From: Acidobacteriota bacterium
Lineage (GTDB): Bacteria > Acidobacteriota > Terriglobia > Terriglobales > Acidobacteriaceae
Assembly (NCBI GenBank): GCA_021778315.1
Contig: JAJYCQ010000004.1
Coordinates: forward strand, 15,004 to 79,003
Length of the DNA: 64,000 nucleotides
Reading direction: 5' to 3'
A program made the translations under genes and the position numbers. Below are positions 1 through 64,000 of the stretch, in pieces. The notes under the pieces were generated by a model that saw only the letters and a program-made list of their open reading frames with translations, searched no databases and was not told the origin of the DNA. Position 1 is the stretch's first letter. Each line of letters opens with the position of its first letter.

Positions 1-597
1 CCTCATCGCCGCAGCGCTCGGCCCTATGGAGCAGCCCTGCACAACGGAACTGAGTACCACGGCAACTACGAGTGCTCCTACGCTACGCTCGTTGCGTTTC
101 ATCTCGAACGCATCGCGGTCCTAGCAGCGTCCGAAGCCGATCTACTCGCCTTCGAGACGCTGCCTTCGCTTGAGGAAGCGCGAGCCGTTGGCGAGGCCCT
201 CGCGTCATATCCCGATGTCGTCGCGCAGTTCACCTTCAATTGTCCTGACGAGCGTGCCGCAGCCTTGCAGGTGGCTCACGGCGAATCCCTGCGAGAGTAC
301 GCTGCCTTTGCCGCCAGTCTTCCGCAAACCGTCGCCACCAGCATCAACTGCACTCAACCTGTGTGGATATCCGCGCTCATCCGCGAGTTGCGCCAGGCAT
401 CCAGCAAGCCCATCGTCGTCTACCCCAACTCCGGCGAAGGCTGGGATGCCGAAGCGCGTTGCTGGACTGGAACCAGCGACCCTACCGCATACGGCCAACT
501 CGCACGAGCGTGGTTCAACTCCGGCGCACAACTTGTCGGCGGTTGCTGCCGGACTCGTCCCAGCCACATCCGTGAAGTCACGGAGATCGCACCATAG
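1..597 (+). CDS. Homocysteine S-methyltransferase, C-terminal part (truncated by window start; possible frameshift)
   Basis: Transfers a methyl group from S-methylmethionine or a related donor to homocysteine to make methionine. The 198 visible codons include a PYGAAL-NGTEYHGNY segment near the start, an SINC motif and a C-terminal GGCC motif; in this family these cysteines bind the catalytic zinc. The stop is TAG at 595-597. The first few codons are odd: frame 1 reads SAR before PYGAAL, whereas the family has GPYGA, and frame 2 supplies LIAAALGP up to position 25. One base therefore seems to be missing from the C run at 22-24. This is either a true frameshift or a sequence error. The family assignment is secure; whether the gene is intact is not. 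Confidence 0.8.
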   Translation, partial: PHRRSARPYGAALHNGTEYHGNYECSYATLVAFHLERIAVLAASEADLLAFETLPSLEEARAVGEALASYPDVVAQFTFNCPDERAAALQVAHGESLREYAAFAASLPQTVATSINCTQPVWISALIRELRQASSKPIVVYPNSGEGWDAEARCWTGTSDPTAYGQLARAWFNSGAQLVGGCCRTRPSHIREVTEIAP

Positions 598-599
598 TC

Positions 600-1370
600 T
601 TACCGCCCTGTGCTCAAGCGTAGCGCCAGCCGTTCTGGCAATTGGGCCGTACGGATCGCCGCCTGCGCTGCTGCGACATCATACGGAGTGCGAAAGAACG
701 TCACCTTCTCAATCAAATCTTCATAAATCGCAAACGACGCTCGCCAGTCGCCATCCCGCGGCTGCCCCACTGCACCCGGATTGATAAGATGCCGCGACCC
801 CGGAGGAACGTCGAGCGTCACCTGTTCCGTGGCGTCACCGCCGAGTGCAGCATAGACCGGACGATCCTCCGCCCAGTCATGCTCTCTCTGCGAAAAACCG
901 CCCTGCACATGAGTGTGACCGAAGAAAGTGATCTCTGTCTCCATCCGCTGCAGCGGCGTCCAGGCGTCACGCATCGAAGCGATGTACTGGTCCTCATGCA
1001 ATGGCGATCCATGTGCACACATAGCGCGAGCGCTGGCGCGAATTGGTCCCATCGGCATTGCGCGCAGCCACTCCCGGTTATCTGGTCGCAGATGCAGCCG
1101 TGTCCAAGCCGCTGCCTGCGCGGCAACAGGATTGAAGCCCTGCGAACTCGTCAGACCACAACACACGCGGTCATGGTTGCCGCGTACATGAATTGTGGCC
1201 AGCGGCCGCAACAGGTCGATCACCTCGTTCGGCCTCGCTCCATATCCCACCATGTCGCCCAGGTTCCATATCTGATCGAAGCCCCCGCCTGCGTGGCTCT
1301 TCGCAACCGCAAGAACCTCCTCGAGCGCGTGCAGATTTCCGTGAATGTCCGATACAACGAGCGCACGCAT
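600..1370 (-). CDS. Metallophosphoesterase, YfcE/MJ0936-like
   Basis: Predicted cytoplasmic calcineurin-like phosphoesterase of 256 aa, a typical length for the small single-domain group. The two-metal motifs are in order: DIH at residues 8-10, GD at 38-39, GNHD at 64-67, a single His in CAHGSP near 120, and GHTH at 151-154. An NPGAVGQPRDGD segment near residue 195 is also typical of this subgroup. The start is ATG at 1370. It is convergent with the methyltransferase, with only two bases between the stop codons. The substrate cannot be told from sequence; related proteins hydrolyse phosphodiesters or phosphomonoesters. Confidence 0.85.
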   Translation of the reverse strand: MRALVVSDIHGNLHALEEVLAVAKSHAGGGFDQIWNLGDMVGYGARPNEVIDLLRPLATIHVRGNHDRVCCGLTSSQGFNPVAAQAAAWTRLHLRPDNREWLRAMPMGPIRASARAMCAHGSPLHEDQYIASMRDAWTPLQRMETEITFFGHTHVQGGFSQREHDWAEDRPVYAALGGDATEQVTLDVPPGSRHLINPGAVGQPRDGDWRASFAIYEDLIEKVTFFRTPYDVAAAQAAIRTAQLPERLALRLSTGR

Positions 1371-1391
1371 AAACTGCCAGCCTGAAATGTA

Positions 1392-2285
1392 TTAGATCCC
1401 CGAACGCACTATGGTAGCAAGAGGGAGTTCGCGGGAGGTTGTCATTGTCGGCGCCGAGGCCAGCAGGCTGCGCGTATACGCATGTTGCGGTCGCGTGAGC
1501 ACCTGCACTACGCTGCCCTGCTCAACGATTTCCCCATGTCGCATCACCGCGATTCTGTCCGCCACCTGCGCCACCACCGCCAGGTCGTGCGAGATGAACA
1601 GCATCGAAAGATTGTGCTCGATCTTCAACTGCCGGAGCAGCAAGAGAATCTGTGCCTGTACGGTGACATCCAGAGCCGTCGTCGGCTCGTCGGCTATCAG
1701 CAGGCGCGGCTTGTTGATCAGCGCCATCGCAATTACGATCCGTTGTCGTTGGCCGCCGGAGAACTGATGAGGATAGTCGTCTATCCGGCGCTCCGGGGCC
1801 GGCAGCGCAACGTCTCGCATCGCAGCTAGGACCCGTTCACGGACCTCACTCCTTGACATATGCGGAACGTGCGCCAGCAGCGCCTCGGCAATCTGCCGCC
1901 CTATCTTCATCACTGGATTCAGCGCCGTCATGGGCTCTTGAAAGATCATCGCCATCGATCGTCCGCGGTGCCTCCGCATCGCCTCTTCGGGCAGAGTCGC
2001 CAGATCGTCCGCGACACCATCCTCGCGCTTGAGGATCATGCTGCCATGTACCTCCGCACTCTCGGGAAGCAGCCGTAGCAACGCGAGTGAAGTCACGGAC
2101 TTCCCCGATCCCGACTCACCAACCAGCCCCAGTGTCTCTCCCAGCGCAATATCAAACGACACACCGCGCACTGCCTCTTGTCGCGAAAACGAAATCCGCA
2201 GGTCCCTCACCGACAGCACCGGCTTCGTATCGTTCTGTCCAATCAGGCTCACCCTCCGAGCATAGCGGATCGGCGCACTAGGCAC
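1392..2285 (-). CDS. ABC transporter ATP-binding protein, oligopeptide/dipeptide (OppD/DppD) type
   Basis: Cytoplasmic ATPase subunit of a peptide/nickel-type importer. Visible motifs are Walker A GESGSGKS at 56-63, Q-loop FQEP near 115, signature FSGGQR at 175-180, Walker B LLIADE at 195-200 and the H-loop His at 233. It ends soon after the PQHAYTRSLL segment, so at 297 aa it lacks most of the oligopeptide C-terminal cysteine extension found in longer OppD proteins. No permease gene lies beside it, so it is either an orphan subunit or works with permeases elsewhere. The start is GTG at 2285, four bases after the stop of the lipoprotein gene. Its Shine-Dalgarno is poor and a later in-frame GTG is possible. 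The close spacing suggests cotranscription. Confidence 0.85.
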   Translation of the reverse strand: MPSAPIRYARRVSLIGQNDTKPVLSVRDLRISFSRQEAVRGVSFDIALGETLGLVGESGSGKSVTSLALLRLLPESAEVHGSMILKREDGVADDLATLPEEAMRRHRGRSMAMIFQEPMTALNPVMKIGRQIAEALLAHVPHMSRSEVRERVLAAMRDVALPAPERRIDDYPHQFSGGQRQRIVIAMALINKPRLLIADEPTTALDVTVQAQILLLLRQLKIEHNLSMLFISHDLAVVAQVADRIAVMRHGEIVEQGSVVQVLTRPQHAYTRSLLASAPTMTTSRELPLATIVRSGI

Positions 2286-2289
2286 CTCA

Positions 2290-3945
2290 TCAAGGCACGA
2301 CGTTGAACGTCCGCCAGGGACTGATCTTCATCTCTCCATGAGCGCCAACGCTCCACACCCGCCAGCGATATCGCGCCGCATCGCTGGCGAACTGTGCGAT
2401 GACATGCGTCTGCAATCGAGGATTTCGGTCCTGCACCAGGTACAGTCGTGCATCCGACCACGAGCCGCTGCTGGCCTTCTGCCACTCCACCACCTGCAGA
2501 CCAGCGCCGCCGTTGTTGTCCCACACCAACTCCGGCTGAGGCATACGCGTAGCGCCCTCCAGCGGCGTGGCCAGCGAGACACCCTTTACACCCGAGTGCT
2601 GCTCCGCTGCCGACGTCGGACTGGTCTCCATCAGCGTCTCCAGCACATTCGTCTGCTCGAACTGCGGCAGATTCAGCGACATCTGCAGCACTTTCCAGCG
2701 GCTATCTTTTGTTATTCGTAAGACCACCAACGGATGTGCAACACCAAACACACTGTTCGATGTCGCCACCACCCGCAGCGCAACCGCCGCAAGACTTCCG
2801 TTGGTCGATGCACGCTCTACCTCGACGCGAAACGATGCATCCTCCGCGACCGTATTTCCTGTCGTCGCGAGCATCTTGCGCACCCCCTGCGACAAGTTTC
2901 CGGCCATCGCAGAATCGGCTTCATCCCCTATAGATTCGCCATTGAGTAAATGCCTCATCGCACTCGTCGCAACCGCCGCGGCTGCTCGCTCTTTGCTGGT
3001 AAGCGCGCTCTGCACACAGCCTGGACATTCCTTGCCAAGCTCGCTCATCCAGAGCGCAAAGGCGCGGGCCGCCTGCATATGCGGTGCGTGAGAAAGGATC
3101 GTAACCTGCTCCATCTGCGGTTCGTTCTCCGTCACGCCATTCTGATAGAAGCTTGCCGGCCGCAGCATCGCCAGCCCATACGTCCCCTGCATGTCGCTCC
3201 ACCACGAAGGGGGCAGCGTCCCCAGCAGCACATCCGGATAGGCCGCCGTGCCTTGGGCAGACGTCAACTTATCCGCTAACTGATCCGGATCGATCTCGGT
3301 GAACGCTACGTCCAGCTCCGGAAAGGCCCTTCGCATCCTGTCCATGAACCGCTGAGCCAGCGCAGTGACTACAGGCTTCGAGCCAGCCTTCCCTGTATCG
3401 GTCGTAGTGCTCGCCGACTCGCCCAGACTGCTCGGATCCTCGCCATGGTTACTCGCTGCCGTTCCAAAACTGCCCGTCGTGTGGCCGACATTGCTGCTCG
3501 CCGTTCCATAGCTGCCTGACGGCGTGCCGTAGCTCCCCTCCGACTGCCCAAAGCTCCCCGCGTCCTGCTGCTGGTAACCCAACCCATTCGGCGTAGCAGT
3601 TGGCGCGTCCTCGCTTCCCTCCGAGTGCGGAGCACGAATCGTCGAACTCCCAGCATCCACCCCATAGCTCGAAGAGCTCTGTCCATAGGTGCTTGAATTC
3701 TGGCCAAAGCTCCCCGTCGTCTTCTCCTGGTATGTGGATGGAGGAGCATCATGCAGCGCAAAGATCGCATCGAGGTTAGACTTCGGTGGGCGATTCGGCG
3801 TAACCACAAGCCACACAACCAGCGGGCCTTGCCGCAACGCCGCCAGCGACTCTGCAGCGTCACCCTCCTGCGCCTGGCACGCGGTCACGCAGGCCAGCAG
3901 CGTTGCCGACAACATCCTCGCCGTACCGCGCCTGCTCATCGCCAT
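2290..3945 (-). CDS. Lipoprotein with S/Y/F-G-Q repeats, solute-binding-like core and fibronectin-like C-terminus (function unknown)
   Basis: I do not recognise this 551-aa protein as a named family. The N-terminus is basic, then hydrophobic, with a lipobox ending at Cys23 (VTAC), so export and lipidation are likely. Residues 78-178 are low-complexity, with many SFGQ, TYGQ, SSYG, GSYGT and GSFGT units. Residues about 185-350 (FMDRMRRAFPELDV, YPDVLLGTLPPSWW, an ALWMSELGKECPGC segment) vaguely resemble an extracellular solute-binding fold. The last 90 residues look like a beta-sandwich ending in WRTFNVVP. The ATG at 3945 has GGGAG upstream at good spacing. The ABC ATPase follows after four bases, which would fit a binding-protein role, but that is inference. 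Confidence 0.6.
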   Translation of the reverse strand: MAMSRRGTARMLSATLLACVTACQAQEGDAAESLAALRQGPLVVWLVVTPNRPPKSNLDAIFALHDAPPSTYQEKTTGSFGQNSSTYGQSSSSYGVDAGSSTIRAPHSEGSEDAPTATPNGLGYQQQDAGSFGQSEGSYGTPSGSYGTASSNVGHTTGSFGTAASNHGEDPSSLGESASTTTDTGKAGSKPVVTALAQRFMDRMRRAFPELDVAFTEIDPDQLADKLTSAQGTAAYPDVLLGTLPPSWWSDMQGTYGLAMLRPASFYQNGVTENEPQMEQVTILSHAPHMQAARAFALWMSELGKECPGCVQSALTSKERAAAAVATSAMRHLLNGESIGDEADSAMAGNLSQGVRKMLATTGNTVAEDASFRVEVERASTNGSLAAVALRVVATSNSVFGVAHPLVVLRITKDSRWKVLQMSLNLPQFEQTNVLETLMETSPTSAAEQHSGVKGVSLATPLEGATRMPQPELVWDNNGGAGLQVVEWQKASSGSWSDARLYLVQDRNPRLQTHVIAQFASDAARYRWRVWSVGAHGEMKISPWRTFNVVP

Positions 3946-4055
3946 GCCTAAACTCCCAACGACTTCAGTCTAGTCCGATGCGACATTGGACGGCACCGCC
4001 GCACAAACGTCGCTCGATAGCGCGTCCGCGCCCCACCGGCGCTCATCTAACCTTT

Positions 4056-5156
4056 ATGGCCCACGCGCTTCGCCTCTCCGTGCTCGACCAGTCACCCGTC
4101 CCCGCAGGCTCAACACCTTCGCAAGCGCTCGCCAACTCGCTCGATCTCGCCCGCCACGTCGACTACCTCGGCTACACCCGCCTCTGGTACTCCGAGCACC
4201 ACGCCATGGACCTGCTCGCCTGCACCGCGCCAGAGATCCTCATCGCCCGCGCCGCAGCCGAGACCACTCGCATCCTGGTTGGCTCCGGCGGCATCATGCT
4301 TCCCCACTACTCCGCGTTCAAGATCGCCGAAGTCTTTCGCACGCTACACGCCATATTTCCCAACCGCATCGATCTCGGAATCGGCCGAGCCCCCGGTGGC
4401 GGTCAACTCGAGGCCTTCGCCCTCCGCCGCGACCGCAAGGCCCCCATTCCCGACGACTTCCCGCAGCAACTAGCCGAACTCCGCGCCTTCCTCCACCCCG
4501 AACGCTTCCCCGACCTCCTCGGCCCAAACCACCCTTTCGCCCGCATCCGCGTCGCTCCAAACGCTCCCGGGGCCCCTGATGTCTGGCTCCTCGGCTCATC
4601 GATGTGGTCAGCCGTGACCGCCGCGCAACAAGGCCTGCCCTACGCCTTCGCCCACTTCTTCTCTCCAGTCCAAACCCGGCGCGCTATCGAGTACTATCAG
4701 GCCAACTTCCAACCAAGCCCCGACCGCGCCTCCCCCGAGGCCACCCTCGCCATTGGTGTCATCTGCGCCGACACCGATGCCGAGGCTCAGCACCTCCACT
4801 CCTCCGTCCGCCTCCTCCAGCGCCGCATCCGCATGGACGACCGCCGCCCCGTAGCCACACCCGACGACGCCCTCCGCGAGCTAGAGGCCCTTCCCACTGC
4901 CCCCAACCCGCTCATCCCCTTCACCGCCGGCAGCTTTGACGCTCCCGAAGACAATGAGTGGCCCACCTACTTCGTCGGAACTCCCGACCGCGTAGCCTCC
5001 CAGCTCCGCAACCTCGCCGCTGAACTCCACCTCAGCGAGATCATCATCAACACCATCACCCACTCCCACGAAGCCCGCAAACGCAGCTACTCCCTCCTCG
5101 CCGATGCCATCGGTCTGGAGACCTGCCGCACCGAAGCCAACGCAGTCTCCTCGTGA
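4056..5156 (+). CDS. LLM-class flavin-dependent oxidoreductase (luciferase-like monooxygenase)
   Basis: Predicted cytoplasmic FMN/F420-type monooxygenase of 366 aa with the bacterial-luciferase TIM-barrel fold. Family features are the LSVLDQSPVPAG start, the LGYTRLWYSEHHAM segment, the VGSGGIMLPHYSAFKIAE stretch, FPNRIDLGIGRAPGG, and WLLGSSMWSAVTAAQQGLPYAFA. The reading frame stays open 51 codons further upstream, but homology begins at the ATG at 4056, so that start is used. The gene is divergent from the lipoprotein gene with a 110-bp gap that probably holds both promoters. The substrate is unknown; this subgroup (MsnO8-like) is common in soil bacteria. Confidence 0.85.
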   Translation: MAHALRLSVLDQSPVPAGSTPSQALANSLDLARHVDYLGYTRLWYSEHHAMDLLACTAPEILIARAAAETTRILVGSGGIMLPHYSAFKIAEVFRTLHAIFPNRIDLGIGRAPGGGQLEAFALRRDRKAPIPDDFPQQLAELRAFLHPERFPDLLGPNHPFARIRVAPNAPGAPDVWLLGSSMWSAVTAAQQGLPYAFAHFFSPVQTRRAIEYYQANFQPSPDRASPEATLAIGVICADTDAEAQHLHSSVRLLQRRIRMDDRRPVATPDDALRELEALPTAPNPLIPFTAGSFDAPEDNEWPTYFVGTPDRVASQLRNLAAELHLSEIIINTITHSHEARKRSYSLLADAIGLETCRTEANAVSS

Positions 5157-5297
5157 GCCTTACGGTCTGCCCTCCCTGAGCACGCTGCCAGGGCTCCGCG
5201 GGAAAGCGAGCAAATCGATTCACCGTTCGACATGGTCTCCGCACCCGTAACCCAACTTTCTCCTGCAAGTAGAGTCATCCGGTAGGATGACATCTGA

Positions 5298-6329
5298 ATG
5301 GAAACCCGCAGGCTTCTAACTCGATTCGGCATGACTCTTGCTCTTCTCGGTCTGTTCGCCGCCGGCGGTGGAGCGGCATACAACTCCCTGTGTATTGGTC
5401 ATGACCGTCGTATAGCCGGCTTTCCCGGCAAGCTATACGACATAGACGGCTACTCCATGCACCTGTACTGCACAGGGAACGGTTCGCCAACGGTCGTGCT
5501 GAGTTCAGGTCTGGGCGATGACTTCACTAGCTGGGCGAAGGTGCAGCCTGTGCTCTCGCGGCAGACGAGAGTTTGCTCGTACGACCGTGCCGGTTTTGGC
5601 TGGAGCGAATCGCGGCCTGGTGTTCAGGATGCCAATGCCATCTCCTCTCAACTTCACCAGTTGATGGATGCTGCCGGTGTTCAGCGCCCCTTCGTGCTCG
5701 TAGGTCACTCCATCTCAGGAATCTATCTGCGGTCGTACGCAGCGCATTATCCTGGCGACCTGGCCGGGCTTGTTTTCGTAGATGGCGCTACTCCGCTTCA
5801 GGATGATCGCATCCCTAAGGAACTTGTAAAGATTCAGGTGGACCAGCGCCATGAGATGCCATGGCAGAAGCTGCTTATGACGCTAGGCTGGTATCGACTA
5901 CAAGGAGACTGCACCTCCGTCCCGGTGGGCTTTGAGGCCTACGGCGCATGGATTAAAGCGGATTCGTGCATTCCGTCGCAGATGGACGCGATAGAAAGCG
6001 AACTCGATGCTGAGCGGGCCTCGGGAGAGGAGACGGTCCACGCAGGACCGTTTGGCAACCTTCCGGTCCTGATCCTTTCGCGCGATCCAAACGTTCTCCC
6101 ACCGAACTGGCCAGCACCCGTTGCGAAAGCCAACTCCCTGGTCTGGAATGAGATGCAGGAGGAAGAGAAGAACCTTTCCACCCAAAACAAACGCATCATC
6201 GCTAAGGGCAGCGACCACTACCTTCAGAACGATAGGCCTGATCTGGTGAATCGGGAGATCGTCTCCCTTGTGGATCTGATTAGAACTCATCAGACCTTCC
6301 AGGCCAATGGGTCCACAACCGAAGAGTAG
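5298..6329 (+). CDS. Alpha/beta hydrolase, exported or membrane-anchored
   Basis: A 343-aa serine hydrolase of the alpha/beta fold. The N-terminus (residues 8-28) is hydrophobic after METRR and looks like a signal peptide or anchor. The nucleophile elbow is GHSISG with Ser138. The oxyanion-side segment GLGDDFTSW and SYDRAGFGWSE near residue 95 match haloperoxidase/epoxide-hydrolase-like enzymes. The likely catalytic His is in SDHYLQND near the C-terminus. The ATG at 5298 is preceded by TAGGAT nine bases away and by no clear Shine-Dalgarno. It stands alone between two unrelated genes. The substrate cannot be inferred. Confidence 0.8.
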   Translation: METRRLLTRFGMTLALLGLFAAGGGAAYNSLCIGHDRRIAGFPGKLYDIDGYSMHLYCTGNGSPTVVLSSGLGDDFTSWAKVQPVLSRQTRVCSYDRAGFGWSESRPGVQDANAISSQLHQLMDAAGVQRPFVLVGHSISGIYLRSYAAHYPGDLAGLVFVDGATPLQDDRIPKELVKIQVDQRHEMPWQKLLMTLGWYRLQGDCTSVPVGFEAYGAWIKADSCIPSQMDAIESELDAERASGEETVHAGPFGNLPVLILSRDPNVLPPNWPAPVAKANSLVWNEMQEEEKNLSTQNKRIIAKGSDHYLQNDRPDLVNREIVSLVDLIRTHQTFQANGSTTEE

Positions 6330-6443
6330 GCTCGGAAATACACCTGATTCGTTCTAAATATTCACACAGAGTCCACACGCCTACACAATCTTTACCAGCG
6401 GCCTCGTAGCCCATACCCCCGCAGGAATAAACTTAACTCAGCA

Positions 6444-7718
6444 ATGATTCGCGAAGTGGACATCCTCATCGTCGGGGCAGGACCGGCGGGCTGCGCCGCG
6501 GCCTACGACCTGGCCCAGTCGGGCAAGCACGTCATCCTGCTCGACAAGCGCAACTTCCCGCGCCCCAAAGCCTGCGCGTGCGGCCTCACCCGCAAGACCC
6601 TCAAAGCCCTCCGCTACTCCGTCGACCCTGTTATCGAGCGAGTCTGCCACGAGATCGTCCTCCAACAATCCACCGAACCCGCCGACTCCCAGCCGCGCGC
6701 GTCCGAAGTTCGAGTCAAGACCCGCAACCCCATCTGCGCCATGGCCGTGCGCGAGCACTTCGATAACTTCTGCCTTCAGCAGACACTCCTCTCCGCGCGC
6801 CAGGGTGGCAGCATCGAGCTCCGCAAGATCGACCACATCTCCGCTCTCCGCGAACTCCCTGACCACATCGAACTCGACATAGCCACCCCCCACGGTACCG
6901 AAACCCTCCGCGCGCCAATCCTCATTGGCGCCGACGGCTCCAACGGCCAGACCCGCCGCCTGCAGTGTCACCACAGCCGCGGAACCCAAATCTCGCCGTC
7001 CGTGCAGGACTCCGCCCAGGAGGACGGCTTCGCGCTTGAAGCCACCGTGCCCTACACCCGGCTCCCCGCTACCCTTCCCGGCGGAGCCTCTCCCCACGAT
7101 CTCGTCTTCGACTTCGCGCCGCTCCCCGGAGGCTACGGCTGGCTCTTCCCCAAAGCCGACCACATCAACATCGGCGTCGGGGCCTTCGCCCCCAGTTCTG
7201 CTGCACCCTCTTCACAAAAGCTCTCGCCGTCCGCGCAGGACTCCCCACAGGACCTGAAACAAGTTACCCGAGCCCTCCTCCTCGACTATGCGCAGCAGAA
7301 ACTCGGCATCACCACCCTCGACCACATCACCGGCCAGCAACTCGGCATGGGAGGCCACAACTACATCCCGCAAGGCCGCGTCCTGCTCGTCGGCGACGCC
7401 GCTGGCCTCGTCGACCCACTTACCGGCGAAGGCATTCATTCCGCCGTCGTCAGCGGTCAGGCCGCAGCAGCCGCGATCCTTGAGTGCGACCTGAACGGTC
7501 AACCCAACGACGTCGCCGACGCCTACGCCCATCACCTCAGCCCATTGCAGAAGACCCTGACCTTCTCCCGCCGCGCCGCCCGCGCCTTCTACGCCCAACC
7601 CGAACGCGGCTTCAAGGCCATGCGCTATCCCTTCATGCGCTCCCTCATCCTTAAAACCTACGCCGACGGCCTACCCCACACCAACCTCATCGCGGCACTA
7701 GCCAAACTCACCACCTAG
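6444..7718 (+). CDS. Geranylgeranyl reductase family FAD-dependent oxidoreductase
   Basis: A 424-aa flavoprotein related to enzymes that saturate isoprenoid chains of quinones, lipids or chlorophyll. It begins with a dinucleotide-binding motif GAGPAG at 11-16. The next segment, KACACGLTRKTLKAL, corresponds to the family's K-P-C-G-G-G-L-T loop. A second FAD motif, GDAAGLVDPLTGEGI, begins near residue 317. Length matches the family. The product could be a menaquinone-chain or polyprenyl reductase, but no isoprenoid gene is adjacent. It converges with the DedA-rhodanese gene. Confidence 0.8.
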   Translation: MIREVDILIVGAGPAGCAAAYDLAQSGKHVILLDKRNFPRPKACACGLTRKTLKALRYSVDPVIERVCHEIVLQQSTEPADSQPRASEVRVKTRNPICAMAVREHFDNFCLQQTLLSARQGGSIELRKIDHISALRELPDHIELDIATPHGTETLRAPILIGADGSNGQTRRLQCHHSRGTQISPSVQDSAQEDGFALEATVPYTRLPATLPGGASPHDLVFDFAPLPGGYGWLFPKADHINIGVGAFAPSSAAPSSQKLSPSAQDSPQDLKQVTRALLLDYAQQKLGITTLDHITGQQLGMGGHNYIPQGRVLLVGDAAGLVDPLTGEGIHSAVVSGQAAAAAILECDLNGQPNDVADAYAHHLSPLQKTLTFSRRAARAFYAQPERGFKAMRYPFMRSLILKTYADGLPHTNLIAALAKLTT

Positions 7719-7747
7719 CCTCGCCCTTGCTATCTCTAGTGTCTGCT

Positions 7748-8731
7748 CTACTCAAACCTCGGCAGATGCTCCACATCCCCAGCAGGCACTGGCTCGAGGG
7801 GCCCGCCGGCTTTCACCCACGCCTTCATCCCACCTCGAATCACCTTGGTCGAGCAGTTCTCCTGCTCCAGCATCTTCGCCACGCGCACGCTCGTCGCCTC
7901 GCGCGCGCACGAACAGTAAAGATAGATCTCGCACTCCGGCTGCATAAACTCCCGCAACGCATCCAGTTCTTCCTTCAACCGGCTCGGCTCCACGCGGATT
8001 GAATTTTTAATGCGCTGCATACCCGGGTCGTAGTAGCCATGCGATCGCACATCAGCGATGATCAGCAACCGGTCATGCGTAGACGTTCGCATCCTCTCGT
8101 AGAGATCAGCAGCGGTGATCTTCTCGATCGACGAAAACCGCGTATCGCGCAGAGAACTCGCTACCAGCCACAAAATATAGAGCACGACGATAGCGCCCAT
8201 GGTCGCCGCCGTTGCATGACCAACACGCTGAACCCATCGCACCACATCGCGAAGGAACGGGGCGAACAGGAACCCGGTCAAGCTCCATCCTGCGGTATAA
8301 AACAGAACACCGCAGCCATCGAGTGTAAGGAACCGTCGCAGTCGCATGTTGAGACTGCCCGCCAGAGCAGCCGCGACCGTAGCCAGGCCGGGCACAAACT
8401 TAGCAATCAGCAGCGTCTTCGGCCCGCGCTTATAAAACGATCTTGCCGAGCCAAAAATGCACGCCTCTGGATTCAGGCTGAACTTGCAGATCCCCGTCAA
8501 CAGCCACCATCCCGTATAGCGCCCGCCAAGATACATCAACGTATCGCCCGCCAGCGCCGATCCCCACGCGCATAGCATCACCAGGCCCAGATTCAGTGAT
8601 CCGCCATGCGCCGCCGCGCCCGCCGTCAGCAGCACCACCGACACCGGCAGCGGCAATCCGCAACAAGTTACAAACAACGCAATTGACGTCACCGCATAGC
8701 CATGGTGCGCAACGATCTCCAGCAGGTTCAT
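7748..8731 (-). CDS. DedA-family membrane protein fused to a rhodanese domain
   Basis: This 327-aa protein has two parts. Residues 1-190 are a DedA/SNARE-associated domain: several hydrophobic segments and the FVPGLATVAAALAG motif near 112-125, as in polyprenyl-phosphate/lipid flippase-type DedA proteins. Residues 205-320 form a single rhodanese domain with the active-site loop starting at Cys273 (YCSCAREAT) and the closing VIRGGMKAWVKAGGP motif. The rhodanese part should face the cytoplasm and may carry persulfide sulfur or sense redox state; that is inference. The ATG at 8731 has GGGAGA upstream at good spacing. Separate DedA and rhodanese proteins are the norm, so the fusion is notable. 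Confidence 0.85.
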   Translation of the reverse strand: MNLLEIVAHHGYAVTSIALFVTCCGLPLPVSVVLLTAGAAAHGGSLNLGLVMLCAWGSALAGDTLMYLGGRYTGWWLLTGICKFSLNPEACIFGSARSFYKRGPKTLLIAKFVPGLATVAAALAGSLNMRLRRFLTLDGCGVLFYTAGWSLTGFLFAPFLRDVVRWVQRVGHATAATMGAIVVLYILWLVASSLRDTRFSSIEKITAADLYERMRTSTHDRLLIIADVRSHGYYDPGMQRIKNSIRVEPSRLKEELDALREFMQPECEIYLYCSCAREATSVRVAKMLEQENCSTKVIRGGMKAWVKAGGPLEPVPAGDVEHLPRFE

Positions 8732-8823
8732 CGTCGTACATCTCCCATGGAACTCACCTATATTCTACGTAGCCGTTAGACTCTTGGATGCATTCACCGA
8801 TTCCGGCGTCGCACCGCGCCAAT

Positions 8824-11800
8824 TCAGAACTGCAACCGAACTCCCAATTCAATCTCGCGCTCGCGGCTGAGTCCGGTAGTCGACGAAGTCGGCGTCCCAA
8901 ACGGGAGCGTTGTGGTCAACCCCTCCTTTGCAATTGCAGCAGCGTCCTGAAAAATCAAGGGTGTAGGCAAGCCGCTCGAGACTGGCTGCCCAACAAGCGC
9001 TGGTGTCCCAAACAAATACGCGCGCGTCTGGACACTACTAATATTCTGGGCATTCAGCAAATTGAAAGCTTCCGCAAACGCGTTCAGGTGCAGTCGTGAA
9101 CTCACCTGAAACTCCCGCGCCATGCGCAGATCCACCCTGCCCTGCGGTGCCAATCGCAGCGTATTCCGCCCAATCGTCGGAAGATACGTTGCTCCTCCCG
9201 ACGCGTTGATGGACTCACGTCCACCAATGAGATGTGGCCCGCCAAAGACCTTGTAGCTATAGGGCCTCCCACTGCCGCCGTCGCCAATCGCCGCAATGTG
9301 CCAGCCATTCAGTCCCACTTGCAGCGCCCTCGGGCCCCGGCTCAGACCGACGTCATATTCCAGGCTGCCCGCAAAGCGCTCCGGGAACTGCTGATTCGAC
9401 AGCCCCTTGTCATAGCCATTATGAAATGGATCGAACTGCCCATCGTGCCCCGGTATAGCCGAGCTCTGCGGTGCGTAGTCGATAGACCGCGAGAATGTGT
9501 AGCTTCCATGGAACGCGAATGACCGCAGCACTGCCGGTCGCAGGCCGTTGACCCGAGCTTCCGCCGTAAACGCGTTATACGTAGCATTCGCATTCGAGAC
9601 CAGTGCTGTCACCGCACCAAACTGCGAAATCGGACGTTCCCCATAAAGTGGGACCTGAAAGACCTGGCCACTGTGCAGCCCTGGATAGCCGTCGCCTCCC
9701 TGCAACACATAGCTCACCGTGCCCACCGATGGTGCAATATTGATGTCCGTGCTACCCGGCAACTGCGTCGCGAGCGCCATCGAGTACGTTGCTCGTACAC
9801 TGGCTCGGCTACCCAGATCGCGCTCCATGGATAGTGTTGCTCGCTGCACCGCCGGCACCCGGTAATTGCTTGCAAACACCATCGCCGACGTAGTCTGTGC
9901 AACCGCCGACGGAGGTGCCGTGATGTAATCGCACGGATAGCCAAACCCCTGTTGCACCGCCGTCACCTGAGGACAAGCGGTGATCGTCGTCGGCCGTATT
10001 CGGATACGCGTCGTTGTCGTGTCCAGAGCCGTATCTGTCAGCGCCGCCCTCACCGTCGCACCGGGTATTCGGCTGAAGAAAACCCCGTATCCCAGGTGCA
10101 TCGTAAACAAGGTACCGTTCTTCGGCGACCAACTCGCCGGCAACCCCCAGATCGTACGCGGAGACCATCCCGCCGATAGACGTGGTCCAACGTTGTTGCG
10201 ATCCTCTGGAAACGTAGCCGTCGCTCCATGAATCGACTGCCCCAACGCCACAATATCCGCGTCCAACTGCAGATTTGCCGTCTGCGGAGTTGGCAGCAGC
10301 GTGTAGTCATAGCGCAGCCCCACCGTGACCATCAGGTTCCTTCGCACCTGCATCGCATCTTCGACGAAGGCAGCAATATTGTGCGTGACGAACTCCGTAG
10401 ACGCATCCCCAAAGCTCTGCGTGAAGCTGCGAAAGCAAAAGTAGTGAACCGTCGCGCCAATGCTCGGGCAGCCTCCGTTCGGGTACGCATTCACGTTGAA
10501 CGTATAGTCCGTGACCCAGTCGACCAGCCCACCCGCCTTCCCATTCGCAATCCCACTGTCATAGCTGAACGCTCCTTCGCGTCCACTTAGAGAGTCGATA
10601 CGATCGTGAATGCGGCTCCAATCCCCGCCCATCATCACCAGGTGTCGCCCGAAGTGCATCTGCAACGTGTCGGCCAGCTCAAAACGCATCTCGTCAGGAT
10701 AGGCGCTGTTGCCTCCATTCGCGCCGCGTACAAGACTGATCGGTGTCCCATACGAGAATCCATTGGGAGCAATCGACACCTGCGGAGCATAGCCTCCCGG
10801 CCCAATCGCTGGCTCCTGCGGCAACGGCGCATGCGGCATCTGGTAATTGAGGTCGTGCGCTAGTTGTGTTCGCACCTCATTGTTCACGCGTTGGCTGAAC
10901 ATATGCAGCCAGCGAGCACTGCCAACATCCACATGCACGAAGCTATCCCCGAGACTCCCCATTCCGCGCGCCACGACAGCACTCGACGCCTGACCCATCG
11001 CCGCGCCCAACGGCGAATCAAATCGGTTAGCCGAGTAGATCAATGTGAGCTGCTCCCGCCGCGCCGGCATCGCATCGATCCGCACCGACCCCTGCACCCG
11101 GTACTCATGACGCGACGTCGTCCCGGTCAGGCTATTCAGGTAGTTCAGAGCTGCATTCGTCGCCGTTCCGCTCACGCCCCTTGTTCCCAGCAGTCCCAAC
11201 TGCATCGGCGATAGCGCAAAGAAGTTCGGCAACGCGGGGGTCGACACAAGCTTGTCGTTACGCAACTGCACTTCAAGCGACACGAACAGCGATAGCGGCA
11301 CGCGTTCATACCTCATTGCCGAGCGGCCTACCTCCCTCCGCACCAAGGGCAGCCCCGCCGAACCACCAAACTGCAGTCTCGACGCCGCAGGCTTCACCGG
11401 AGCACTCGTTACAACACCATCTAAATAGTGCGTCTCGATCGAGAACGGATTGGTCGCAGCCCATGCGCTCTCACGCATGAGCAGAAACGCATTCCCATGC
11501 AGTTGCGAACTCGCCGCACGCGAAACCACCGCAAGGCCGCCCACCATGCCATATTGAGCAGAATAGTTCCGCGGCAGCATGCGGAAGTTGCGCACCGAGC
11601 TCTGGCCATAACTCGACCCCGATCTCGCCCCACCGGTCGCCGACCCTCGCGGCCCTGAGCGAAAGCTCTGCTGCCCTGACAGACCATCGATCGAGAGCGA
11701 TCCCTGCGTCGCCGACAGCCCCGCGTAGCTCAGACCGCTGGCAGCCGCTCCATCGCCGCTGCTCACCGTACTCGCCGGATCATTCTCGTCCTCCCCCGAG

Positions 11801-12393
11801 CTATCGCCAGCCACGCTCGTCGTCGACGACTCATTTGCCTCCGAGTTCAGATCAGCCAAATCTTCCCACTGCCGCGATGGCACCGGAAACGCACCCAACT
11901 GGGCCTCGGTATCGAACGACGCCAGCGTCACCACCGGTCTCCCCCCAGACATCCCTCCGCGCGACGATTGCGGAGGCTCCAGGGTCAGCATCACCTCCGC
12001 CAGATCACCGCCCTCAAGGTCCAACGTCGTCACCACCGTTCCCCGATCCGGCAGCATCGACGTCGCCCGCAACTCATACTCCCCGGGGGGCAGTCGCAGG
12101 ATGAGAAAGTTTCCTTCGTTGTCCGCTCGGATGTCCTGCTCAACCCCAAGGTCCGCTGACGTCACATGAATCGCTACGCTGCTAGCCCTACACGGATGCG
12201 GATAGGGCCCGCATACTGCAGTAATATGGCCACGAATCGCGCCGTCCACCGGCCCCTGTGCCATCACCACCGCGCTGCTCGCCAGCAGCATCCACAACAG
12301 CACTCCCACGATTACGCGGACACGCCTCCCCAAAGCAAGTATTGCCGGGAGTGAAGCGGGCGCGCCCGCAGCGTGGCGGAAACCTTGAGTCAA
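8824..12393 (-). CDS. TonB-dependent receptor with carboxypeptidase-regulatory-like domain (first of three)
   Basis: Outer-membrane TonB-dependent transporter/Oar-like protein of about 1189 aa. A hydrophobic signal segment (residues about 27-46, ending VVMAQ) precedes a carboxypeptidase-regulatory-like beta-sandwich (about 50-130, with GNFLILRLPPGEYELRA). An acidic Ser/Thr-rich linker follows, then plug-like sequence with AQYGMVGGLAVVS and a long beta-barrel. The protein ends in ELGVRLQF, a terminal aromatic as expected for outer-membrane insertion. The start is uncertain: the open frame begins with TTG at 12393 and there is no convincing Shine-Dalgarno; an in-frame GTG or ATG 80-105 bases downstream could be used. 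The transported substrate is unknown, and no SusD-like lipoprotein is nearby. Confidence 0.85.
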   Translation of the reverse strand: MTQGFRHAAGAPASLPAILALGRRVRVIVGVLLWMLLASSAVVMAQGPVDGAIRGHITAVCGPYPHPCRASSVAIHVTSADLGVEQDIRADNEGNFLILRLPPGEYELRATSMLPDRGTVVTTLDLEGGDLAEVMLTLEPPQSSRGGMSGGRPVVTLASFDTEAQLGAFPVPSRQWEDLADLNSEANESSTTSVAGDSSGEDENDPASTVSSGDGAAASGLSYAGLSATQGSLSIDGLSGQQSFRSGPRGSATGGARSGSSYGQSSVRNFRMLPRNYSAQYGMVGGLAVVSRAASSQLHGNAFLLMRESAWAATNPFSIETHYLDGVVTSAPVKPAASRLQFGGSAGLPLVRREVGRSAMRYERVPLSLFVSLEVQLRNDKLVSTPALPNFFALSPMQLGLLGTRGVSGTATNAALNYLNSLTGTTSRHEYRVQGSVRIDAMPARREQLTLIYSANRFDSPLGAAMGQASSAVVARGMGSLGDSFVHVDVGSARWLHMFSQRVNNEVRTQLAHDLNYQMPHAPLPQEPAIGPGGYAPQVSIAPNGFSYGTPISLVRGANGGNSAYPDEMRFELADTLQMHFGRHLVMMGGDWSRIHDRIDSLSGREGAFSYDSGIANGKAGGLVDWVTDYTFNVNAYPNGGCPSIGATVHYFCFRSFTQSFGDASTEFVTHNIAAFVEDAMQVRRNLMVTVGLRYDYTLLPTPQTANLQLDADIVALGQSIHGATATFPEDRNNVGPRLSAGWSPRTIWGLPASWSPKNGTLFTMHLGYGVFFSRIPGATVRAALTDTALDTTTTRIRIRPTTITACPQVTAVQQGFGYPCDYITAPPSAVAQTTSAMVFASNYRVPAVQRATLSMERDLGSRASVRATYSMALATQLPGSTDINIAPSVGTVSYVLQGGDGYPGLHSGQVFQVPLYGERPISQFGAVTALVSNANATYNAFTAEARVNGLRPAVLRSFAFHGSYTFSRSIDYAPQSSAIPGHDGQFDPFHNGYDKGLSNQQFPERFAGSLEYDVGLSRGPRALQVGLNGWHIAAIGDGGSGRPYSYKVFGGPHLIGGRESINASGGATYLPTIGRNTLRLAPQGRVDLRMAREFQVSSRLHLNAFAEAFNLLNAQNISSVQTRAYLFGTPALVGQPVSSGLPTPLIFQDAAAIAKEGLTTTLPFGTPTSSTTGLSREREIELGVRLQF

Positions 12394-12572
12394 CTGTCGA
12401 ACCCCGCCCCGGGTAAGGCCGGAGCTCCTGAAGCGCAGTAGGAGTCACTGATTACGCGCGAAAAGGCCTAGCACCTTGAGCAGCGAAAATCGCGCAGTAA
12501 GTCTACTTAAGCGTAGCGAATAATTACGATTTTAGGAAATCCCAGCTCTGGCCCCTTTTGGGCATTCCTTGC

Positions 12573-12604
12573 AAAAAATGGGTGGTAGCCGAAGCCACCA
12601 CCCA
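12573..12604 (-). terminator. Intrinsic terminator after the second TonB receptor gene
   Basis: Read on the minus strand, an 8-bp outer stem (TGGGTGGT with ACCACCCA, positions 79-86 and 97-104 of this block) with a short inner stem is followed directly by TTTTTTGC. It lies 21 bp past the stop codon at 12625, so it fits a Rho-independent terminator. The + strand arm GGGTGGTAGCCGAA recurs exactly at 20525-20538, so the hairpin may derive from a dispersed repeat. Confidence 0.75.
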
Positions 12605-12624
12605 CAGACGTACCGGATGCCCTG

Positions 12625-15600
12625 TTAGTAGACGATATGCAAGCCCATCGTGATCGCACGATTACCCCCGATCGTTCCCGTAACGGAGCCAAAGTTAGCG
12701 CCATTGTTCGGGCATCCAGGCGTGCTTGTTCCCGATCCAGGAACCGTATTGGCCGACGTACACAAGATCACGCCGTTCGCGTTCTGAGTGTTCAGCGGCA
12801 GCGTCGTCGGAATCGCAATCGACTTGCCAGACCCGGTATAGTACGGCTTCTGATCCAGGTTCGCCAAAGTCGACTGCTGGTCCGCCTGCAGCGGACTCGT
12901 AGCAACCTGCCCATAGTTCACATAAGCATTCGCACAGTTGTAGTAGTTGGCAGCGGAATTCGAGCAGGCAAAGGCCTGCCGGATCTGCGTCTGATCCTGC
13001 GGAACGTCCAGACTGGTTGTGTTAGTCAGGTTGAAGATGTTGAACTCATAGAGCACCGCAATCCTGTTGGTTGGATGGAACGTCTTCCGGATCGAGAGGT
13101 CCAGCCTCTTCTGCATGGCCTGGCGGAAGATGTTGCGCTGGTTACCCGGAGCGAAGTCCGTCTCGTAGATGTCGACGGGATCGCCCGGATTTCCCTGGGC
13201 TGCCGTGGGGACACCCTTGTTCCCGGGTGTGACGTAGTTGATCGCGATCTGACTTGGATCGATCGTCGGAATATACTCACCGCCAGGACCACGCATGTCT
13301 CCTGCATTCCCGGTCAGCGCCCCCGTCTTTGCAGCCTTAGGATCCTTGATCGGCAGCACAGGATTCATCAACGTCGGGAAGTTACCAAAGTACACGCTCC
13401 CCACCGCTCCGTAGAACTCGTATAGCGAATACGGTTGACCGCTTTGCAACACTCCAAGACCCGTTATGCTCCAGTCATTCGTCGCATACGCCAAAAGCGA
13501 ATGCTCCTTGGCCGCGTTCGGCACCGTCACCTGGAAGTTCGCCGTCGTGATATGCGTGCGATCGAAGTCAGACGATGCATAGGACTGCCGAAGATTGTTC
13601 GGGTTGTTGCCGGTGAAGAACAGACCAATATCGGACTGCTCATCCAGCGCATGACCCCACGTGTAGCTCACGCCAGCCTGCACATGATGGGACATCCGCT
13701 TCTCCACATGAACCTGCAACGAATCATACGCGGATGTACCAACCGTCTTGAACATCGCGGCGTTCGGGCTATAACCGATGTACGGTGTGCGGAAATCCGT
13801 GTTACCAGCATCTTCACTATTCCAGGGTTCACTCGCAATCGGTGAAAAATCACCATACGCGTCGCCCGACGTGTTCTGGTTCAGCACCTCCAACCCGTAC
13901 GTAGCGGTCTCTCCATAGATCGGATTGGTCGCGGTTGCAATGCCCGGCTCGTTGAACGGAATAGGAATTACCGAATGACGACCGCGGTTTCCGCTATAAC
14001 CGATGGTGACCGCGATGTCGTTGGTGGGCTGCCATTGCAGGTTGAGCGCGAAGTTGATCGTATACGGCAATACGTTGTTCTTGTCGTATGCACCGAAGTT
14101 AAGGGCATAGGGGCAGTCCGTGTAGTTGGCCTGGTTGTCAGTACCACTACAGTTCTGCCCAAAGCCCGGGTTGTTCATGCCCGAATAGCCATACGATGCC
14201 TGCGGTCCAACGCCCAGCGTATTCTTCAGTGCCATCGTGATCGTCGATGGATCAGCGCTCGGCGCAATGTAGGTTCCTGTCGGCGGAGGAGCAAACACCC
14301 CCGAGGCTGAACCCAGCGGATCTGCCAGCGACTTGCCCGTACCCGTCACATAGCTAGCCAGTGGTGCAGACTCTGTCACACCAAACGGTCCGCCGTTGCC
14401 GCTGCCCGCAGGCTGCGACAGATAGGTGAACAACTCTCCCCGATCGTAGTAGATACCGGCGCCACCGTTGATCACGATCTTGTTGTTGTACCGCTTTGGC
14501 GAAAACGCAAAACCCACACGTGGCGAGATGCCCCACTGCCGTCCCGTCAGCGTCGAGTTTGTCGTTCCCGGCGTCGGATCGTACTTATTGTTGCCCGCAA
14601 TCACGAAGCCAGAGTTGGTGACATTGAAGCCCGTCGCTACGGATCCGCTCACGCTGTACAGGCTCGGATCGAAGTTGAACATATTGCCATATTTCTCCGT
14701 GAGGCCGCCGTGGTAGTCGTACCGCACTCCCCCCGTGATGCTCAGGTTGGAGAGAGCCTGCCACTTGTCCTGCACATAACCAGCGATTTCGTTGGAGCGA
14801 TAGTAGCGGTTCGCCAGGTTGCGAGGAGTATGGCCAGAAGTCGTGTCGATGGACTCCAGAACATTCGAACTCTGTGCCTTGTCTCCAAGGAAGCTCTCGA
14901 AGTTCTTGGTCTTGATCTGCGCAATCCCCTGCCGGTTATTTTCGATGTTCAACTGTGTGTAGCTGTAGCCGCCGCCAGCTACGATGGTGTGTTTCCCCAG
15001 CGAGAAGATTACGTTGGTCGAGGGATTAATGCGGTTTTGATAGTAGCCCAGATCGACGAAGGAACTATAAGGTCCAACCGTCAGTGAAGGAGACGACACA
15101 TTATTGTTTGCGAACGCTCCGAGACTCAACCCAGGCAGCGTCCCCGGTTGATAACCGAAAAGTCCTGTCCCAATTCCATAGGTCGCTCCGAGGTTCGGAT
15201 CGGCTGCCAGCGTCTGGGTAAAGAAGCTGTACGACCCCATCCGGTCAAAACCCAACCGCTGTTCCCAGTTGATCTTCGAACCGAACGTGATGGTGTTATC
15301 AATTGCAAATACCTGCGCTCCATTGTTTTGCGTCACAGGGAATCCACCTGTTTGCGAAAATCCATAGGGCTTATTCACCGGATCAGTCTGAAAGTAGTAC
15401 TTAACTGAAAGCCGGTCGGCCGAGCTCACATCCCAATCCAGCCCAGCGTCCGCCTGATCCGCAATCAGTGAAGACGTTCCAATCAGCGTCACGTTCGGAA
15501 CGCTATACGCATACGGCGACGAGTTCTGAGACGACGGAATCAGGTATTGCCCATTTGAGAGCTTTGCATTCAACAGTGCCTGAGCAATCGGCCCGATTGT

Positions 15601-16797
15601 TCCCGTAAACGGAGCGGCTCCCGGGCCTGCATAACTGTTCGCGGCTGCATCAATGCCCGCTACAGAACGATCATCCGTGAGGCCAACAGGCACATTCATC
15701 TGGGAAATGCCTGTTGCCTGATCGCTGTTGGAACGATGCTGGTACGCCAGGAAAAAGAACAGCTTGTCCTTGATAATTGGGCCGCCAAGCGTAGCGCCCG
15801 TCGTCCAGCGGCGCAAATAAGGATTTGCAAGGGACGCAGGGAAGGCACCGATACCCTGCTGTCCAAGCAGATACTCCTGCCTGAAGAAGAAGGGCGCTGC
15901 ATTCATCGAGTTGTTGGCAAACGACCCAAAGACCTGCCCATGAAGAGTATTCGTACCGCTCGCTGTATTCGCATCGATCTGCGCTCCGCTGGTGGCTCCC
16001 TGCTGGGCGTCATACATCGAGGTGTTAACCCGTAACTCCTGCAGAAACTCTGGCGGAGGCGAAGGTAAGCTGTTACCGTTCGAGCCGAAGACGGACGTTC
16101 CCACTCCTGCCGCGCCGCCTACCGGTGCACTCTGTCCGATGTTGAATGCATAACGCTGTGAATTCGATCCGCTCGAACTCTTGCCGTTGAAGAGGTTCGT
16201 CGCATCCACGCCATTCACCTGAAACGTGTTCGACGTATCGCGCTGTCCATTCGCCCAGATCGGTTGATTACCCAGGCCCGAGTTTGAATCCAGATTGCTC
16301 AGCAACTCCGCGCTCACGCCGGGCGACAGCACCGCCAACTGCGTAAAACTGCCTGTCGCCAGCGGCGTCAGCAGAATCTGCTCCTTGTCGAGTGTGTAGC
16401 CATTGGTGTCATCGGTCGCATTCAGCAATGGATTCGCCGTCACCTCCACCGAGGTCGCAATCTGGCCAACCTTCAGAGTCATCGTCACCGTCTTGGCTTG
16501 CGCTTCCTGCACCTCGATGCCACTCAGCACAGCGGTATCGAAGCCTTCGTGCGTGGCTTGCACCTTATAAGTCCCGACCGGCAGATTGAAAATCTGGAAG
16601 AACCCATTCGACTGAGCCTTCGTGGTGCGCGTAATACCGATGCTGGCATCAGTCACGGTCACCGACGATCCCGGAACAGCAGCGCCGGACGCGTCCAGCA
16701 CCGTTCCATTCAAGGATCCAAGGGTCTGCTGTGCGCCCACGATCGCGGCAGAGGCAAACATGGAAAGGAATAACACCAGTGTAAGAAATTTACGCAT
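12625..16797 (-). CDS. TonB-dependent receptor with carboxypeptidase-regulatory-like domain (second of three)
   Basis: A 1390-aa outer-membrane protein. The signal peptide covers residues 1-22 (MRKFLTLVLFLSMFASA then IVGAQ). A carboxypeptidase-regulatory-like domain occupies about 26-105 (LNGTVLDASGAAVPG, GFFQIFNLPVGTYKV). The plug region contains FQVNGVDATNLFNG and the LQELRVNTSMYDAQQGATSGAQI motif typical of Acidobacterial Oar-like receptors. The barrel ends in GLHIVY, a terminal aromatic. The ATG at 16797 has AGGAG ten bases upstream. A structured leader lies about 70-115 bases upstream and is shared with the third receptor. The ligand is not predictable. Confidence 0.9.
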   Translation of the reverse strand: MRKFLTLVLFLSMFASAAIVGAQQTLGSLNGTVLDASGAAVPGSSVTVTDASIGITRTTKAQSNGFFQIFNLPVGTYKVQATHEGFDTAVLSGIEVQEAQAKTVTMTLKVGQIATSVEVTANPLLNATDDTNGYTLDKEQILLTPLATGSFTQLAVLSPGVSAELLSNLDSNSGLGNQPIWANGQRDTSNTFQVNGVDATNLFNGKSSSGSNSQRYAFNIGQSAPVGGAAGVGTSVFGSNGNSLPSPPPEFLQELRVNTSMYDAQQGATSGAQIDANTASGTNTLHGQVFGSFANNSMNAAPFFFRQEYLLGQQGIGAFPASLANPYLRRWTTGATLGGPIIKDKLFFFLAYQHRSNSDQATGISQMNVPVGLTDDRSVAGIDAAANSYAGPGAAPFTGTIGPIAQALLNAKLSNGQYLIPSSQNSSPYAYSVPNVTLIGTSSLIADQADAGLDWDVSSADRLSVKYYFQTDPVNKPYGFSQTGGFPVTQNNGAQVFAIDNTITFGSKINWEQRLGFDRMGSYSFFTQTLAADPNLGATYGIGTGLFGYQPGTLPGLSLGAFANNNVSSPSLTVGPYSSFVDLGYYQNRINPSTNVIFSLGKHTIVAGGGYSYTQLNIENNRQGIAQIKTKNFESFLGDKAQSSNVLESIDTTSGHTPRNLANRYYRSNEIAGYVQDKWQALSNLSITGGVRYDYHGGLTEKYGNMFNFDPSLYSVSGSVATGFNVTNSGFVIAGNNKYDPTPGTTNSTLTGRQWGISPRVGFAFSPKRYNNKIVINGGAGIYYDRGELFTYLSQPAGSGNGGPFGVTESAPLASYVTGTGKSLADPLGSASGVFAPPPTGTYIAPSADPSTITMALKNTLGVGPQASYGYSGMNNPGFGQNCSGTDNQANYTDCPYALNFGAYDKNNVLPYTINFALNLQWQPTNDIAVTIGYSGNRGRHSVIPIPFNEPGIATATNPIYGETATYGLEVLNQNTSGDAYGDFSPIASEPWNSEDAGNTDFRTPYIGYSPNAAMFKTVGTSAYDSLQVHVEKRMSHHVQAGVSYTWGHALDEQSDIGLFFTGNNPNNLRQSYASSDFDRTHITTANFQVTVPNAAKEHSLLAYATNDWSITGLGVLQSGQPYSLYEFYGAVGSVYFGNFPTLMNPVLPIKDPKAAKTGALTGNAGDMRGPGGEYIPTIDPSQIAINYVTPGNKGVPTAAQGNPGDPVDIYETDFAPGNQRNIFRQAMQKRLDLSIRKTFHPTNRIAVLYEFNIFNLTNTTSLDVPQDQTQIRQAFACSNSAANYYNCANAYVNYGQVATSPLQADQQSTLANLDQKPYYTGSGKSIAIPTTLPLNTQNANGVILCTSANTVPGSGTSTPGCPNNGANFGSVTGTIGGNRAITMGLHIVY

Positions 16798-16866
16798 AGA
16801 ACGGACTCTCCTGAAGGTTTAGCAATGGCGTTGGTACTCGGCGTCTGGGTGGGCCCAAAACTGGAT

Positions 16867-16910
16867 CGACTCTTGTCTGAAAGACAGAACGAATCACCCC
16901 GAAGGGATGA
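16867..16910 (-). promoter_or_regulatory. Structured 5' leader element, copy upstream of the second TonB receptor
   Basis: On the minus strand: hairpin A (94-110 of this block, 7 bp including one G-U pair, small TTC loop), then hairpin B (16874-16886, TGTCT-TTC-AGACA), whose 3' arm runs into the 13-mer CAGACAAGAGTCG at 16867-16879. The 13-mer ends 70 bases before the ATG and is followed by ...TTGCTAAACCTTCAGGAGA. The same order recurs before the third receptor. Confidence 0.5.
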
Positions 16911-17038
16911 GCGTACTGCTCTGGAAAACAAGTACAAGGTCTGTGAATACTATGACTGTACAGTATGTCGTGACGATTAATCGAAACACTGCCATTTAAT
17001 TGCTGTTTATGGCGTCAAATCGGCTATGGAATTGGAAT

Positions 17039-17066
17039 CCGGGCGATGACCGAGGCCATCACCCGG
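17039..17066 (-). terminator. Hairpin downstream of the third TonB receptor gene
   Basis: CCGGGCGATGACC pairs with the reverse arm CCATCACCCGG as about 12 bp (two G-U pairs in the minus-strand RNA). It lies 48 bp past the stop codon at 17114. There is no T run after it, so Rho-independent termination is uncertain. Confidence 0.45.
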
Positions 17067-17113
17067 AGCACAAATTCACCCTCCAAGCGTTACGGTGGAG
17101 GCAATCAGAACGG

Positions 17114-20100
17114 CTAGAACTCCAGACGCGCCTGAATCTGAATCTCGCGCGGGGTATAGAGAAATCCTGAGTCGTTGGCCGTGGAATGCGACCCAAACCC
17201 AACTCCCCTCGCCGTGCTCGGCAAATACGTCAACGTGCTCGCCCCTGCGCTTGTCGACATATACGTATAGGCCGCCTGATTGATATCCGATGTGCTGAAG
17301 TTTTCATGGTTCGCAACGTTATACATGTCCGCATTCAGCTGCAGGTTGTACCGGTTGCGAAACGTGAACTGCTTCTGCAGTCGCAGATCGTCCACGATCG
17401 GACGAGGCACTTGGTACGTATTCAGTCCAATCACCGGAATATATTTGACGCCCGGAACACCATTCCACGTTCCGCTATTCAACGCTGCACTCGAGTTGTA
17501 CCCAGCATTGATCGTAGCCGAATACGGCAGGCCGTTCTGCATCTGGAACGTGTCGTTAAGGCTCCAACCGTTCGTCAGGTACTTCACCGCCTTACCCGTC
17601 TGTAGATTAGGGAATGTGTAAAGCACATAGGCCACAAAGCGATTACCCACGTTGAATTGCGACGTTCCATAATTCTGTCGCGCTGCGGCGTACGGATTCA
17701 GCCAGCTATTGATGCTCGTTCCTGATTGCGCATTCTGATTGAAGTCCAGCGCATGGCTCCACGTATAGTTCGCATCAAACTGCAATCCGTGGATCGAACG
17801 ATTCTGAATATCAAACACCAGCCCGTTGTAATTCGAGTTGATGTTGCTGATCACCTCGGTGATGTTCGTAAAGTTCGGGTTGATGTAGCCCGTGGGATAC
17901 GCACATGTAGCGCTGGCTGTGCACGTCCCAAATGTCGGTACGACATAGTGCGATCCCACCGCAAGCGGCCCCGTCGATCCTGCTTTCGGAGCTCCGATTG
18001 TGATCGTCGACATAGCTTGCGGCGGCGCCAGGTTCGTATCCAGGAAATTCGGCAACTCCCGCCCAAGCGCTCCAATATAGCTAAGCTGCATCACCGTGCC
18101 TTTGCCCAGTTGCTGCTGCACCTGCAAGTCGAACTCATTCACCTCAGGATTTTGCAAATTGGGTGCAAGATAGAACGACGAAGGCTTATTCGCACCGCCT
18201 CCTGCTACAGGATTCGGAAATGTTGGCGCGTTGCTTGCCGTAGGCTTCGTGCTCGCAATCGCAAACTGTCCATTCGGGCTCCCGGAACCGAACTGCGCCG
18301 TGCCCACAGTCCCATTCAGAATTCGGCCGTAGTACATACCAACGCCGCCGCGCAGAACCGTCTGCCCGTTGCCATACACGTCCATCGAAAACCCGATGCG
18401 AGGTCCGATATTATTCTTGTCGCTCGGAGCATTGGTCAGCCCTGCATAGGGAACAAATGAACCCGTTGCCGCAGTCAGGTTCGCCGGGGGAGCAGGCAGA
18501 GCCTCAACATCGTACCGCACGCCAAGCTCCAGCGTAAGCCGGGGATTCACCTTCCAGTTGTCTTGAACAAATCCTGCATAGTCCATCGTCGCCAAGGCAA
18601 ACTCCGAAGCGCCATAGTCCTGCGTCACCGACGTATAGCAATTGGTCGTCCCCACTCCCGACCCAACCGTCGTCGAGCAAGTCCCAGGCCCACCCTTCGA
18701 ATGCAGATCCGAAAGATAGTTCACGATGTTGCTATACGTGTATTCTCCAAAATAATTCGGCGTCTGACGAACCAGATCGTTGTTATGCAGCAAGTCGAAG
18801 CCCATCCGAATACTGTGGTTCCCGACGTTGTAATACAAAATGTCGTCCACCTGCCACTTCCACTCCTCCGGCAGCGCGGGACGATACGAGTAATACGGGG
18901 ACCCAAGAAAGAAACCATTACTGCCAGCATTCAAATTGATGAACGGGATCGTTCCACCTGGGCCATTCGCCGGAGCACCCGCCACCTTTTGTCCCGGCGC
19001 AACCAGGTTGTTCAGCGTATACGCGCTGTAGGGCTGCTGACCTTCATCGTCCAACTCACGGCTATATTGATACAGCACTTCGTTACTGATGTGGCTGCTC
19101 ACCAGGCTCGTCAACTTCGCCACGCCATAGTCCAACTTCACAAAGTCCGTTCCAAACGCATCCACCGCATACGTAGCACTGGTATTGGTCTGCACGTCAC
19201 CCGGAGCATCCCAGCGCAGACGGTGATACAGGAAGCTCACCCGCTCTTTGCTATTGATCTGCCAGTCCAGCTTCGGCGTATTAATCTCCTGATATCCCGC
19301 GCGTGGCACGGTGCCCAAATCCGTAAGCAGGCTCGCAACGCCAGCGTTGTATGCCGCCACACCGGCTGCATAACTCGCCAGTCCCTCACGCGCCGCCAGG
19401 GTACAAACCTGCGCATCCAGCGCAACGTGCGCCTCGCCCGTGGCAACGGCCACGCCGGTCGTAAGATTGCAGCTCGTCACCGTAGTATCCGGCTGCTCCA
19501 GAAAGCTACCCACCGTGCTGCCGTTTGACGCACCATAGCTCTTCGCCTTCGCAATCGCCGGGTTGATATGGTCTAGCTGGTCATACGTGTAATACCAGAA
19601 CAGCTTGTCCTTCAGCAGAGCTCCCCCCGCGGAAAATCCATAGATCTTGCGAAGGTCTTTCGGCTTCAGAGGAGTTCCCGCGGGGCTCACCGACCCCGGA
19701 TCAAACGCTCCCAACCCGCGATCCAAATCATTGAAAAACGCCTCACCATGCAGCGTATTCGTTCCACTCTTCGTCACCGAGTTGATCACGCCACCCGCCG
19801 CGCGACCATACTCCGCCGAGTACACGCCCGTGTTCACCTCAAACTCCTGCACCGCATTCGACGACGTCGAATACCCCTCACGCGTCCGTCCGCGTTCTTC
19901 AGAAAAATACGCCTGGTTATCATCCGCGCCGTCGATCTCCACGTTGTTCATCAGCGTGCTCATACCGCGAACGCTGATCAACCCAAACCCGCTCGCATCC
20001 GCGACCACGCCCGGCGTCGTCAGCGCCAGGGCAGACCACCGCCGGTTCTGCACCGGAATATTGTCAATCGCCGCGCGTGGCAAGGTCGCTGACATATCCG

Positions 20101-20500
20101 GGCTCTCAAAATTCAGCACAGCCGAATCCGCCGACACCACCACCTGCTGCTCCGATGTCCCCACCTTCAGGTGCGGCTCCACCGTCGTCAACTGGCCCAC
20201 CTGCACCACCACCGGGCTAGCCGAGTACTCCCCAAATCCCGTCGCCACCACCGTCACGGTGTAATTGCCCGGCTCCACCAGCGGAGCCTTGAAGTACCCG
20301 CTGCTGTCCGCCGTCAGATGCTGTTCGGCGTTGGTCCCATTATTGCGAATCGTGATCGTCGCACTGGGCACTACCGCGCTGGTTACGTCTTCCACCGTCC
20401 CGGCAATCGCGCCCTGGGTCGACGACTGCGCCGATGCCGCAGCCACGCCAACGCTCAACAACGCTGCCGCTAGCAGTCGCTCGAGTTTCTTATTCATCAT
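17114..20500 (-). CDS. TonB-dependent receptor with carboxypeptidase-regulatory-like domain (third of three)
   Basis: A 1128-aa outer-membrane receptor. The open frame extends to 20683, but the ATG at 20500 is chosen because AGGAG lies six to seven bases upstream and a typical signal peptide follows (MMNKKLERLLAAALLSVG ... ASAQ). Next come a carboxypeptidase-regulatory-like domain (about 30-110, with SSGYFKAPLVEPGNYTV), a plug region (MNNVEIDGADDNQAYF, VQEFEVNTGVYSAEYGRAAGG) and a large barrel ending in ARLEF. The structured leader shared with the second receptor lies about 71-115 bases upstream. The substrate is unknown. Confidence 0.9.
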   Translation of the reverse strand: MMNKKLERLLAAALLSVGVAAASAQSSTQGAIAGTVEDVTSAVVPSATITIRNNGTNAEQHLTADSSGYFKAPLVEPGNYTVTVVATGFGEYSASPVVVQVGQLTTVEPHLKVGTSEQQVVVSADSAVLNFESPDMSATLPRAAIDNIPVQNRRWSALALTTPGVVADASGFGLISVRGMSTLMNNVEIDGADDNQAYFSEERGRTREGYSTSSNAVQEFEVNTGVYSAEYGRAAGGVINSVTKSGTNTLHGEAFFNDLDRGLGAFDPGSVSPAGTPLKPKDLRKIYGFSAGGALLKDKLFWYYTYDQLDHINPAIAKAKSYGASNGSTVGSFLEQPDTTVTSCNLTTGVAVATGEAHVALDAQVCTLAAREGLASYAAGVAAYNAGVASLLTDLGTVPRAGYQEINTPKLDWQINSKERVSFLYHRLRWDAPGDVQTNTSATYAVDAFGTDFVKLDYGVAKLTSLVSSHISNEVLYQYSRELDDEGQQPYSAYTLNNLVAPGQKVAGAPANGPGGTIPFINLNAGSNGFFLGSPYYSYRPALPEEWKWQVDDILYYNVGNHSIRMGFDLLHNNDLVRQTPNYFGEYTYSNIVNYLSDLHSKGGPGTCSTTVGSGVGTTNCYTSVTQDYGASEFALATMDYAGFVQDNWKVNPRLTLELGVRYDVEALPAPPANLTAATGSFVPYAGLTNAPSDKNNIGPRIGFSMDVYGNGQTVLRGGVGMYYGRILNGTVGTAQFGSGSPNGQFAIASTKPTASNAPTFPNPVAGGGANKPSSFYLAPNLQNPEVNEFDLQVQQQLGKGTVMQLSYIGALGRELPNFLDTNLAPPQAMSTITIGAPKAGSTGPLAVGSHYVVPTFGTCTASATCAYPTGYINPNFTNITEVISNINSNYNGLVFDIQNRSIHGLQFDANYTWSHALDFNQNAQSGTSINSWLNPYAAARQNYGTSQFNVGNRFVAYVLYTFPNLQTGKAVKYLTNGWSLNDTFQMQNGLPYSATINAGYNSSAALNSGTWNGVPGVKYIPVIGLNTYQVPRPIVDDLRLQKQFTFRNRYNLQLNADMYNVANHENFSTSDINQAAYTYMSTSAGASTLTYLPSTARGVGFGSHSTANDSGFLYTPREIQIQARLEF

Positions 20501-20533
20501 CTGGTTCTCCTGAAGTTTTGCAACGGGTGGTAG

Positions 20534-20552
20534 CCGAACGCTTACCGTTCGG
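20534..20552. repeat. Small inverted repeat in the 5' leader of the third receptor
   Basis: CCGAACG and CGTTCGG form a 7-bp perfect stem with a 5-base loop, directly next to the GGGTGGTAGCCGAA 14-mer (20525-20538) that also occurs in the terminator at 12580. It lies 34-52 bases upstream of the ATG. Confidence 0.5.
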
Positions 20553-20570
20553 ACGTCCCTGAGCTGCTTG

Positions 20571-20615
20571 CGACTCTTGTCTGGCCACAGACTCCCACAT
20601 TCTCGTGAATGTGGG
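20571..20615 (-). promoter_or_regulatory. Structured 5' leader element, copy upstream of the third TonB receptor
   Basis: On the minus strand: hairpin A (20594-20615, 9-bp perfect stem CCCACATTC/GAATGTGGG), then hairpin B (20579-20592, GTCTG-TGGC-CAGAC), then the 13-mer CAGACAAGAGTCG (20571-20583), 71 bases before the ATG. A shared TTGC-AAAAC-TTCAGGAGA segment leads into the start. Stem sequences differ from the copy at 16867-16910 while the layout is kept, which suggests selection on RNA structure. Confidence 0.5.
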
Positions 20616-20787
20616 ATGACATAAGTTCCAGTACCAGGCCTGCTTAGCAGCGCAATAAAACAGTTTTTAGAAATCACTATCATTGTACTCCGCTGCGATG
20701 CACATGGGCATCAAGCGTCTCCATAGAACACACCTGAACCACCCGCTTTAGGTTCCTCGCAACCCTTCCATTACACTGGTAGTTGCG

Positions 20788-21927
20788 ATGTTTATTGATG
20801 AAGCACGAATTCGTATCAAGGCTGGCGACGGCGGCAATGGCTGCATGGCCTTCCGCCGCGAAAAATTCGTCCCCCGCGGAGGTCCCTCCGGCGGAGACGG
20901 CGGCCACGGCGGCGACATCCTCATGGCCAGCTCCCTCTCCCACAACACCCTCGTTCACTTCCGCTTCAACCCTGAGTGGAAGTCCCAGCGAGGTGGCCAT
21001 GGCCTCGGCTCCAACATGTCCGGCTATGCCGGCGAGCACACCCTCCTCAAAGTCCCCGTCGGGACCCTCCTCTACGACGACGACACCGGAGAGCTCATCC
21101 ACGATTTCTCCCGCCCCAACGAAGAGATCGTCATCGCCCGCGGAGGTCGAGGTGGCCGCGGCAACCAGCACTTCGCTACCTCCACCCACCAGGCCCCTCG
21201 CGAGCACGAACTAGGCCGTCCCGGCGAAGCCAAAAACTATCGTCTGGAACTGCGCCTGCTCGCCGACGCCGGCCTCGTTGGATTTCCCAACGTCGGCAAA
21301 TCCACGCTCATCTCGCGTCTCTCCGCCGCCAAACCCAAGATCGCCAACTACGCCTTCACAACCCTCGAGCCCAACCTCGGAGTCGTCCAGATCGGCGACG
21401 CACCCTACGAACGAAGCTTCACCGTAGCCGATATGCCTGGCCTCATCGAAGGTGCCCATCTCGGCGCCGGCCTCGGCGTTCAGTTCCTGAAACACATCGA
21501 GCGCACCAGCGTCCTCGTCCACCTCGTCGATGTCTCAGATTCTGCCATTACCGCTGAGAGCGCCGAGGGAGAAACTTCCGACCCCGTCCACAACTACAAC
21601 GTCATCACCGCCGAACTCAAATCTTTCGACCCCACCCTCGCCGCCAAACCCACCCTACTCGTTGCCGCTAAGATCGACGTCGCCAATCCCGACAAACTCA
21701 AGAAGCTCACCGCCTTCGCCAAGCGAAAAAAACTTCCGCTCTACGCCATCTCCGCCGTCACTGGCGAAGGTATCGAGAAGCTCAAGTTCGCGCTCGCCGA
21801 CGCGGTCGAACTCCACCGCACCATCGACCTCACCGCTCCACCCGACACCTCATCCGCAGTCTCCAAGCCAGCCAAGCGTAAACCCCACTACCCCCCTCCC
21901 GCACCAAACGCCAGAGGCCGCGCCTAG
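20788..21927 (+). CDS. obg: Obg/CgtA GTPase
   Basis: Essential ribosome-associated GTPase acting in 50S assembly and growth control; cytoplasmic. The 379-aa protein starts with the glycine-rich Obg fold ([20 protein letters not shown], residues about 14-40). G1 GFPNVGKS is at 165-172, G3 is [10 protein letters not shown]. The G4 position reads AKID instead of the usual NKxD. The C-terminus is a short basic tail without the extended acidic domain of some Obg proteins. The gene stands alone and is divergent from the receptor cluster. TACACT lies ten bases before the ATG. A strong terminator follows. Confidence 0.93.
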
Positions 21928-21943
21928 CGTCACGCACCGAGAT

Positions 21944-21978
21944 CGGGTCCTTCGCCTTCCGGCGGAGGACCCGTTTCT
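21944..21978 (+). terminator. Intrinsic terminator after obg
   Basis: A 13-bp stem (CGGGTCCTTCGCC with GGCGGAGGACCCG, one G-U pair) with loop TTCC is followed by TTTCT, 17 bp after the obg stop. Confidence 0.75.
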
Positions 21979-22204
21979 GCGTGGAGAGCCGCACTCGCTC
22001 CATTCAATTTGCGGGCAAATCCCCGCGTGTCACAGACCCTTAATGTTCCCGTAACCCCCCGTATATCTCGCTCGGAGAACCTATCGCAAAGCGACCCGAC
22101 GATTTCTCTCGACAACGGAGCACATCTCCCCACCCCAGAGACCGGCAACGGACAAGTACTGTAGCCACAAACGTCGCGTCGCTTCTTCATTAGGAGGCTC
22201 TTCG

Positions 22205-24838
22205 ATGTTTAAACGTCTTGCTCTATTGGTCTGCCTGGTCGCACCCGTCTTCGTCGTCCATGCCCAGTCCAATACCGGAATCAAGGGAACCATAACCGAT
22301 AGCACCGGCGCCGTAGTCGCTGGCGCCAATGTCACGGCGACCGACACCACTTCAAAAGCCTCAGGACACGCGACCACCAATGCCTCGGGCGAGTATTCCA
22401 TCCTCGCCCTCAAGCCCGGCACCTACACCGTCGTCATCGCCAAAGATGGCTTCCAGTCTGTCACCGACGCAGCCGTCACCGTCACCACCGGACAACTCGC
22501 CGCGCAGAACGCCTCTCTTCCCACGGCCTCCGTCGCTGCATCGATCACGGTAAACGGCGGTATTCCCGGCGCCACAGAGCAGCCTCTTCAGGAAGACGTC
22601 TTCGAGTCCAACCAGCAACTCCGCGTCCTCGACCGTAAACAGATCGAAGCCGCTGGCCCCGTCGCCGGCGCCGCACAGATCATCGCGGAAACCCCCGGTG
22701 CCAACGTCACCGGCTACGGCAACACCGGTGCTACCAAGTACACGGTCGGCCTCAACGGAGTCAGCCAGGGATGGGGTGGCTACGGCGGCTATACCGGTGG
22801 CGGCGCGCTTGCCATCACCTTCGATGGCGTCCCCCTCGCCGACCCCGCCACCAGCCTCTGGCAGTCTCCCACCATCCCCGAGCAATTCATGATCCAAAAC
22901 GCCGTCGTCACCTACGGCCCCGGCGACCCTGACTCCCGCTGGTGGAACAACATCGGTGGCATGGTCGAGTTCACTCCCGTCCAGCCCTCCGCGCATCCCC
23001 ACGCAGACATCTCCGCCACCTACGGCAGCTTCAATCAGAAAGACTTCTCCGCCAACCTCACCAGCGGCGTCTACCATGGCTGGTCGGCCATCTTCGCAGG
23101 CGGTGTCGGTAGCGGTAACGACTTTCGTATCGCCCCAGACGGCTTCCAGAACCCCGGCAAAGACATGGCCTTCTTCGGTAAGACCATCAAGAACTACCAA
23201 AAGAGCACCTTCGAGCTCGGCATGTACTATGCCCGCGGCGCAGGCTTCCGCTCCCAGGTCATCCCCGTCGTAGCCAACCCACTCATCACCGTCGATGGCC
23301 AGCCCGGCAGCCAGCAGTACAGCCAGCAGACCTCCGGCTACTACAGCACTCTCCCCTACGCGAGCTATGAGAAGTACGACACCAACGCAGATGGCCTCAT
23401 CTACGCCCGCGAGCACCTCGACCTCGATCCTACCTTTACCCTCGAAAACCTCACCTGGTTCAACCACATCCGTCGCTCCCACGAGCGCCACAATGACGTC
23501 TACTCGCAGGGCCCCCAGCAGTACGAGTTCAACCAGCCCCACACCGACACCGTTGGCGAAAAGCTCCTCCTAACCAAGCGTGTGCCGATGAACACCTTCA
23601 CCTTCGGCGGCTACTTCATCCATGCTTTCTACAACACCCGCAACAACTTCTATAACCCTGCCAACGGGGGTGCCCATAACATCGCCAACATCGGCGGCAA
23701 AGTCCGCTCCGGCGACTTCAACCAGGACAACTTCGCCCTCACCTTCCAGGACCTCTTCCGCGTCGGCACCCGCTTCACCCTCACCCCCGGCATACGCTAC
23801 GTAGGCTTCTCCACCGGCTATGCCAACGTTGCGGGACAGGACTACCCCACCGTTGCCGGAGGAATCCTCTCCACCCGCATGTGCCCCACTCTCCAGAGCG
23901 CCACCCCCGGCAACATCAAGGACCAGGGCTCTAACTGTGGTGGCCTGGAAAACCGCTCAGGCATCGAACCCAGCGTCAATACGACTGTCCTCACCTTCCC
24001 CTGGCTGCAGCTCTTCGGTGGCTTCACCGAAGCCCTGCGCAATCCCCAGGTTGGCGGCGGCGGCGGCCTCTTCCAAAGTGTCGACCCCTCCACCTACCAC
24101 CTCTCACGCAACGAATACGCACAGGGTGGCTTCAAGATCCATCACGAAGGCACCGGCATGTTGAACTCCATGCTCATCACCGGCACCTTCTACCACCAGC
24201 ATTGGGCATCCCAGGAAATCGATACCACCCTCGCCAACGGCGACACCGTCTCCGCCAACGGCACCTCGAAGTATCAAGGCTTCAATGGCTCCTTCGACGA
24301 TGATCCCATCGCCAACCTTCATCTCTTCGCCAACTTCAACGTCGAGACCGCCATCTACACCAGCTACACCACCGTCGTTCCCAACGGTGCCTCGCAACCC
24401 GCGCAGAACTTCAACGGCCTGCACGTCCCCTACGTTCCCTCTAACACCTTCAACGCCGGTGCCTTCTACGACGTCAAGGTCTCGCACGACCTCCATCTGC
24501 GCCCCATGCTCACCTTCCAACACACTGGAGCGCAGTACATCTTCAACAACAATGGCGTCGATTCTGCCGGTAACCAGTTCCCCCAGCCTAGCAACCAGCA
24601 GATGTCGTCCTATAACACCCTCAACCTCGGTGTAAAAGCTCCCTACAAGTTCCTTGAGCTCAGCTTCAACGCCCTCAACGTCCTCAACAGCAAATACAAC
24701 ATCTACGAGTTCACCTCGTCGGGCGGATACTATGGCACCGCTGGACAGGATGCTCCGCTCAGCCAGCAAGCGGGCTACATCCTGGCCTATCCCGGCGCTC
24801 CTATCAGCGTCTACGGACAGATCATCGCTCACTTCTGA
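22205..24838 (+). CDS. TonB-dependent receptor with carboxypeptidase-regulatory-like domain, next to alpha-galactosidase
   Basis: An 877-aa outer-membrane transporter, closer in size to classical TonB receptors than the three at 8.8-20.5 kb. The signal peptide ends at HAQ (residue about 21). A carboxypeptidase-regulatory-like domain covers about 25-105 (SGEYSILALKPGTYTV). The plug follows (LDRKQIEAAGPVAGAAQIIAETPG, LNGVSQGWGGYGG). The barrel ends in GQIIAHF. AGGAGG lies seven bases before the ATG. It is separated from the GH27 gene by a terminator-like hairpin, so the two may be separate units; import of galactosides is a guess from neighbourhood only. Confidence 0.88.
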   Translation: MFKRLALLVCLVAPVFVVHAQSNTGIKGTITDSTGAVVAGANVTATDTTSKASGHATTNASGEYSILALKPGTYTVVIAKDGFQSVTDAAVTVTTGQLAAQNASLPTASVAASITVNGGIPGATEQPLQEDVFESNQQLRVLDRKQIEAAGPVAGAAQIIAETPGANVTGYGNTGATKYTVGLNGVSQGWGGYGGYTGGGALAITFDGVPLADPATSLWQSPTIPEQFMIQNAVVTYGPGDPDSRWWNNIGGMVEFTPVQPSAHPHADISATYGSFNQKDFSANLTSGVYHGWSAIFAGGVGSGNDFRIAPDGFQNPGKDMAFFGKTIKNYQKSTFELGMYYARGAGFRSQVIPVVANPLITVDGQPGSQQYSQQTSGYYSTLPYASYEKYDTNADGLIYAREHLDLDPTFTLENLTWFNHIRRSHERHNDVYSQGPQQYEFNQPHTDTVGEKLLLTKRVPMNTFTFGGYFIHAFYNTRNNFYNPANGGAHNIANIGGKVRSGDFNQDNFALTFQDLFRVGTRFTLTPGIRYVGFSTGYANVAGQDYPTVAGGILSTRMCPTLQSATPGNIKDQGSNCGGLENRSGIEPSVNTTVLTFPWLQLFGGFTEALRNPQVGGGGGLFQSVDPSTYHLSRNEYAQGGFKIHHEGTGMLNSMLITGTFYHQHWASQEIDTTLANGDTVSANGTSKYQGFNGSFDDDPIANLHLFANFNVETAIYTSYTTVVPNGASQPAQNFNGLHVPYVPSNTFNAGAFYDVKVSHDLHLRPMLTFQHTGAQYIFNNNGVDSAGNQFPQPSNQQMSSYNTLNLGVKAPYKFLELSFNALNVLNSKYNIYEFTSSGGYYGTAGQDAPLSQQAGYILAYPGAPISVYGQIIAHF

Positions 24839-24865
24839 CCTCCGCAATCACAACCAGACCGTAAA

Positions 24866-24901
24866 CATGCAGGGCACGGACAACCATCCGTGCCCTGCAT
24901 G
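24866..24901 (+). terminator. Hairpin terminator after the fourth TonB receptor
   Basis: A 15-bp perfect stem (CATGCAGGGCACGGA with its complement) and a 6-base loop are followed by CTTTAACTG, 28 bp after the stop. The T tract is short. Confidence 0.65.
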
Positions 24902-24974
24902 CTTTAACTGACCCGTGCACGTAGCACCACGCAGCGATAATCCGCTATGATTTCATCCCATATCGAGGTTACTC

Positions 24975-26168
24975 ATGCGTTCTGCTCTTCGTTGCATCCT
25001 GGCCTTCTTCGCCTTGACTCCGCTGCTACTCGCGCAAACCCAACCCACCGCTAAACTCGCGGCAACTCCGCCCATGGGCTGGAACTCCTGGAACTGGTTT
25101 GCCGGAAAAGTAACCGACCAGGATATCCGCCAGGCAGCCGACCTCATGGTCTCCTCCGGCATGCGCGACGCTGGCTATATCTACGTAAACATCGACGACA
25201 CCTGGGAAGGCCAACGCGATGCCAACGGTGTGCTCCACACCAACGAAAAATTTCCCGACATGAAGGCACTCGCCGACTACGTACACAGCAAAGGCCTCAA
25301 GCTCGGCATCTACAGTTCCCCCGGCGACAAGACCTGCGCCCGCTATGAAGGCAGCCTCGGCCACGAACAGCAGGACGCCGACCTCTACGCCTCCTGGGGC
25401 ATCGACTACCTCAAATACGATCTCTGCGGCCTCCGCAGGAAGATGGCCCAGGACGCTCCCGGCGACAGCCTCAAGCAGGACGAAATCATGCGAGCCGCCT
25501 ACGAGAAGATGCACCAGGCCATCCTCAAAACCGGACGCCCCATGCTCTACAGCCTCTGCCAGTACGGCTTTGACGCCGTCTGGCAATGGGGCCCCGAGGT
25601 CGGCGCCAACATGTGGCGCACCACGGAAGACATCAACCCAACCTTCGACCGCATCAGTGAACTCGGACGCGAACAAGCTGGCCTCGCCAGGTACGCAGGC
25701 CCCGGTCACTGGAACGATCCAGACATGCTCGAAGTAGGCAACGGCAAGCTCACCCTCGACGAAGACCGCACCCACATGGGCATGTGGGCCATGCTCGCCG
25801 CACCGCTCCTCGCAGGCAACAACCTGTCGCAACTCACGCCCGACGTAACGTCCATCCTCACCAATCGTGACGTCATCGCCATCGATCAGGACCCTCTCGG
25901 CAAGCAAGCCAACCGCGTCTTCGCAGAGGGCCCCATCGAAATCTGGTCACGTCCCTTAGCCAATGGCGACGTAGCAATCGCCATCTTCAACTTCGGTGAA
26001 GATGAAAACTTCCTGCGCGGCATCAGCCTCCACCTCAAGGAAGCCGGAGCAGCCAACGGATGGAAGGCGCACGATGTCTGGGCAGGAAAAGATCTCGGCA
26101 AAATCAAGGACGACTACAAGTTCTCCCTGCCCCGCCACGCCTCACTACTCCTACGCCTATCCCACTAA
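24975..26168 (+). CDS. Secreted alpha-galactosidase, glycoside hydrolase family 27
   Basis: Hydrolyses terminal alpha-galactosides (or alpha-N-acetylgalactosaminides) and is probably periplasmic. A signal peptide ends near residue 20 (LLLAQ). The (beta/alpha)8 domain has the family sequences TPPMGWNSWNWF (31-42), NIDDTW (72-77), DYLKYDLCG with nucleophile Asp149, WRTTEDI with likely acid/base Asp219, and DPDMLEVG (248-255). The C-terminal beta domain is short; the total of 397 aa is usual for GH27. GAGG lies seven bases before the ATG. The preceding TonB receptor could feed it substrate, which is inference. Confidence 0.92.
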   Translation: MRSALRCILAFFALTPLLLAQTQPTAKLAATPPMGWNSWNWFAGKVTDQDIRQAADLMVSSGMRDAGYIYVNIDDTWEGQRDANGVLHTNEKFPDMKALADYVHSKGLKLGIYSSPGDKTCARYEGSLGHEQQDADLYASWGIDYLKYDLCGLRRKMAQDAPGDSLKQDEIMRAAYEKMHQAILKTGRPMLYSLCQYGFDAVWQWGPEVGANMWRTTEDINPTFDRISELGREQAGLARYAGPGHWNDPDMLEVGNGKLTLDEDRTHMGMWAMLAAPLLAGNNLSQLTPDVTSILTNRDVIAIDQDPLGKQANRVFAEGPIEIWSRPLANGDVAIAIFNFGEDENFLRGISLHLKEAGAANGWKAHDVWAGKDLGKIKDDYKFSLPRHASLLLRLSH

Positions 26169-26193
26169 TCGGCCGGTTCGTTGCCCAACAACA

Positions 26194-26226
26194 GAAGCGT
26201 AGTGATTTCCCTAATCACTACGCTTC
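26194..26226. terminator. Bidirectional terminator overlapping the tyrA 3' end
   Basis: A perfect 14-bp inverted repeat (GAAGCGTAGTGATT and its complement) with a 5-base loop sits between convergent stops. Its right arm (26213-26226) is the last codons of tyrA, and the tyrA TAG is in the loop. T runs are weak on both sides. Confidence 0.65.
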
Positions 26227-27086
26227 GCCCGAAACTTATTCGCCGTCGCAAACTCATCTCGCAGTTCCGGAGTCCGCAGATTCTCGCGCACATGTGCCAG
26301 CCGCTGCTCCAGCGCCGCCACCGTCGCCGCAATCGCCTCCGTATTCGTCATCGCCACATCCCTCCACATGCTGTACGGACTCGCTCCCAACCGCGTAGTC
26401 TCCCGCAGCGCCCGTCCCCCAATCGCCTGCACCGCGGCCATCCCCTCCGCATCCCCCGCGAACTTATCCTCCAATAGCGCGGCCAGCGCAGTCGAAACCA
26501 TCTGCGGCAGATGCGACACCCACGCACACATCTCATCATGCCGCTCCGGCCCAAGATCGAGAACCTCTGCTCCACAAGCAGCAATCAGTGCGCGCCACCG
26601 CTGTTCCAATATCGATGACTCTGCATCGATCGGCGTAAACAACCATGTCGCACCGTCGAACAGCGTCGCCTGTGCCAGCGCAGCTCCACCCGACTCCTTG
26701 CCCGCCATCGGATGTCCCGGCAAAAACCGCGCCGTCCCCTCCCGGTTATAGAGCGTCTTACCAAGCGCCGCGATCTCCTGCTTCGTACTGCCAACATCAG
26801 TCAACAACTGCCGCTCGTTCAGCACCGGAGCAAGCCTCTGCATCCAGTCCAAAATCGGCAGCACCGGCGTCGCCAGCACATACACATCCGCAAGGTCCGG
26901 CTCCATCAATCGTCCAGGCGTGAGCGCTTCATCAATCGCACCCATCTCGAGCGCCGTCGCAAGCTCCGCAGCATTCGTATCCCACCCAAGAATCAGCCCG
27001 CCCTGCAGATCATCCAGCGCCTTCAGAGCGAGCCCCAGCGAGGCACCAATCAAACCCGTGCCAATAATCGCAACGCGCCTGATCAT
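26211..27086 (-). CDS. tyrA: Prephenate dehydrogenase
   Basis: NAD(P)-dependent oxidative decarboxylation of prephenate to 4-hydroxyphenylpyruvate, the committed step to tyrosine; cytoplasmic. The 291-aa protein has the Rossmann motif GTGLIGASLG at 9-18, DVGSTKQEI, LPGHPMAGKESGG (with the conserved His) near residue 125 and ERHDEMCAWVSHLPQ with the family histidines. There is no ACT domain or chorismate-mutase fusion; the mutase is a separate gene in the same operon. Its ATG overlaps the proA stop by four bases (ATGA), so the two are translationally coupled. It is the last gene of the operon. Confidence 0.92.
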   Translation of the reverse strand: MIRRVAIIGTGLIGASLGLALKALDDLQGGLILGWDTNAAELATALEMGAIDEALTPGRLMEPDLADVYVLATPVLPILDWMQRLAPVLNERQLLTDVGSTKQEIAALGKTLYNREGTARFLPGHPMAGKESGGAALAQATLFDGATWLFTPIDAESSILEQRWRALIAACGAEVLDLGPERHDEMCAWVSHLPQMVSTALAALLEDKFAGDAEGMAAVQAIGGRALRETTRLGASPYSMWRDVAMTNTEAIAATVAALEQRLAHVRENLRTPELRDEFATANKFRAKRSD

Positions 27087-28414
27087 CGCGCCTCTCGCTT
27101 ATGCGTAAACGTCCGCGCCTGCTTGCCGCGGTAATCACCAGCCACCTGCCCTCGCCCACGCAGCACATATTTATACGTCGTCAACCCCTCAAGCCCAACC
27201 GGTCCGCGCGCATGAAACTTGCTCGTACTAATCCCGACCTCCGCCCCAAACCCATAGCGGAAACCATCTGCAAATCGTGTGGACACATTGTGGAATACAC
27301 CCGCCGCATCCACCTCCCGAAGAAACCGTTCCGCCGCCTCCGCATCCTCGGTGATAATACTTTCCGTGTGAGAAGATCCATGCGCATGGATATGCTCCAT
27401 CGCATCCTCCAGCGACGCCACCACACCCAGCGACAACGCCAGCTCCCCATACTCCGTATGCCAATCCGCGACGACCTCCACCTCCACCCCACGCAGCAAG
27501 TCGCGCACCGTCGCATCCCCATGTAACGCGACGCCCTTCGCCCTCAGATGCTCCGCCAGCTTCGGCAAAATCTCCGACGCAATCTCCCTGTGCACCAGCA
27601 CCGTCTCCACCGCGTTGCATGCTGCCGGATAGTCCGTCTTCGCGTCCTCAATCACCCGCAGCGCCAGCGCCTCATCTGCACTCTTGTCCACATAGATATG
27701 ACACACGCCCTCCGCGTGTCCCAGCACCGGAATTCGGGTATTGGCCTGCACATATTCCACCAGCGCCTTCGACCCCCGCGGAATCACCATATCCACCAAC
27801 CCCTGCATCCTCAGCAACTCCTGCGCCCGCTCCCGTCCCACCACCAGCGACACCGCATCCGCCGGCAATCCTCGCGCGACCAGCGCCTCGCGCAGAACCC
27901 GCACCAGCACCTCCGCCATGCGCTCCACCTCTTTGCCCGGCTTCAGAATCACCGCATTCCCCGACTTGATCGCCAACGCCGCAATCTGCGTCACCGCATC
28001 CGGCCTCGCCTCGAAGATCACAGCCAGCACGCCCAGGGGCACACTGATCTTCTGCAGATTCAAGCCCTCATCCAACTCAATCGCGTCGAGCTTTCGCCCC
28101 AGCGGATCAGGCAGCGCCGCCACCGACCGCACCTGCTCCACCATCTCCCGCAACTTCGCAGCATCCAGCTTCAGCCGCGCCAACACCGCCGCACTTACGC
28201 CCTCGCTCTCCGCGCAGAAGTCCGCAGAGGACGCCGCACTGACCGCCAACAACTCCGCACTCGCCGCCTCGAGCGCCTTCGCCATCGCCTCCAGCGCAGC
28301 ATTCCGCGCAGCTTCATCCAGCGGAGCCAGCACCCTCGATGCTGCCTTCGCGGCCTCGGCAATCACTCGCGTACTCAGCGAGCTTTCCTGCACAGAGGCT
28401 GCCGCCGTGCTCAT
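27083..28414 (-). CDS. proA: Glutamate-5-semialdehyde dehydrogenase (gamma-glutamyl phosphate reductase)
   Basis: Second step of proline synthesis: NADPH-dependent reduction of gamma-glutamyl phosphate. At 443 aa it is slightly longer than typical because of an Ala/Ser-rich N-terminus. Conserved features are the PLGVLAVIFEARPD segment (126-139), GNAVILKPGKE (152-162) and the catalytic Cys266 in DYPAACNAVE. Both ends overlap neighbours by four bases (ATGA with proB upstream and tyrA downstream), giving tight coupling in an otherwise aromatic operon. Confidence 0.95.
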   Translation of the reverse strand: MSTAAASVQESSLSTRVIAEAAKAASRVLAPLDEAARNAALEAMAKALEAASAELLAVSAASSADFCAESEGVSAAVLARLKLDAAKLREMVEQVRSVAALPDPLGRKLDAIELDEGLNLQKISVPLGVLAVIFEARPDAVTQIAALAIKSGNAVILKPGKEVERMAEVLVRVLREALVARGLPADAVSLVVGRERAQELLRMQGLVDMVIPRGSKALVEYVQANTRIPVLGHAEGVCHIYVDKSADEALALRVIEDAKTDYPAACNAVETVLVHREIASEILPKLAEHLRAKGVALHGDATVRDLLRGVEVEVVADWHTEYGELALSLGVVASLEDAMEHIHAHGSSHTESIITEDAEAAERFLREVDAAGVFHNVSTRFADGFRYGFGAEVGISTSKFHARGPVGLEGLTTYKYVLRGRGQVAGDYRGKQARTFTHKREAR

Positions 28415-29235
28415 CGCGCAGCCCTCTCCAGCACAGGAGCAAAGTGCGTTCCGATCGCCTCACCCGCAACGATCCGCTCCAACACCTGCGGCGTGCGGCC
28501 ATTCGCAATAATCACCTGCTTGCCCGTATGCAGCACAATCCGAGCCGACTCCAGCTTCGAAATCATCCCACCGCGTCCGCGTCCATTGCTGCCCTCTGCA
28601 AGCGCAAGAACGCGATCGTCGATCACATCGACCTTCTCAATCACCTTCGCTCCCGGCTCCGTCGGACTGCGATCGTAAAGCCCATCCACATCCGACAGCA
28701 GCACAAGCATGTCCGCACCAATATGCTTCAACAGCAACGCCGAAAGCTTATCGTTGTCGCCAAAGATTCTCTCGCGCTGGCGTGACTCCGTCGGCCTGTC
28801 CAACTCTATCGTCGACACCGTATCGTTCTCATTCACAATCGGAATCACACCCAGCGTCAGCAGCGCGTCCAACGTTGCGCGAAGATTGGTGTGGCGAGTC
28901 ACATCCCGGAAGTCATCCTCGGTCAACAGCACCTGAGCAATCGGGCAGCCCAGCCGATCGAACGCATCATCGTACAGCGCCATCAGCCTTGATTGCCCGA
29001 TCGCCGCACACGCCTGCACCTGCGCCACAACCGTCGGCCGCTCCCGCAGACCTAGCCGTTCCATCCCCAGGCCAACAGCGCCCGACGACACGACCAGAAC
29101 CTCCATGCCCTGTGCACGCAACGCCGCAATCTGCTCCACCAAACCGCACAGCAGACCTAGCGCCACCTTGCCATCCGGCCGCATGATAACGTTGGTCCCG
29201 AGCTTTACGACAATCCGATGCAGCGTGCGGTGCAC
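28411..29235 (-). CDS. proB: Glutamate 5-kinase (kinase domain only)
   Basis: First step of proline synthesis: ATP-dependent phosphorylation of glutamate. The protein is 274 aa with the amino-acid-kinase fold: VVKLGTNV near the start, VVSSGAVGLG near residue 50, PIVNENDTVS and GDNDKLSALL for nucleotide and substrate binding, and GRGGMISKLESARI. It lacks the C-terminal PUA domain of E. coli ProB, so feedback behaviour may differ. The open frame begins at ATG 29262, inside the upstream gene, but the GTG at 29235 has an excellent AGGAGG eight bases upstream and is preferred. It overlaps proA by four bases. Confidence 0.93.
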   Translation of the reverse strand: MHRTLHRIVVKLGTNVIMRPDGKVALGLLCGLVEQIAALRAQGMEVLVVSSGAVGLGMERLGLRERPTVVAQVQACAAIGQSRLMALYDDAFDRLGCPIAQVLLTEDDFRDVTRHTNLRATLDALLTLGVIPIVNENDTVSTIELDRPTESRQRERIFGDNDKLSALLLKHIGADMLVLLSDVDGLYDRSPTEPGAKVIEKVDVIDDRVLALAEGSNGRGRGGMISKLESARIVLHTGKQVIIANGRTPQVLERIVAGEAIGTHFAPVLERAAR

Positions 29236-29243
29236 AGTGCTCT

Positions 29244-29249
29244 CCTCCT
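29244..29249 (-). promoter_or_regulatory. Shine-Dalgarno deciding the proB GTG start
   Basis: AGGAGG on the minus strand, eight bases before GTG at 29235, in the 19-bp gap after the DAHP synthase stop. The alternative ATG at 29262 lies upstream of this site and has none. Confidence 0.75.
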
Positions 29250-29254
29250 GTTGC

Positions 29255-30298
29255 CTAAGCATGGATTTGCGACACCGCCGGTGCTATCGAGCGATCGACA
29301 ATCGGAGCAAGCTTGCGCAACTTCTCCACCAGCTTCGTCAGTTGGTCCGGGAACAGCGACTGCGCTCCATCCGACATCGCCTTGTCCGGATTCGGATGCA
29401 TCTCCATCAATAGTCCATCCGCTCCCGCAGCAACCGAGGCCAGCGCCATCGGCGGCACCAGGTCGCGCTTGCCCACACCGTGGGACGGATCGCCTAGCAC
29501 CGGCAGATGCGTCAACTTCTTCAGCACCGGAATCGCAGAGACATCATATGTATTCCGCGTGTACGTCTCAAACGTGCGAATGCCGCGCTCGCACAGCATT
29601 AGGTCATAGTTGCCGCCCGACAAAATATACTCCGCGCTCAGCAACACCTCTTCAATTGTCGCCGCAATGCCGCGCTTCAGCAGCACGGGCTTCCGCACGT
29701 GCCCCAACTCGCGCAACAAATTGAAGTTCTGCATGTTGCGTGCTCCAACCTGGAAGCAATCGATGTACGGCAGCATGGGCTCGATCTGCGAGATCTCCAT
29801 CACCTCGGTAATCACCAGCAGCCCAAACTCATCCGCCGCATCGCGCATAATCTTCAAGCCTTCAACGCCCATGCCCTGGAAACTGTACGGCGAGCTCCGC
29901 GGTTTGAACGCGCCGCCCCGCAGAAACTGCGCTCCCGCCATGGCCACCTGTTGCGCGCTCAGGCGAATCTGGTCGCGGCTCTCGACCGAGCACGGCCCCG
30001 CCATGATCACGACCTCATCGCCGCCAACAACCACGCCGTTTGGAAACGTAATCCGCGTGCCCTCGGGCCGGAATCCACGTCCCGCCAGCTTATACGGCGA
30101 CGAAATCCGATACGCCTGGTGTACACCCGGAAGCACCTGAAACTCAGTGACCTCGAAGTGCGCTGGCGTTCCCACGCCCGCAAGAATGGTTTGCACTTCA
30201 CCCGTGGTGCGGTGCACATTGAATCCGAGTTCCACCATTCGCTCGATCACATTCTGGATCTGCTCATCAGTGGCGTGGTCCTGCATAGCGACGATCAT
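29255..30298 (-). CDS. aroF: 3-deoxy-7-phosphoheptulonate (DAHP) synthase, type I-beta with N-terminal ferredoxin-like domain
   Basis: First step of the shikimate pathway, condensing phosphoenolpyruvate with erythrose 4-phosphate. Residues 1-70 form a small ferredoxin-like domain, as in Thermotoga-type enzymes where it mediates Tyr/Phe feedback inhibition. The catalytic barrel follows with [55 protein letters not shown] and [10 protein letters not shown]. The chosen start is the ATG at 30298, which has GAGGA eight bases upstream; a GTG directly before it is the alternative. It sits between chorismate mutase and proB in the operon controlled by the leader attenuator. Confidence 0.93.
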
Positions 30299-30381
30299 CA
30301 CAATATTCCTCTATAGTCCTGCTTCAAATTTGTACTGCCTGGCCGCGCTGCCAATCACCCGACAGCGTACGACTGCAAACC

Positions 30382-30642
30382 TTACTGCTGACGCTGCAAC
30401 GCGCGCATCACATCCATGAGCCGCTCATACACATCCTGAACCTGCGCATCGGACAACGGGCCCGGGTTGATACGCCGCACATGCTCAAACACTGCCTTCT
30501 CGCGTTGCGGCTCATAAATCGGAGCGCTGCTCTGTGCCTTGAGCTGCCCAATCGCAACTGCTGCAGCCGCGCGCTCAGAGAGCAGGCGGACGATCTTTTC
30601 GTCCAGTTCATCAATCTTGTTTCGCCAGTCGGGAATATCCAT
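30382..30642 (-). CDS. Chorismate mutase, AroQ class, monofunctional
   Basis: Converts chorismate to prephenate; cytoplasmic dimer of helices. This 86-aa single-domain protein has the AroQ pattern: WRNKIDELDEKIVRLLSERAAAAVAIG with the two arginines and Asp, then Lys-x-x-x and PIYEPQREKAVFEHV with the active-site Arg/Glu positions. It is not fused to prephenate dehydratase or dehydrogenase. GAGG lies five bases before the ATG. It lies 140 bp after trpA and 83 bp before the DAHP synthase start; type I-beta DAHP synthase and AroQ mutase often interact, which would fit this neighbourhood (inference). Confidence 0.9.
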   Translation of the reverse strand: MDIPDWRNKIDELDEKIVRLLSERAAAAVAIGQLKAQSSAPIYEPQREKAVFEHVRRINPGPLSDAQVQDVYERLMDVMRALQRQQ

Positions 30643-30782
30643 TCAGCCTCTTGCAGCAAGCCCACATCGGCTCGCGAAAGTATCTTGGAATTCGCATTCC
30701 AGTAAGGATCGGTGCGAGCACTCGCATACCGCGTGCTGCGCGATTACAGGCCCGATGTAATGATACGTGTTTACGATCAAAT

Positions 30783-31559
30783 TCATGCAGTTTTTGCTCC
30801 GCCGCACAAGCTGCGAACAAACTCTCCTACTGCCTTCGGAGCCTCCGCCGCCGGAGTCTTCTCGATCAGCGCAACAATCGCACTCCCGACCACAGCCGCA
30901 TCCGCAAACTCTCCAACCGCCCGCACATGCTCCGGCGTAGACACTCCAAAACCCAGCGCCACCGGCAACTTCGTATGCTTGCGAATCCGCTCCACCAGCC
31001 CCTTCGCATCACTCGCCAGCTCCGTCTGCGTCCCCGTAATTCCTACCCGCGAAATCGCGTACACAAACCCCTGCGAGTTCTCCGCAATCGCCTTCAGCCG
31101 AGCATCCGGCGACGTCGGCGCAGCCAGAAACACCGGCGCCAACCCATGCTCATGCATGATCCGCAGATACTCATCCGCCTCTTCAACGATCATGTCTGTG
31201 AGCAGCACCCCATCCGCACCTGCATCCTTGGCCGCCTTCGCAAACGCCTCCATCCCCATCCGCACCACAGGATTCAAATAGCTGAACAAAATAATCCCAG
31301 CCTCAGGCCTAGCCGCACGAATCTCCTTGCAGATCCCCAGGACATCCGAAAGCCGCGTGCCCTTAGCCACTGCGCGCTCGCTCGCACGCTGAATCACCGG
31401 CCCATCCGCCAGCGGATCGCTGAACGGCACGCCCAACTCAATCACATCCGCGCCATTATCAATTGCCGCCAACGCCATCTCGCGCGTAGTCGCCAGATCA
31501 GGATCACCCGCAGTGAAATAAATCACCAGCCCCGGTTTCTTCAAAAAATTAATAGCCAT
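30783..31559 (-). CDS. trpA: Tryptophan synthase alpha chain
   Basis: Cleaves indole-3-glycerol phosphate to indole and glyceraldehyde 3-phosphate in the alpha2-beta2 complex with TrpB. The 258-aa protein shows YFTAGDPDL, DVIELGVPFSDPLADGPVIQRA with the catalytic Glu, VLLTDMIVEEADEY with the conserved Asp, and GFGVSTPEHV for phosphate binding. The frame opens at a TTG eight codons upstream, but the ATG at 31559 gives the family N-terminus (MAINFLKKPG). It follows trpB after 56 bp that contain a degenerate AGCTA-type repeat. Confidence 0.95.
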   Translation of the reverse strand: MAINFLKKPGLVIYFTAGDPDLATTREMALAAIDNGADVIELGVPFSDPLADGPVIQRASERAVAKGTRLSDVLGICKEIRAARPEAGIILFSYLNPVVRMGMEAFAKAAKDAGADGVLLTDMIVEEADEYLRIMHEHGLAPVFLAAPTSPDARLKAIAENSQGFVYAISRVGITGTQTELASDAKGLVERIRKHTKLPVALGFGVSTPEHVRAVGEFADAAVVGSAIVALIEKTPAAEAPKAVGEFVRSLCGGAKTA

Positions 31560-31615
31560 AACGTCTCGACACCAGCGCTGCAAAACGCTCCCAGTCTTTA
31601 GCCAGGAGCTAGAAG

Positions 31616-32869
31616 CTAACGACTAACAGCTGTCTCTCCTCCTAAGTCCATCTCGCGCGTCAAAATCCCAATATCCTTATCCCCGCGCCCGCTCACATTC
31701 ACCACCATGATCTTGTCCTTGCCCATCTTCGGAGCCAGCTTGATTGCCTCAGCAATCGCATGCGCACTCTCCAGCGCCGGAATAATCCCCTCCGTCCGAC
31801 TCAACACCTTCGTCGCATCCAATGCTTCGTCATCTGTGGCCGAGGTATACGTCGCGCGCCCCGAGTCATGCAGCATCGCATGCTCCGGTCCAACGCTCGC
31901 ATAGTCCAGCCCCGCGCTCACCGAGTGCGTCGCCGCCACCTGGCCCGCATCATTCTGCAGCACGTAGCTATACGTCCCCTGCAGCACGCCCGGAACGCCT
32001 CCGCCATTCGGAGCAAACCTCGCCGCATGCTCGCCCAGCGCCGTCCCGCGTCCTCCAGCCTCCACGCCAATCAACGCCACATTCGCATCCGGAATGAACT
32101 CATAGAAAGCTCCAATTGCATTCGATCCCCCACCCACGCAAGCGACAATCACATCCGGCAATCGGCCCTCATGTTCCAGGATCTGCCGCTTCATCTCCTT
32201 CGAAATCACGCGATGAAAATCTCGCACCATCGTCGGATAGGGATGCGATCCCAGCGCGCTCCCCAAAATATAAAAAGTAGTCCGAACATTCGTAACCCAG
32301 TCACGCATCGCCTCGTTGATAGCGTCCTTCAGCGTCGCAGAGCCCGAGTTCACACCCCGCACCTCCGCCCCCAACAGCCGCATTCGAAACACATTCAACT
32401 CCTGCCGCCGCATATCCTCCTCGCCCATGTACACCACGCACTCCAGCCCGAACAGCGCGCACACCGTCGCCGTCGCAACCCCATGCTGCCCCGCGCCGGT
32501 CTCCGCAATGATCCGCTTCTTCCCCATCCGCCGAGCCAGCATCGCCTGCCCCAGCGCGTTATTAATCTTGTGCGCGCCCGTATGCAGCAGGTCTTCACGC
32601 TTCAAATAAATCTTCGCTCCACCCAAGGTCTCGGTCAGCCGCTTCGCAAAATACAACGGCGTCGGACGGCCCACGTAATCCTTCAGCAACCCATCCAACT
32701 CAGCATGAAACGCCGGATCAGCCTGCGCCTCCGCATACGCTGCATCCAGCTCCAACAGCGCCGCCATCAGCGTCTCCGGGACATAGCGCCCGCCGTACGC
32801 GCCAAATCGCCCCGGCGTACTATTCACCGCCACACCCGCCGGCCGAACCATCGTTTCGATCGAACTCAT
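31616..32869 (-). CDS. trpB: Tryptophan synthase beta chain
   Basis: PLP enzyme joining indole and serine to make tryptophan. The 417-aa protein has the PLP lysine at 101 in HTGAHKINN, the glycine-rich phosphate loop [12 protein letters not shown], and [12 protein letters not shown] near the C-terminus. It has the length of the TrpB1 type. GAGGA lies seven bases before the ATG. It is the first structural gene after the aromatic leader attenuator (32937-33082); heptamer repeats fill the gap between terminator hairpin and ribosome site. Confidence 0.96.
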
Positions 32870-32882
32870 CGTCTATCCTCAG

Positions 32883-32929
32883 TCCTAATCCCTAATCTCT
32901 GTTCCAGATATCTAATCCCTGTCTCTAAA
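32883..32929. repeat. Heptamer tandem repeat (CCCTAAT/CCCTGTT family), degenerate, before trpB
   Basis: Consecutive units read TCCTAAT, CCCTAAT, CTCTGTT, CCAGATA, TCTAAT, CCCTGTC, TCTAAAA. It lies between the attenuator terminator and the trpB ribosome-binding site. Confidence 0.7.
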
Positions 32930-32936
32930 ACACGAA

Positions 32937-33082
32937 AGCCGCAACCTTTGAGGTCGCGGCTCGGGGAATCTAGATATCGCAGGCTAACTCTTCAAGGCCG
33001 TGCGATGCTACTCCACCGATGCCGCTACGAAACGCCAGTAGCGGTAGGACGGAGTAAATCGCGGGCTGAAGAAATACTGCAT
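32937..33082 (-). promoter_or_regulatory. Transcription attenuator for trpB-trpA-mutase-DAHP synthase-proBA-tyrA
   Basis: Minus-strand RNA elements in order. Hairpin 1:2 (33022-33044, CCGCTAC-loop-GTAGCGG) overlaps leader codons 13-20. Segment 2 (33016-33025, GCGGCATCGG) can instead pair with segment 3 (32956-32966, CCCCGAGCCGC) as 9 bp with one bulged A, enclosing a further 9-bp hairpin (32976-33006). Segment 3 is also the 5' arm of the terminator hairpin 3:4 (32937-32961, 9 bp with one mismatch), followed by TTCGTGTTTT. The pairings are mutually exclusive, as in Trp/Phe attenuators: stalling at Tyr/Trp/Phe codons would free segment 2 and allow read-through. Pairing was done by eye. Confidence 0.75.
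33008..33082 (-). CDS. Aromatic leader peptide of the trpB operon attenuator (24 aa)
   Basis: A small ORF of 24 codons ending in TAG. Eight of its first 18 codons are aromatic: Tyr3, Phe4, Phe5, Phe9, Tyr13, Tyr15, Trp16, Phe18. AAGGTGG lies about five bases before the ATG, and the ORF begins ten bases after the stop of the phosphatase gene. Codons 13-20 lie inside the first hairpin of the attenuator, where a stalled ribosome would act. The peptide itself probably has no function. Unlike the E. coli trp or pheA leaders it mixes all three aromatic residues, which fits an operon serving Trp, Phe and Tyr. Confidence 0.8.
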   Translation of the reverse strand: MQYFFSPRFTPSYRYWRFVAASVE

Positions 33083-33092
33083 GCGTTCCACC

Positions 33093-33749
33093 TTACACCC
33101 AGCGCCGAGCATCTGCAAGCATTTCATCGCCCACCAATCGCCATCCCTTTCCATCAAACTTCAACGTCATCCTCTCCGTATTCAGCACCTTGAACGCCTC
33201 ATCTATCTCACGGAATGTCCCCATCTTCTGCTCATCGCTCCACTCCGGATGGTTCAAATCATGCCGCAGCGCTTGCATAAAATGTCCATGCGTGAACAGC
33301 AGCACCGGCCCGTCCACCTCCATCCTCTGGAGCCTCAGCAGCGTCTCCCGCGCCCTTCCCAGCAACTCCCCAAAGCTCTCCGCCGTGCCCCCCTTGCGGT
33401 GCACCGGGTCAGCAACTCGCCAAAATCGCTCCACCTCCTCCAGCTCAAGCTCCGGCATTGACCCATCCCAGTTCGCCATATCCCAGTAGGTAAACTCGTG
33501 GATCGGCCACGTCTCCACCGGCACATCAGGAAACCGCGCGATCGTCGGCTCGGCCGTCTGCCGCGCTCGCAGAAACGGCGACATCAGAATCCTGCCTGGA
33601 ACGAAGTCCCACTGCTCCGCCAGGCTCCGCGCCTGCGCCCAACCCAACTCCGTCAGTGGAATCTCCGCGAAGTCTCCCTTCCAGAGCCCGACATTCGCCG
33701 CGCTCTGGCCATGTCGAATCAACATCGCCTCAATCGTCTTTGTACTCAC
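33093..33749 (-). CDS. Histidine phosphatase (phosphoglycerate-mutase-like)
   Basis: A 218-aa cytoplasmic histidine phosphatase. The phospho-acceptor motif LIRHGQS is near residue 10, a conserved Arg follows in SPFLRARQTAE, and the second His is in LLFTHGHFMQAL. Substrate unknown. It lies between trpF and the aromatic leader, 24 bp after the trpF... gene boundary on the upstream side and ten bases before the leader peptide start, so it is likely cotranscribed. The open frame begins with GTG at 33749, which has poor ribosome-site spacing, so the exact start is uncertain. A direct role in aromatic synthesis is not evident. Confidence 0.85.
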   Translation of the reverse strand: MSTKTIEAMLIRHGQSAANVGLWKGDFAEIPLTELGWAQARSLAEQWDFVPGRILMSPFLRARQTAEPTIARFPDVPVETWPIHEFTYWDMANWDGSMPELELEEVERFWRVADPVHRKGGTAESFGELLGRARETLLRLQRMEVDGPVLLFTHGHFMQALRHDLNHPEWSDEQKMGTFREIDEAFKVLNTERMTLKFDGKGWRLVGDEMLADARRWV

Positions 33750-33773
33750 ACCTCTAGTCTATCGCCCACAACG

Positions 33774-34481
33774 TTATGCGCCGCGTCGCTGCCGCTTCAG
33801 CAACCTCGCAGCCTCGATAAAATCCCGCATCTTCACCGGGTCCTTCTTACCAGGAGCAGCCTCCACACCACTCGCCACATCCACTCCCCACGGCCTCAAC
33901 ATCTCGATCGCCGTCGCCACATTCAACGCGTTCAATCCTCCTGCAAGGATCACCCGCGGCCGCGGCTCACGCACCCCCATCGCCCGCTCCGCAATCTCTC
34001 CCACATGGGCCCAGTCGAACGCCACCCCGAGCCCGCCCGACGCCCCCGACTTCGCCGCATCAATCAGCACCGCCCACACCGCACCCTCATCGAAAACACC
34101 GCGTAGCGTCTGCTCAAATTGCGCGTCAGCCTCCGCCCTATCCGTCGCATCCACCGCATACGCCACCGTCTGGATGATATTCAGATCCCCACCAAACTTC
34201 GCCGATAATGCCCGCACCAGCGACGCATCGAAAGACCCATGCAACTGCGCCACCGTCAGTCCCGCGCTAACGACCACGTCCTCAATCTCCACCGCATCGG
34301 CGAGGTCAAACACACCCACCTTCTCCACGCCAACCGGCAGCCTCACAACAATCTCAGCAACTTCCTCAGCCGTCACTTGCCGCTTGCTTTTGGCAAACAC
34401 AAACCCCACAGCATCGGCTCCCAACTCCGCCGCCAACCACGCGTCATCGAGATTCGTATTGGCACAGATCTTGATGAACAT
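33774..34481 (-). CDS. trpF: Phosphoribosylanthranilate isomerase
   Basis: Amadori rearrangement of phosphoribosylanthranilate in tryptophan synthesis. A 235-aa TIM barrel with the N-terminal FIKICANTNLDDA (Cys near residue 6), GFVFAKSKRQV, VAQLHGSFD, an Asp in AVLIDAAKSGASGGLG, and the phosphate-binding LAGGLNALNV. The DVASGVEAAPGKKD segment near the C-terminus is diagnostic. It starts five bases after the trpC stop. The two enzymes, fused in E. coli, are separate but adjacent here. Confidence 0.95.
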   Translation of the reverse strand: MFIKICANTNLDDAWLAAELGADAVGFVFAKSKRQVTAEEVAEIVVRLPVGVEKVGVFDLADAVEIEDVVVSAGLTVAQLHGSFDASLVRALSAKFGGDLNIIQTVAYAVDATDRAEADAQFEQTLRGVFDEGAVWAVLIDAAKSGASGGLGVAFDWAHVGEIAERAMGVREPRPRVILAGGLNALNVATAIEMLRPWGVDVASGVEAAPGKKDPVKMRDFIEAARLLKRQRRGA

Positions 34482-34486
34482 TCGCT

Positions 34487-35299
34487 CTACTTCGCCTCAC
34501 CCAATAACTGCGCGAGAGCCCCGCCCGGGTGCGACTGCCGCATCAGTGACTCACCAATCAGAAACGCCTCATACCCCGCCGCCCGCAGCCGCTGCATATC
34601 CGCCGCCGTATGAATCCCACTCTCCGCAACCCTCACCGCGCTCTTTGGTAGCTTCGCCGCAAGCTCGCAGGCACGCTCCAACGACACCTCAAACGTCCGC
34701 AGATCGCGGCTATTCACGCCCACACACTCGCACTCCAACGCCAGCGCGCGCTCCAACTCCTCCGCATCATGCACTTCGCACAACACATCCAACCCCTGCG
34801 TCTTCGCCGCATCCCGCAGCCTCCGCAACTTCGCATCCGACAGCGCCGCAACGATCAGCAAAATCGCATCTGCACAATTCGCCCGCGCCTCCAGCACCTG
34901 AAACTCATCCACCATGAAATCTTTTCTCAGACACGGAATCCCCACCGCCGCACTCGCCCGTCGCAGATTTTCCAGCGACCCCTGAAAGAATTTTTCATCC
35001 GTCAATACCGACAGCACCGCAGCCCCACCCGCCTCCAACTGCGCCGCAATCTCCGCCGCATCAAACTCCGCGCGAATCAACCCCTTCGACGGCGAAGCCT
35101 TCTTCAGCTCCGCAATAATCGCTGGCCCTGCGAGTGCCTTGGCCCGCAGCGCCCGGGCAAATCCTCGCGGCTCATGCGCCGCCGCCGTCCGCTCCATTGC
35201 CCGCAAATCCGCGCCAGCCTTCCGCTCCGCCACCACCCCACGCGTATGCGCAAGAATCTCCGCCAGATACATCGTCCGTTCCGTCGTCACAGTCGCCAT
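34487..35299 (-). CDS. trpC: Indole-3-glycerol phosphate synthase
   Basis: Ring closure of CdRP to indole-3-glycerol phosphate. A TIM barrel with IIAELKKASPSKG (catalytic Lys), LSVLTDEKFFQGSLENL, LRKDFMVDEFQV, GVNSRDLRTFEV, VAESGIHTAADM and EAFLIGESLMR. The start is uncertain. The frame opens at ATG 35353 with the best ribosome site (GGAAGGGAG), but that adds a hydrophobic stretch absent from the family. ATG 35299 or 35272 give family-like N-termini; 35299 is used. It follows acnA by less than 80 bp, so read-through from acnA is possible. Confidence 0.93.
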   Translation of the reverse strand: MATVTTERTMYLAEILAHTRGVVAERKAGADLRAMERTAAAHEPRGFARALRAKALAGPAIIAELKKASPSKGLIRAEFDAAEIAAQLEAGGAAVLSVLTDEKFFQGSLENLRRASAAVGIPCLRKDFMVDEFQVLEARANCADAILLIVAALSDAKLRRLRDAAKTQGLDVLCEVHDAEELERALALECECVGVNSRDLRTFEVSLERACELAAKLPKSAVRVAESGIHTAADMQRLRAAGYEAFLIGESLMRQSHPGGALAQLLGEAK

Positions 35300-35376
35300 T
35301 CCCTTCCATGCTACGGCAGAAAGAAATAGCGAGCCCACCATCAGACTCGCCATTTGCTCCCTTCCGTCTTGAACCT

Positions 35377-38286
35377 TTACGCCTTCCCAGCCAACTGCCG
35401 CAAAACATACTGCAGAATCCCGCCATGCTGGTAGTACAGAATCTCCTGCGGCGTATCGATTCGCACCGTCACAGGAAACTCCTTCTTCGTCCCATCCGCC
35501 GCAGTCGCAACGACCAGCAAGTTCTTGCCCGCCTCAAACTTCGAGTCGAGCATCGCCTTCAACTCGCCAACCTTCGCGCCCAGCGTGAACGTCTCCTCGC
35601 CCGTCAGACCATGCGATTCCACGCTCTCGCCCGCCTCAAACTGCAGGGGCAAAATCCCCATCCCGACCAGGTTCGACCGGTGAATCCGCTCATAACTCTC
35701 CGCGATCACAAACCGAATCCCCAGCAAACACGGGCCCTTTGCAGCCCAGTCGCGCGACGACCCAGACCCATACTCCTTGCCCGCAAGAATCGCCAGCGGC
35801 GTTCCGCGTTTCGCATACTCCACGCTCGCGTCATAGATCGACATCCCCGTACCCTCAGGCAGCAACCGCGTCACGCCGCCCTCCGTACCCGGTGCCAACT
35901 TGTTCCGCAGCCGCACATTCGCGAACGTCCCGCGAACCATCACCTCATGATTTCCGCGCCGCGAACCATACGAATTAAAATCGCTCGGCTTCACGCCATG
36001 ATCGGTCAAATACTTCCCCGCAGGCCCATTCAGCTTGATCGAACCCGCCGGAGAAATATGATCCGTCGTCACCGAATCACCCAGCACCGCAAGCACCCGC
36101 GCATCCACAATATCCTTCACGGCCGCCGGTGTAGCAGGCATGCCATCGAAGTACGGAGCCTTCCGAATATAGGTCGAATCCGGCTCCCATCCATACGTCT
36201 CCCCGCTCGGAAACTTCAAGTTCTGCCAGTTCGCATCGCCATCGCTCACCGTCGCATACTGCTTCCGGAACATCGTCGAATCGATACAGCTCGCCACCGT
36301 ATCCGCAACCTCTTTCTGCGACGGCCAGATGTCCCGCAGATACACCGACTGCCCATCCTTGCCCTTGCCCAACGGCTGCTTCTCAAAGTCATGCGAGATG
36401 TGTCCAGCCAGCGCATACGCCACGACAAGCGGAGGGCTCATCAGATAATTCGCCCGCACTTCCGGCGAAATCCGCCCCTCAAAATTCCTATTGCCCGACA
36501 ACACGCTCACAGCAACCAGCCCATGCTCTTCAATCGCCTTCGACACATCCGTCGGCAGCGGCCCCGAGTTCCCAATGCACGTCGTGCATCCATACCCCAC
36601 CACCTGGAATCGCAGCGCATCCAGATACTGTAGCAACCCCGCGCGCGTGTAGTAATCCGTCACCACGCGCGATCCCGGAGCCAGAGACGTCTTCACCCAC
36701 GGCGGCGTCCTCAGCCCAGCCTCAACCGCCTTCTTCGCCAGCAATCCCGCCGCCACCATCACGTAAGGATTGCTCGTATTCGTGCAGCTCGTAATGGCCG
36801 CAATCACAATCGATCCATCCACAAGATACTTCTCCGGATTCACCCCGAACCGAGCCTCCACCGAATGCATCAGCTCCGCCTTCGACGTCTCCGTCGTCGC
36901 CACGGCAACCGCCTCATGCGTCGTCGGCGTAATCGTCACAATCGCCGGAGCCACAGGCGACGCCGCGCCCACCGAGCTCGCAATATCGCCAGTCGACGAC
37001 GCCGTTCCGCCCTCACCCTCCCAACGCACCATCTGCCGCACCGCATTCTTGTTCGCATTCGGTCCCTGCAACGCCGGCAACTGTTGCGCAAAACTCTCCG
37101 GAGTCTTCGACAGCAGCACCCGATCCTGCGGCCGCTTCGGCCCCGCCACGCTCGGCTCCACCGTCCCCAGATCCAGCGACAGCGTCGCGCTATACTCCGC
37201 CTCCGGAGCGCCCGCTGTATGGAATAATCCCTGCGCGCGGTAGTACGCCTCGACCAGCGCCACCTGCTCATCCGTGCGCCCCGTCAGACGCAGATACTTC
37301 AGCGTCTCCGCGTCCACCGGAAAAATCCCGCACGTCGCTCCATACTCCGGAGCCATGTTCGCAATCGTCGCGCGATCCGCCAGCGGAAGCTCGCTGATTC
37401 CCGGCCCATAGAACTCCACAAACTTGCCGACAACGCCCAGCTTGCGCAGCATCTCCACCACCGTAAGAACCAGGTCCGTCGCCGTAGTCCCTTCCTTCAA
37501 CTTCCCTTCCAGCCGGAACCCAACCACCTGCGGCACCAGCATGCTCACCGGCTGCCCCAGCATCGCAGCCTCTGCCTCAATGCCGCCAACGCCCCATCCC
37601 AGCACGCCCAAACCGTTGATCATTGTCGTATGCGAATCCGTCCCCACCAGCGTGTCCGGGTACGCAGTAACGCTGCCGTCCTCTTCCGTCTTCGTGAACG
37701 TCACTCGTGCCAGATATTCCAGATTCACCTGGTGACAAATTCCCATCCCCGGTGGCACCGCCGAAAAATTACGAAACGCCGTCTGTCCCCATTTCAGAAA
37801 CGCATACCGCTCGCGATTCCGAGTAAACTCCAGCGCCGCATTCAGGTCATACGCATTCGCGGTGCCATACTCATCCACCTGCACCGAGTGGTCAATCACC
37901 AACTCCGCCGGCACCAGCGGATTAATCTTCTCAATATCCTCCGGGCCTCCGCCCAGGCCCTTCATCGCATCGCGCATTGCCGCCAGATCCACCACCGCGG
38001 GCACACCCGTAAAGTCCTGCATCAGCACCCGCGCCGGCATATACGCAATCTCGCGCGACGGCTCGGCCTTCGGGTCCCAATTCGCCAGAAAGCGAATATC
38101 ATCCGCCGTCACCGTCTTGCCGTCCTCGCACCGCAGCAGGTTCTCCAACAAAATCCGCAGCGAATACGGCAGCCGCGCGAGGTTCACGCCCTCGAGCGCG
38201 CTCAGTTTGAAGTAGTTCACTGTCTGCTCGCCGCTCTTCAGCGTGGCAGTTGCATGAAAGCTATCGGGGTGCGTGGTCTTCGGCAT
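35377..38286 (-). CDS. acnA: Aconitate hydratase (AcnA/IRP1 type)
   Basis: TCA-cycle isomerisation of citrate to isocitrate with a [4Fe-4S] cluster; cytoplasmic. Cluster ligands are Cys501 (ITSCTNTSNP), Cys567 and Cys570 (CTTCIGNSGP). Other family segments are QDFTGVPAVVDLAAMRD, YPDTLVGTDSHTTMINGLGVLGWGVGGIEAEA and KEYGSGSSRDWAAKGP. At 969 aa it is longer than usual (about 890-910); most of the excess is an Ala/Ser/Thr/Val-rich insert at about 423-466, before the swivel to the cluster-binding part. AGGAG lies ten bases before the ATG. Confidence 0.96.
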   Translation of the reverse strand: MPKTTHPDSFHATATLKSGEQTVNYFKLSALEGVNLARLPYSLRILLENLLRCEDGKTVTADDIRFLANWDPKAEPSREIAYMPARVLMQDFTGVPAVVDLAAMRDAMKGLGGGPEDIEKINPLVPAELVIDHSVQVDEYGTANAYDLNAALEFTRNRERYAFLKWGQTAFRNFSAVPPGMGICHQVNLEYLARVTFTKTEEDGSVTAYPDTLVGTDSHTTMINGLGVLGWGVGGIEAEAAMLGQPVSMLVPQVVGFRLEGKLKEGTTATDLVLTVVEMLRKLGVVGKFVEFYGPGISELPLADRATIANMAPEYGATCGIFPVDAETLKYLRLTGRTDEQVALVEAYYRAQGLFHTAGAPEAEYSATLSLDLGTVEPSVAGPKRPQDRVLLSKTPESFAQQLPALQGPNANKNAVRQMVRWEGEGGTASSTGDIASSVGAASPVAPAIVTITPTTHEAVAVATTETSKAELMHSVEARFGVNPEKYLVDGSIVIAAITSCTNTSNPYVMVAAGLLAKKAVEAGLRTPPWVKTSLAPGSRVVTDYYTRAGLLQYLDALRFQVVGYGCTTCIGNSGPLPTDVSKAIEEHGLVAVSVLSGNRNFEGRISPEVRANYLMSPPLVVAYALAGHISHDFEKQPLGKGKDGQSVYLRDIWPSQKEVADTVASCIDSTMFRKQYATVSDGDANWQNLKFPSGETYGWEPDSTYIRKAPYFDGMPATPAAVKDIVDARVLAVLGDSVTTDHISPAGSIKLNGPAGKYLTDHGVKPSDFNSYGSRRGNHEVMVRGTFANVRLRNKLAPGTEGGVTRLLPEGTGMSIYDASVEYAKRGTPLAILAGKEYGSGSSRDWAAKGPCLLGIRFVIAESYERIHRSNLVGMGILPLQFEAGESVESHGLTGEETFTLGAKVGELKAMLDSKFEAGKNLLVVATAADGTKKEFPVTVRIDTPQEILYYQHGGILQYVLRQLAGKA

Positions 38287-38686
38287 GGCGTATCTTCTCC
38301 TGTTTGGCTGGGAGCATTTTCAGTGGTGCAGTATCGCAATGCGACACCGCGCGCTTCAATTATGTCGTGCAGAGATAAGCATAGTCAGCCAGAACGGCCA
38401 CGGTCGCGGCGGCCACGCCGAAACCGCTTCGCCCCTGGCGAGCGGATCGCGCGAGAAGATCGCAATGGCGAAGCGCAGCTCAGCATGGTTCAATTTTACG
38501 CTCACCAAAGCCTGGGCTGCCCGCATCCAGAGCTCAATCTGCCACCCCAAAGCGCACGTCGAAGGCCCAAACGTCGCCGACCACTCGTCCTCAATCCGGC
38601 ATCTCATATCCATCAAGACAATTACGCTGAACAACTATTTGAGGCCTAAGGCGTTTGAATGAGAGAACACGGAGTGTTGAACCATC
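38287..38686. other. 400-bp divergent intergenic region without a recognisable gene
   Basis: It separates acnA (minus) from the repeat-rich lipoprotein (plus). I see one plausible sigma-70-like promoter for acnA, listed separately, and GGAG twelve bases before the lipoprotein ATG. Short open frames here have no supporting signal. Confidence 0.5.
38359..38388 (-). promoter_or_regulatory. Candidate promoter of acnA
   Basis: On the minus strand, CTGACT (38383-38388) and CATAAT (38359-38364) are separated by 18 bases, 4/6 and 5/6 matches to the sigma-70 consensus. It would give a leader of roughly 65 bases. Confidence 0.4.
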
Positions 38687-40540
38687 ATGAAAGCCACTAC
38701 CTTATCAAGGCGGACACGCAATCAAAATCAACGGACGGCGCATCTCGCGCACGCTCTGGGTATGGCCCTCGTCGCGGCCGTCCTTGTCTTTTGGGTCGCA
38801 GGCTGTAAAAGCAGCTCTGGAACAGCACCGGTCATCAACACTGCCGATAGCAACGCAACTGACCCAGCAACAGCTAACTCGGTGATGGGTTCTGTGTCGA
38901 ACCCTGCGCAGCCGCCGCCCACACGGGTCCTCGACCAGAGCTCCTCGTTTCAGCCCACCCAGCAGAGCCAGTCGTATTCTCAATCGCCCGCCCCCATCTA
39001 TCGTCACGCCAACGACCCAGGTAACGGCAACGATCCCAACTACAACAACGACCAGAACTACAATAACAACCCAAATTACGATAACGGCCAAAACTACAAC
39101 AATGGCCAGAACTACAACAATAGCCAGAATTACAACAATGGCCAGAATTACAACGATCAGAGCGACTACAACCAGGGCGACGATGATGACCAGCCCACCA
39201 TGTATGCCGATCAACCGCCCCCGCCGCTCCCTCTATACGAGCAGCCCCCACCACCCGAGCCAGATTACCTCTGGACCCCCGGCTACTGGAGCTATAACCA
39301 GTACAACGGTGGCTACTACTGGGTTCCCGGCGTCTGGTGCCCCCCGCCTTACTACGGCGCTCTCTGGACACCGCCCTACTGGGGCTTCTCCCTCGGTCGC
39401 TTTGGATTCCACATCGGCTACTGGGGCCCGCACGTCGGCTACTACGGCGGTGTCGATTACGGTTACGGCTACGTCGGCTCCGGCTTTTATGGCGGCTACT
39501 GGCAGGGCGACAACTTCCAGTACAACCGTGCTGTAACGAATATCAACAGCAACAACACCAACATCACGAACGTCTACAACCGCACTGTCGTGGTCAATAA
39601 CGTGACGTATAACGGCGTCCCCCAGAACACCGTCAGCTATAACGGCGGCCCCGGTGGACTCAGCGTGCGGCCGCAGCGCAGCGAGATCGTTGCGATGCAC
39701 GAATATCACACCCCTCCAGTGGCTGCCCAGGTTCAGGTAGTCCATGCGGCTGCTCAGAACAAGGAGCAGTTCTTCAACCAGAATCACGGTCGTCCCGTCC
39801 AGACCGTGATTCCGCGCCCCGCCATCGCGGTCCAGCCGATCGCCCAACCACCCGCTCGCGTCGCTCCAATCATTCAACAGCGTAACCAGCTCGTGCAAAA
39901 ATCCATCGCGCCCCAGCAGCAAGCTCAACCGCTGCAACAGCGTCCTCAATTCACGATCCAGAGCCGTCCTCAACCAACTCAACAGCAGCAACAGCAGCAA
40001 CAGCAGCAACAACGCCAACCCACCCTACAGCAACGTCCTCAACCCACGATCCAGAACCATCCTCAACCAACTCAACAACAGCAACAACAGTATCCTCAAT
40101 CCGCACCGCAACAGCAGCGCCAACAAGCGCAGCAGCAGCAAGCCCAGCAACAACAGCGCCAACAAGCGCAGCAACAGCAGGCCCAACAACAGCAGCGCCA
40201 ACAAGCGCAGCAGCAACAAGCCCAACAACAACAGCGCCAACAAGCGCAGCAACAGCAGGCCCAACAACAGCAGCGCCAACAAGTGCAACAGCAGCGCCAA
40301 CAAGTGCAACAGCAGCGCCAACAAGCGCAGCAGCAGCAAGCCCAGCAACAACAGCGCCAACAAGCGCAGCAGCAACAAGCCCAACAACAGCAGCGCCAAC
40401 AAGCGCAGCAACAGCAAGCCCAACAACAGCAGCGCCAACAAGCGCAGCAGCAAGCTCAACAGCAGCGCCAACAGCAACAGCAGCGCCAGCAACCCGTTCC
40501 TCGGCCTGCACCGAAGCCGGATCCCAACCGCCCACAATAG
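38687..40540 (+). CDS. Repeat-rich lipoprotein with aromatic/Gly surface domain and Gln-rich C-terminal tail
   Basis: A 617-aa envelope protein of unknown function. A lipobox ends at the Cys in WVAGCKSS (residue about 40). Residues about 110-165 are Asn/Tyr/Gln repeats (NYNNGQ, NYNNSQ, NYNDQ units). Residues about 185-270 match the YXWxxGYW-type repeat: PDYLWTPGYW, GGYYWVPGVW, GALWTPPYW, FHIGYW, FYGGYW. An Asn-rich segment (NSNNTNITNVYNRTVVVNN) follows. From about residue 435 the chain is almost only Gln, with Arg and Ala every few residues, encoded by a 39-bp tandem repeat. The ATG is the first of the frame with a typical export signal. A wall or surface role is inferred. Confidence 0.75.
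   Translation: MKATTLSRRTRNQNQRTAHLAHALGMALVAAVLVFWVAGCKSSSGTAPVINTADSNATDPATANSVMGSVSNPAQPPPTRVLDQSSSFQPTQQSQSYSQSPAPIYRHANDPGNGNDPNYNNDQNYNNNPNYDNGQNYNNGQNYNNSQNYNNGQNYNDQSDYNQGDDDDQPTMYADQPPPPLPLYEQPPPPEPDYLWTPGYWSYNQYNGGYYWVPGVWCPPPYYGALWTPPYWGFSLGRFGFHIGYWGPHVGYYGGVDYGYGYVGSGFYGGYWQGDNFQYNRAVTNINSNNTNITNVYNRTVVVNNVTYNGVPQNTVSYNGGPGGLSVRPQRSEIVAMHEYHTPPVAAQVQVVHAAAQNKEQFFNQNHGRPVQTVIPRPAIAVQPIAQPPARVAPIIQQRNQLVQKSIAPQQQAQPLQQRPQFTIQSRPQPTQQQQQQQQQQQRQPTLQQRPQPTIQNHPQPTQQQQQQYPQSAPQQQRQQAQQQQAQQQQRQQAQQQQAQQQQRQQAQQQQAQQQQRQQAQQQQAQQQQRQQVQQQRQQVQQQRQQAQQQQAQQQQRQQAQQQQAQQQQRQQAQQQQAQQQQRQQAQQQAQQQRQQQQQRQQPVPRPAPKPDPNRPQ
40115..40490 (+). repeat. Tandem array of 39-bp units in the lipoprotein Gln-rich tail
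   Basis: Units starting CAGCGCCAACAAGCGCAG begin at 40115, 40154, 40193 and 40232, then two 21-bp short units at 40271 and 40292, then 39-bp units at 40313, 40352, 40391 and a partial one at 40430. Each codes for RQQAQQQQAQQQQ or a shortened form. Units at 40154 and 40232 look identical, giving a 78-bp higher-order period. All unit lengths are multiples of three. Confidence 0.9.
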
Positions 40541-40562
40541 GCAATACCTCGGCTTCTAGCAA

Positions 40563-40591
40563 GAAGGGCTCGCCGTCACGGCGAGCCCTTC
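40563..40591. terminator. Bidirectional terminator between the lipoprotein and mntH
   Basis: A 13-bp perfect stem (GAAGGGCTCGCCG with its complement) with loop TCA lies between the convergent stops, 22 bp from each. T tracts are short on both strands. Confidence 0.7.
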
Positions 40592-40612
40592 GTTATCCAC
40601 CCCACAAACGCC

Positions 40613-42019
40613 TCACCCCATCGCCATTTGCACCAGCAGCACCACATTCAACGCGACAATAATCGTCGCCACCGTCCATCCCGCCACCCGCATCCGCAGC
40701 GCACTCGCAAACTTCCCCATCACGGCCGCACGATTCGTCAATAGCAGCAGCGGAATCAGCGCCGCCGGCAGCGTAAAGCTCAGCAGCACCTGCGACCCAA
40801 TCAATATCTTCAGCGGGTCCCATCCGATCCCGATCACCAGCAGAGCAGGAATCACCGTGATCATCCGCCGCAGGAAAATCGGAAACTTGATATCCAGAAA
40901 TCCCTCGATGATCACCTGCCCCGCCATCACCCCCACCGTCGAACTCGACAGCCCGGAGCACAGCAGCGCCACCGCAAACACCACCGCCGCTCCCCGTCCC
41001 AGCAGCGGCCCCAGCGTCCGGTACGCATCCTGAATCGTAGGCGACGCACCCGGCCCCTGGAACAGCGCCACCGCCGCCATCACAATCATCGCCGAATTAA
41101 TCAGCCACGCCCCGTTCATCGCAAAGAACACATCCACCAGCTCAAACCGCAGATACTGGCTCATGATCTTCGACTTCGGCAGCCCACTATCCGGCGACAG
41201 CTCATTCAATCGCGGCTGCACCAGCGCCGAGTGCAGATAGATCACATGCGGCATCACCGTCGCTCCCAGCATCCCCACCGCCGCATACACGCTCCCCCGC
41301 AGCGCTCCCGAACTATGCGTGTCGAACGTCGGCAATATCGTCGCTACAAACGCCCGATGCCAATCCGGATGCACCAGAAAAACCTCAAACCCATAACTCA
41401 GCCCAATGATCCCGACAAACGCCATGATCCCGCGCTCCAGCCACTGAAACCCCGCCAGATCCAGCGCCAGAATCGCAAACACCGCCACCGTAGAAATCCC
41501 CGCCGACACCATCATCGATCCCGTCAGCGTCAATCCATGCGCCATCAGCGCCGGCCCGATCAGCAGGTCTAACCCCAGCGCCGCGCCCAGAAACTCCGCC
41601 ATATCCGTCGCCACCGCCGATACCTCGGCGCACACCCACAAAAGCACGACCATCGGCCGCGAAAAATGCTTCCTACAGCTCTGCGGCAGCGTCAGCCCCG
41701 TCACAATACCCAGCTTCGCTGACAGGTACTGAATCACAATCGCCATCACATTCGACCACAGCAGCACCCACAGCAGCCGATAGCCAAACTGACTTCCACC
41801 CAGAATATTCGTCGCAAAATTTCCCGGATCGATATACGCCACCGACGCCACAAACGCCGGCCCAAAGTAGCTCCAAATCTGGTCGCTGCGAAATGCGCTG
41901 CGCCCCTTCCCCCCAGGCGTTGACAGCTCCAGCAGCCCCGGACTCGCTGCCGCTACAGCCGCCGGTGAGAGATTCGCCTCTCGCTCAGCGTCCGTAACGT
42001 GGAAGGGTTCCTCAGGCAT
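40613..42019 (-). CDS. mntH: Divalent metal transporter, NRAMP/MntH family
   Basis: Proton-coupled Mn2+/Fe2+ importer in the inner membrane. At 468 aa it has about eleven hydrophobic segments after a 45-residue cytoplasmic N-terminus. The metal-binding motifs are DPGN at 64-67 in the first membrane segment and MPH at 256-258 in the sixth, as in characterised NRAMP proteins. The ATG at 42019 has only GAGAG upstream. A near-consensus promoter with an inverted repeat over its -10 lies directly before the gene, suggesting metal-dependent repression (inference). Confidence 0.92.
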   Translation of the reverse strand: MPEEPFHVTDAEREANLSPAAVAAASPGLLELSTPGGKGRSAFRSDQIWSYFGPAFVASVAYIDPGNFATNILGGSQFGYRLLWVLLWSNVMAIVIQYLSAKLGIVTGLTLPQSCRKHFSRPMVVLLWVCAEVSAVATDMAEFLGAALGLDLLIGPALMAHGLTLTGSMMVSAGISTVAVFAILALDLAGFQWLERGIMAFVGIIGLSYGFEVFLVHPDWHRAFVATILPTFDTHSSGALRGSVYAAVGMLGATVMPHVIYLHSALVQPRLNELSPDSGLPKSKIMSQYLRFELVDVFFAMNGAWLINSAMIVMAAVALFQGPGASPTIQDAYRTLGPLLGRGAAVVFAVALLCSGLSSSTVGVMAGQVIIEGFLDIKFPIFLRRMITVIPALLVIGIGWDPLKILIGSQVLLSFTLPAALIPLLLLTNRAAVMGKFASALRMRVAGWTVATIIVALNVVLLVQMAMG

Positions 42020-42023
42020 CTCT

Positions 42024-42059
42024 CTCTAGTATAGAGCGCCCCTCTTCAGCAAATGTCAA
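42024..42059 (-). promoter_or_regulatory. Candidate mntH promoter with overlapping inverted repeat
   Basis: On the minus strand, perfect TTGACA (42054-42059) and TATACT (42028-42033), spacer 20 bases. The palindrome CTCTA-TAC-TAGAG (42024-42036) covers the -10. The -10 ends eight bases before the ATG, so the transcript would be nearly leaderless. An operator for a metal regulator is inferred. Confidence 0.5.
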
Positions 42060-42124
42060 CCAGCCTTCGCACCGTCCCCAGCGGCGGAACACCTCCCCCG
42101 CCCCGCCGCTTTTCTCGCTTTGCT

Positions 42125-42448
42125 CTACTTCAAAAACACGCTCTTCCCTGCATCATTCGACGACACCTGCATCAGCTCCTGCCCATTCACCTTCGTGTTC
42201 GTCTCGCAATAAACACGCACGACACTACCCACCGGAGCGTACACATGCAGGATCGAGTCATACCGAATCTTGTACCGCACATCGCCAATCAGGACCTCGC
42301 GATCCTGCGACGTATAGTTGACGAACGTCAGGAAGACCACCTGCTCCTTTGCTTGATGCAGGTTACTGACCGGGTTCGTATACATAGGGGTTGCGGCGAC
42401 CGCGCTAACAGGCGCAGCAAAGGCTAGAGCAAGAAATAATGAACGCAT
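42125..42448 (-). CDS. Small secreted protein of unknown function
   Basis: A 107-aa protein I do not recognise. Residues 1-19 (MRSLFLALAFAAPVSAVAA) are a signal peptide, so it is probably periplasmic. The mature part is short and beta-rich (VVFLTFVNYTSQDREVLIGDVRYKIRYDSILHVYAPVGSVVRVYCE) with a single Cys. The ATG at 42448 has GGAGAG at good spacing. It stands alone between mntH and dut on the same strand. Confidence 0.65.
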   Translation of the reverse strand: MRSLFLALAFAAPVSAVAATPMYTNPVSNLHQAKEQVVFLTFVNYTSQDREVLIGDVRYKIRYDSILHVYAPVGSVVRVYCETNTKVNGQELMQVSSNDAGKSVFLK

Positions 42449-42619
42449 CGGAGTCTCTCCATACCACTGAAATTGAGAGGGTCTCTGCCATGGTTCAGAG
42501 AAGCTCTTAGTGAATAGAGTTACGCGCGCATCATGTCATCGGTTCCAACATAATGTTGTGATTTCATGAATCCGCAAATCCACTCAAGATCCATTCAAGA
42601 TCCACGTACACCACCCCAC

Positions 42620-43072
42620 CTACACTCCCGTCGACCCAAACCCCGCCACACCACGCACCGTCTCCGCCAACATATCCGTCTCTTCAAACACCGCCTGGAT
42701 CCGTTCCACAATCCGCAGCTGCGCAATCCGATGTCCCGGCGCAACCATCTGCGGTTCACTCGTAAGGTTCGTCAGCACAATCTTCAACTCCCCCCGATAC
42801 CCCGGATCGATCACGCCCGCCAGCGTAGTAATCCCGCGCACCGCCAGCCCCGATCTGTCCTCCACCAGCGCCCCATGCGTCGACGGCAGCTCCATCGCCA
42901 GCCCGGTCCTCACCGCCTGCGTAGAACCCGCCTGTCCCACCGGAGCCAGCGTCGCCGCCTCAGCAGCAAACAAGTCCGCCGCCAGATCCCCATACGGTCC
43001 GGCATGCGCATACCGCGGCATCTGCGCCGAAGCCACCAACCTCTGTACCAATATCGTAGGTCCCATCTTCAT
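42620..43072 (-). CDS. dut: dUTP diphosphatase
   Basis: Hydrolyses dUTP to dUMP, keeping uracil out of DNA and supplying dTMP synthesis; homotrimer. The 150-aa protein has the five dUTPase motifs: YGDLAADLFA, a Ser-containing EDRSGLAVRG, GVIDPGYRGELKIVLTN with the catalytic Asp and Tyr, GHRIAQLRI and C-terminal RGVAGFGSTG. AGGAG lies four bases before the first ATG, with a second ATG two codons on. The region before it is a heptamer repeat separating it from the epimerase gene. Confidence 0.93.
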   Translation of the reverse strand: MKMGPTILVQRLVASAQMPRYAHAGPYGDLAADLFAAEAATLAPVGQAGSTQAVRTGLAMELPSTHGALVEDRSGLAVRGITTLAGVIDPGYRGELKIVLTNLTSEPQMVAPGHRIAQLRIVERIQAVFEETDMLAETVRGVAGFGSTGV

Positions 43073-43077
43073 CGCTC

Positions 43078-43104
43078 TCCTAATCCCTGTCCCTAATCCC
43101 TGCT
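43078..43104. repeat. Heptamer tandem repeat (CCCTAAT family) between epimerase and dut
   Basis: Units TCCTAAT, CCCTGT, CCCTAAT, CCCTGCT fill almost the whole 33-bp gap. The minus-strand AGGAG before dut is formed by the repeat edge. Confidence 0.75.
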
Positions 43105-43105
43105 T

Positions 43106-44158
43106 CTACGACATCCACTTCAACAAACGAATAATCCCCATCGGCGCAGCCTTCGAGTGCGCCGACACATCCGTCCGCGCATGAATCGCTCTTCGGTTCT
43201 CGCTGTAATACGAAAACGCGCGCAGCATCATCTCTTCATTCGTCAGCGTCGGCACCCAACCCAACTCCCTCCGAATCCTCTGCGTGTCAAACACGAAACT
43301 CTCCGCAATCATCCGGTAGTGATAAGGCCCCAGCGGCGACACTCCCATCTTGTGCGCCAACTGCATCAGCGCCACAGTCGTCCTCCTCGGCAGCGACGCC
43401 ACCCGCGACCTGCTTCCCGCCGCGCGAATCACACTCTCATACATCGCCCGCATCGTCGGCACCGCATCACTGCCGATATGAAATAAATTCGACTCCTCAT
43501 ACGTCAAACACAGCAAGCAAGCCGTAGCCAGATCCTGCGCATAAATAAATTGATAACGACTCGACCCATCGCCCACCACCCAAACTTTTTTTCCATCCTC
43601 AATAAACTCAAACAGAATCGCCAGCAGCCCCAGCCGCCCGCTATCGATAATCGTCGGACACCGCAGCGTCACCACGCGCAACTCCGGATACTTCTCCCGC
43701 AACACCTCAAGCTCGCGTTCCGCTTGCAGCTTCGACCGCCCATACAACTCCACCGGTGCCGGCACATCCGCCTCCGTCACCGGCCTCCCAAACCCCTCGG
43801 CCCACAAACAGTTCGACGAAATATTCACGATCCGCATAACACCCGCAGCCACCGCCGCCTCTGCCACCAGCCGCGTTCCATCCACATTGCTCGTCCATAG
43901 CAGCGTTTCATCCTTCACGTCATGCGCCAGCATCGCCGCGCAATGAAACACCGCCTCAAACTTATGCTCCGCAAACATCCGCCTCAGCAATTCCTCATCG
44001 CGAATATCCCCCTGCACACTGGTCAGCGCAGGATCCCCAGCCTCATCCCGCACCAAATCAATATTCGTTACCGCGAACCCCTCCGCCAGCAGCCGCCGCT
44101 TCAACAAGCCGCCAAAAAATCCCGACCCCCCGGTCACCAACACCTCACGCCTCTGCAT
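43106..44158 (-). CDS. NAD(P)-dependent sugar epimerase/dehydratase-like protein (extended SDR)
   Basis: A 350-aa extended short-chain dehydrogenase. The nucleotide-binding motif is GGSGFFG at 10-16, catalytic Tyr139 and Lys143 are in YGRSK, and a Ser/Ser pair (114-115) completes the triad. A cofactor-binding Asp is near residue 34 (NIDLVRD). The substrate is probably a nucleotide sugar or lipid-linked sugar, but this cannot be fixed. It overlaps the upstream glycosyltransferase-like gene by 14 bases, suggesting one unit for envelope polysaccharide or glycolipid work. Confidence 0.85.
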   Translation of the reverse strand: MQRREVLVTGGSGFFGGLLKRRLLAEGFAVTNIDLVRDEAGDPALTSVQGDIRDEELLRRMFAEHKFEAVFHCAAMLAHDVKDETLLWTSNVDGTRLVAEAAVAAGVMRIVNISSNCLWAEGFGRPVTEADVPAPVELYGRSKLQAERELEVLREKYPELRVVTLRCPTIIDSGRLGLLAILFEFIEDGKKVWVVGDGSSRYQFIYAQDLATACLLCLTYEESNLFHIGSDAVPTMRAMYESVIRAAGSRSRVASLPRRTTVALMQLAHKMGVSPLGPYHYRMIAESFVFDTQRIRRELGWVPTLTNEEMMLRAFSYYSENRRAIHARTDVSAHSKAAPMGIIRLLKWMS

Positions 44159-45581
44159 CGTCTCCCCTAATTCCTAATCCCTGTTCCCTAATCCCTATCT
44201 TTTGCGCGGAGCGGAAAAGATAAACCGCCAGCACCGCAATCAGCGGCTCCATCGGATGCCGAAACCGCGGCTGCACCGTCACCAGATAGTATGGCAGCGG
44301 CAGCAACAAAAAGATCAGCGCAAACAACCCAGCACCCTCCACTCGCCTCCGCACCATCAGCACCAGTCCCAGCAAACCGCACACACTCAAGAAGCAATAA
44401 CTCAACTGCCGCAGATACTCCTGCACGGGCTTCCCATTCGCGGGATGCGGCGTCCCGTCCCAGAAAAACAGGAACCGATCCAGCGTCCACTTCGCCGTCC
44501 TCCACGGCCGCGCACGAATCCGCTCCTTAGCCTCATCGCCGCGCATCTTCGCGAATTTCACCTCGCCCATCCGCACAAATTCCTTGAACTCCGGATCGCC
44601 CGTCCACAGCGGCAGCGTCGTCCCCCACGGAAATCCGTCATTCCGCTCTAGCGTCGACTCATAAAGCTCCACCCCAAAATTACTGCGCGTCGGCACAAAC
44701 GCATGCAGCACGCGCTCATTCCGAATCACCCACGGAGCCAGCACCGCCGCAAACATCACGCAAGTCAGCGCCGCACCCCCCACCGTCCGCAACAGCCTGC
44801 CCTGTTCCCTAATCCCTAATCCCTGTTCCCTGCAATGCCGCAACTCCGGCCACGCCACCCAAACCATCATCCCCGGCAAGCACAACAGCAGCGAAGCATT
44901 CGACAGCGCAATCAACCCCCACAGCACCCCGAAAAGCAAAGCGTTCAGTGCCCAGTGCCCAGGCTTCAGACGGTCTTCCACCGCCGCACTCTGAGCCCTG
45001 AGCCCTGAGCCCTGGGCCCTCATCCGCAACGCCACCACAATCGCCCACGAAAATAAAAACACCGTAAGTGACATCTCCCAAAACCAATGCACCGCATACT
45101 GCAGCGCCGCCGGATACACCGCCCAAATCCACGCCGACCACACCGCCACCGGAGCCGCATACGTCGCTCCCCGCCGAGCAATCCCCCGGGCATCAAAGCA
45201 CCTCTCCGCAATCTCGTACACCGCCGGAGCCACCGCCGCCGAGAACGCGCTATCCACCACCAACAGCGCCAGCGCCGCACCCCGCGAGTACACCCCAAAC
45301 AGCTTGAACGCCGCCGCCATCAGCAACGGGTACAGCGGCGTCAGCCATGCCGTCGGTCCAGACACCCCATTGAACGGATTCGCATACCCATGCCCCGTCG
45401 CCACCGACCGTGCAATCCGTCCCGCCTCGAATCCAAAATTAAAATTCGCCTGGTCCGTCCGCACCTTGTACATATGCCCCACCAGAATCACGGCCACGCG
45501 TAGCCCGAACCCCAACCAGAAAATCATCCAGGGCGCTCTGTACCATCTCCCACCCCCGCCAACCTCCAATCGTCTTTCCAC
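44145..45581 (-). CDS. Polytopic glycosyltransferase-like membrane protein carrying heptamer-repeat inserts
   Basis: A 478-aa inner-membrane protein with about ten hydrophobic segments and the early acidic loop and GHGYANPF / PLYPLLMAAAFKLFG pattern of GT39/ArnT-like transferases. GTG at 45581 is chosen: it overlaps the upstream TAG by one base (TAGTG) and has AAGGGAG eight bases upstream; ATG at 45527 is the alternative. Three stretches are encoded by heptamer repeats: RAQGSGLRAQ, EQGLGIREQG and the C-terminal IGIREQGLGIRG, so parts of the protein derive from repeat DNA. The sugar donor and acceptor are unknown. Confidence 0.75.
   Translation of the reverse strand: MERRLEVGGGGRWYRAPWMIFWLGFGLRVAVILVGHMYKVRTDQANFNFGFEAGRIARSVATGHGYANPFNGVSGPTAWLTPLYPLLMAAAFKLFGVYSRGAALALLVVDSAFSAAVAPAVYEIAERCFDARGIARRGATYAAPVAVWSAWIWAVYPAALQYAVHWFWEMSLTVFLFSWAIVVALRMRAQGSGLRAQSAAVEDRLKPGHWALNALLFGVLWGLIALSNASLLLCLPGMMVWVAWPELRHCREQGLGIREQGRLLRTVGGAALTCVMFAAVLAPWVIRNERVLHAFVPTRSNFGVELYESTLERNDGFPWGTTLPLWTGDPEFKEFVRMGEVKFAKMRGDEAKERIRARPWRTAKWTLDRFLFFWDGTPHPANGKPVQEYLRQLSYCFLSVCGLLGLVLMVRRRVEGAGLFALIFLLLPLPYYLVTVQPRFRHPMEPLIAVLAVYLFRSAQKIGIREQGLGIRGDDAEA
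44165..44198. repeat. Heptamer repeat forming the C-terminus of the glycosyltransferase-like gene
   Basis: Units CCCTAAT, TCCTAAT, CCCTGTT, CCCTAAT, CCCTAT in a row. They are read in the minus direction as the last residues of the protein. Confidence 0.85.
44800..44832. repeat. Heptamer repeat inside the glycosyltransferase-like gene
   Basis: CCCTGTT, CCCTAAT, CCCTAAT, CCCTGTT, CCCTG. The coding frame stays open across it. Confidence 0.85.
44991..45018. repeat. Second heptamer repeat (CTGAGCC family) inside the same gene
   Basis: CTGAGCC three times, then CTGGGCC. It lies 160 bp from the CCCTAAT-type array in the same coding sequence. Confidence 0.85.
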
Positions 45582-47182
45582 TACGGCCGCTCCCTTACAT
45601 ACAAACGATACGAGTTCTGTTCCACCGGATGCCTCCACCACGCAATCCGGTGCGGCGGCGTCCGCTGCTCCACCAGTTTGTATTTCGTCCGCAACAACTC
45701 CGCAAACTCCGGCCACCGCAGCGGCAGATCCCAGCTATGCGCCAGCGAGAAGCACTCCTGATCGGTCACCACCATCACCTCCGGAGGGTTCCGCTCCATC
45801 GCCCTCCAGAACCCCTCGCGATACGCCTTGCTCACCGCCGTCTGCGTCGGTTGAAATAAATAGCAGTCATACAAATACCCAGTCGACTCCACCAGATCCA
45901 TGTTGTACAGCGTATTCAAACACCCCGACGTCATATCCACGCACTGCACCCGCCCATCCAGCTTCTCTCCGCCCAGCTTCCTCAGGTCAGCCTGCAGCAT
46001 CTGGTTGAACTCCTGATTCCTCCAGTCATAATGCCCCGCAATCCACGCCGACGACGGCACCAGCCACAGCGCTCCCCCCATCAACCCCGCCGCCGCCGCC
46101 CATCGCATCCATCCCTGTGCCTCCAGCCCCGTCACCAGCAGCCATCCACACAGCAACGCCAGAAACGCCTCCGTAGGATACCGGTGGTACGGAAAGCCCT
46201 TCCCCTGCACCACATACGACGCAGCCCCCAGCACCACGCCCGCCATCAGCAATCTTCCCCACCAAGCCCTCCAGGGCTTCTCCACCACAAACAGCGGCAC
46301 CGCCGGAACCGCTACCAACAGCAGCAGCGTCGGAAAACTTCCCACCACCAGCGCCGCCAGCGGCCTCCGTCCCAACGACGCGTGATACGCCACCAGCCCC
46401 CGGTTCGCAGCCACAAAATCCCCCAGCGCCCCATGCACCATCAGCCATCTCGCAGTCACCGCCATCGGAACCGCAAACCCCGCCGCCGCACCCACCAGGT
46501 ACCGCACCCACCCCCTCTTCAACGACCAAACCCGCCCCACCATCAACGCCGCAAACACCACCGCAAACAGCAACCCCGAAGGCTTCACCAACGTAGCCGC
46601 ACCCGCAAACATCCCAAACACCACCGCCGACCACGCACTCCGTCGCCGCACAGCATGGAACAGAAACACGCAAGCCACCAGCAGCAGCGTGGTCATCATC
46701 AAGTCCCGCTGCCCGCTATTCGCCGGCCCATCCCTCAGATGAATCGCAGCAAACATCGCCCCCGCAAACAGCCCAATCAGCCAGTCCACCGGCCACGCGA
46801 TCACCACCATCGCTCCCACGCACGTTGCCATCAGCCCAAAATCAAACGCCCTCCACCCCGCCGCCCCCGGCCCCAGCAGGTGAATCGCCCCCCACTGCAG
46901 CGCGTACGTCCCCGGCATATTGATGTCCACAATATCCCGGTACGGCATCTTCCCGTGATCCATCAGCAGCACCACATAGTGCATCAGCGGAGCATCGCCC
47001 ACCACCGGCCAATGCCGCGTCCCCACCGCCCCGCCCACCAGCGATACCACCAGTGCCGCAGTCGCCACCCACCGCACCACCTCCAGCGTCACCCTCCCGA
47101 ACCCACGCCTCGGCTCCTGGTCGCCAACAGGCGTAGCCCCCCGCTCTCCAACATCCCGTCGCTGAGGCACAAACTCGCTCAT
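45581..47182 (-). CDS. Polytopic membrane protein, GT39/dolichyl-mannosyltransferase-like
   Basis: A 533-aa inner-membrane protein. After a polar N-terminus of about 35 residues come ten or more hydrophobic segments. The first external loop holds acidic residues (VVGDAPLMHYVVLLMDHGKMPYRDIVDINMPGTYALQW split over residues 65-100), as in GT39-like transferases. The frame is open to 47377, but the ATG at 47182 (MSEFVPQRRDVG) removes an unlikely extension across the rplU promoter. It directly precedes the second transferase-like gene (TAGTG junction). Likely role: adding sugars to a lipid or protein on the periplasmic side; inferred. Confidence 0.75.
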   Translation of the reverse strand: MSEFVPQRRDVGERGATPVGDQEPRRGFGRVTLEVVRWVATAALVVSLVGGAVGTRHWPVVGDAPLMHYVVLLMDHGKMPYRDIVDINMPGTYALQWGAIHLLGPGAAGWRAFDFGLMATCVGAMVVIAWPVDWLIGLFAGAMFAAIHLRDGPANSGQRDLMMTTLLLVACVFLFHAVRRRSAWSAVVFGMFAGAATLVKPSGLLFAVVFAALMVGRVWSLKRGWVRYLVGAAAGFAVPMAVTARWLMVHGALGDFVAANRGLVAYHASLGRRPLAALVVGSFPTLLLLVAVPAVPLFVVEKPWRAWWGRLLMAGVVLGAASYVVQGKGFPYHRYPTEAFLALLCGWLLVTGLEAQGWMRWAAAAGLMGGALWLVPSSAWIAGHYDWRNQEFNQMLQADLRKLGGEKLDGRVQCVDMTSGCLNTLYNMDLVESTGYLYDCYLFQPTQTAVSKAYREGFWRAMERNPPEVMVVTDQECFSLAHSWDLPLRWPEFAELLRTKYKLVEQRTPPHRIAWWRHPVEQNSYRLYVRERP

Positions 47183-47239
47183 AGTTCGGCTGCGCGTCTC
47201 CTGCTGCGCGTCCCATTCTAACGATTCAGCACGCAACCA

Positions 47240-47269
47240 TTGACCCCAGCCCCACTTTCCCGGTAAACT
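47240..47269 (+). promoter_or_regulatory. Candidate promoter for rplU-rpmA
   Basis: TTGACC (47240-47245) and TAAACT (47264-47269) with an 18-base spacer; an overlapping TATAGT at 47272-47277 is an alternative -10. The leader to rplU would be about 170 bases and shows no obvious protein-binding mimic. Confidence 0.4.
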
Positions 47270-47444
47270 CTTATAGTTTGGCAAAGCAGTGGGACGTTTC
47301 CAGCTGCATGGGTCTGAAGCGGTGCAGCGTACGTCAAGCTGCTGTCTCGCTCTCCGGCCGGGCAGGCCCCCAACCAAGACATTTTTTGCACAGAAAATAG
47401 AGGCAGAGCGTGACTTTCCGCGCCCTGCCGTGAGGTTTCAAGCT

Positions 47445-47777
47445 ATGTACGCAGTCATCAAAACCGGTGGTAAGCAATACCGCGTCGCTCCCGGCGACAC
47501 CGTCCGCATCGAAAAGGCCGAGCACCATGACGGCGCCATCGAATTCTCCGAAATCGTCGCCGTCTCCCTCAACGAGGGCAAATTCGAGTCCGATCTCTCC
47601 GGCGCCAAAGTTGTTGCCGAGGTCGTCAGCGAAGGCCGTGGCGATAAGATCCTCGTCTTCCATTACAAGCGTAAGAAGCAGTACAAGAAGCTTCAGGGCC
47701 ATCGCCAGAGCTTCGTCGAAGTCAAGATCAAAGAGATCTTCGTCGGCAATTTCAGCTACGCCGCCGACAAGAAATAA
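47445..47777 (+). CDS. rplU: 50S ribosomal protein L21
   Basis: Large-subunit protein binding 23S rRNA. The 110-aa sequence has the L21 pattern: MYAVIKTGGKQYRV at the start, GDKILVFHYKRKKQYKKLQGHRQ near 65-90, and VKIKEI near the end. The frame is open upstream to 47289, but homology begins at the ATG at 47445, preceded by GAGG at nine to ten bases. It is paired with rpmA as in most bacteria. Confidence 0.97.
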   Translation: MYAVIKTGGKQYRVAPGDTVRIEKAEHHDGAIEFSEIVAVSLNEGKFESDLSGAKVVAEVVSEGRGDKILVFHYKRKKQYKKLQGHRQSFVEVKIKEIFVGNFSYAADKK

Positions 47778-47847
47778 CTCGCCGGCAAGTAGCCGCTATT
47801 CGCGGGCAACCGCACGCTATTCGCCGGTAACAAGCGCTTTGAGATAG

Positions 47848-47867
47848 GTCCGGGCTTCAGCCCGGAC
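47848..47867. repeat. REP-like palindrome between rplU and rpmA (copy 1)
   Basis: GTCCGGGCT-TC-AGCCCGGAC, a 9-bp perfect stem with a 2-base loop. Confidence 0.75.
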
Positions 47868-47889
47868 ATTCACGTAACTAAGTTTGATA

Positions 47890-47903
47890 GGGGCTTTAGC
47901 CCC
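47890..47903. repeat. REP-like palindrome between rplU and rpmA (copy 2)
   Basis: GGGGCT-TT-AGCCCC, a 6-bp stem with the same TT/TC loop style, 22 bases after copy 1. Confidence 0.7.
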
Positions 47904-47951
47904 GGCACTTAATTTCCGCCGGCCGCGCAGGCCCGCAAAAGAGGCACAACA

Positions 47952-48221
47952 ATGGCACATAAAAAAGGTCTAGGCAGCTCCAAGAACGGCCGCGATTCAA
48001 ACGCCCAGCGACTCGGCATCAAGCGCGGCGACGGTGAAACCGTCACCGGCGGCAGCATCCTTGTTCGCCAGCGCGGCACACCGCACAAAGCCGGCCTCAA
48101 CGTCGGCCGCGGCTCCGACGACACCCTCTACGCCAAGGTCTCCGGCGTCGTAAAGTTCCAGAACAAGGGCCAGCAGGGCCGCTTCGTCAACATCATCGCC
48201 ACCGAAGCCGTCTCCGCCTAA
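47952..48221 (+). CDS. rpmA: 50S ribosomal protein L27
   Basis: Peptidyl-transferase-centre protein. The 89-aa sequence begins [17 protein letters not shown], the exposed N-terminus that reaches the P site, followed by [23 protein letters not shown] and a basic core. There is no N-terminal cleavage extension as in Firmicutes. It lies 174 bp after rplU, a gap filled by palindromic repeats, and is followed by a strong terminator. Confidence 0.97.
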
Positions 48222-48241
48222 CCCTGCAATCTCTGCATGCT

Positions 48242-48267
48242 AAAAGCCCCGCTCCGGCGGGGTTTTT
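48242..48267 (+). terminator. Intrinsic terminator after rpmA
   Basis: CCCCGC-TCCG-GCGGGG stem followed by TTTTT and preceded by AAAA, 20 bp after the stop; textbook form. Confidence 0.9.
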
Positions 48268-48272
48268 CTGCG

Positions 48273-48929
48273 TCAGTCCTTGCTCTCCAGCGGCCAACTC
48301 AACCGCTCAATCGAAAACGTATCCCGCGTCGTGCAATACCCTCCCCCGCCATGCATTCTCCCAATCAGCCGCAGCTGCGACGGGTCGATATGCAGCCGCT
48401 CCAGGTTCTCAAACGCCGTCGCCCGCACATGCACGTACACCACCTTCGCGAGCACAATCGTGCTGGACCCGCCCGGCTCAATCACCTGGTAAAGCCTGCA
48501 CTCCAGCGCCACCGGCGACCTCTCGATCCGCGGCACATCCACCACCTCACACTTCACCAGCTTCAACCCCGCCAGCTTCGTCTCGTCCGTTCCCCGCGGA
48601 GCATTCGTAGCCGTCACATTCATCGCCTCTGCCAGGTCTTCCGGCACCAGGTTCACCACAAACTCTCCGTGCTCACGAATATTCGTAAGCGAGTCTTTCT
48701 TCTCTCGATCCGGAGCCTTCGAAAACCCAATCGCCACCAGCGGAGGGTCCGCCGAAAGAATATTAAAGAACGAAAACGGCGCCGCATTCACCGCACCTGC
48801 CTCATCCTTCGACACCACCCACGCAATCGGCCGCGGCAAAATCACCGACGCCAGCAGCTTATACGTATCCAGCTTCGCCATCGCCGCCAAATCAAAGTGC
48901 GCAAACCCATCCAACCCAGCCTCAAACAT
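48273..48929 (-). CDS. Flavin reductase family protein (FMN-binding split barrel)
   Basis: A 218-aa cytoplasmic protein of the flavin-reductase-like family. Conserved stretches are LLASVILPRPIAWVVSKDEAG (flavin binding, near 26-46), APFSFFNILSADPPLVAIGFS, and EFVVNLVPEDLAEAMN. It probably binds FMN and may reduce it or serve as a flavin-dependent oxidoreductase; the partner is unknown. AGGAG lies six bases before the ATG, formed by the edge of a heptamer repeat. It follows the MBL hydrolase gene after 23 bp, likely as one unit. Confidence 0.88.
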   Translation of the reverse strand: MFEAGLDGFAHFDLAAMAKLDTYKLLASVILPRPIAWVVSKDEAGAVNAAPFSFFNILSADPPLVAIGFSKAPDREKKDSLTNIREHGEFVVNLVPEDLAEAMNVTATNAPRGTDETKLAGLKLVKCEVVDVPRIERSPVALECRLYQVIEPGGSSTIVLAKVVYVHVRATAFENLERLHIDPSQLRLIGRMHGGGGYCTTRDTFSIERLSWPLESKD

Positions 48930-48936
48930 CTCGATC

Positions 48937-48962
48937 TCCTAATCCCTGTTCCCTAATCCCTA
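48937..48962. repeat. Heptamer repeat containing the MBL hydrolase stop codon
   Basis: TCCTAAT, CCCTGTT, CCCTAAT, CCCTA. The minus-strand TAG at 48953-48955 and the last residues of the hydrolase come from the repeat, and its other end supplies AGGAG for the next gene. Confidence 0.8.
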
Positions 48963-49921
48963 CACTTAGGCTTACCCTTCTCATTCCACTCCACAAACGC
49001 CGCCGGAACCTGGTGGTCATGCGGAAACAGCACCAGCCACCGCTCCGGAATCGCCCTCGCCAAAAACTTCTTCCTCTGCTCAATACACGTCAGCGGATAC
49101 AGGTCATACCCCATCACCCACGTCGGGTCCAGATGGTTGTGCGTCGGAAACAAATCTCCGATATAGCAAGCCCGCTCCGTCGCTCCTCCATGCGATCGAG
49201 CCTCGATATGCACCCCCAGCATCGTCGCCGTATGCCCCGGAAACTCCTCCACCCACACCCCTGGCACAATCTCAGCGCCCGTCTGAATCCCCACAGGAGG
49301 CAAAATATCCGGCCCCCGCAAACGCTCATCTTCAGCCGTAAACCCACCCTTGCCCCCCGGATCGATCAGCGTCAGATGCCCACTAGCAATCAGCGGATCA
49401 TAGTTCGGCCCAAGATAGCTCACCCGGTCGCGTTCCAACTGCAACCGCCCATGCTCCAACTCTCCCGCCGCAGCAAAATACCGTGCATTCGGAAACGTCG
49501 GCCGCACCACCCCATCCTCTCCCAGCGTAGTATTCCAACCGCAATGATCGAAGTGCAGATGCGTATTCACCACATGCGTCACTTCCTCCACGCGAACCCC
49601 CGCAGCCGCCAGCGAAGCAGGCAGCCGCTCCTCATTCTGAAAAATCTCGCGCATTTTGGGTGCCAGCTTATTCCCGATCCCGGTCTCAATCAGCACCACC
49701 GCCGACCCGGTCCGCACCACCACCGTATTCAGCCCCAGCAGAATCCGGTTCTCCGCATCCGCAGCCGCCCGCTTCTCCCACATCGGCTTCGGCACCACGC
49801 CAAACATCGCTCCGCCGTCGAGCAGAAAGCTACCATCGCTGCACACCGTCAGCTCAAGATCGCCCACCGCCCGTCGCGCTCGCACAAGTTCGTCATCACT
49901 CTTCGTGTACGCCGGATGCAT
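48953..49921 (-). CDS. MBL-fold metallohydrolase, lactonase/YtnP-like
   Basis: A 322-aa metallo-beta-lactamase-fold hydrolase. The zinc motif HLHFDH is at 121-126; further ligands are in EFPGHTATM (His) and CYIGDLFPTHNHL (Asp). The N-terminal DGGAMFGVVPKPMW segment and NTVVVRTGSAVVLIETGIG match quorum-quenching lactonase relatives, but the true substrate is not fixed. The frame is open 27 codons further, but the ATG at 49921 fits the family start. The C-terminal residues and stop codon lie in a heptamer repeat. Confidence 0.87.
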   Translation of the reverse strand: MHPAYTKSDDELVRARRAVGDLELTVCSDGSFLLDGGAMFGVVPKPMWEKRAAADAENRILLGLNTVVVRTGSAVVLIETGIGNKLAPKMREIFQNEERLPASLAAAGVRVEEVTHVVNTHLHFDHCGWNTTLGEDGVVRPTFPNARYFAAAGELEHGRLQLERDRVSYLGPNYDPLIASGHLTLIDPGGKGGFTAEDERLRGPDILPPVGIQTGAEIVPGVWVEEFPGHTATMLGVHIEARSHGGATERACYIGDLFPTHNHLDPTWVMGYDLYPLTCIEQRKKFLARAIPERWLVLFPHDHQVPAAFVEWNEKGKPKCRD

Positions 49922-49979
49922 GCAGCGAGTGTACGTTGCCGCACCACTCCGCGCCCAGTCCCCCGCCGCCAAGCCAGAC

Positions 49980-50513
49980 CTACGCTCGCGAAACCTCTGC
50001 ACTCACGGCCAGGCGCTCTACCGAACGGTCGCCATCCGTCATCAGCATCACGGGACTCTCCGCAATCATCTCCATCGTCGCCGCCGATGACGTAGGCGAC
50101 AACACCTCCGCAGACGGCTCCCGATATGCTCCATCCATCGCCGCCACCGCTGCCGCCACCTGCGCCGCAGACGAATCCAGATTCGCCGCCGCCGAAACTC
50201 CCGACGGAACCCGCTTCATCTGGAAACACGATCGACACAGCACCGGCCTCCCCTGCGTCGGCTTGAACGGCACCGTCGTCTCAATCCCGCAAGCCGAACA
50301 CTCTGTCCGTGTCTCGGTTCGCGAAAATGGCAACGTGGCCGCTCCATTGGGGTTCGCCGAACGTCCCAGGCCTGCGCGCTTCGCCTTACACAGCTTGCAG
50401 CGCTTCGGGTCGTTCTTGAACTGCTTGTCGTAGAAGAAAAGTTGCTCCCCGGCAGTAAACACAAACTCGTTGTTACAGTCGGAGCACTTCAGATACCGAT
50501 CGACAAATTGCAT
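49980..50513 (-). CDS. Zinc-ribbon protein with two four-cysteine motifs
   Basis: A 177-aa protein. The first zinc ribbon uses Cys10/Cys13 and Cys39/Cys42, the second Cys72/Cys75 and Cys93/Cys96 (ECSACGIETTVPF...GRPVLCRSCF). Both resemble the zinc-ribbon/CxxC domains seen in many Acidobacterial and Deltaproteobacterial small proteins. The Ala/Ser-rich C-terminal 70 residues look unstructured. The ATG at 50513 is chosen over the longer frame because GGGAGAGG lies directly upstream. Function unknown; nucleic-acid binding is possible. Confidence 0.75.
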   Translation of the reverse strand: MQFVDRYLKCSDCNNEFVFTAGEQLFFYDKQFKNDPKRCKLCKAKRAGLGRSANPNGAATLPFSRTETRTECSACGIETTVPFKPTQGRPVLCRSCFQMKRVPSGVSAAANLDSSAAQVAAAVAAMDGAYREPSAEVLSPTSSAATMEMIAESPVMLMTDGDRSVERLAVSAEVSRA

Positions 50514-50821
50514 TGCGCCCTCTCCCTTGTCTTCGGGATAAGGATGAATCGCAACCCGTTCGTCTCTATTGTTCACTCGGTTGTTGCGTTCAAACCTGGT
50601 CGTACGGTCCTACGGGCCCGACTTCCCCCGCCTGCTCTCTTATCCATCGGAACATTTGGCGGCCGAATGGGGGAGGAAACGCTGGCAACCAGCATCCCCT
50701 CCCCCTCGGTGTACATCGTTGACGGCTCAGAGCGTTCTCCTGCCCTTTGCGTCAATTCACTGCGATCAAACCAGTTTCGCTCGCAACCAGCTGGATGAAT
50801 CCTGCTCGCTACGAACTTAGG
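50514..50821. other. 308-bp region without a recognisable gene
   Basis: It lies between rpsU and the zinc-ribbon gene, both on the minus strand. I see only a weak promoter candidate (TTGAAC and AATAGA, 17-base spacer, around 50570-50600) and no clear terminator for rpsU. Confidence 0.4.
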
Positions 50822-51019
50822 TTAGTCCTGCTCTTTACGAACCTTCTTGCGGTTCCGCTTGCGTGCGAGTGCTTCCTTCACGCGTTTCTTTTCGCCTGGT
50901 TTCAGGTAAAAGGAGTGGCGCTTGACCTCTTTGATAATGTCTTCCGTCTGTACCTTACGCTTGAAACGACGGAGAGCATTCTCCAACGGCTCGCCTTCTT
51001 GAACACGAACTTCTGCCAA
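50822..51019 (-). CDS. rpsU: 30S ribosomal protein S21 (TTG start)
   Basis: Small-subunit protein at the anti-Shine-Dalgarno end of 16S rRNA. With a TTG start at 51019 the 65-aa product begins (M)AEVRVQEGEPLENALRRF, exactly the family N-terminus, and ends in a basic tail (ARKRNRKKVRKEQD). GGAGG is eleven bases upstream of this TTG. A longer TTG frame from 51037 would overlap that ribosome site and is rejected. No ATG is available in frame. An overlapping ORF in another frame with its own AGGAGG begins at 51066. Confidence 0.93.
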   Translation of the reverse strand: MAEVRVQEGEPLENALRRFKRKVQTEDIIKEVKRHSFYLKPGEKKRVKEALARKRNRKKVRKEQD

Positions 51020-51030
51020 GATTGAATACA

Positions 51031-51035
51031 CCTCC
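51031..51035 (-). promoter_or_regulatory. Shine-Dalgarno deciding the rpsU TTG start
   Basis: GGAGG on the minus strand, eleven bases before TTG at 51019; slightly long spacing combined with a non-ATG start suggests modest, possibly regulated initiation. Confidence 0.6.
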
Positions 51036-51300
51036 AAACTTGCCTAAATGGCGATCTCTTAAGCATATCCCTCCTTTCGTAATTTGGCAGACAAAAAAAC
51101 AATAAAGTCGTCAGAATTCCCAGTCAGCCACCCCACCCAACTCCCGCCATCCACACAAAGTCGCTCGCCCCCCTCTCCCTTCGCCGACCGGCCAGCCTCC
51201 GACCCAACTCCCGCCGTCCAGCCATGACCCAACTCCACGCCCCACATCCCCACCCGCCACGCGAAGCCTCCCGCCGTCCGCGAAGGACCGCAGGACGACC

Positions 51301-51312
51301 TACACTATCCTC
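51301..51312 (+). promoter_or_regulatory. Leaderless-type promoter of the gamma carbonic anhydrase gene
   Basis: TACACT ends six bases before the ATG at 51313 and there is no Shine-Dalgarno. With a -10 this close, the transcript would begin at or next to the start codon. Confidence 0.45.
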
Positions 51313-51825
51313 ATGCTTCGTTCCTTCCGCGGCCTCGCCCCCACCATCGCCCCCGGCTGCTACATCGACCCCTCCGCCCAGGTCATCGGCGACGTCCACC
51401 TCGGCTCCCAATCCTCCGTCTGGATGAACGCCGTCCTCCGCGGAGACGTCCACAGCATCCGCATAGGCTCCCGCAGCAACATACAAGACTGTGCCGTCCT
51501 CCACGGCCAGCGCAACCTCTACCCTGTCCTCATCGGAGACGGCTGCACCATCGGCCACAACGCCACCGTCCACGGCTGCACCCTCGAAGACGACGTCCTC
51601 ATCGGCATCGGCGCCATCGTCCTCAACGGAGCCCACATCGGCTCCGGCACCATCATTGCCGCCGGAGCCCTCGTCCCCGAGCGCACCACCATCCCCCCCA
51701 ACTCCCTCGTCACCGGAGTCCCCGGCCGCATCCGCCGCACCCTCCTACCCGCCGACCTCGACCTGATCCGCCTCTACGCCAACAACTACCTTGACTACAC
51801 CCGCCACTACCTCAACGAATCCTAG
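51313..51825 (+). CDS. Gamma-class carbonic anhydrase-like hexapeptide-repeat protein
   Basis: A 170-aa left-handed beta-helix protein. Hexapeptide repeats run from about residue 20 to 120 (GDVHLG, IGDGCTIG, LIGIGAIV, IGSGTIIA). The zinc histidines of Cam-type enzymes correspond to His64, His82 and His87. The catalytic Glu loop of Cam is absent, as in CamH/YrdA-type relatives, so carbonic anhydrase activity is plausible but not certain. The start region has no ribosome site and looks leaderless. It precedes the large TPR gene by 39 bp. Confidence 0.85.
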   Translation: MLRSFRGLAPTIAPGCYIDPSAQVIGDVHLGSQSSVWMNAVLRGDVHSIRIGSRSNIQDCAVLHGQRNLYPVLIGDGCTIGHNATVHGCTLEDDVLIGIGAIVLNGAHIGSGTIIAAGALVPERTTIPPNSLVTGVPGRIRRTLLPADLDLIRLYANNYLDYTRHYLNES

Positions 51826-51864
51826 CCACACTTCGCCCTCGTTATCTGCTATACAGCTAGGATC

Positions 51865-54800
51865 ATGAAAATCTGGGTTTCGGCGCTCCTTGTCGCTTCT
51901 CTCGTCGCATCTGGCTCCGGAACAGCGCGCGCCCAAAAGCAGCCGCCCGCCCACCCTGCATCCCCATCAGCCAAGCCCGACTACGCAGGCGAGTCCTTCG
52001 TCTTCGAGCAGCTATCCCGCATCTATCGCTACGCCGCCGACGGCACCGGTTCCAAGGAAATCTCCGGCGTCATCGCCATCCACAACCAGGCTGCCGTCAA
52101 AGCCCTCAGCATCATCCCCTTCGACTTCGCCTCCAGCTCCGAACACATCGAAATCGACTACGTCCGCGTTCGCCACGCCGACGGCTCCATCGTCTCCACC
52201 CCAGCCACCGACGCCCAGGAACTCCCCACCGAGGTCACTCGTCAGGCTCCCTTCTACAGCGACCTCAAGCAGGAGCAGATTCCCGTTCGCAGCCTCCAGC
52301 CCGGCGACCACCTCGAATACAAACTCCGCATCGTTCGCACCAAGCCCGAGTCCACCGGACACCTCTGGGGCAGCGAAAGCTTCTACCTCCCCTCTTCCGG
52401 AGCCGTCGTCCTCTCCGAATCCGTCGAACTCCACGTCCCCAAGGCCTCCTTCGTCCAGGTCTGGAGTCCAAAGTACAAACCCACCCTCACCGAAACCGCC
52501 GACGAGCACATCTACCGGTGGCACAGCGCCCAGCTCGAGCCCGTAGCCGGCAAAGACAAAAACGCTCTCCTCCTCCTCGACAAAAATCCCTCCCTCGGCA
52601 TCAGCGACGATCCCAAACTCCCCGACGTCGCCTGGACCAACTTCCACTCCTGGGCCGAAGTCGGAGCCTGGTATCGCAGCCTGGAGGCCTCCCGCACCGC
52701 TCCCGACGACGATATCCGCGCCCGCGTCCGCACCCTCACCGCCGACAAATCCTCCGACGACGCCAAGGCCCGCGCCATCTACGACTTCGTCGGCTCCCAG
52801 GTCCGCTACATCGGCGTAGCCTTCGGCATCGGCCGCTATCAACCCCACTCCGCCGCCGATGTCCTCAGCAATCAATACGGCGACTGCAAAGATAAAACTA
52901 CCCTCCTCATCTCCATGCTCTCCGCCGCCAACATCCCCGCCGACACCGTCCTCATCGGCGCCGGCGTCCCCTTCAACGAAGCCGTTCCCTCTCCCGGCTC
53001 CTTCAACCACGCCATCAACCTCGCCCACGTCGACGGCAAACCCGTCTGGCTCGACTCCACCCCCGAAGTCGCGCCCTACCGCCTCCTCATGTCCGCGATT
53101 CGCGGCAAGAAGGCGCTCGTCATCCCCGCCGCCGGCGAAGCCCACATCGAAACCACCCCAATCGATCCACCCTTCCCCTCTAGAATCGACTTCAAAGCCA
53201 CCGGAACACTCGACGACAAAGGCACCTCCCACTCCCATTTCGTCATGGATCTTCGCGGGGAGGACGAAGTCAGCTACCGGCAGGCCGTTCGCTCCGTCTC
53301 CCCCGCCCAATGGGATCAGCTCATGCAGAACATCTCTCAGGCCATGAGCTTCGCTGGCAAAGTCACCAACACCCAGTTCTCCAAGCCCGACGACACCACC
53401 ACGCCCTTCGACATCACCTACGACTACCAGCGCGACAAGGGCGGCGACTGGGACAATCTCCGCATCCTCGCCCAGCTTCCTCCCGCTGGCCTCGGCGACG
53501 TCGACGAAAAAGATCCTCCCGTCACCCCCATCGAACTCGGCGAACCCCACGTCGAAATCGATCACGCCGAAATGACCCTCCCCAAAGGCTGGACCGCGAA
53601 TCTTCCCCCCGCCATCCACGCCAAGGCACCGTTCGCCAGCCTCGACGTCACCTACAAATTCGAAAAGGGCGTCCTCACCACCGACCGCCGAGTCCAAATC
53701 CTCAAGAAGAACATCCCCGCCTCCGACTGGCACGCCTACCACCAGTGGGTCGCCGACGCCAAAATCACCACCGAAAACTACATCCAACTCAGCTTCTTCG
53801 CCTCCACCGAAGGCGACGCCGATCTTCACCCAACCCTCAAGGGCACCAACACTCCAGCCGCCGCCGATTTGGTTCGTCAGGCTTCCGCGCTGGAGCAACG
53901 ACAGGACTGGGCTGGTGCCAGACAAAAGCTCGATCAAGCCCAGCAGTTGAGCCCCAGCCAACCCTTTCTCTGGAGCAACTACGGCTACCTCGCCATGCAG
54001 AGAGGCGACGCACAAGCAGCCATCGCCGACTACAAACTCGAACTCACTATCAACCCCATCGAGACCTACGTCTCCAGCCTCCTGGCCTTTGCCTACATGC
54101 GTCAGAAGCAAACCAAAGACGCCGAGGCCACCCTCCAGACCGCTCTCAATCTCAATCCCGGCAGTGAATCCACCGTTCTGTACCTCGCTGCGATCTTCAC
54201 GCAGGACGGCGATCATCCATCCGCCGAAAAAGTGTTGCGCACCGGCCTCGTCGCCAAGCCCGACAGCGCCAACATCAAAATGCAACTCGGCACCACCCTC
54301 CTCCACGAAGGCAAAAAGGACGAAGGCGAAGCCCTGCTTCGCGATATCGCCACCTCCAGCCAGGACGCCGGGCAACTCAATAACGCCGCCTACGAACTTG
54401 CCAATGCCTCCCTCGACCTCCCTCTCGCCGAGACCGCCTCCCGCCGCTCCCTCGACCTCCTCGATCAAGCCACCAACAATGGCGAAACCGGCCCCAACGC
54501 TCTCCGCCGCACCTCCCTTCTCGTCGCAGCATGGGATACCCTCGGCTGGATTCTCTTCCGCGAAGACAAAATCACCGAAGCCGAACCCTGGGTCCGCGCA
54601 TCCTGGCGCAACGGCAACTCCGCCGAGACCGGCTACCACCTCGCCGTCATCCTCGACAAGGAAAACCACCCTACCCAGGCCCTCGCCCAGCTTGAATTAG
54701 CCGCAAGCGGCGAGCGCGGACCCGACGCCCTCAACGTCGAACTCCTCATCAACACCGAGCGGGCAAAGCTGCGCCAGGCAGGAGCCGTCCTCCCCACAAA

Positions 54801-55107
54801 AGACGCTCGCCTCGCCCTTCAGGATCAACGCACCTACAGCCTTCCCCGCGGAAACGTCACGACGAAGGGCCAAGGATGGGCCACTGTCGAGCTCGAAGTC
54901 ACCCCGCAAGCCACCACCGGCTTCCGCATCGTCCAGGGCGACGACTCCCTCCAACCCCTTGCCAACACCGTCGAACACCTCAAACTCGACCTGCAACTCC
55001 CCTCCGAAAGCCACGCAAAACTCCTCCGCCGAGGAGTCATCAGCTGCCACACCAACACCACCTGCCAGCTCGTCCTCACCTCCACCCAAAACACCTCCAC
55101 CCCCTAA
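51865..55107 (+). CDS. Secreted DUF3857 / transglutaminase-like / TPR protein
   Basis: A 1080-aa exported protein. The signal peptide ends near ARAQ (residue 24). Residues about 60-230 are DUF3857, then a transglutaminase-like domain with Cys341 in YGDCKDKTTLL, His in SFNHAIN and Asp in PVWLDST, so the Cys-His-Asp triad is present. A beta-rich stretch follows (about 430-640), then TPR-like helices from about 660 to 930. It probably acts in the periplasm as a peptide-bond or cross-linking enzyme, or as a scaffold; the substrate is unknown. The long minus-strand open frame opposite is a high-GC shadow. Confidence 0.85.
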   Translation: MKIWVSALLVASLVASGSGTARAQKQPPAHPASPSAKPDYAGESFVFEQLSRIYRYAADGTGSKEISGVIAIHNQAAVKALSIIPFDFASSSEHIEIDYVRVRHADGSIVSTPATDAQELPTEVTRQAPFYSDLKQEQIPVRSLQPGDHLEYKLRIVRTKPESTGHLWGSESFYLPSSGAVVLSESVELHVPKASFVQVWSPKYKPTLTETADEHIYRWHSAQLEPVAGKDKNALLLLDKNPSLGISDDPKLPDVAWTNFHSWAEVGAWYRSLEASRTAPDDDIRARVRTLTADKSSDDAKARAIYDFVGSQVRYIGVAFGIGRYQPHSAADVLSNQYGDCKDKTTLLISMLSAANIPADTVLIGAGVPFNEAVPSPGSFNHAINLAHVDGKPVWLDSTPEVAPYRLLMSAIRGKKALVIPAAGEAHIETTPIDPPFPSRIDFKATGTLDDKGTSHSHFVMDLRGEDEVSYRQAVRSVSPAQWDQLMQNISQAMSFAGKVTNTQFSKPDDTTTPFDITYDYQRDKGGDWDNLRILAQLPPAGLGDVDEKDPPVTPIELGEPHVEIDHAEMTLPKGWTANLPPAIHAKAPFASLDVTYKFEKGVLTTDRRVQILKKNIPASDWHAYHQWVADAKITTENYIQLSFFASTEGDADLHPTLKGTNTPAAADLVRQASALEQRQDWAGARQKLDQAQQLSPSQPFLWSNYGYLAMQRGDAQAAIADYKLELTINPIETYVSSLLAFAYMRQKQTKDAEATLQTALNLNPGSESTVLYLAAIFTQDGDHPSAEKVLRTGLVAKPDSANIKMQLGTTLLHEGKKDEGEALLRDIATSSQDAGQLNNAAYELANASLDLPLAETASRRSLDLLDQATNNGETGPNALRRTSLLVAAWDTLGWILFREDKITEAEPWVRASWRNGNSAETGYHLAVILDKENHPTQALAQLELAASGERGPDALNVELLINTERAKLRQAGAVLPTKDARLALQDQRTYSLPRGNVTTKGQGWATVELEVTPQATTGFRIVQGDDSLQPLANTVEHLKLDLQLPSESHAKLLRRGVISCHTNTTCQLVLTSTQNTSTP

Positions 55108-55508
55108 CCTCTTCACCCCGCCCGATCTCCCACAGCATCCCTCGCCGTCCGAGCAGGATCGCAAAACCTGTCAAGCCCCCAACCCGTCCAAAGCCTACAA
55201 AACCCCTACAAACACTGGCGATATATCTTTGCAAAACCTGGCATAGTGACCCCACCCAACCCGTTACACTTGAAGTAGAGTCCCAACTCAAAAAGCTGCA
55301 CCGGCAACAGCCGCTGCAGCTTTCACTGTTAAGCCCCTAACTTCAACCAAATGAATATTATACAAGTAACCCCCTTAGAATGAACTGCTTGAAAGCAGCC
55401 TTCACTAGTCAACTAGAACATTCCAACGGACTTCACTAGCCAAAAGTGAAAGCAGGGGGAGGGGGGGTGAAGCCCACTTCATCCGAGATCACCACCCCAC
55501 CTGCACCA
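55108..55508. other. 401-bp intergenic region with hairpin and low-GC segment
   Basis: It holds the hairpin listed at 55291-55323 and an AT-richer stretch (about 55340-55440) with repeated ACTAG and TTCACTAG words, then a G run at about 55456-55469. No ORF with a credible start is visible. The lower GC could mark a small RNA or a promoter region for neither neighbour; I cannot decide. Confidence 0.4.
55291..55323. terminator. Long hairpin between the TPR gene and the small secreted protein
   Basis: AAAGCTGCA-C-CGGC-AACA-GCCG-C-TGCAGCTTT: two perfect stem blocks split by one C-C mismatch. Read on the minus strand it ends in TTTTT, so it could terminate the gene ending at 55509; on the plus strand it is followed by TTTCACTGTT. 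Confidence 0.6.
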
Positions 55509-55790
55509 CTACGACGGAGCCTTCTCCGACTGGTCCATCGCCTTGGTGTCATGCTTCTGCGCCTTCAAACGATCCTTTTCCGCCTTCTGCTGCTCCTTCT
55601 GCGCCTTTTTCTGGGCCTTCAGCTGGTCATGCGTCAACGGCATCGTCTTCTCCGTAGTCGTCGTCGTAGTCTGTCGCTGCCCGGTCGGCGTCTGCGTCGT
55701 CGTAGTCTGTTGCTCCTGCGTCTGCTGCGAGACAGCCATCATCGGCAGTGCCACACTGGCAGCCAGGGCTGCTATACAAATTGCTCTCAT
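55509..55790 (-). CDS. Small secreted Thr/Gln/Lys-rich protein
   Basis: A 93-aa protein of unknown function. Residues 1-21 are a signal peptide (ending MMAVSQQ). The rest is low-complexity: Gln/Thr-rich first (QQTTTTQTPTGQRQTTTTTTEK), then a charged Lys/Gln helix (LKAQKKAQKEQQKAEKDRLK) that may be coiled or bind anionic polymers. A TTG precedes the ATG at 55790; the ATG is chosen because GGAG lies six bases upstream. It is divergent from hisS. Confidence 0.65.
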   Translation of the reverse strand: MRAICIAALAASVALPMMAVSQQTQEQQTTTTQTPTGQRQTTTTTTEKTMPLTHDQLKAQKKAQKEQQKAEKDRLKAQKHDTKAMDQSEKAPS

Positions 55791-55919
55791 CAAGTACTCC
55801 TTCGGCGCACAAGCGCCCTATCAGCGTGGTTCGATGCTCCATCCACCCCACCGCGATGCTCGCCACCCCCCGGACTCAGCCCCCGCCATCCGTGCAGGAC
55901 GACGATAGACTATAGCTCT

Positions 55920-57287
55920 ATGACCGAAAGCAACAGCCCTGAGCCGAAGTCCCCAAAATCCAACAAGACGCCAGCGCGTCCCACCCTCAAGGCGGTCCGC
56001 GGCACCCGCGACCTCCTCCCCGACCAGACCCCGCTCTGGAACCACGTCGAGGCCACCGCCCGCTCCCTCTTCGCCCGCTACGGCTTCGGCGAAATCCGCA
56101 CCCCCATCTTCGAAACCACCGAACTCTTCGCCCGCGGAGTAGGCGAAGAAACCGACATCGTCAGCAAAGAAATGTTCACCTGGGAAGACCGCGCCCGCGC
56201 CGCCAGCGAGAAAGCCCAATCCCTAACCCTTCGCCCCGAAAACACCGCCGGAGTCGTCCGCGCCTACATCGAGCACAAACTCGGCGAGACCGGCCAACTC
56301 CAGAAGCTCTACTACATCGGCCCCCAATTCCGCCGCGAGCGCCCGCAGCGAGGCCGCTACCGCCAGTTCTGGCAGATCGGCGCCGAGGTAATCGGCCCGC
56401 AATCCTCCGGAGCCGAATCCCCTCTCCGCGACGCCGAAGTCCTCGAGATGCTCGCCAGCCTCCTCAACGAACTCGGTATCCGCGACTGGCGTCTCGAGCT
56501 CAACTCCGTCGGCTCCTCCGAGGACCGCGTCCGCTACAACGCCGCCCTCCGCGAAGCCCTCGCGCCCATCAAGCACCAGCTCTGCCCCGACAACCAGCGC
56601 CGCGCCGAAACCAACCCTCTCCGCGTCCTCGACTCCAAGGACGAAGCCGATCAGGACCTCATCAACGCGCTCCCCAAAATCGCCGACTACCTCGGCCCCG
56701 AATCCTCCGCGCACTTCGCCCAGGTCCTCGCCGCACTAGACGCCTGCGAAGTCCCATACCACCTCAACCCCCGCCTCGTCCGCGGCCTCGACTACTACAC
56801 CCGCACCACCTTCGAGTTCACCGTCACCACCGGCCTCGGCACCCAGAACGCCCTCCTCGGCGGCGGCCGCTACGACGGCCTCTCCGAAATGCTAGGCGGC
56901 CCCAAAGCCCCCGGCATCGGCTTCGCCATAGGCGAAGACCGCCTCATCCTCACCCTGCAAGCCCAAATCGACGCACAGCACGAAGCCGACAACACCTCTC
57001 GCGCTGCCCCCAAACTTGACGCCTACATAGCCCCTCTCGGTATCGCCCAGAACCCCGCCGCCCTGGCCCTCGCCCACGACCTCCGCGCCGCCGGCCTCAA
57101 GGTAGAAGTAGGCGACGGAACCTTCAAGCTCCGCAAGTCCTTCGACACCGCCGACACCCTCGCCCGCCACATCATCCTCCTCGGCGAAGACGAAGCCGCC
57201 ACCAACATCCTCACAGTAAAAACCTTCGCCACCGGCGAACAAGAGAAGGTCGGCAGAGCAAATCTCATTCCCCTGCTCAAAGCATGA
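55920..57287 (+). CDS. hisS: Histidyl-tRNA synthetase
   Basis: Charges tRNA-His. A 455-aa class II synthetase: KAVRGTRDLLP near residue 25, motif 2 region GPQFRRERPQRGRYRQFWQIG, histidine-A motif LVRGLDYYTRTTFEF, motif 3 GIGFAIGEDRLIL, and a C-terminal anticodon-binding domain (VEVGDGTFKLRKSF). The frame is open far upstream, but the ATG at 55920 starts just before the homologous region. A TAGACT eight bases before the ATG and no ribosome site suggest a short or absent leader. Confidence 0.96.
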   Translation: MTESNSPEPKSPKSNKTPARPTLKAVRGTRDLLPDQTPLWNHVEATARSLFARYGFGEIRTPIFETTELFARGVGEETDIVSKEMFTWEDRARAASEKAQSLTLRPENTAGVVRAYIEHKLGETGQLQKLYYIGPQFRRERPQRGRYRQFWQIGAEVIGPQSSGAESPLRDAEVLEMLASLLNELGIRDWRLELNSVGSSEDRVRYNAALREALAPIKHQLCPDNQRRAETNPLRVLDSKDEADQDLINALPKIADYLGPESSAHFAQVLAALDACEVPYHLNPRLVRGLDYYTRTTFEFTVTTGLGTQNALLGGGRYDGLSEMLGGPKAPGIGFAIGEDRLILTLQAQIDAQHEADNTSRAAPKLDAYIAPLGIAQNPAALALAHDLRAAGLKVEVGDGTFKLRKSFDTADTLARHIILLGEDEAATNILTVKTFATGEQEKVGRANLIPLLKA

Positions 57288-57351
57288 TTCGTCAATACTC
57301 CAGATACAATCACGCACGCAGTCGTCAGTACCTTTAGCAGATGGAGTCCTC

Positions 57352-57738
57352 ATGGCGTCGCTCAGCAAAGTTCGAATTGAAACGCTGGCCAAAGTGTCCA
57401 TCGGCCTTAACCTCGTGCACATCCTGTTAACGCTAGCTACCCCAAAATATCTCTTACCGAGAGCGACTCCTGCCTTCCCCGTTTACGTGCAGATCTTGTT
57501 CTGGATCGAATTCGGTTTGGCAGGTATTGTCTCCTTAAGGCCGATCAACGACTTGATTTCGGCGAAGGCTTATCCCCCGTCTGATGTTGACAATATCTCT
57601 GTAACAACCATGAGAACTACCATCTCCAAACGTGCACCATCTGTAACCACCTGGATTTGGGCGAGCGCAACATTCTCGTCGTTCGTGCTTCTAATGTTGG
57701 TTATCTTCCATCTACACCCACCTCAGTTTGGAAAGTGA
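57352..57738 (+). CDS. Small membrane protein of unknown function
   Basis: A 128-aa protein with three hydrophobic segments (about 13-32, 45-60 and 100-120) and a polar loop between the second and third. No recognised family. GGAG lies five bases before the ATG. Codon usage is less GC-rich than in its neighbours, which may mean weaker constraint or later arrival. It lies between hisS and the HicB-like gene on the same strand. Confidence 0.55.
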   Translation: MASLSKVRIETLAKVSIGLNLVHILLTLATPKYLLPRATPAFPVYVQILFWIEFGLAGIVSLRPINDLISAKAYPPSDVDNISVTTMRTTISKRAPSVTTWIWASATFSSFVLLMLVIFHLHPPQFGK

Positions 57739-57742
57739 GAGC

Positions 57743-57913
57743 ATGATTTTCCCCATCGAATTCGAGCGTGAAGCCGACGGTCGCTGGATCGCGGAGATTC
57801 CCTCTCTCCCCGGCGCAATGGCCTACGGCGCAACAAAACATGAGGCCGAATCGAAGACCCGCACCATTGCCGACCGCATCATAGCCGCATCTTCTCCAAA
57901 CTTCGTACAATAG
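57743..57913 (+). CDS. HicB-like small protein without a HicA partner
   Basis: A 56-aa single-domain protein with the HicB/UPF0150 pattern: FPIEFEREADGRWIAEIPSLPGAMAYG, then an alpha-helix (KHEAESKTRTIADRII). It is shorter than HicB antitoxins and has no DNA-binding tail, and no hicA gene lies next to it, so a toxin-antitoxin role is unlikely to be local. The ATG is at 57743, four bases after the previous stop; it is followed by aspS after seven bases. Confidence 0.65.
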   Translation: MIFPIEFEREADGRWIAEIPSLPGAMAYGATKHEAESKTRTIADRIIAASSPNFVQ

Positions 57914-57920
57914 AAAGATT

Positions 57921-59801
57921 GTGACTCTCGACTTCCTAGGCACCCTCCAGCGCACGCACATGTGCGGCGACCTGCGCAGCACCCACTCCGGCGAAACCAT
58001 CACCATCATGGGCTGGGTCAACCGCCGTCGCGACCACGGCAATCTCATCTTCCTCGACCTCCGCGACCGCAGCGGCATCACGCAGGTGGTCCTCGACAAG
58101 GAAGTCTCCCCCGAAGCCCACGCCAAGGCCGAGGCCGCGCGCTCCGAGTACGTGGTCGCCGTCACCGGAGTCCTCCGCAAGCGCGGCGAAGGCCTCGTCA
58201 ATCCCAACATGCCCACCGGCGAAGTCGAACTCATCGCCCACTCGCTGCTGCTGCTCAACGACGCAAAGACACCACCCTTCTCGCCCGCCGAAGACGCCAT
58301 CGCCAACGAGGAAGTCCGCCTCCAATACCGCTACATCGACCTCCGCCGCGCCGAAATGCAGCACAACTTCGCCCTCCGCAGCCGCGTCGCCATGGCCATC
58401 CGCAACTACCTCGTCGACCAGGGTTTCCTCGAGATCGAAACCCCCTTCATGACGCGCAGCACCCCCGAAGGCGCCCGCGATTATCTCGTACCCTCGCGCG
58501 TCCATCCCGGTCACTTCTACGCGCTCCCGCAGTCGCCGCAAATCTTCAAACAGATCCTCATGATCTCCGGCTTCGACCGCTACTTCCAGATCGCCCGCTG
58601 CTTCCGCGACGAAGACCTCCGCGCCGACCGCCAGCCCGAGTTCACCCAGATCGACCTCGAGATCTCCTTCCCGCAAATGTCCACCATCTTCGCCACGGCC
58701 GAAGGCTTCCTCCGCGCTGCTTTTTCCGCGGCTGGAATCACCCTCGCTGAAACGCCCTTCATCCAGATGACCTACGACCAGGCCATCACCCGCTACGGCA
58801 TCGACAAGCCCGACATGCGCCTCCCCGCCATGGTCGACCTCTCCACCACACTCACCGCAGCCCTCCGCGACTCCCTCAAGATCGACCCCACGCTCCCCGT
58901 CCTCGGCTTTACCATCCCGAGCGTCGGTGAGATGAGCGGCACAGCCCGCAAGTCCCTCCTCAGCGAGATCCGCGCCTTCTTCGGCGACTCCGGCCTCGAT
59001 CTCCTCGACCTCGCGCGTCTCCGCACCAACGAGACCTTCGCGCCGCTCGCCGAGTCCATCTCCGCCAAGCTCTCCGAAGAACTCCAGGCCTTTCACGGAA
59101 CAACCAACAACCAACAACCAACAACCAACAACCCCTCCGCAGACCTCGCCGTCGTCATCACCCCCAAGCCCGGCACGCCCGCACTCTGGAACTACGACCC
59201 CCAGTGGATCTACAAAAAAGTCGGCGCTCTCCGCCTCGAGCTAGCCAAAAAGTTCGCCGACAAGCACAAGCTCTTCGAGCAGACCCACACTGCCGCCGAC
59301 TTCAAATTCCTCTGGGTCACCGACTTCCCCATGTACGAATGGAACGAAGAGACGAAGACCTGGGACGCCGCACATCATCCCTTCACCTCGCCGCACGAGG
59401 AGGACATCAAGTCCGGAGCGCTCGTCAACGACAAGGGCTCCGTCCGCGCCCTCGCCTACGACATCGTCCTCAACGGCACCGAGCTCGGCTCCGGCTCCAT
59501 CCGTATCCACCGCAAGGACGTCCAGTCCGAAATCTTCCGGTCTTTGGGTATGTCGGATGAGGAAGCCAAAGCCCGCTTCGGCTTCTTCCTCGACGCCCTC
59601 GAATACGGCACTCCCCCGCATGGCGGCATCGCCCTCGGCCTCGACCGCATTGTCATGATCCTCGCCGGCGCGCAGTCTCTCCGCGAGGTCATCGCCTTCC
59701 CCAAGACGGCCAAGGCCATCGACCTCATGGTCGACGCCCCCACCCCCGTCAGCGACCAGCAACTCCGCGAACTCAGCCTAAGGACCGTCACCAGGAGCTA
59801 A
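57921..59801 (+). CDS. aspS: Aspartyl-tRNA synthetase with heptamer-repeat insertion
   Basis: Charges tRNA-Asp (and perhaps tRNA-Asn). A 626-aa bacterial-type class II synthetase: N-terminal OB domain (GWVNRRRDHGNLIFLDLRDR, about 30-50), motif 2 FRDEDLRADRQPEFTQID, a GAD insertion domain, and C-terminal motif 3 GGIALGLDRIVMIL. Compared with about 590 aa in other bacteria it is longer partly because five AACAACC heptamers at 59099-59133 add TTNNQQPTTNN inside the GAD domain. The GTG at 57921 aligns with the family start. Confidence 0.95.
   Translation: MTLDFLGTLQRTHMCGDLRSTHSGETITIMGWVNRRRDHGNLIFLDLRDRSGITQVVLDKEVSPEAHAKAEAARSEYVVAVTGVLRKRGEGLVNPNMPTGEVELIAHSLLLLNDAKTPPFSPAEDAIANEEVRLQYRYIDLRRAEMQHNFALRSRVAMAIRNYLVDQGFLEIETPFMTRSTPEGARDYLVPSRVHPGHFYALPQSPQIFKQILMISGFDRYFQIARCFRDEDLRADRQPEFTQIDLEISFPQMSTIFATAEGFLRAAFSAAGITLAETPFIQMTYDQAITRYGIDKPDMRLPAMVDLSTTLTAALRDSLKIDPTLPVLGFTIPSVGEMSGTARKSLLSEIRAFFGDSGLDLLDLARLRTNETFAPLAESISAKLSEELQAFHGTTNNQQPTTNNPSADLAVVITPKPGTPALWNYDPQWIYKKVGALRLELAKKFADKHKLFEQTHTAADFKFLWVTDFPMYEWNEETKTWDAAHHPFTSPHEEDIKSGALVNDKGSVRALAYDIVLNGTELGSGSIRIHRKDVQSEIFRSLGMSDEEAKARFGFFLDALEYGTPPHGGIALGLDRIVMILAGAQSLREVIAFPKTAKAIDLMVDAPTPVSDQQLRELSLRTVTRS
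59099..59133 (+). repeat. AACAACC x5 heptamer array inside aspS
   Basis: Five perfect AACAACC units in the coding strand at codons 393-404. Since 7 is not a multiple of three, frame is kept only by the flanking sequence; adding or losing one unit would frameshift the gene. Confidence 0.9.
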
Positions 59802-59804
59802 CTC

Positions 59805-60200
59805 ATGCGCAGCCCCATGAAGTGGACGATCTGGAACAGGGTGTACGTCGCCGCGTTCCTTCTCTACGGAGGACTCCTCTGGTTCGTCAGCACCACCGTA
59901 TTTCTAGCGGCGATCAAGCAGCATGCCCGGCTCACGCCATCAGAGATCGTCCTCCAAACCCTGATGACGATCTTCCTCCCCATCTCTATACTCGGCATCT
60001 GGAAGCCGTGGATCGCCAGCGTCTTGCTCTTCGTCGCCGCTGCCTCTGACCTCGCGCTCACCCTATCGATGCATCTCCACGGCGCAGGCAGCACAACTGG
60101 CATCTTCAATTCGAGCCTCCTCTTCCTCGGATTCCCAACACTCGCCACCGCGCTCCTCTACCAGATGCTCGCGCGCACAGCCTCACCCACTCGCGCCTAA
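59805..60200 (+). CDS. Small integral membrane protein of unknown function
   Basis: A 131-aa protein with four predicted membrane segments (about 12-35, 47-65, 70-88, 100-122) and short loops. No family recognised. AGGAG lies eight bases before the ATG, three bases after the aspS stop, so it is probably cotranscribed with aspS. The Trp/Pro-containing LPISILGIWKPW turn is its most distinctive feature. Confidence 0.6.
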   Translation: MRSPMKWTIWNRVYVAAFLLYGGLLWFVSTTVFLAAIKQHARLTPSEIVLQTLMTIFLPISILGIWKPWIASVLLFVAAASDLALTLSMHLHGAGSTTGIFNSSLLFLGFPTLATALLYQMLARTASPTRA

Positions 60201-60209
60201 ACTACTCCC
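60198..60209 (+). promoter_or_regulatory. TAAACT-N6-GTG element before the VOC-family gene
   Basis: TAAACT ends six bases before the GTG at 60210 and overlaps the previous stop codon. It has the same spacing as at 51301 and 60795. Confidence 0.35.
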
Positions 60210-60626
60210 GTGAGCCTAGACCTTAACATCAACCGCCTCCAGCACACCGGCCTCCCAGTCACCGACCTCGCCGCCTCCAAAGCCTTCTACGCTGGCCTCG
60301 GCTTCACCGACGTCATGGCCTCCACCTTCTCTCACCCCGAAGGCACCGGCCACGTCTCCATGCTGCAACGCGGCGACATTGTCCTCGAGCTCTATGAATT
60401 CCCCGCACCCGCCCTCGCCGAGATCCGCTCTCGCAGCAACGGCCACATCGATCACATCGCCTTCGATGTCCCCGACATCGACGCCGCCTTCCTCACCCTC
60501 AAGTCCGCCGGCTACACCGTCCTCGAGCCCGCGCCCGTCTTCCTCCCCTTCTGGTCCAACGGCTGCAGGTACTTCAACATCACCGGCCCCGACGGCGAAC
60601 GCCTCGAGTTCAACCAGATCCTCTAA
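60210..60626 (+). CDS. VOC-family protein (glyoxalase/dioxygenase superfamily)
   Basis: A 138-aa metal-binding vicinal-oxygen-chelate protein: RLQHTGLPVTDLAASKAFYAGLGF near the start with the first metal His, a second His in IDHIAFDVPDIDAAFL, and FNITGPDGERLEF with the acidic ligand near the C-terminus. Possible roles are glyoxalase-like isomerisation or binding of a small toxin; the substrate cannot be inferred. The start is GTG at 60210 with no Shine-Dalgarno. It lies nine bases after the membrane protein gene. Confidence 0.82.
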   Translation: MSLDLNINRLQHTGLPVTDLAASKAFYAGLGFTDVMASTFSHPEGTGHVSMLQRGDIVLELYEFPAPALAEIRSRSNGHIDHIAFDVPDIDAAFLTLKSAGYTVLEPAPVFLPFWSNGCRYFNITGPDGERLEFNQIL

Positions 60627-60695
60627 CCGCACCGACCTCCTTTGCAAACTCATCCAACCGCACCCCGCCCCCAAAGCACTGGAACCTTCAGCCTT

Positions 60696-60735
60696 GAGCT
60701 GGCAGCTAGCTAGAGGCCAACGGCTAGAAGCTGCT
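60696..60735. repeat. Degenerate AGCTA-type repeat before the GH89 gene
   Basis: GAGCTGGCAGCTAGCTAGAGG then CCAACGGCTAGAAGCTGC. Similar words occur at 31600-31622 and 63241-63275; unit length is imperfect. Confidence 0.5.
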
Positions 60736-60794
60736 CGGTCTGGCCCAAACCCACCCACGACCTCATCCTGTCCCCCACAATCCTCCTTGCGCTA

Positions 60795-60806
60795 TATAGT
60801 GTTGCC
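60795..60806 (+). promoter_or_regulatory. Leaderless-type promoter of the GH89 gene
   Basis: TATAGT ends six bases before the ATG at 60807; no ribosome site. The -35 region is weak. Confidence 0.45.
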
Positions 60807-63002
60807 ATGTTCGCAACCAGGCTCCTCTGCACCGCGACCCTCCTCGCCCTCGCCACTACGGCAACCGCGCAAACCACCGCGCCCGCCGAGGCCGTCCTCC
60901 ACCGCATCATGCCGCACCTCGCCCCCCAATTCCACCTCACCCTCCACCCCACCCAGCCCGACGCCTTCCACATCTCCGGAACCCGCGGCCACATCAACGT
61001 CGACGCCGCCACCCTCCCCACCCTCCTCTTCGGCGTCAACTACTACCTCAAATACACCGCCCACCTCCAGATCTCCACCAACGGCCAGCAGCTAGGCCCC
61101 GCCAACCTCATCCTCCCCGCGCCCCCCGCTCCCATCACCCAGCCCGCGATCTACCAAACCCGCTACGCCCTCAACGAAAACGTCGACGGCTACACCGCGC
61201 CCTACTGGTCCGACGCCCGCTGGCAGCGCGAAATCGACATCCTCGCCCTCTCCGGAACCAACGCCATCCTCATCGAGCGAGGAGCCGACCTCGTCCTCTA
61301 CCAGACCTTCCGCGACGCCGGCTACTCCGACCTCGCCATCCGCAACTGGATCACCCAGCCCGCCCACCAGAACTGGCAGCTCATGGGCAACATGTGCTGC
61401 TTCATCGAACCCATCTCCCTCGACCTCCTCCACAAACGCGCCGCCTCCGCCCAGCACCTCATCGCCATGCTCCGCGCCCTCGGCATCACCCCCGTCCTCC
61501 CCGGCTACTACGGCATCGTCCCCGCAGACTTCGCCACGCTCCACCCCGGAGCCCACGTCATCACTCAAGGCGACTGGAACGGCTTCACCCGCCCCGGCTG
61601 GATCGACCCCCGCGACCCCAACTTCGCCACTCTCGCCGCCAGCTTCTACCGCCACCAGCACGACCTCTTCGGCGACACCACCCTCTACGACATGGAAATC
61701 TTTCAGGAGGGAGGAGCCACCGGCGACGTCCCCGTAGGCCCCGCCGCCCGCCTCGTCCAGACCGCCCTCCTCACCGCCCACCCCAACGCCTCCTGGTTCC
61801 TCATGGCCTGGCAGAACAACCCCCTCCCCGCCCTCATCGACGCACTCGACCCCCACCACCTCCTCATCGCCGACATCGAACAAGGCCGCATCCCCCGCAA
61901 CAACCGCGATCAGCAATTCCACGACACTCCCTGGCTCTACGGCGGCCTCTGGGAGTTTGGCGGCCGCACCTCCCTCGGAGCCCCGCTCTACGACTACGCC
62001 GTCCGCTTCCCCAACATGGCCAAACTCCCCGGCTCCCACATCACCGGCACCGCCCTCTTCACCGAAGGCCTCGACACCAACCCCTTCGCCTTCGACCTCT
62101 ACACCGAAATGGCCTGGCACAAAGACCCCGTAGACCTCACCGCCTGGACCAACGACTACGCCCTCCGCCGCTACGGAGCACCCGACCCCCACGCCCAGCG
62201 AGCCTGGCAGATCCTCCTCCACACCGCCTACGCCTACCGCGCCGGAGACGGCACCGCCCTCGTTCCCAACGACGCCGACGCTCCCCAGGACTCCCTCTTC
62301 AACGCCCAGCCCGACCTCACCACCACCCACGCCGGCACCTGGGCTCCCCACGGCGCGCACTACCCCCTCGCCGCCCTCACCCCCGCCCTCTCCCCGCTCC
62401 TCCAGGTCGCCCCCGCCCTCCGCTCCACCGCCACCTACCAGTACGACCTCGTCGACGTAGCCCGGCAGGTCATGTCCAACGAATCCCGCCTCATGCTCCC
62501 CCAAATCAAAGCCGCTTACGACGCCCACGACCGCCCCAGATTCGTCACCCTCACCACCCAGTGGCAACACCGCATGCAGCTCCTCGACACCCTCCTCCGC
62601 ACCAACGAATTCTTCCTCCTCGGCCGCTGGCTCAGCTACGTCCCACCCTGGGCCTCTTCCCCCGCCGAGCTAGCCCAGCTTAACTACGACGCCCGCTCCA
62701 TCCTCACCACCTGGGGAGACCGCCACGCCTCCGAAGCCGGCCTCCACGAGTACGCCAACCGCGACTACGCCGGCCTCACCGCCGACTACTACGCCCCCCG
62801 CTGGCACCTCTACTTCGACTCCCTCCTCCACTCCCTCGACACCCACACCCCACCCGCCCCCATCGACTGGTACGCCTTCGGTGACGCCTTCAACCGCCAA
62901 ACCAACCCCTACACCGCTGTCCCCCTCGGCGACCCCTACCCCGCCGCCCAGGCCATCGCCGAAGACCTCCACCTGACCCCACCTCCACCCTTGAAGCGCT
63001 AG
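60807..63002 (+). CDS. Alpha-N-acetylglucosaminidase (NAGLU), glycoside hydrolase family 89
   Basis: Removes terminal alpha-GlcNAc residues from glycans. The 731-aa enzyme has a signal peptide (residues 1-22, ending TAQ), an N-terminal alpha/beta domain (about 25-110), a (beta/alpha)8 domain and an all-alpha C-terminal domain. Family sequences include VDGYTAPYWSDARWQREIDILALSGTN split over 126-152, QNWQLMGNM, ITQGDWNGF and WLYGGLWEFGGRTSL. Likely catalytic Glu residues are E301 (FQEGG) and E420 (FTEGLDTNP), by analogy with NAGLU/CpGH89. It is probably periplasmic or secreted. It is followed by an HGSNAT-like gene. Confidence 0.92.
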   Translation: MFATRLLCTATLLALATTATAQTTAPAEAVLHRIMPHLAPQFHLTLHPTQPDAFHISGTRGHINVDAATLPTLLFGVNYYLKYTAHLQISTNGQQLGPANLILPAPPAPITQPAIYQTRYALNENVDGYTAPYWSDARWQREIDILALSGTNAILIERGADLVLYQTFRDAGYSDLAIRNWITQPAHQNWQLMGNMCCFIEPISLDLLHKRAASAQHLIAMLRALGITPVLPGYYGIVPADFATLHPGAHVITQGDWNGFTRPGWIDPRDPNFATLAASFYRHQHDLFGDTTLYDMEIFQEGGATGDVPVGPAARLVQTALLTAHPNASWFLMAWQNNPLPALIDALDPHHLLIADIEQGRIPRNNRDQQFHDTPWLYGGLWEFGGRTSLGAPLYDYAVRFPNMAKLPGSHITGTALFTEGLDTNPFAFDLYTEMAWHKDPVDLTAWTNDYALRRYGAPDPHAQRAWQILLHTAYAYRAGDGTALVPNDADAPQDSLFNAQPDLTTTHAGTWAPHGAHYPLAALTPALSPLLQVAPALRSTATYQYDLVDVARQVMSNESRLMLPQIKAAYDAHDRPRFVTLTTQWQHRMQLLDTLLRTNEFFLLGRWLSYVPPWASSPAELAQLNYDARSILTTWGDRHASEAGLHEYANRDYAGLTADYYAPRWHLYFDSLLHSLDTHTPPAPIDWYAFGDAFNRQTNPYTAVPLGDPYPAAQAIAEDLHLTPPPPLKR

Positions 63003-63331
63003 GAAAGCCCTTGCACAAAGTCTTCGTTTTGAAGAGGCGGGACTTTACTCCCGCCGTAACATCACCCAGGTCAACACGGCTTTAGCCGGGGAGGGAATCT
63101 CGCGCGCTTCCTCAAAACTTCCTCAAGCGTGCTTCCATGTTGATATAACCTTGTCATCTCGACCGAAGCCGCGCGTTCTTTTGCGCAGCGCTGCGGAGAG
63201 ACCCCTGTATTGGCTGTTGCCCTTGCTCTTGCTTTTGCTTTTACTAGGAGCTAAGATCCAGCAGCCAGCAGCCAAAAGCGAAACCCCACCCACCCTCCAA
63301 CAACAATCCCATCTCCCCAAAGGCCGCACCC
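63003..63331. other. 329-bp intergenic region made largely of dispersed repeat elements
   Basis: It contains GGCGGGA-CTTTAC-TCCCGCC (63036-63055), CGGCT-TT-AGCCG (63077-63088), a CTCGACCGAAGC...GGAGAGACCCCTG stretch (about 63157-63208), CTTGCT/TTTGCT hexamer runs (63216-63243) and an AGCTA-type repeat (63241-63275). No ORF or clear promoter is seen. Confidence 0.6.
63036..63055. terminator. Hairpin after the GH89 gene
   Basis: A 7-bp perfect stem with a 6-base loop, 34 bp after the stop; no T tract follows, so it may be a repeat rather than a terminator. Confidence 0.4.
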
Positions 63332-64000
63332 ATGTCCGAAGCCGTCCTCCCCCAGATCGAACGCACCGCCACCATCCCCGCCGTCCACCGCTGGCTCTCC
63401 GTCGACGTCCTCCGCGGCCTCACCATCGGCTTCATGATCATGGTCAACAACAACGGCGGCGGAGACCAGGCCTACTGGGCCATGAAGCACACCGACTGGA
63501 ACGGCTTCACCCCCACCGACCTCGTCTTCCCCACCTTCCTCTTCCTCATCGGGATCTCCACCGTCTTCTCCACCGCCGCCCGCCTCGCCAAAGGAGCCAC
63601 CCGCCAGTCGCTGCTCGCCCACACCTTCCGCCGAGCCGTCATCCTCTTCCTCCTCGGTCTCGTCGTCAACAGCTTCCCCTTCTTCCGCCTCCACACCCTC
63701 CGTATCTACGGAGTCCTCCCCCGCATCGCCGCTTGCTACTTCCTCATCGCTCTCCTCTACCTCGCCACGCCCTCCTGGAAGACCATCGCGGCCGTCGCCG
63801 CCGCCTGTCTCCTCGGCTATTGGATCCTCATGCGCTTCGTCCCGGTCCCCGGCTACGGCGTCCCCACCCACGGCGTCCCTCTCCTCGACCACGACGGGAA
63901 CCTCGTCGCCTGGCTCGACCGCCAAATCTTTCCCGCCTCACATCTCTACGAGCGAACCCGCCACCCCCAAGGCCTCCTCAGTACCCTCCCCGCCCTCGCC
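63332..64000 (+). CDS. Heparan-alpha-glucosaminide N-acetyltransferase-like membrane protein (5' part, runs off the window)
   Basis: The open frame from ATG 63332 stays open to the window end (223 codons visible). After a polar N-terminus, RWLSVDVLRGLTIGFMIMVN starts the first membrane segment. The segment AMKHTDWNGFTPTDLVFPTF with His53 matches the HGSNAT active-site region, where the corresponding His is acetylated in the human enzyme. Further membrane segments lie near 65-80, 100-115 and 125-145, and the IYGVLPRIAACYF motif is typical of the family. It probably moves an acetyl group across the inner membrane to a sugar. It lies 329 bp after GH89. Confidence 0.85.
   Translation, partial: MSEAVLPQIERTATIPAVHRWLSVDVLRGLTIGFMIMVNNNGGGDQAYWAMKHTDWNGFTPTDLVFPTFLFLIGISTVFSTAARLAKGATRQSLLAHTFRRAVILFLLGLVVNSFPFFRLHTLRIYGVLPRIAACYFLIALLYLATPSWKTIAAVAAACLLGYWILMRFVPVPGYGVPTHGVPLLDHDGNLVAWLDRQIFPASHLYERTRHPQGLLSTLPALA

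Follow-up and report, generated by a model that had tools for sequence, protein, structure and literature searches.

A conserved, predicted leader-peptide attenuator with Phe, Tyr and Trp codons ahead of aromatic-pathway genes in Acidobacteriota

In the trp and pheA leader-peptide attenuators of Escherichia coli, ribosome stalling at control codons selects which pairing is formed by the leader RNA. Both systems are summarised in PMC11802643, which, together with PMC4046766, also treats the aroR leader of Corynebacterium glutamicum, a Phe-Tyr-Phe leader that attenuates the aroF (DAHP synthase) operon. According to the aroR passages of PMC11802643, this leader responds to Phe, and Tyr availability is without effect despite the Tyr codon, so that a codon present in a leader need not be sensed. 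As for Acidobacteria, it is remarked in PMC2965389 that hardly any of their attenuators have associated functions, and PMC4833913 reports a peak of the leader-gene distance in a passage that names no aromatic genes. In the literature that we searched, which covered few subscription papers, we found no description of an acidobacterial aromatic attenuator or of an aromatic regulon in this phylum; the mechanism suggested below is itself of a known kind.

According to our analysis, the region ahead of trpB in the window (by which we mean the whole 64-kb stretch of DNA that was analysed) very probably encodes a ribosome-mediated transcription attenuator that has its own promoter and belongs to a small aromatic regulon, as far as comparison of sequences can tell. 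On the minus strand, from 33082 to 32927, an ATG ORF is followed by 1:2, 2:3 and 3:4 pairings and a terminator. The leader peptide ORF, MQYFFSPRFTPSYRYWRFVAASVE (33008..33082, minus strand), has 24 codons between the ATG at 33082 and the stop TAG at 33010-33008, with Tyr3, Phe4, Phe5, Phe9, Tyr13, Tyr15, Trp16 and Phe18 as its aromatic residues. Segment 1, CCGCTAC (33038..33044, minus strand), occupies codons 13-15, directly before Trp16, and pairs with segment 2, GTAGCGG (33022..33028, minus strand), the 3' arm of hairpin 1:2, which spans leader codons 13-21; the ORF runs through segment 2. The antiterminator is formed by a 5' arm, GCGGCATCGGTGGA (33012..33025, segment 2 of 2:3), and a 3' arm, TTCCCCGAGCCGC (32956..32968, segment 3 of 2:3), both on the minus strand, GCGGC-a-TCGG pairing with CCGA-GCCGC over 9 bp, for which duplex prediction gives 12 pairs. 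The 3:4 hairpin, AGCCGCGACCT-CAA-AGGTTGCGGCT with a T-rich tail (32927..32961, minus strand), has by its sequence the build of an intrinsic terminator at the end of the leader, the T-tract being interrupted in the window (TTTCGTGTTTT). Since these segments are shared, 1:2, 2:3 and 3:4 are mutually exclusive. The initial annotation had described the aromatic ORF, the hairpin over the second half of the leader, the 9-bp alternative pairing and the terminator in the same terms, and we confirm these observations, whereas the interpretation that it attached to them is supported in part.

The attenuator fold has a z-score of -4.83, and a fold as stable was found in 0 of 200 shuffles. Terminator-like sites as such are not enriched here, the one that was detected in the 3-kb region not exceeding the 2.3 expected from shuffles. 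The 64-kb window has 701 ATG ORFs with lengths of 10-45 codons, of which ten have at least four aromatics in seven residues, and an aromatic ORF with a terminator-like hairpin nearby occurs at two places, namely the leader ORF and a Trp-rich ORF at 46434 whose terminator-like hairpin has a poor tail. A search with all 4227 Rfam models gave no match at E <= 1 in window positions 22000-42000.

The first gene downstream of the attenuator is trpB (31616..32869), followed on the same minus strand by trpA (30783..31583, PF00290), a type II chorismate mutase gene (30382..30642, PF01817), a DAHP synthase gene (29255..30301; PF00793, PF18152), an amino acid kinase gene (28411..29262, PF00696) which overlaps the DAHP synthase gene and which we take, from its context, to be proB, an aldehyde dehydrogenase family gene (27083..28414, PF00171) that is presumably proA on the same grounds, and tyrA for prephenate dehydrogenase (26211..27086; PF02153, PF20463). 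Genes overlap all along from DAHP synthase to tyrA, and, as the proB- and proA-like genes (27083-29262) overlap those of DAHP synthase and tyrA, proline biosynthesis would share the transcript of the aromatic operon. A proB gene after DAHP synthase was also seen at loci L001, L003 and L005. Upstream of the leader, and co-directional with it, are trpC, trpF and a histidine phosphatase family gene (33093-33749), which lies between trpF and the leader and whose end holds the predicted promoter of the latter. Four Granulicella genomes and one acidobacterial MAG, all of them named relatives, have the same order trpC, trpF, trpB, trpA, chorismate mutase, DAHP synthase, and a search of these five 10.7-kb loci for the phosphatase gave no homologue; this gene is not part of the system, and its presence in the window is probably due to a local insertion.

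Protein similarity, used alone, led to 34 trpB loci, and 26 of these have the leader, 25 in full and one (L018, in G002) partly masked by N, so that the conservation in relatives on which the initial annotation had made itself dependent does exist. Five of the 34 came from the named relatives, reached by TrpF similarity, and 29 from among the 30 best TrpB matches in a search that matched 191 of 200 family genomes; the loci represent the closest relatives, an uneven sample. Eight loci have no leader, and in seven of them the end of trpF can be read by eye just before trpB. The covariance model R1, built from the alignment of the 26 leaders (A1), matches 205 of 398 family genomes at E <= 0.01, and at least two matches are present in 88 of the 205 (counted from the table); with the strict filters applied, 193 of 398 gave no match at this threshold. 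When 12 family genomes, eight of them known to be without a trpB leader, were searched again, the best match was no better than E 0.36. A wider model, R2, matches 46 of 396 genomes of a phylum sample, and all those with a match better than 1e-7 also belonged to the family sample; the calibration of the covariance models was short.

For an enlarged alignment, 93 sources were taken, of which 34 were the window or 33 trpB loci and 59 were chosen by R1 match; eight gave no match, and each of the resulting 85 aligned copies has an ATG ORF. Thirteen copies that were too similar or masked were dropped before the promoter test (72 left), and three more, in which the anchor string is absent, before the segment tests (69 left), all of these being related sequences and hence not independent. 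That we deal with a chance ORF beside an ordinary terminator closing a trpCF-phosphatase unit is barely conceivable. Terminators after upstream genes are common indeed, and the upstream genes are co-directional, but such an origin does not agree with an ORF, a promoter-like pair and alternative pairings that are kept across lineages and again at aroK and DAHP synthase loci, nor with the fact that the trpB loci had been selected by protein and not by the model.

The element, at first described for trpB, does stand there but is not confined to it, the same leader being present before aroK, DAHP synthase and chorismate mutase genes. The nearest downstream reference gene of the 85 copies is trpB in 47, aroK (shikimate kinase) in 26, DAHP synthase in nine and chorismate mutase in three, in which DAHP synthase comes next; the target, always an aromatic-pathway gene, starts at most 144 nt past the end of the model in 85 of 85. 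All 20 second-copy loci that were fetched proved to be aroK copies, and both shikimate kinase and the AI-2E/PerM family gene after aroK were identified by Pfam on examples (PF01594, a transporter). This transporter gene follows aroK in many of the aroK leader loci (L078-L097 and similar) and is perhaps part of the same unit. Two leaders, L155 and L157, stand before chorismate mutase, as judged from the inspected translation. From 20 loci inspected by eye 13 look real, and seven (L145, L146, L148-L152) were rejected as false-looking. Ten of the genomes in the DAHP synthase search have a trpB-type leader, and in all ten there is a single match (E <= 1e-30), located 2.5-2.9 kb downstream of the leader and on its strand.

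Among the loci at which R2 matched weakly, L139-L144 and L147, all in genomes not drawn in the family sample, have aromatic leaders ahead of genes matching DAHP synthase or chorismate mutase. Forty DAHP synthase upstream regions were also fetched without the model; we picked them by hand, according to rank and N-terminal coverage, from genomes outside the draw of the family sample, which may still be family members. Seven of the 40 combine an aromatic leader with a terminator-like hairpin, 228-1484 nt ahead of where the scanned stretch ends, whereas the opposite strand gave 0 of 40 and mononucleotide shuffles 0.5%; among these finds, the L180 hairpin and the L174 peptide are doubtful. Leaders rich in Phe/Tyr or Tyr/Trp, with terminator-like hairpins, were seen upstream of DAHP synthase or chorismate mutase genes at nine loci of genomes not drawn in the family sample (L139, L142, L143, L144, L177, L179, L182, L187, L197), which suggests that aromatic attenuators may be widespread in Acidobacteriota. 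At 24 loci of PF00425 (trpE/pabB-type) and prephenate dehydratase genes in eight genomes, with the overlapping piece L215 omitted, the leader model found no match at E <= 1. When the initial 1520 nt of 25 such loci were scanned for the pattern, a stretch reaching about 1.5 kb before the domain match and thus less before the gene start, short ORFs near hairpins turned up in 11. These ORFs, among them MFVSWSFS (L222) and a WYYF ORF (L217), appeared unconvincing by eye and were set aside.

Covariation was counted in two alignments. In A1, which was not fitted to a structure, 14 cells changed on both sides of a pair versus 6.3 in shuffles, and none of 500 shuffles had as many; both-side changes affect five pairs, a number that 44 of 500 shuffles reach. 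In the fitted alignment A2 there are 65 both-side cells versus 23.3 in shuffles, a count that is biased towards the model structure because A2 was fitted to it. Cognate arms outpair arms swapped within the target class for 1:2, 2:3 and 3:4, with 0 of 2000 shuffles doing as well for each (69 copies). For 2:3 this effect stems from the aroK and DAHP synthase/chorismate mutase classes; in the trpB class, where the pairing is nearly invariant, cognate arms have no advantage (-17.09 vs -17.10), and a fixed-register count detected no covariation in 2:3.

A predicted -35 element, TTGCAG (33113..33118, minus strand), lies inside the end of the phosphatase gene, and a predicted -10 element, TAAGGT (33090..33095, minus strand), follows after a 17-nt spacer, 7 nt before the leader ATG, overlapping the phosphatase stop codon and the string AAGGTGG. 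This string (33094-33088) had been taken for the ribosome site of the leader; it is present in the window, but as a site it is not conserved and it overlaps the conserved -10-like element. Of 72 non-redundant copies, 64 have the pair TTG-17/18-TAnnnT with its end 6-12 nt upstream of the ATG (most often 10), while it was seen in 1.0% of shuffles and at 14 of the 6564 remaining ATGs of these loci, the shuffles in the promoter and segment-duplex tests being mononucleotide; TG stands directly before the -10 in at least 50 of the 64. Eight of the 72 have no such signature, six of them belonging to the nine DAHP-synthase copies. With the usual distance of 7 nt between -10 and transcription start, the RNA would be predicted to begin about 0-6 nt before the ATG. 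Pairing to the anti-Shine-Dalgarno sequence below -5 kcal/mol was found in 24% of leaders vs 28% of shuffles, and in 69% of 71 downstream gene starts. According to PMC3160421, TAnnnT about 10-12 bp before the start codon without an SD signal marks leaderless (TA-led) genes, which average 13.3% in three acidobacterial genomes, and the 64 copies mentioned above show this arrangement. The promoter-like pair close to the ATG and the lack of a conserved ribosome site suggest that the leader ORF is probably leaderless, or nearly so, with a promoter of its own, and such a promoter would probably also serve trpB and the downstream genes, apart from that of trpCF. The separate control of this group of genes by a mixed aromatic leader with a 1:2:3:4 attenuator, predicted from the window alone, finds support in conservation, covariation and codon placement.

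All 85 leader ORFs contain Phe and Tyr, and 82 contain Trp; the three copies without it (L109-L111) are located ahead of chorismate mutase-DAHP synthase. The conserved codons can be written as F-x-[FY]-R-Y-W, and at 0, 1, 3 and 5 codons before the Trp position the aromatic share is 91%, 97%, 72% and 83% (Trp, Tyr, Phe/Tyr and Phe, respectively; 69 copies). We modelled stalling with a ribosome reaching 11 nt from the first base of the A-site codon and only the downstream RNA folded. A modelled stall at any of those four codons gives P(2:3) of about 0.97, while this probability is 0.00 with the ribosome at the stop codon and 0.33 if no ribosome is present (69 copies). Directly after Trp there is an aromatic codon in 51% of copies, yet a modelled stall on it gives 0.01. 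Over the stretch that opens 8 nt ahead of the core of segment 2 and extends to 21 nt beyond its start, the aromatic share does not exceed 0.07. Aromatic codons have an odds ratio of 7.4 for the permissive zone, in related sequences that are not independent. With a reach of 8 nt the codon after Trp joins the permissive zone, and with 14 nt the Trp codon is lost (0.01) while the Tyr codon is kept (0.98), from which it follows that the placement of Tyr and Phe is robust and that of Trp is not, Trp sensing hinging on the assumed footprint. In the model, a stall at the control codons frees segment 2 and a ribosome at the stop covers it, in a footprint-dependent manner as regards Trp. In the trpB-leader lineage L038, L042 and L044, RYG replaces RYW, the hairpin is different and a Trp codon is kept further upstream. 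Codon-position statistics are no proof of translation, as third positions before the stem are not more variable (entropy 0.97 vs 1.02 and 1.08 for first and second); the length from the ATG to segment 2 is a multiple of three in 61 of 69 copies, the spacer to segment 3 is spread 28/20/21, and there is no third-position signal.

Which amino acids count can be weighed from the same data. It is unlikely, in our opinion, that the system is an attenuator for tryptophan only, with the conserved Trp as the control codon and Phe and Tyr incidental. Most leaders do have Trp at the key position (34 of 37 for trpB, 19 of 21 for aroK), and trpBA is the first target, but the aromatic codons one, three and five positions before Trp fall within the same stall window, and with the 14-nt footprint they stay there while Trp does not; moreover, three leaders do without Trp, DAHP synthase, aroK and chorismate mutase are not Trp-specific, and the PF00425 (trpE/pabB-type) loci of the eight genomes gave no leader-model match. 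The converse possibility, a Phe/Tyr attenuator with incidental Trp that would be a relative of the DAHP-synthase leaders found elsewhere in the phylum, seems rather unlikely to us: it draws on the Phe/Tyr runs before DAHP synthase or chorismate mutase at L139, L142, L143 and L144 (none in the family sample), on the seven aromatic leaders in 40 regions fetched without the model and on the Trp codon falling outside the stall window of a longer footprint, but, as seen by eye, a Trp codon is kept in the loop of the trpB-type hairpin though the bases after it vary.

TnaC is a nascent arrest peptide that senses a free amino acid in the ribosome, and one may ask if the nascent F-x-[FY]-R-Y-W would act similarly upon a free aromatic amino acid. 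The peptide is conserved including the Arg two positions before Trp (35 of 37 leaders of the trpB class), but this Arg codon belongs to the 1:2 stem and is replaced by Cys in six of 21 aroK leaders, the Trp position is taken by Tyr, His, Phe, Cys or Gly in some leaders, and the more distant leaders are plain Phe/Tyr runs. It is the aromatic codons that are kept, not one peptide, and no conserved residues beyond the sensed codons were found of the sort that a TnaC-like mechanism would have; we regard such an arrest peptide as very unlikely.

The ribosome-mediated attenuator that we prefer could work as follows. RNA polymerase would start at the leader ATG or a few bases from it, and a ribosome would load at the RNA 5' end without a Shine-Dalgarno site, in a leaderless mode of translation. 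If charged tRNA for Phe, Tyr or Trp is short, the ribosome would wait on the F-x-[FY]-R-Y-W codons at segment 1, leaving segment 2 free to pair with segment 3, which would prevent the terminator and allow transcription of trpB-trpA-chorismate mutase-DAHP synthase-(proBA-tyrA). When aromatic amino acids are ample, the ribosome would reach the stop codon and cover segment 2, and 3:4 would terminate transcription. Together with its counterparts at aroK and, in other lineages, at DAHP synthase or chorismate mutase genes, this switch would make up a small aromatic regulon. Termination, the response to amino acids, and the choice among the three we infer from pairing and codon placement. The recurrence of this switch before aromatic genes in related soil bacteria suggests that one RNA switch probably senses aromatic amino acids. 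We may tentatively go further, with somewhat less than even confidence, and propose a sensor for any of the three, which a shortage of charged tRNA-Phe, tRNA-Tyr or tRNA-Trp would each open and which, located at two loci in many genomes (the trpB-chorismate mutase-DAHP synthase operon and aroK), would replace separate attenuators in setting how much flux enters the aromatic pathway as a whole, its RNA having no 5' untranslated region and the first ribosome loading at the 5' end while the polymerase is still in the leader.

If so, trpBA, chorismate mutase, DAHP synthase and shikimate kinase would be tied to one signal in a conserved attenuator regulon, open to testing, that would govern the aromatic pathway in a major soil phylum. 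A leader of this kind, with its start on or close to its own ATG and perhaps reading three amino acids, also offers a case for studying the timing of attenuation where a ribosome binding site is lacking.

With E. coli trp and pheA the acidobacterial leader shares the control-codon ORF, the mutually exclusive 1:2, 2:3 and 3:4 pairings, the intrinsic terminator and the biosynthetic genes behind it; it differs in having Phe, Tyr and mostly Trp codons together, where the E. coli leaders serve one amino acid each, and in its ORF running through segment 2, the lack of Shine-Dalgarno excess and the lack of an Rfam match. Like aroR of C. glutamicum it is an aromatic leader peptide at a DAHP synthase operon, but aroR belongs to Actinobacteria and no Trp codon is mentioned in the passages devoted to it, whereas the acidobacterial copies stand at trpB, aroK, DAHP synthase and chorismate mutase. 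The predicted uORFC-13-1 before aroF in Acholeplasma, as presented in the corresponding part of PMC8632094, likewise combines a Phe uORF, a promoter, a terminator and a DAHP synthase target, differing in its phylum, in having an RBS, in containing Phe only and in its 24 representatives. In Sinorhizobium meliloti, according to the peTrpL/rnTrpL sections of PMC7298713, the 5' end of the attenuator RNA coincides with the leader ATG and the peptide is leaderless, as we predict here, but this is a Trp leader before trpE(G) and has functions in trans. Judging by the title of a cited paper, the ilvBNC leader of C. glutamicum is also reported to be formed without a ribosome binding site, in a system for branched-chain amino acids. 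Single features of the acidobacterial element have thus precedents in the Phe-Tyr-Phe leader of aroR, the leaderless peTrpL and the Phe uORF before aroF in Acholeplasma; what appears unusual is that a single leader has codons of three aromatic amino acids, that members of one leader family stand at several loci and that, as the promoter position predicts, the 5' UTR is missing.
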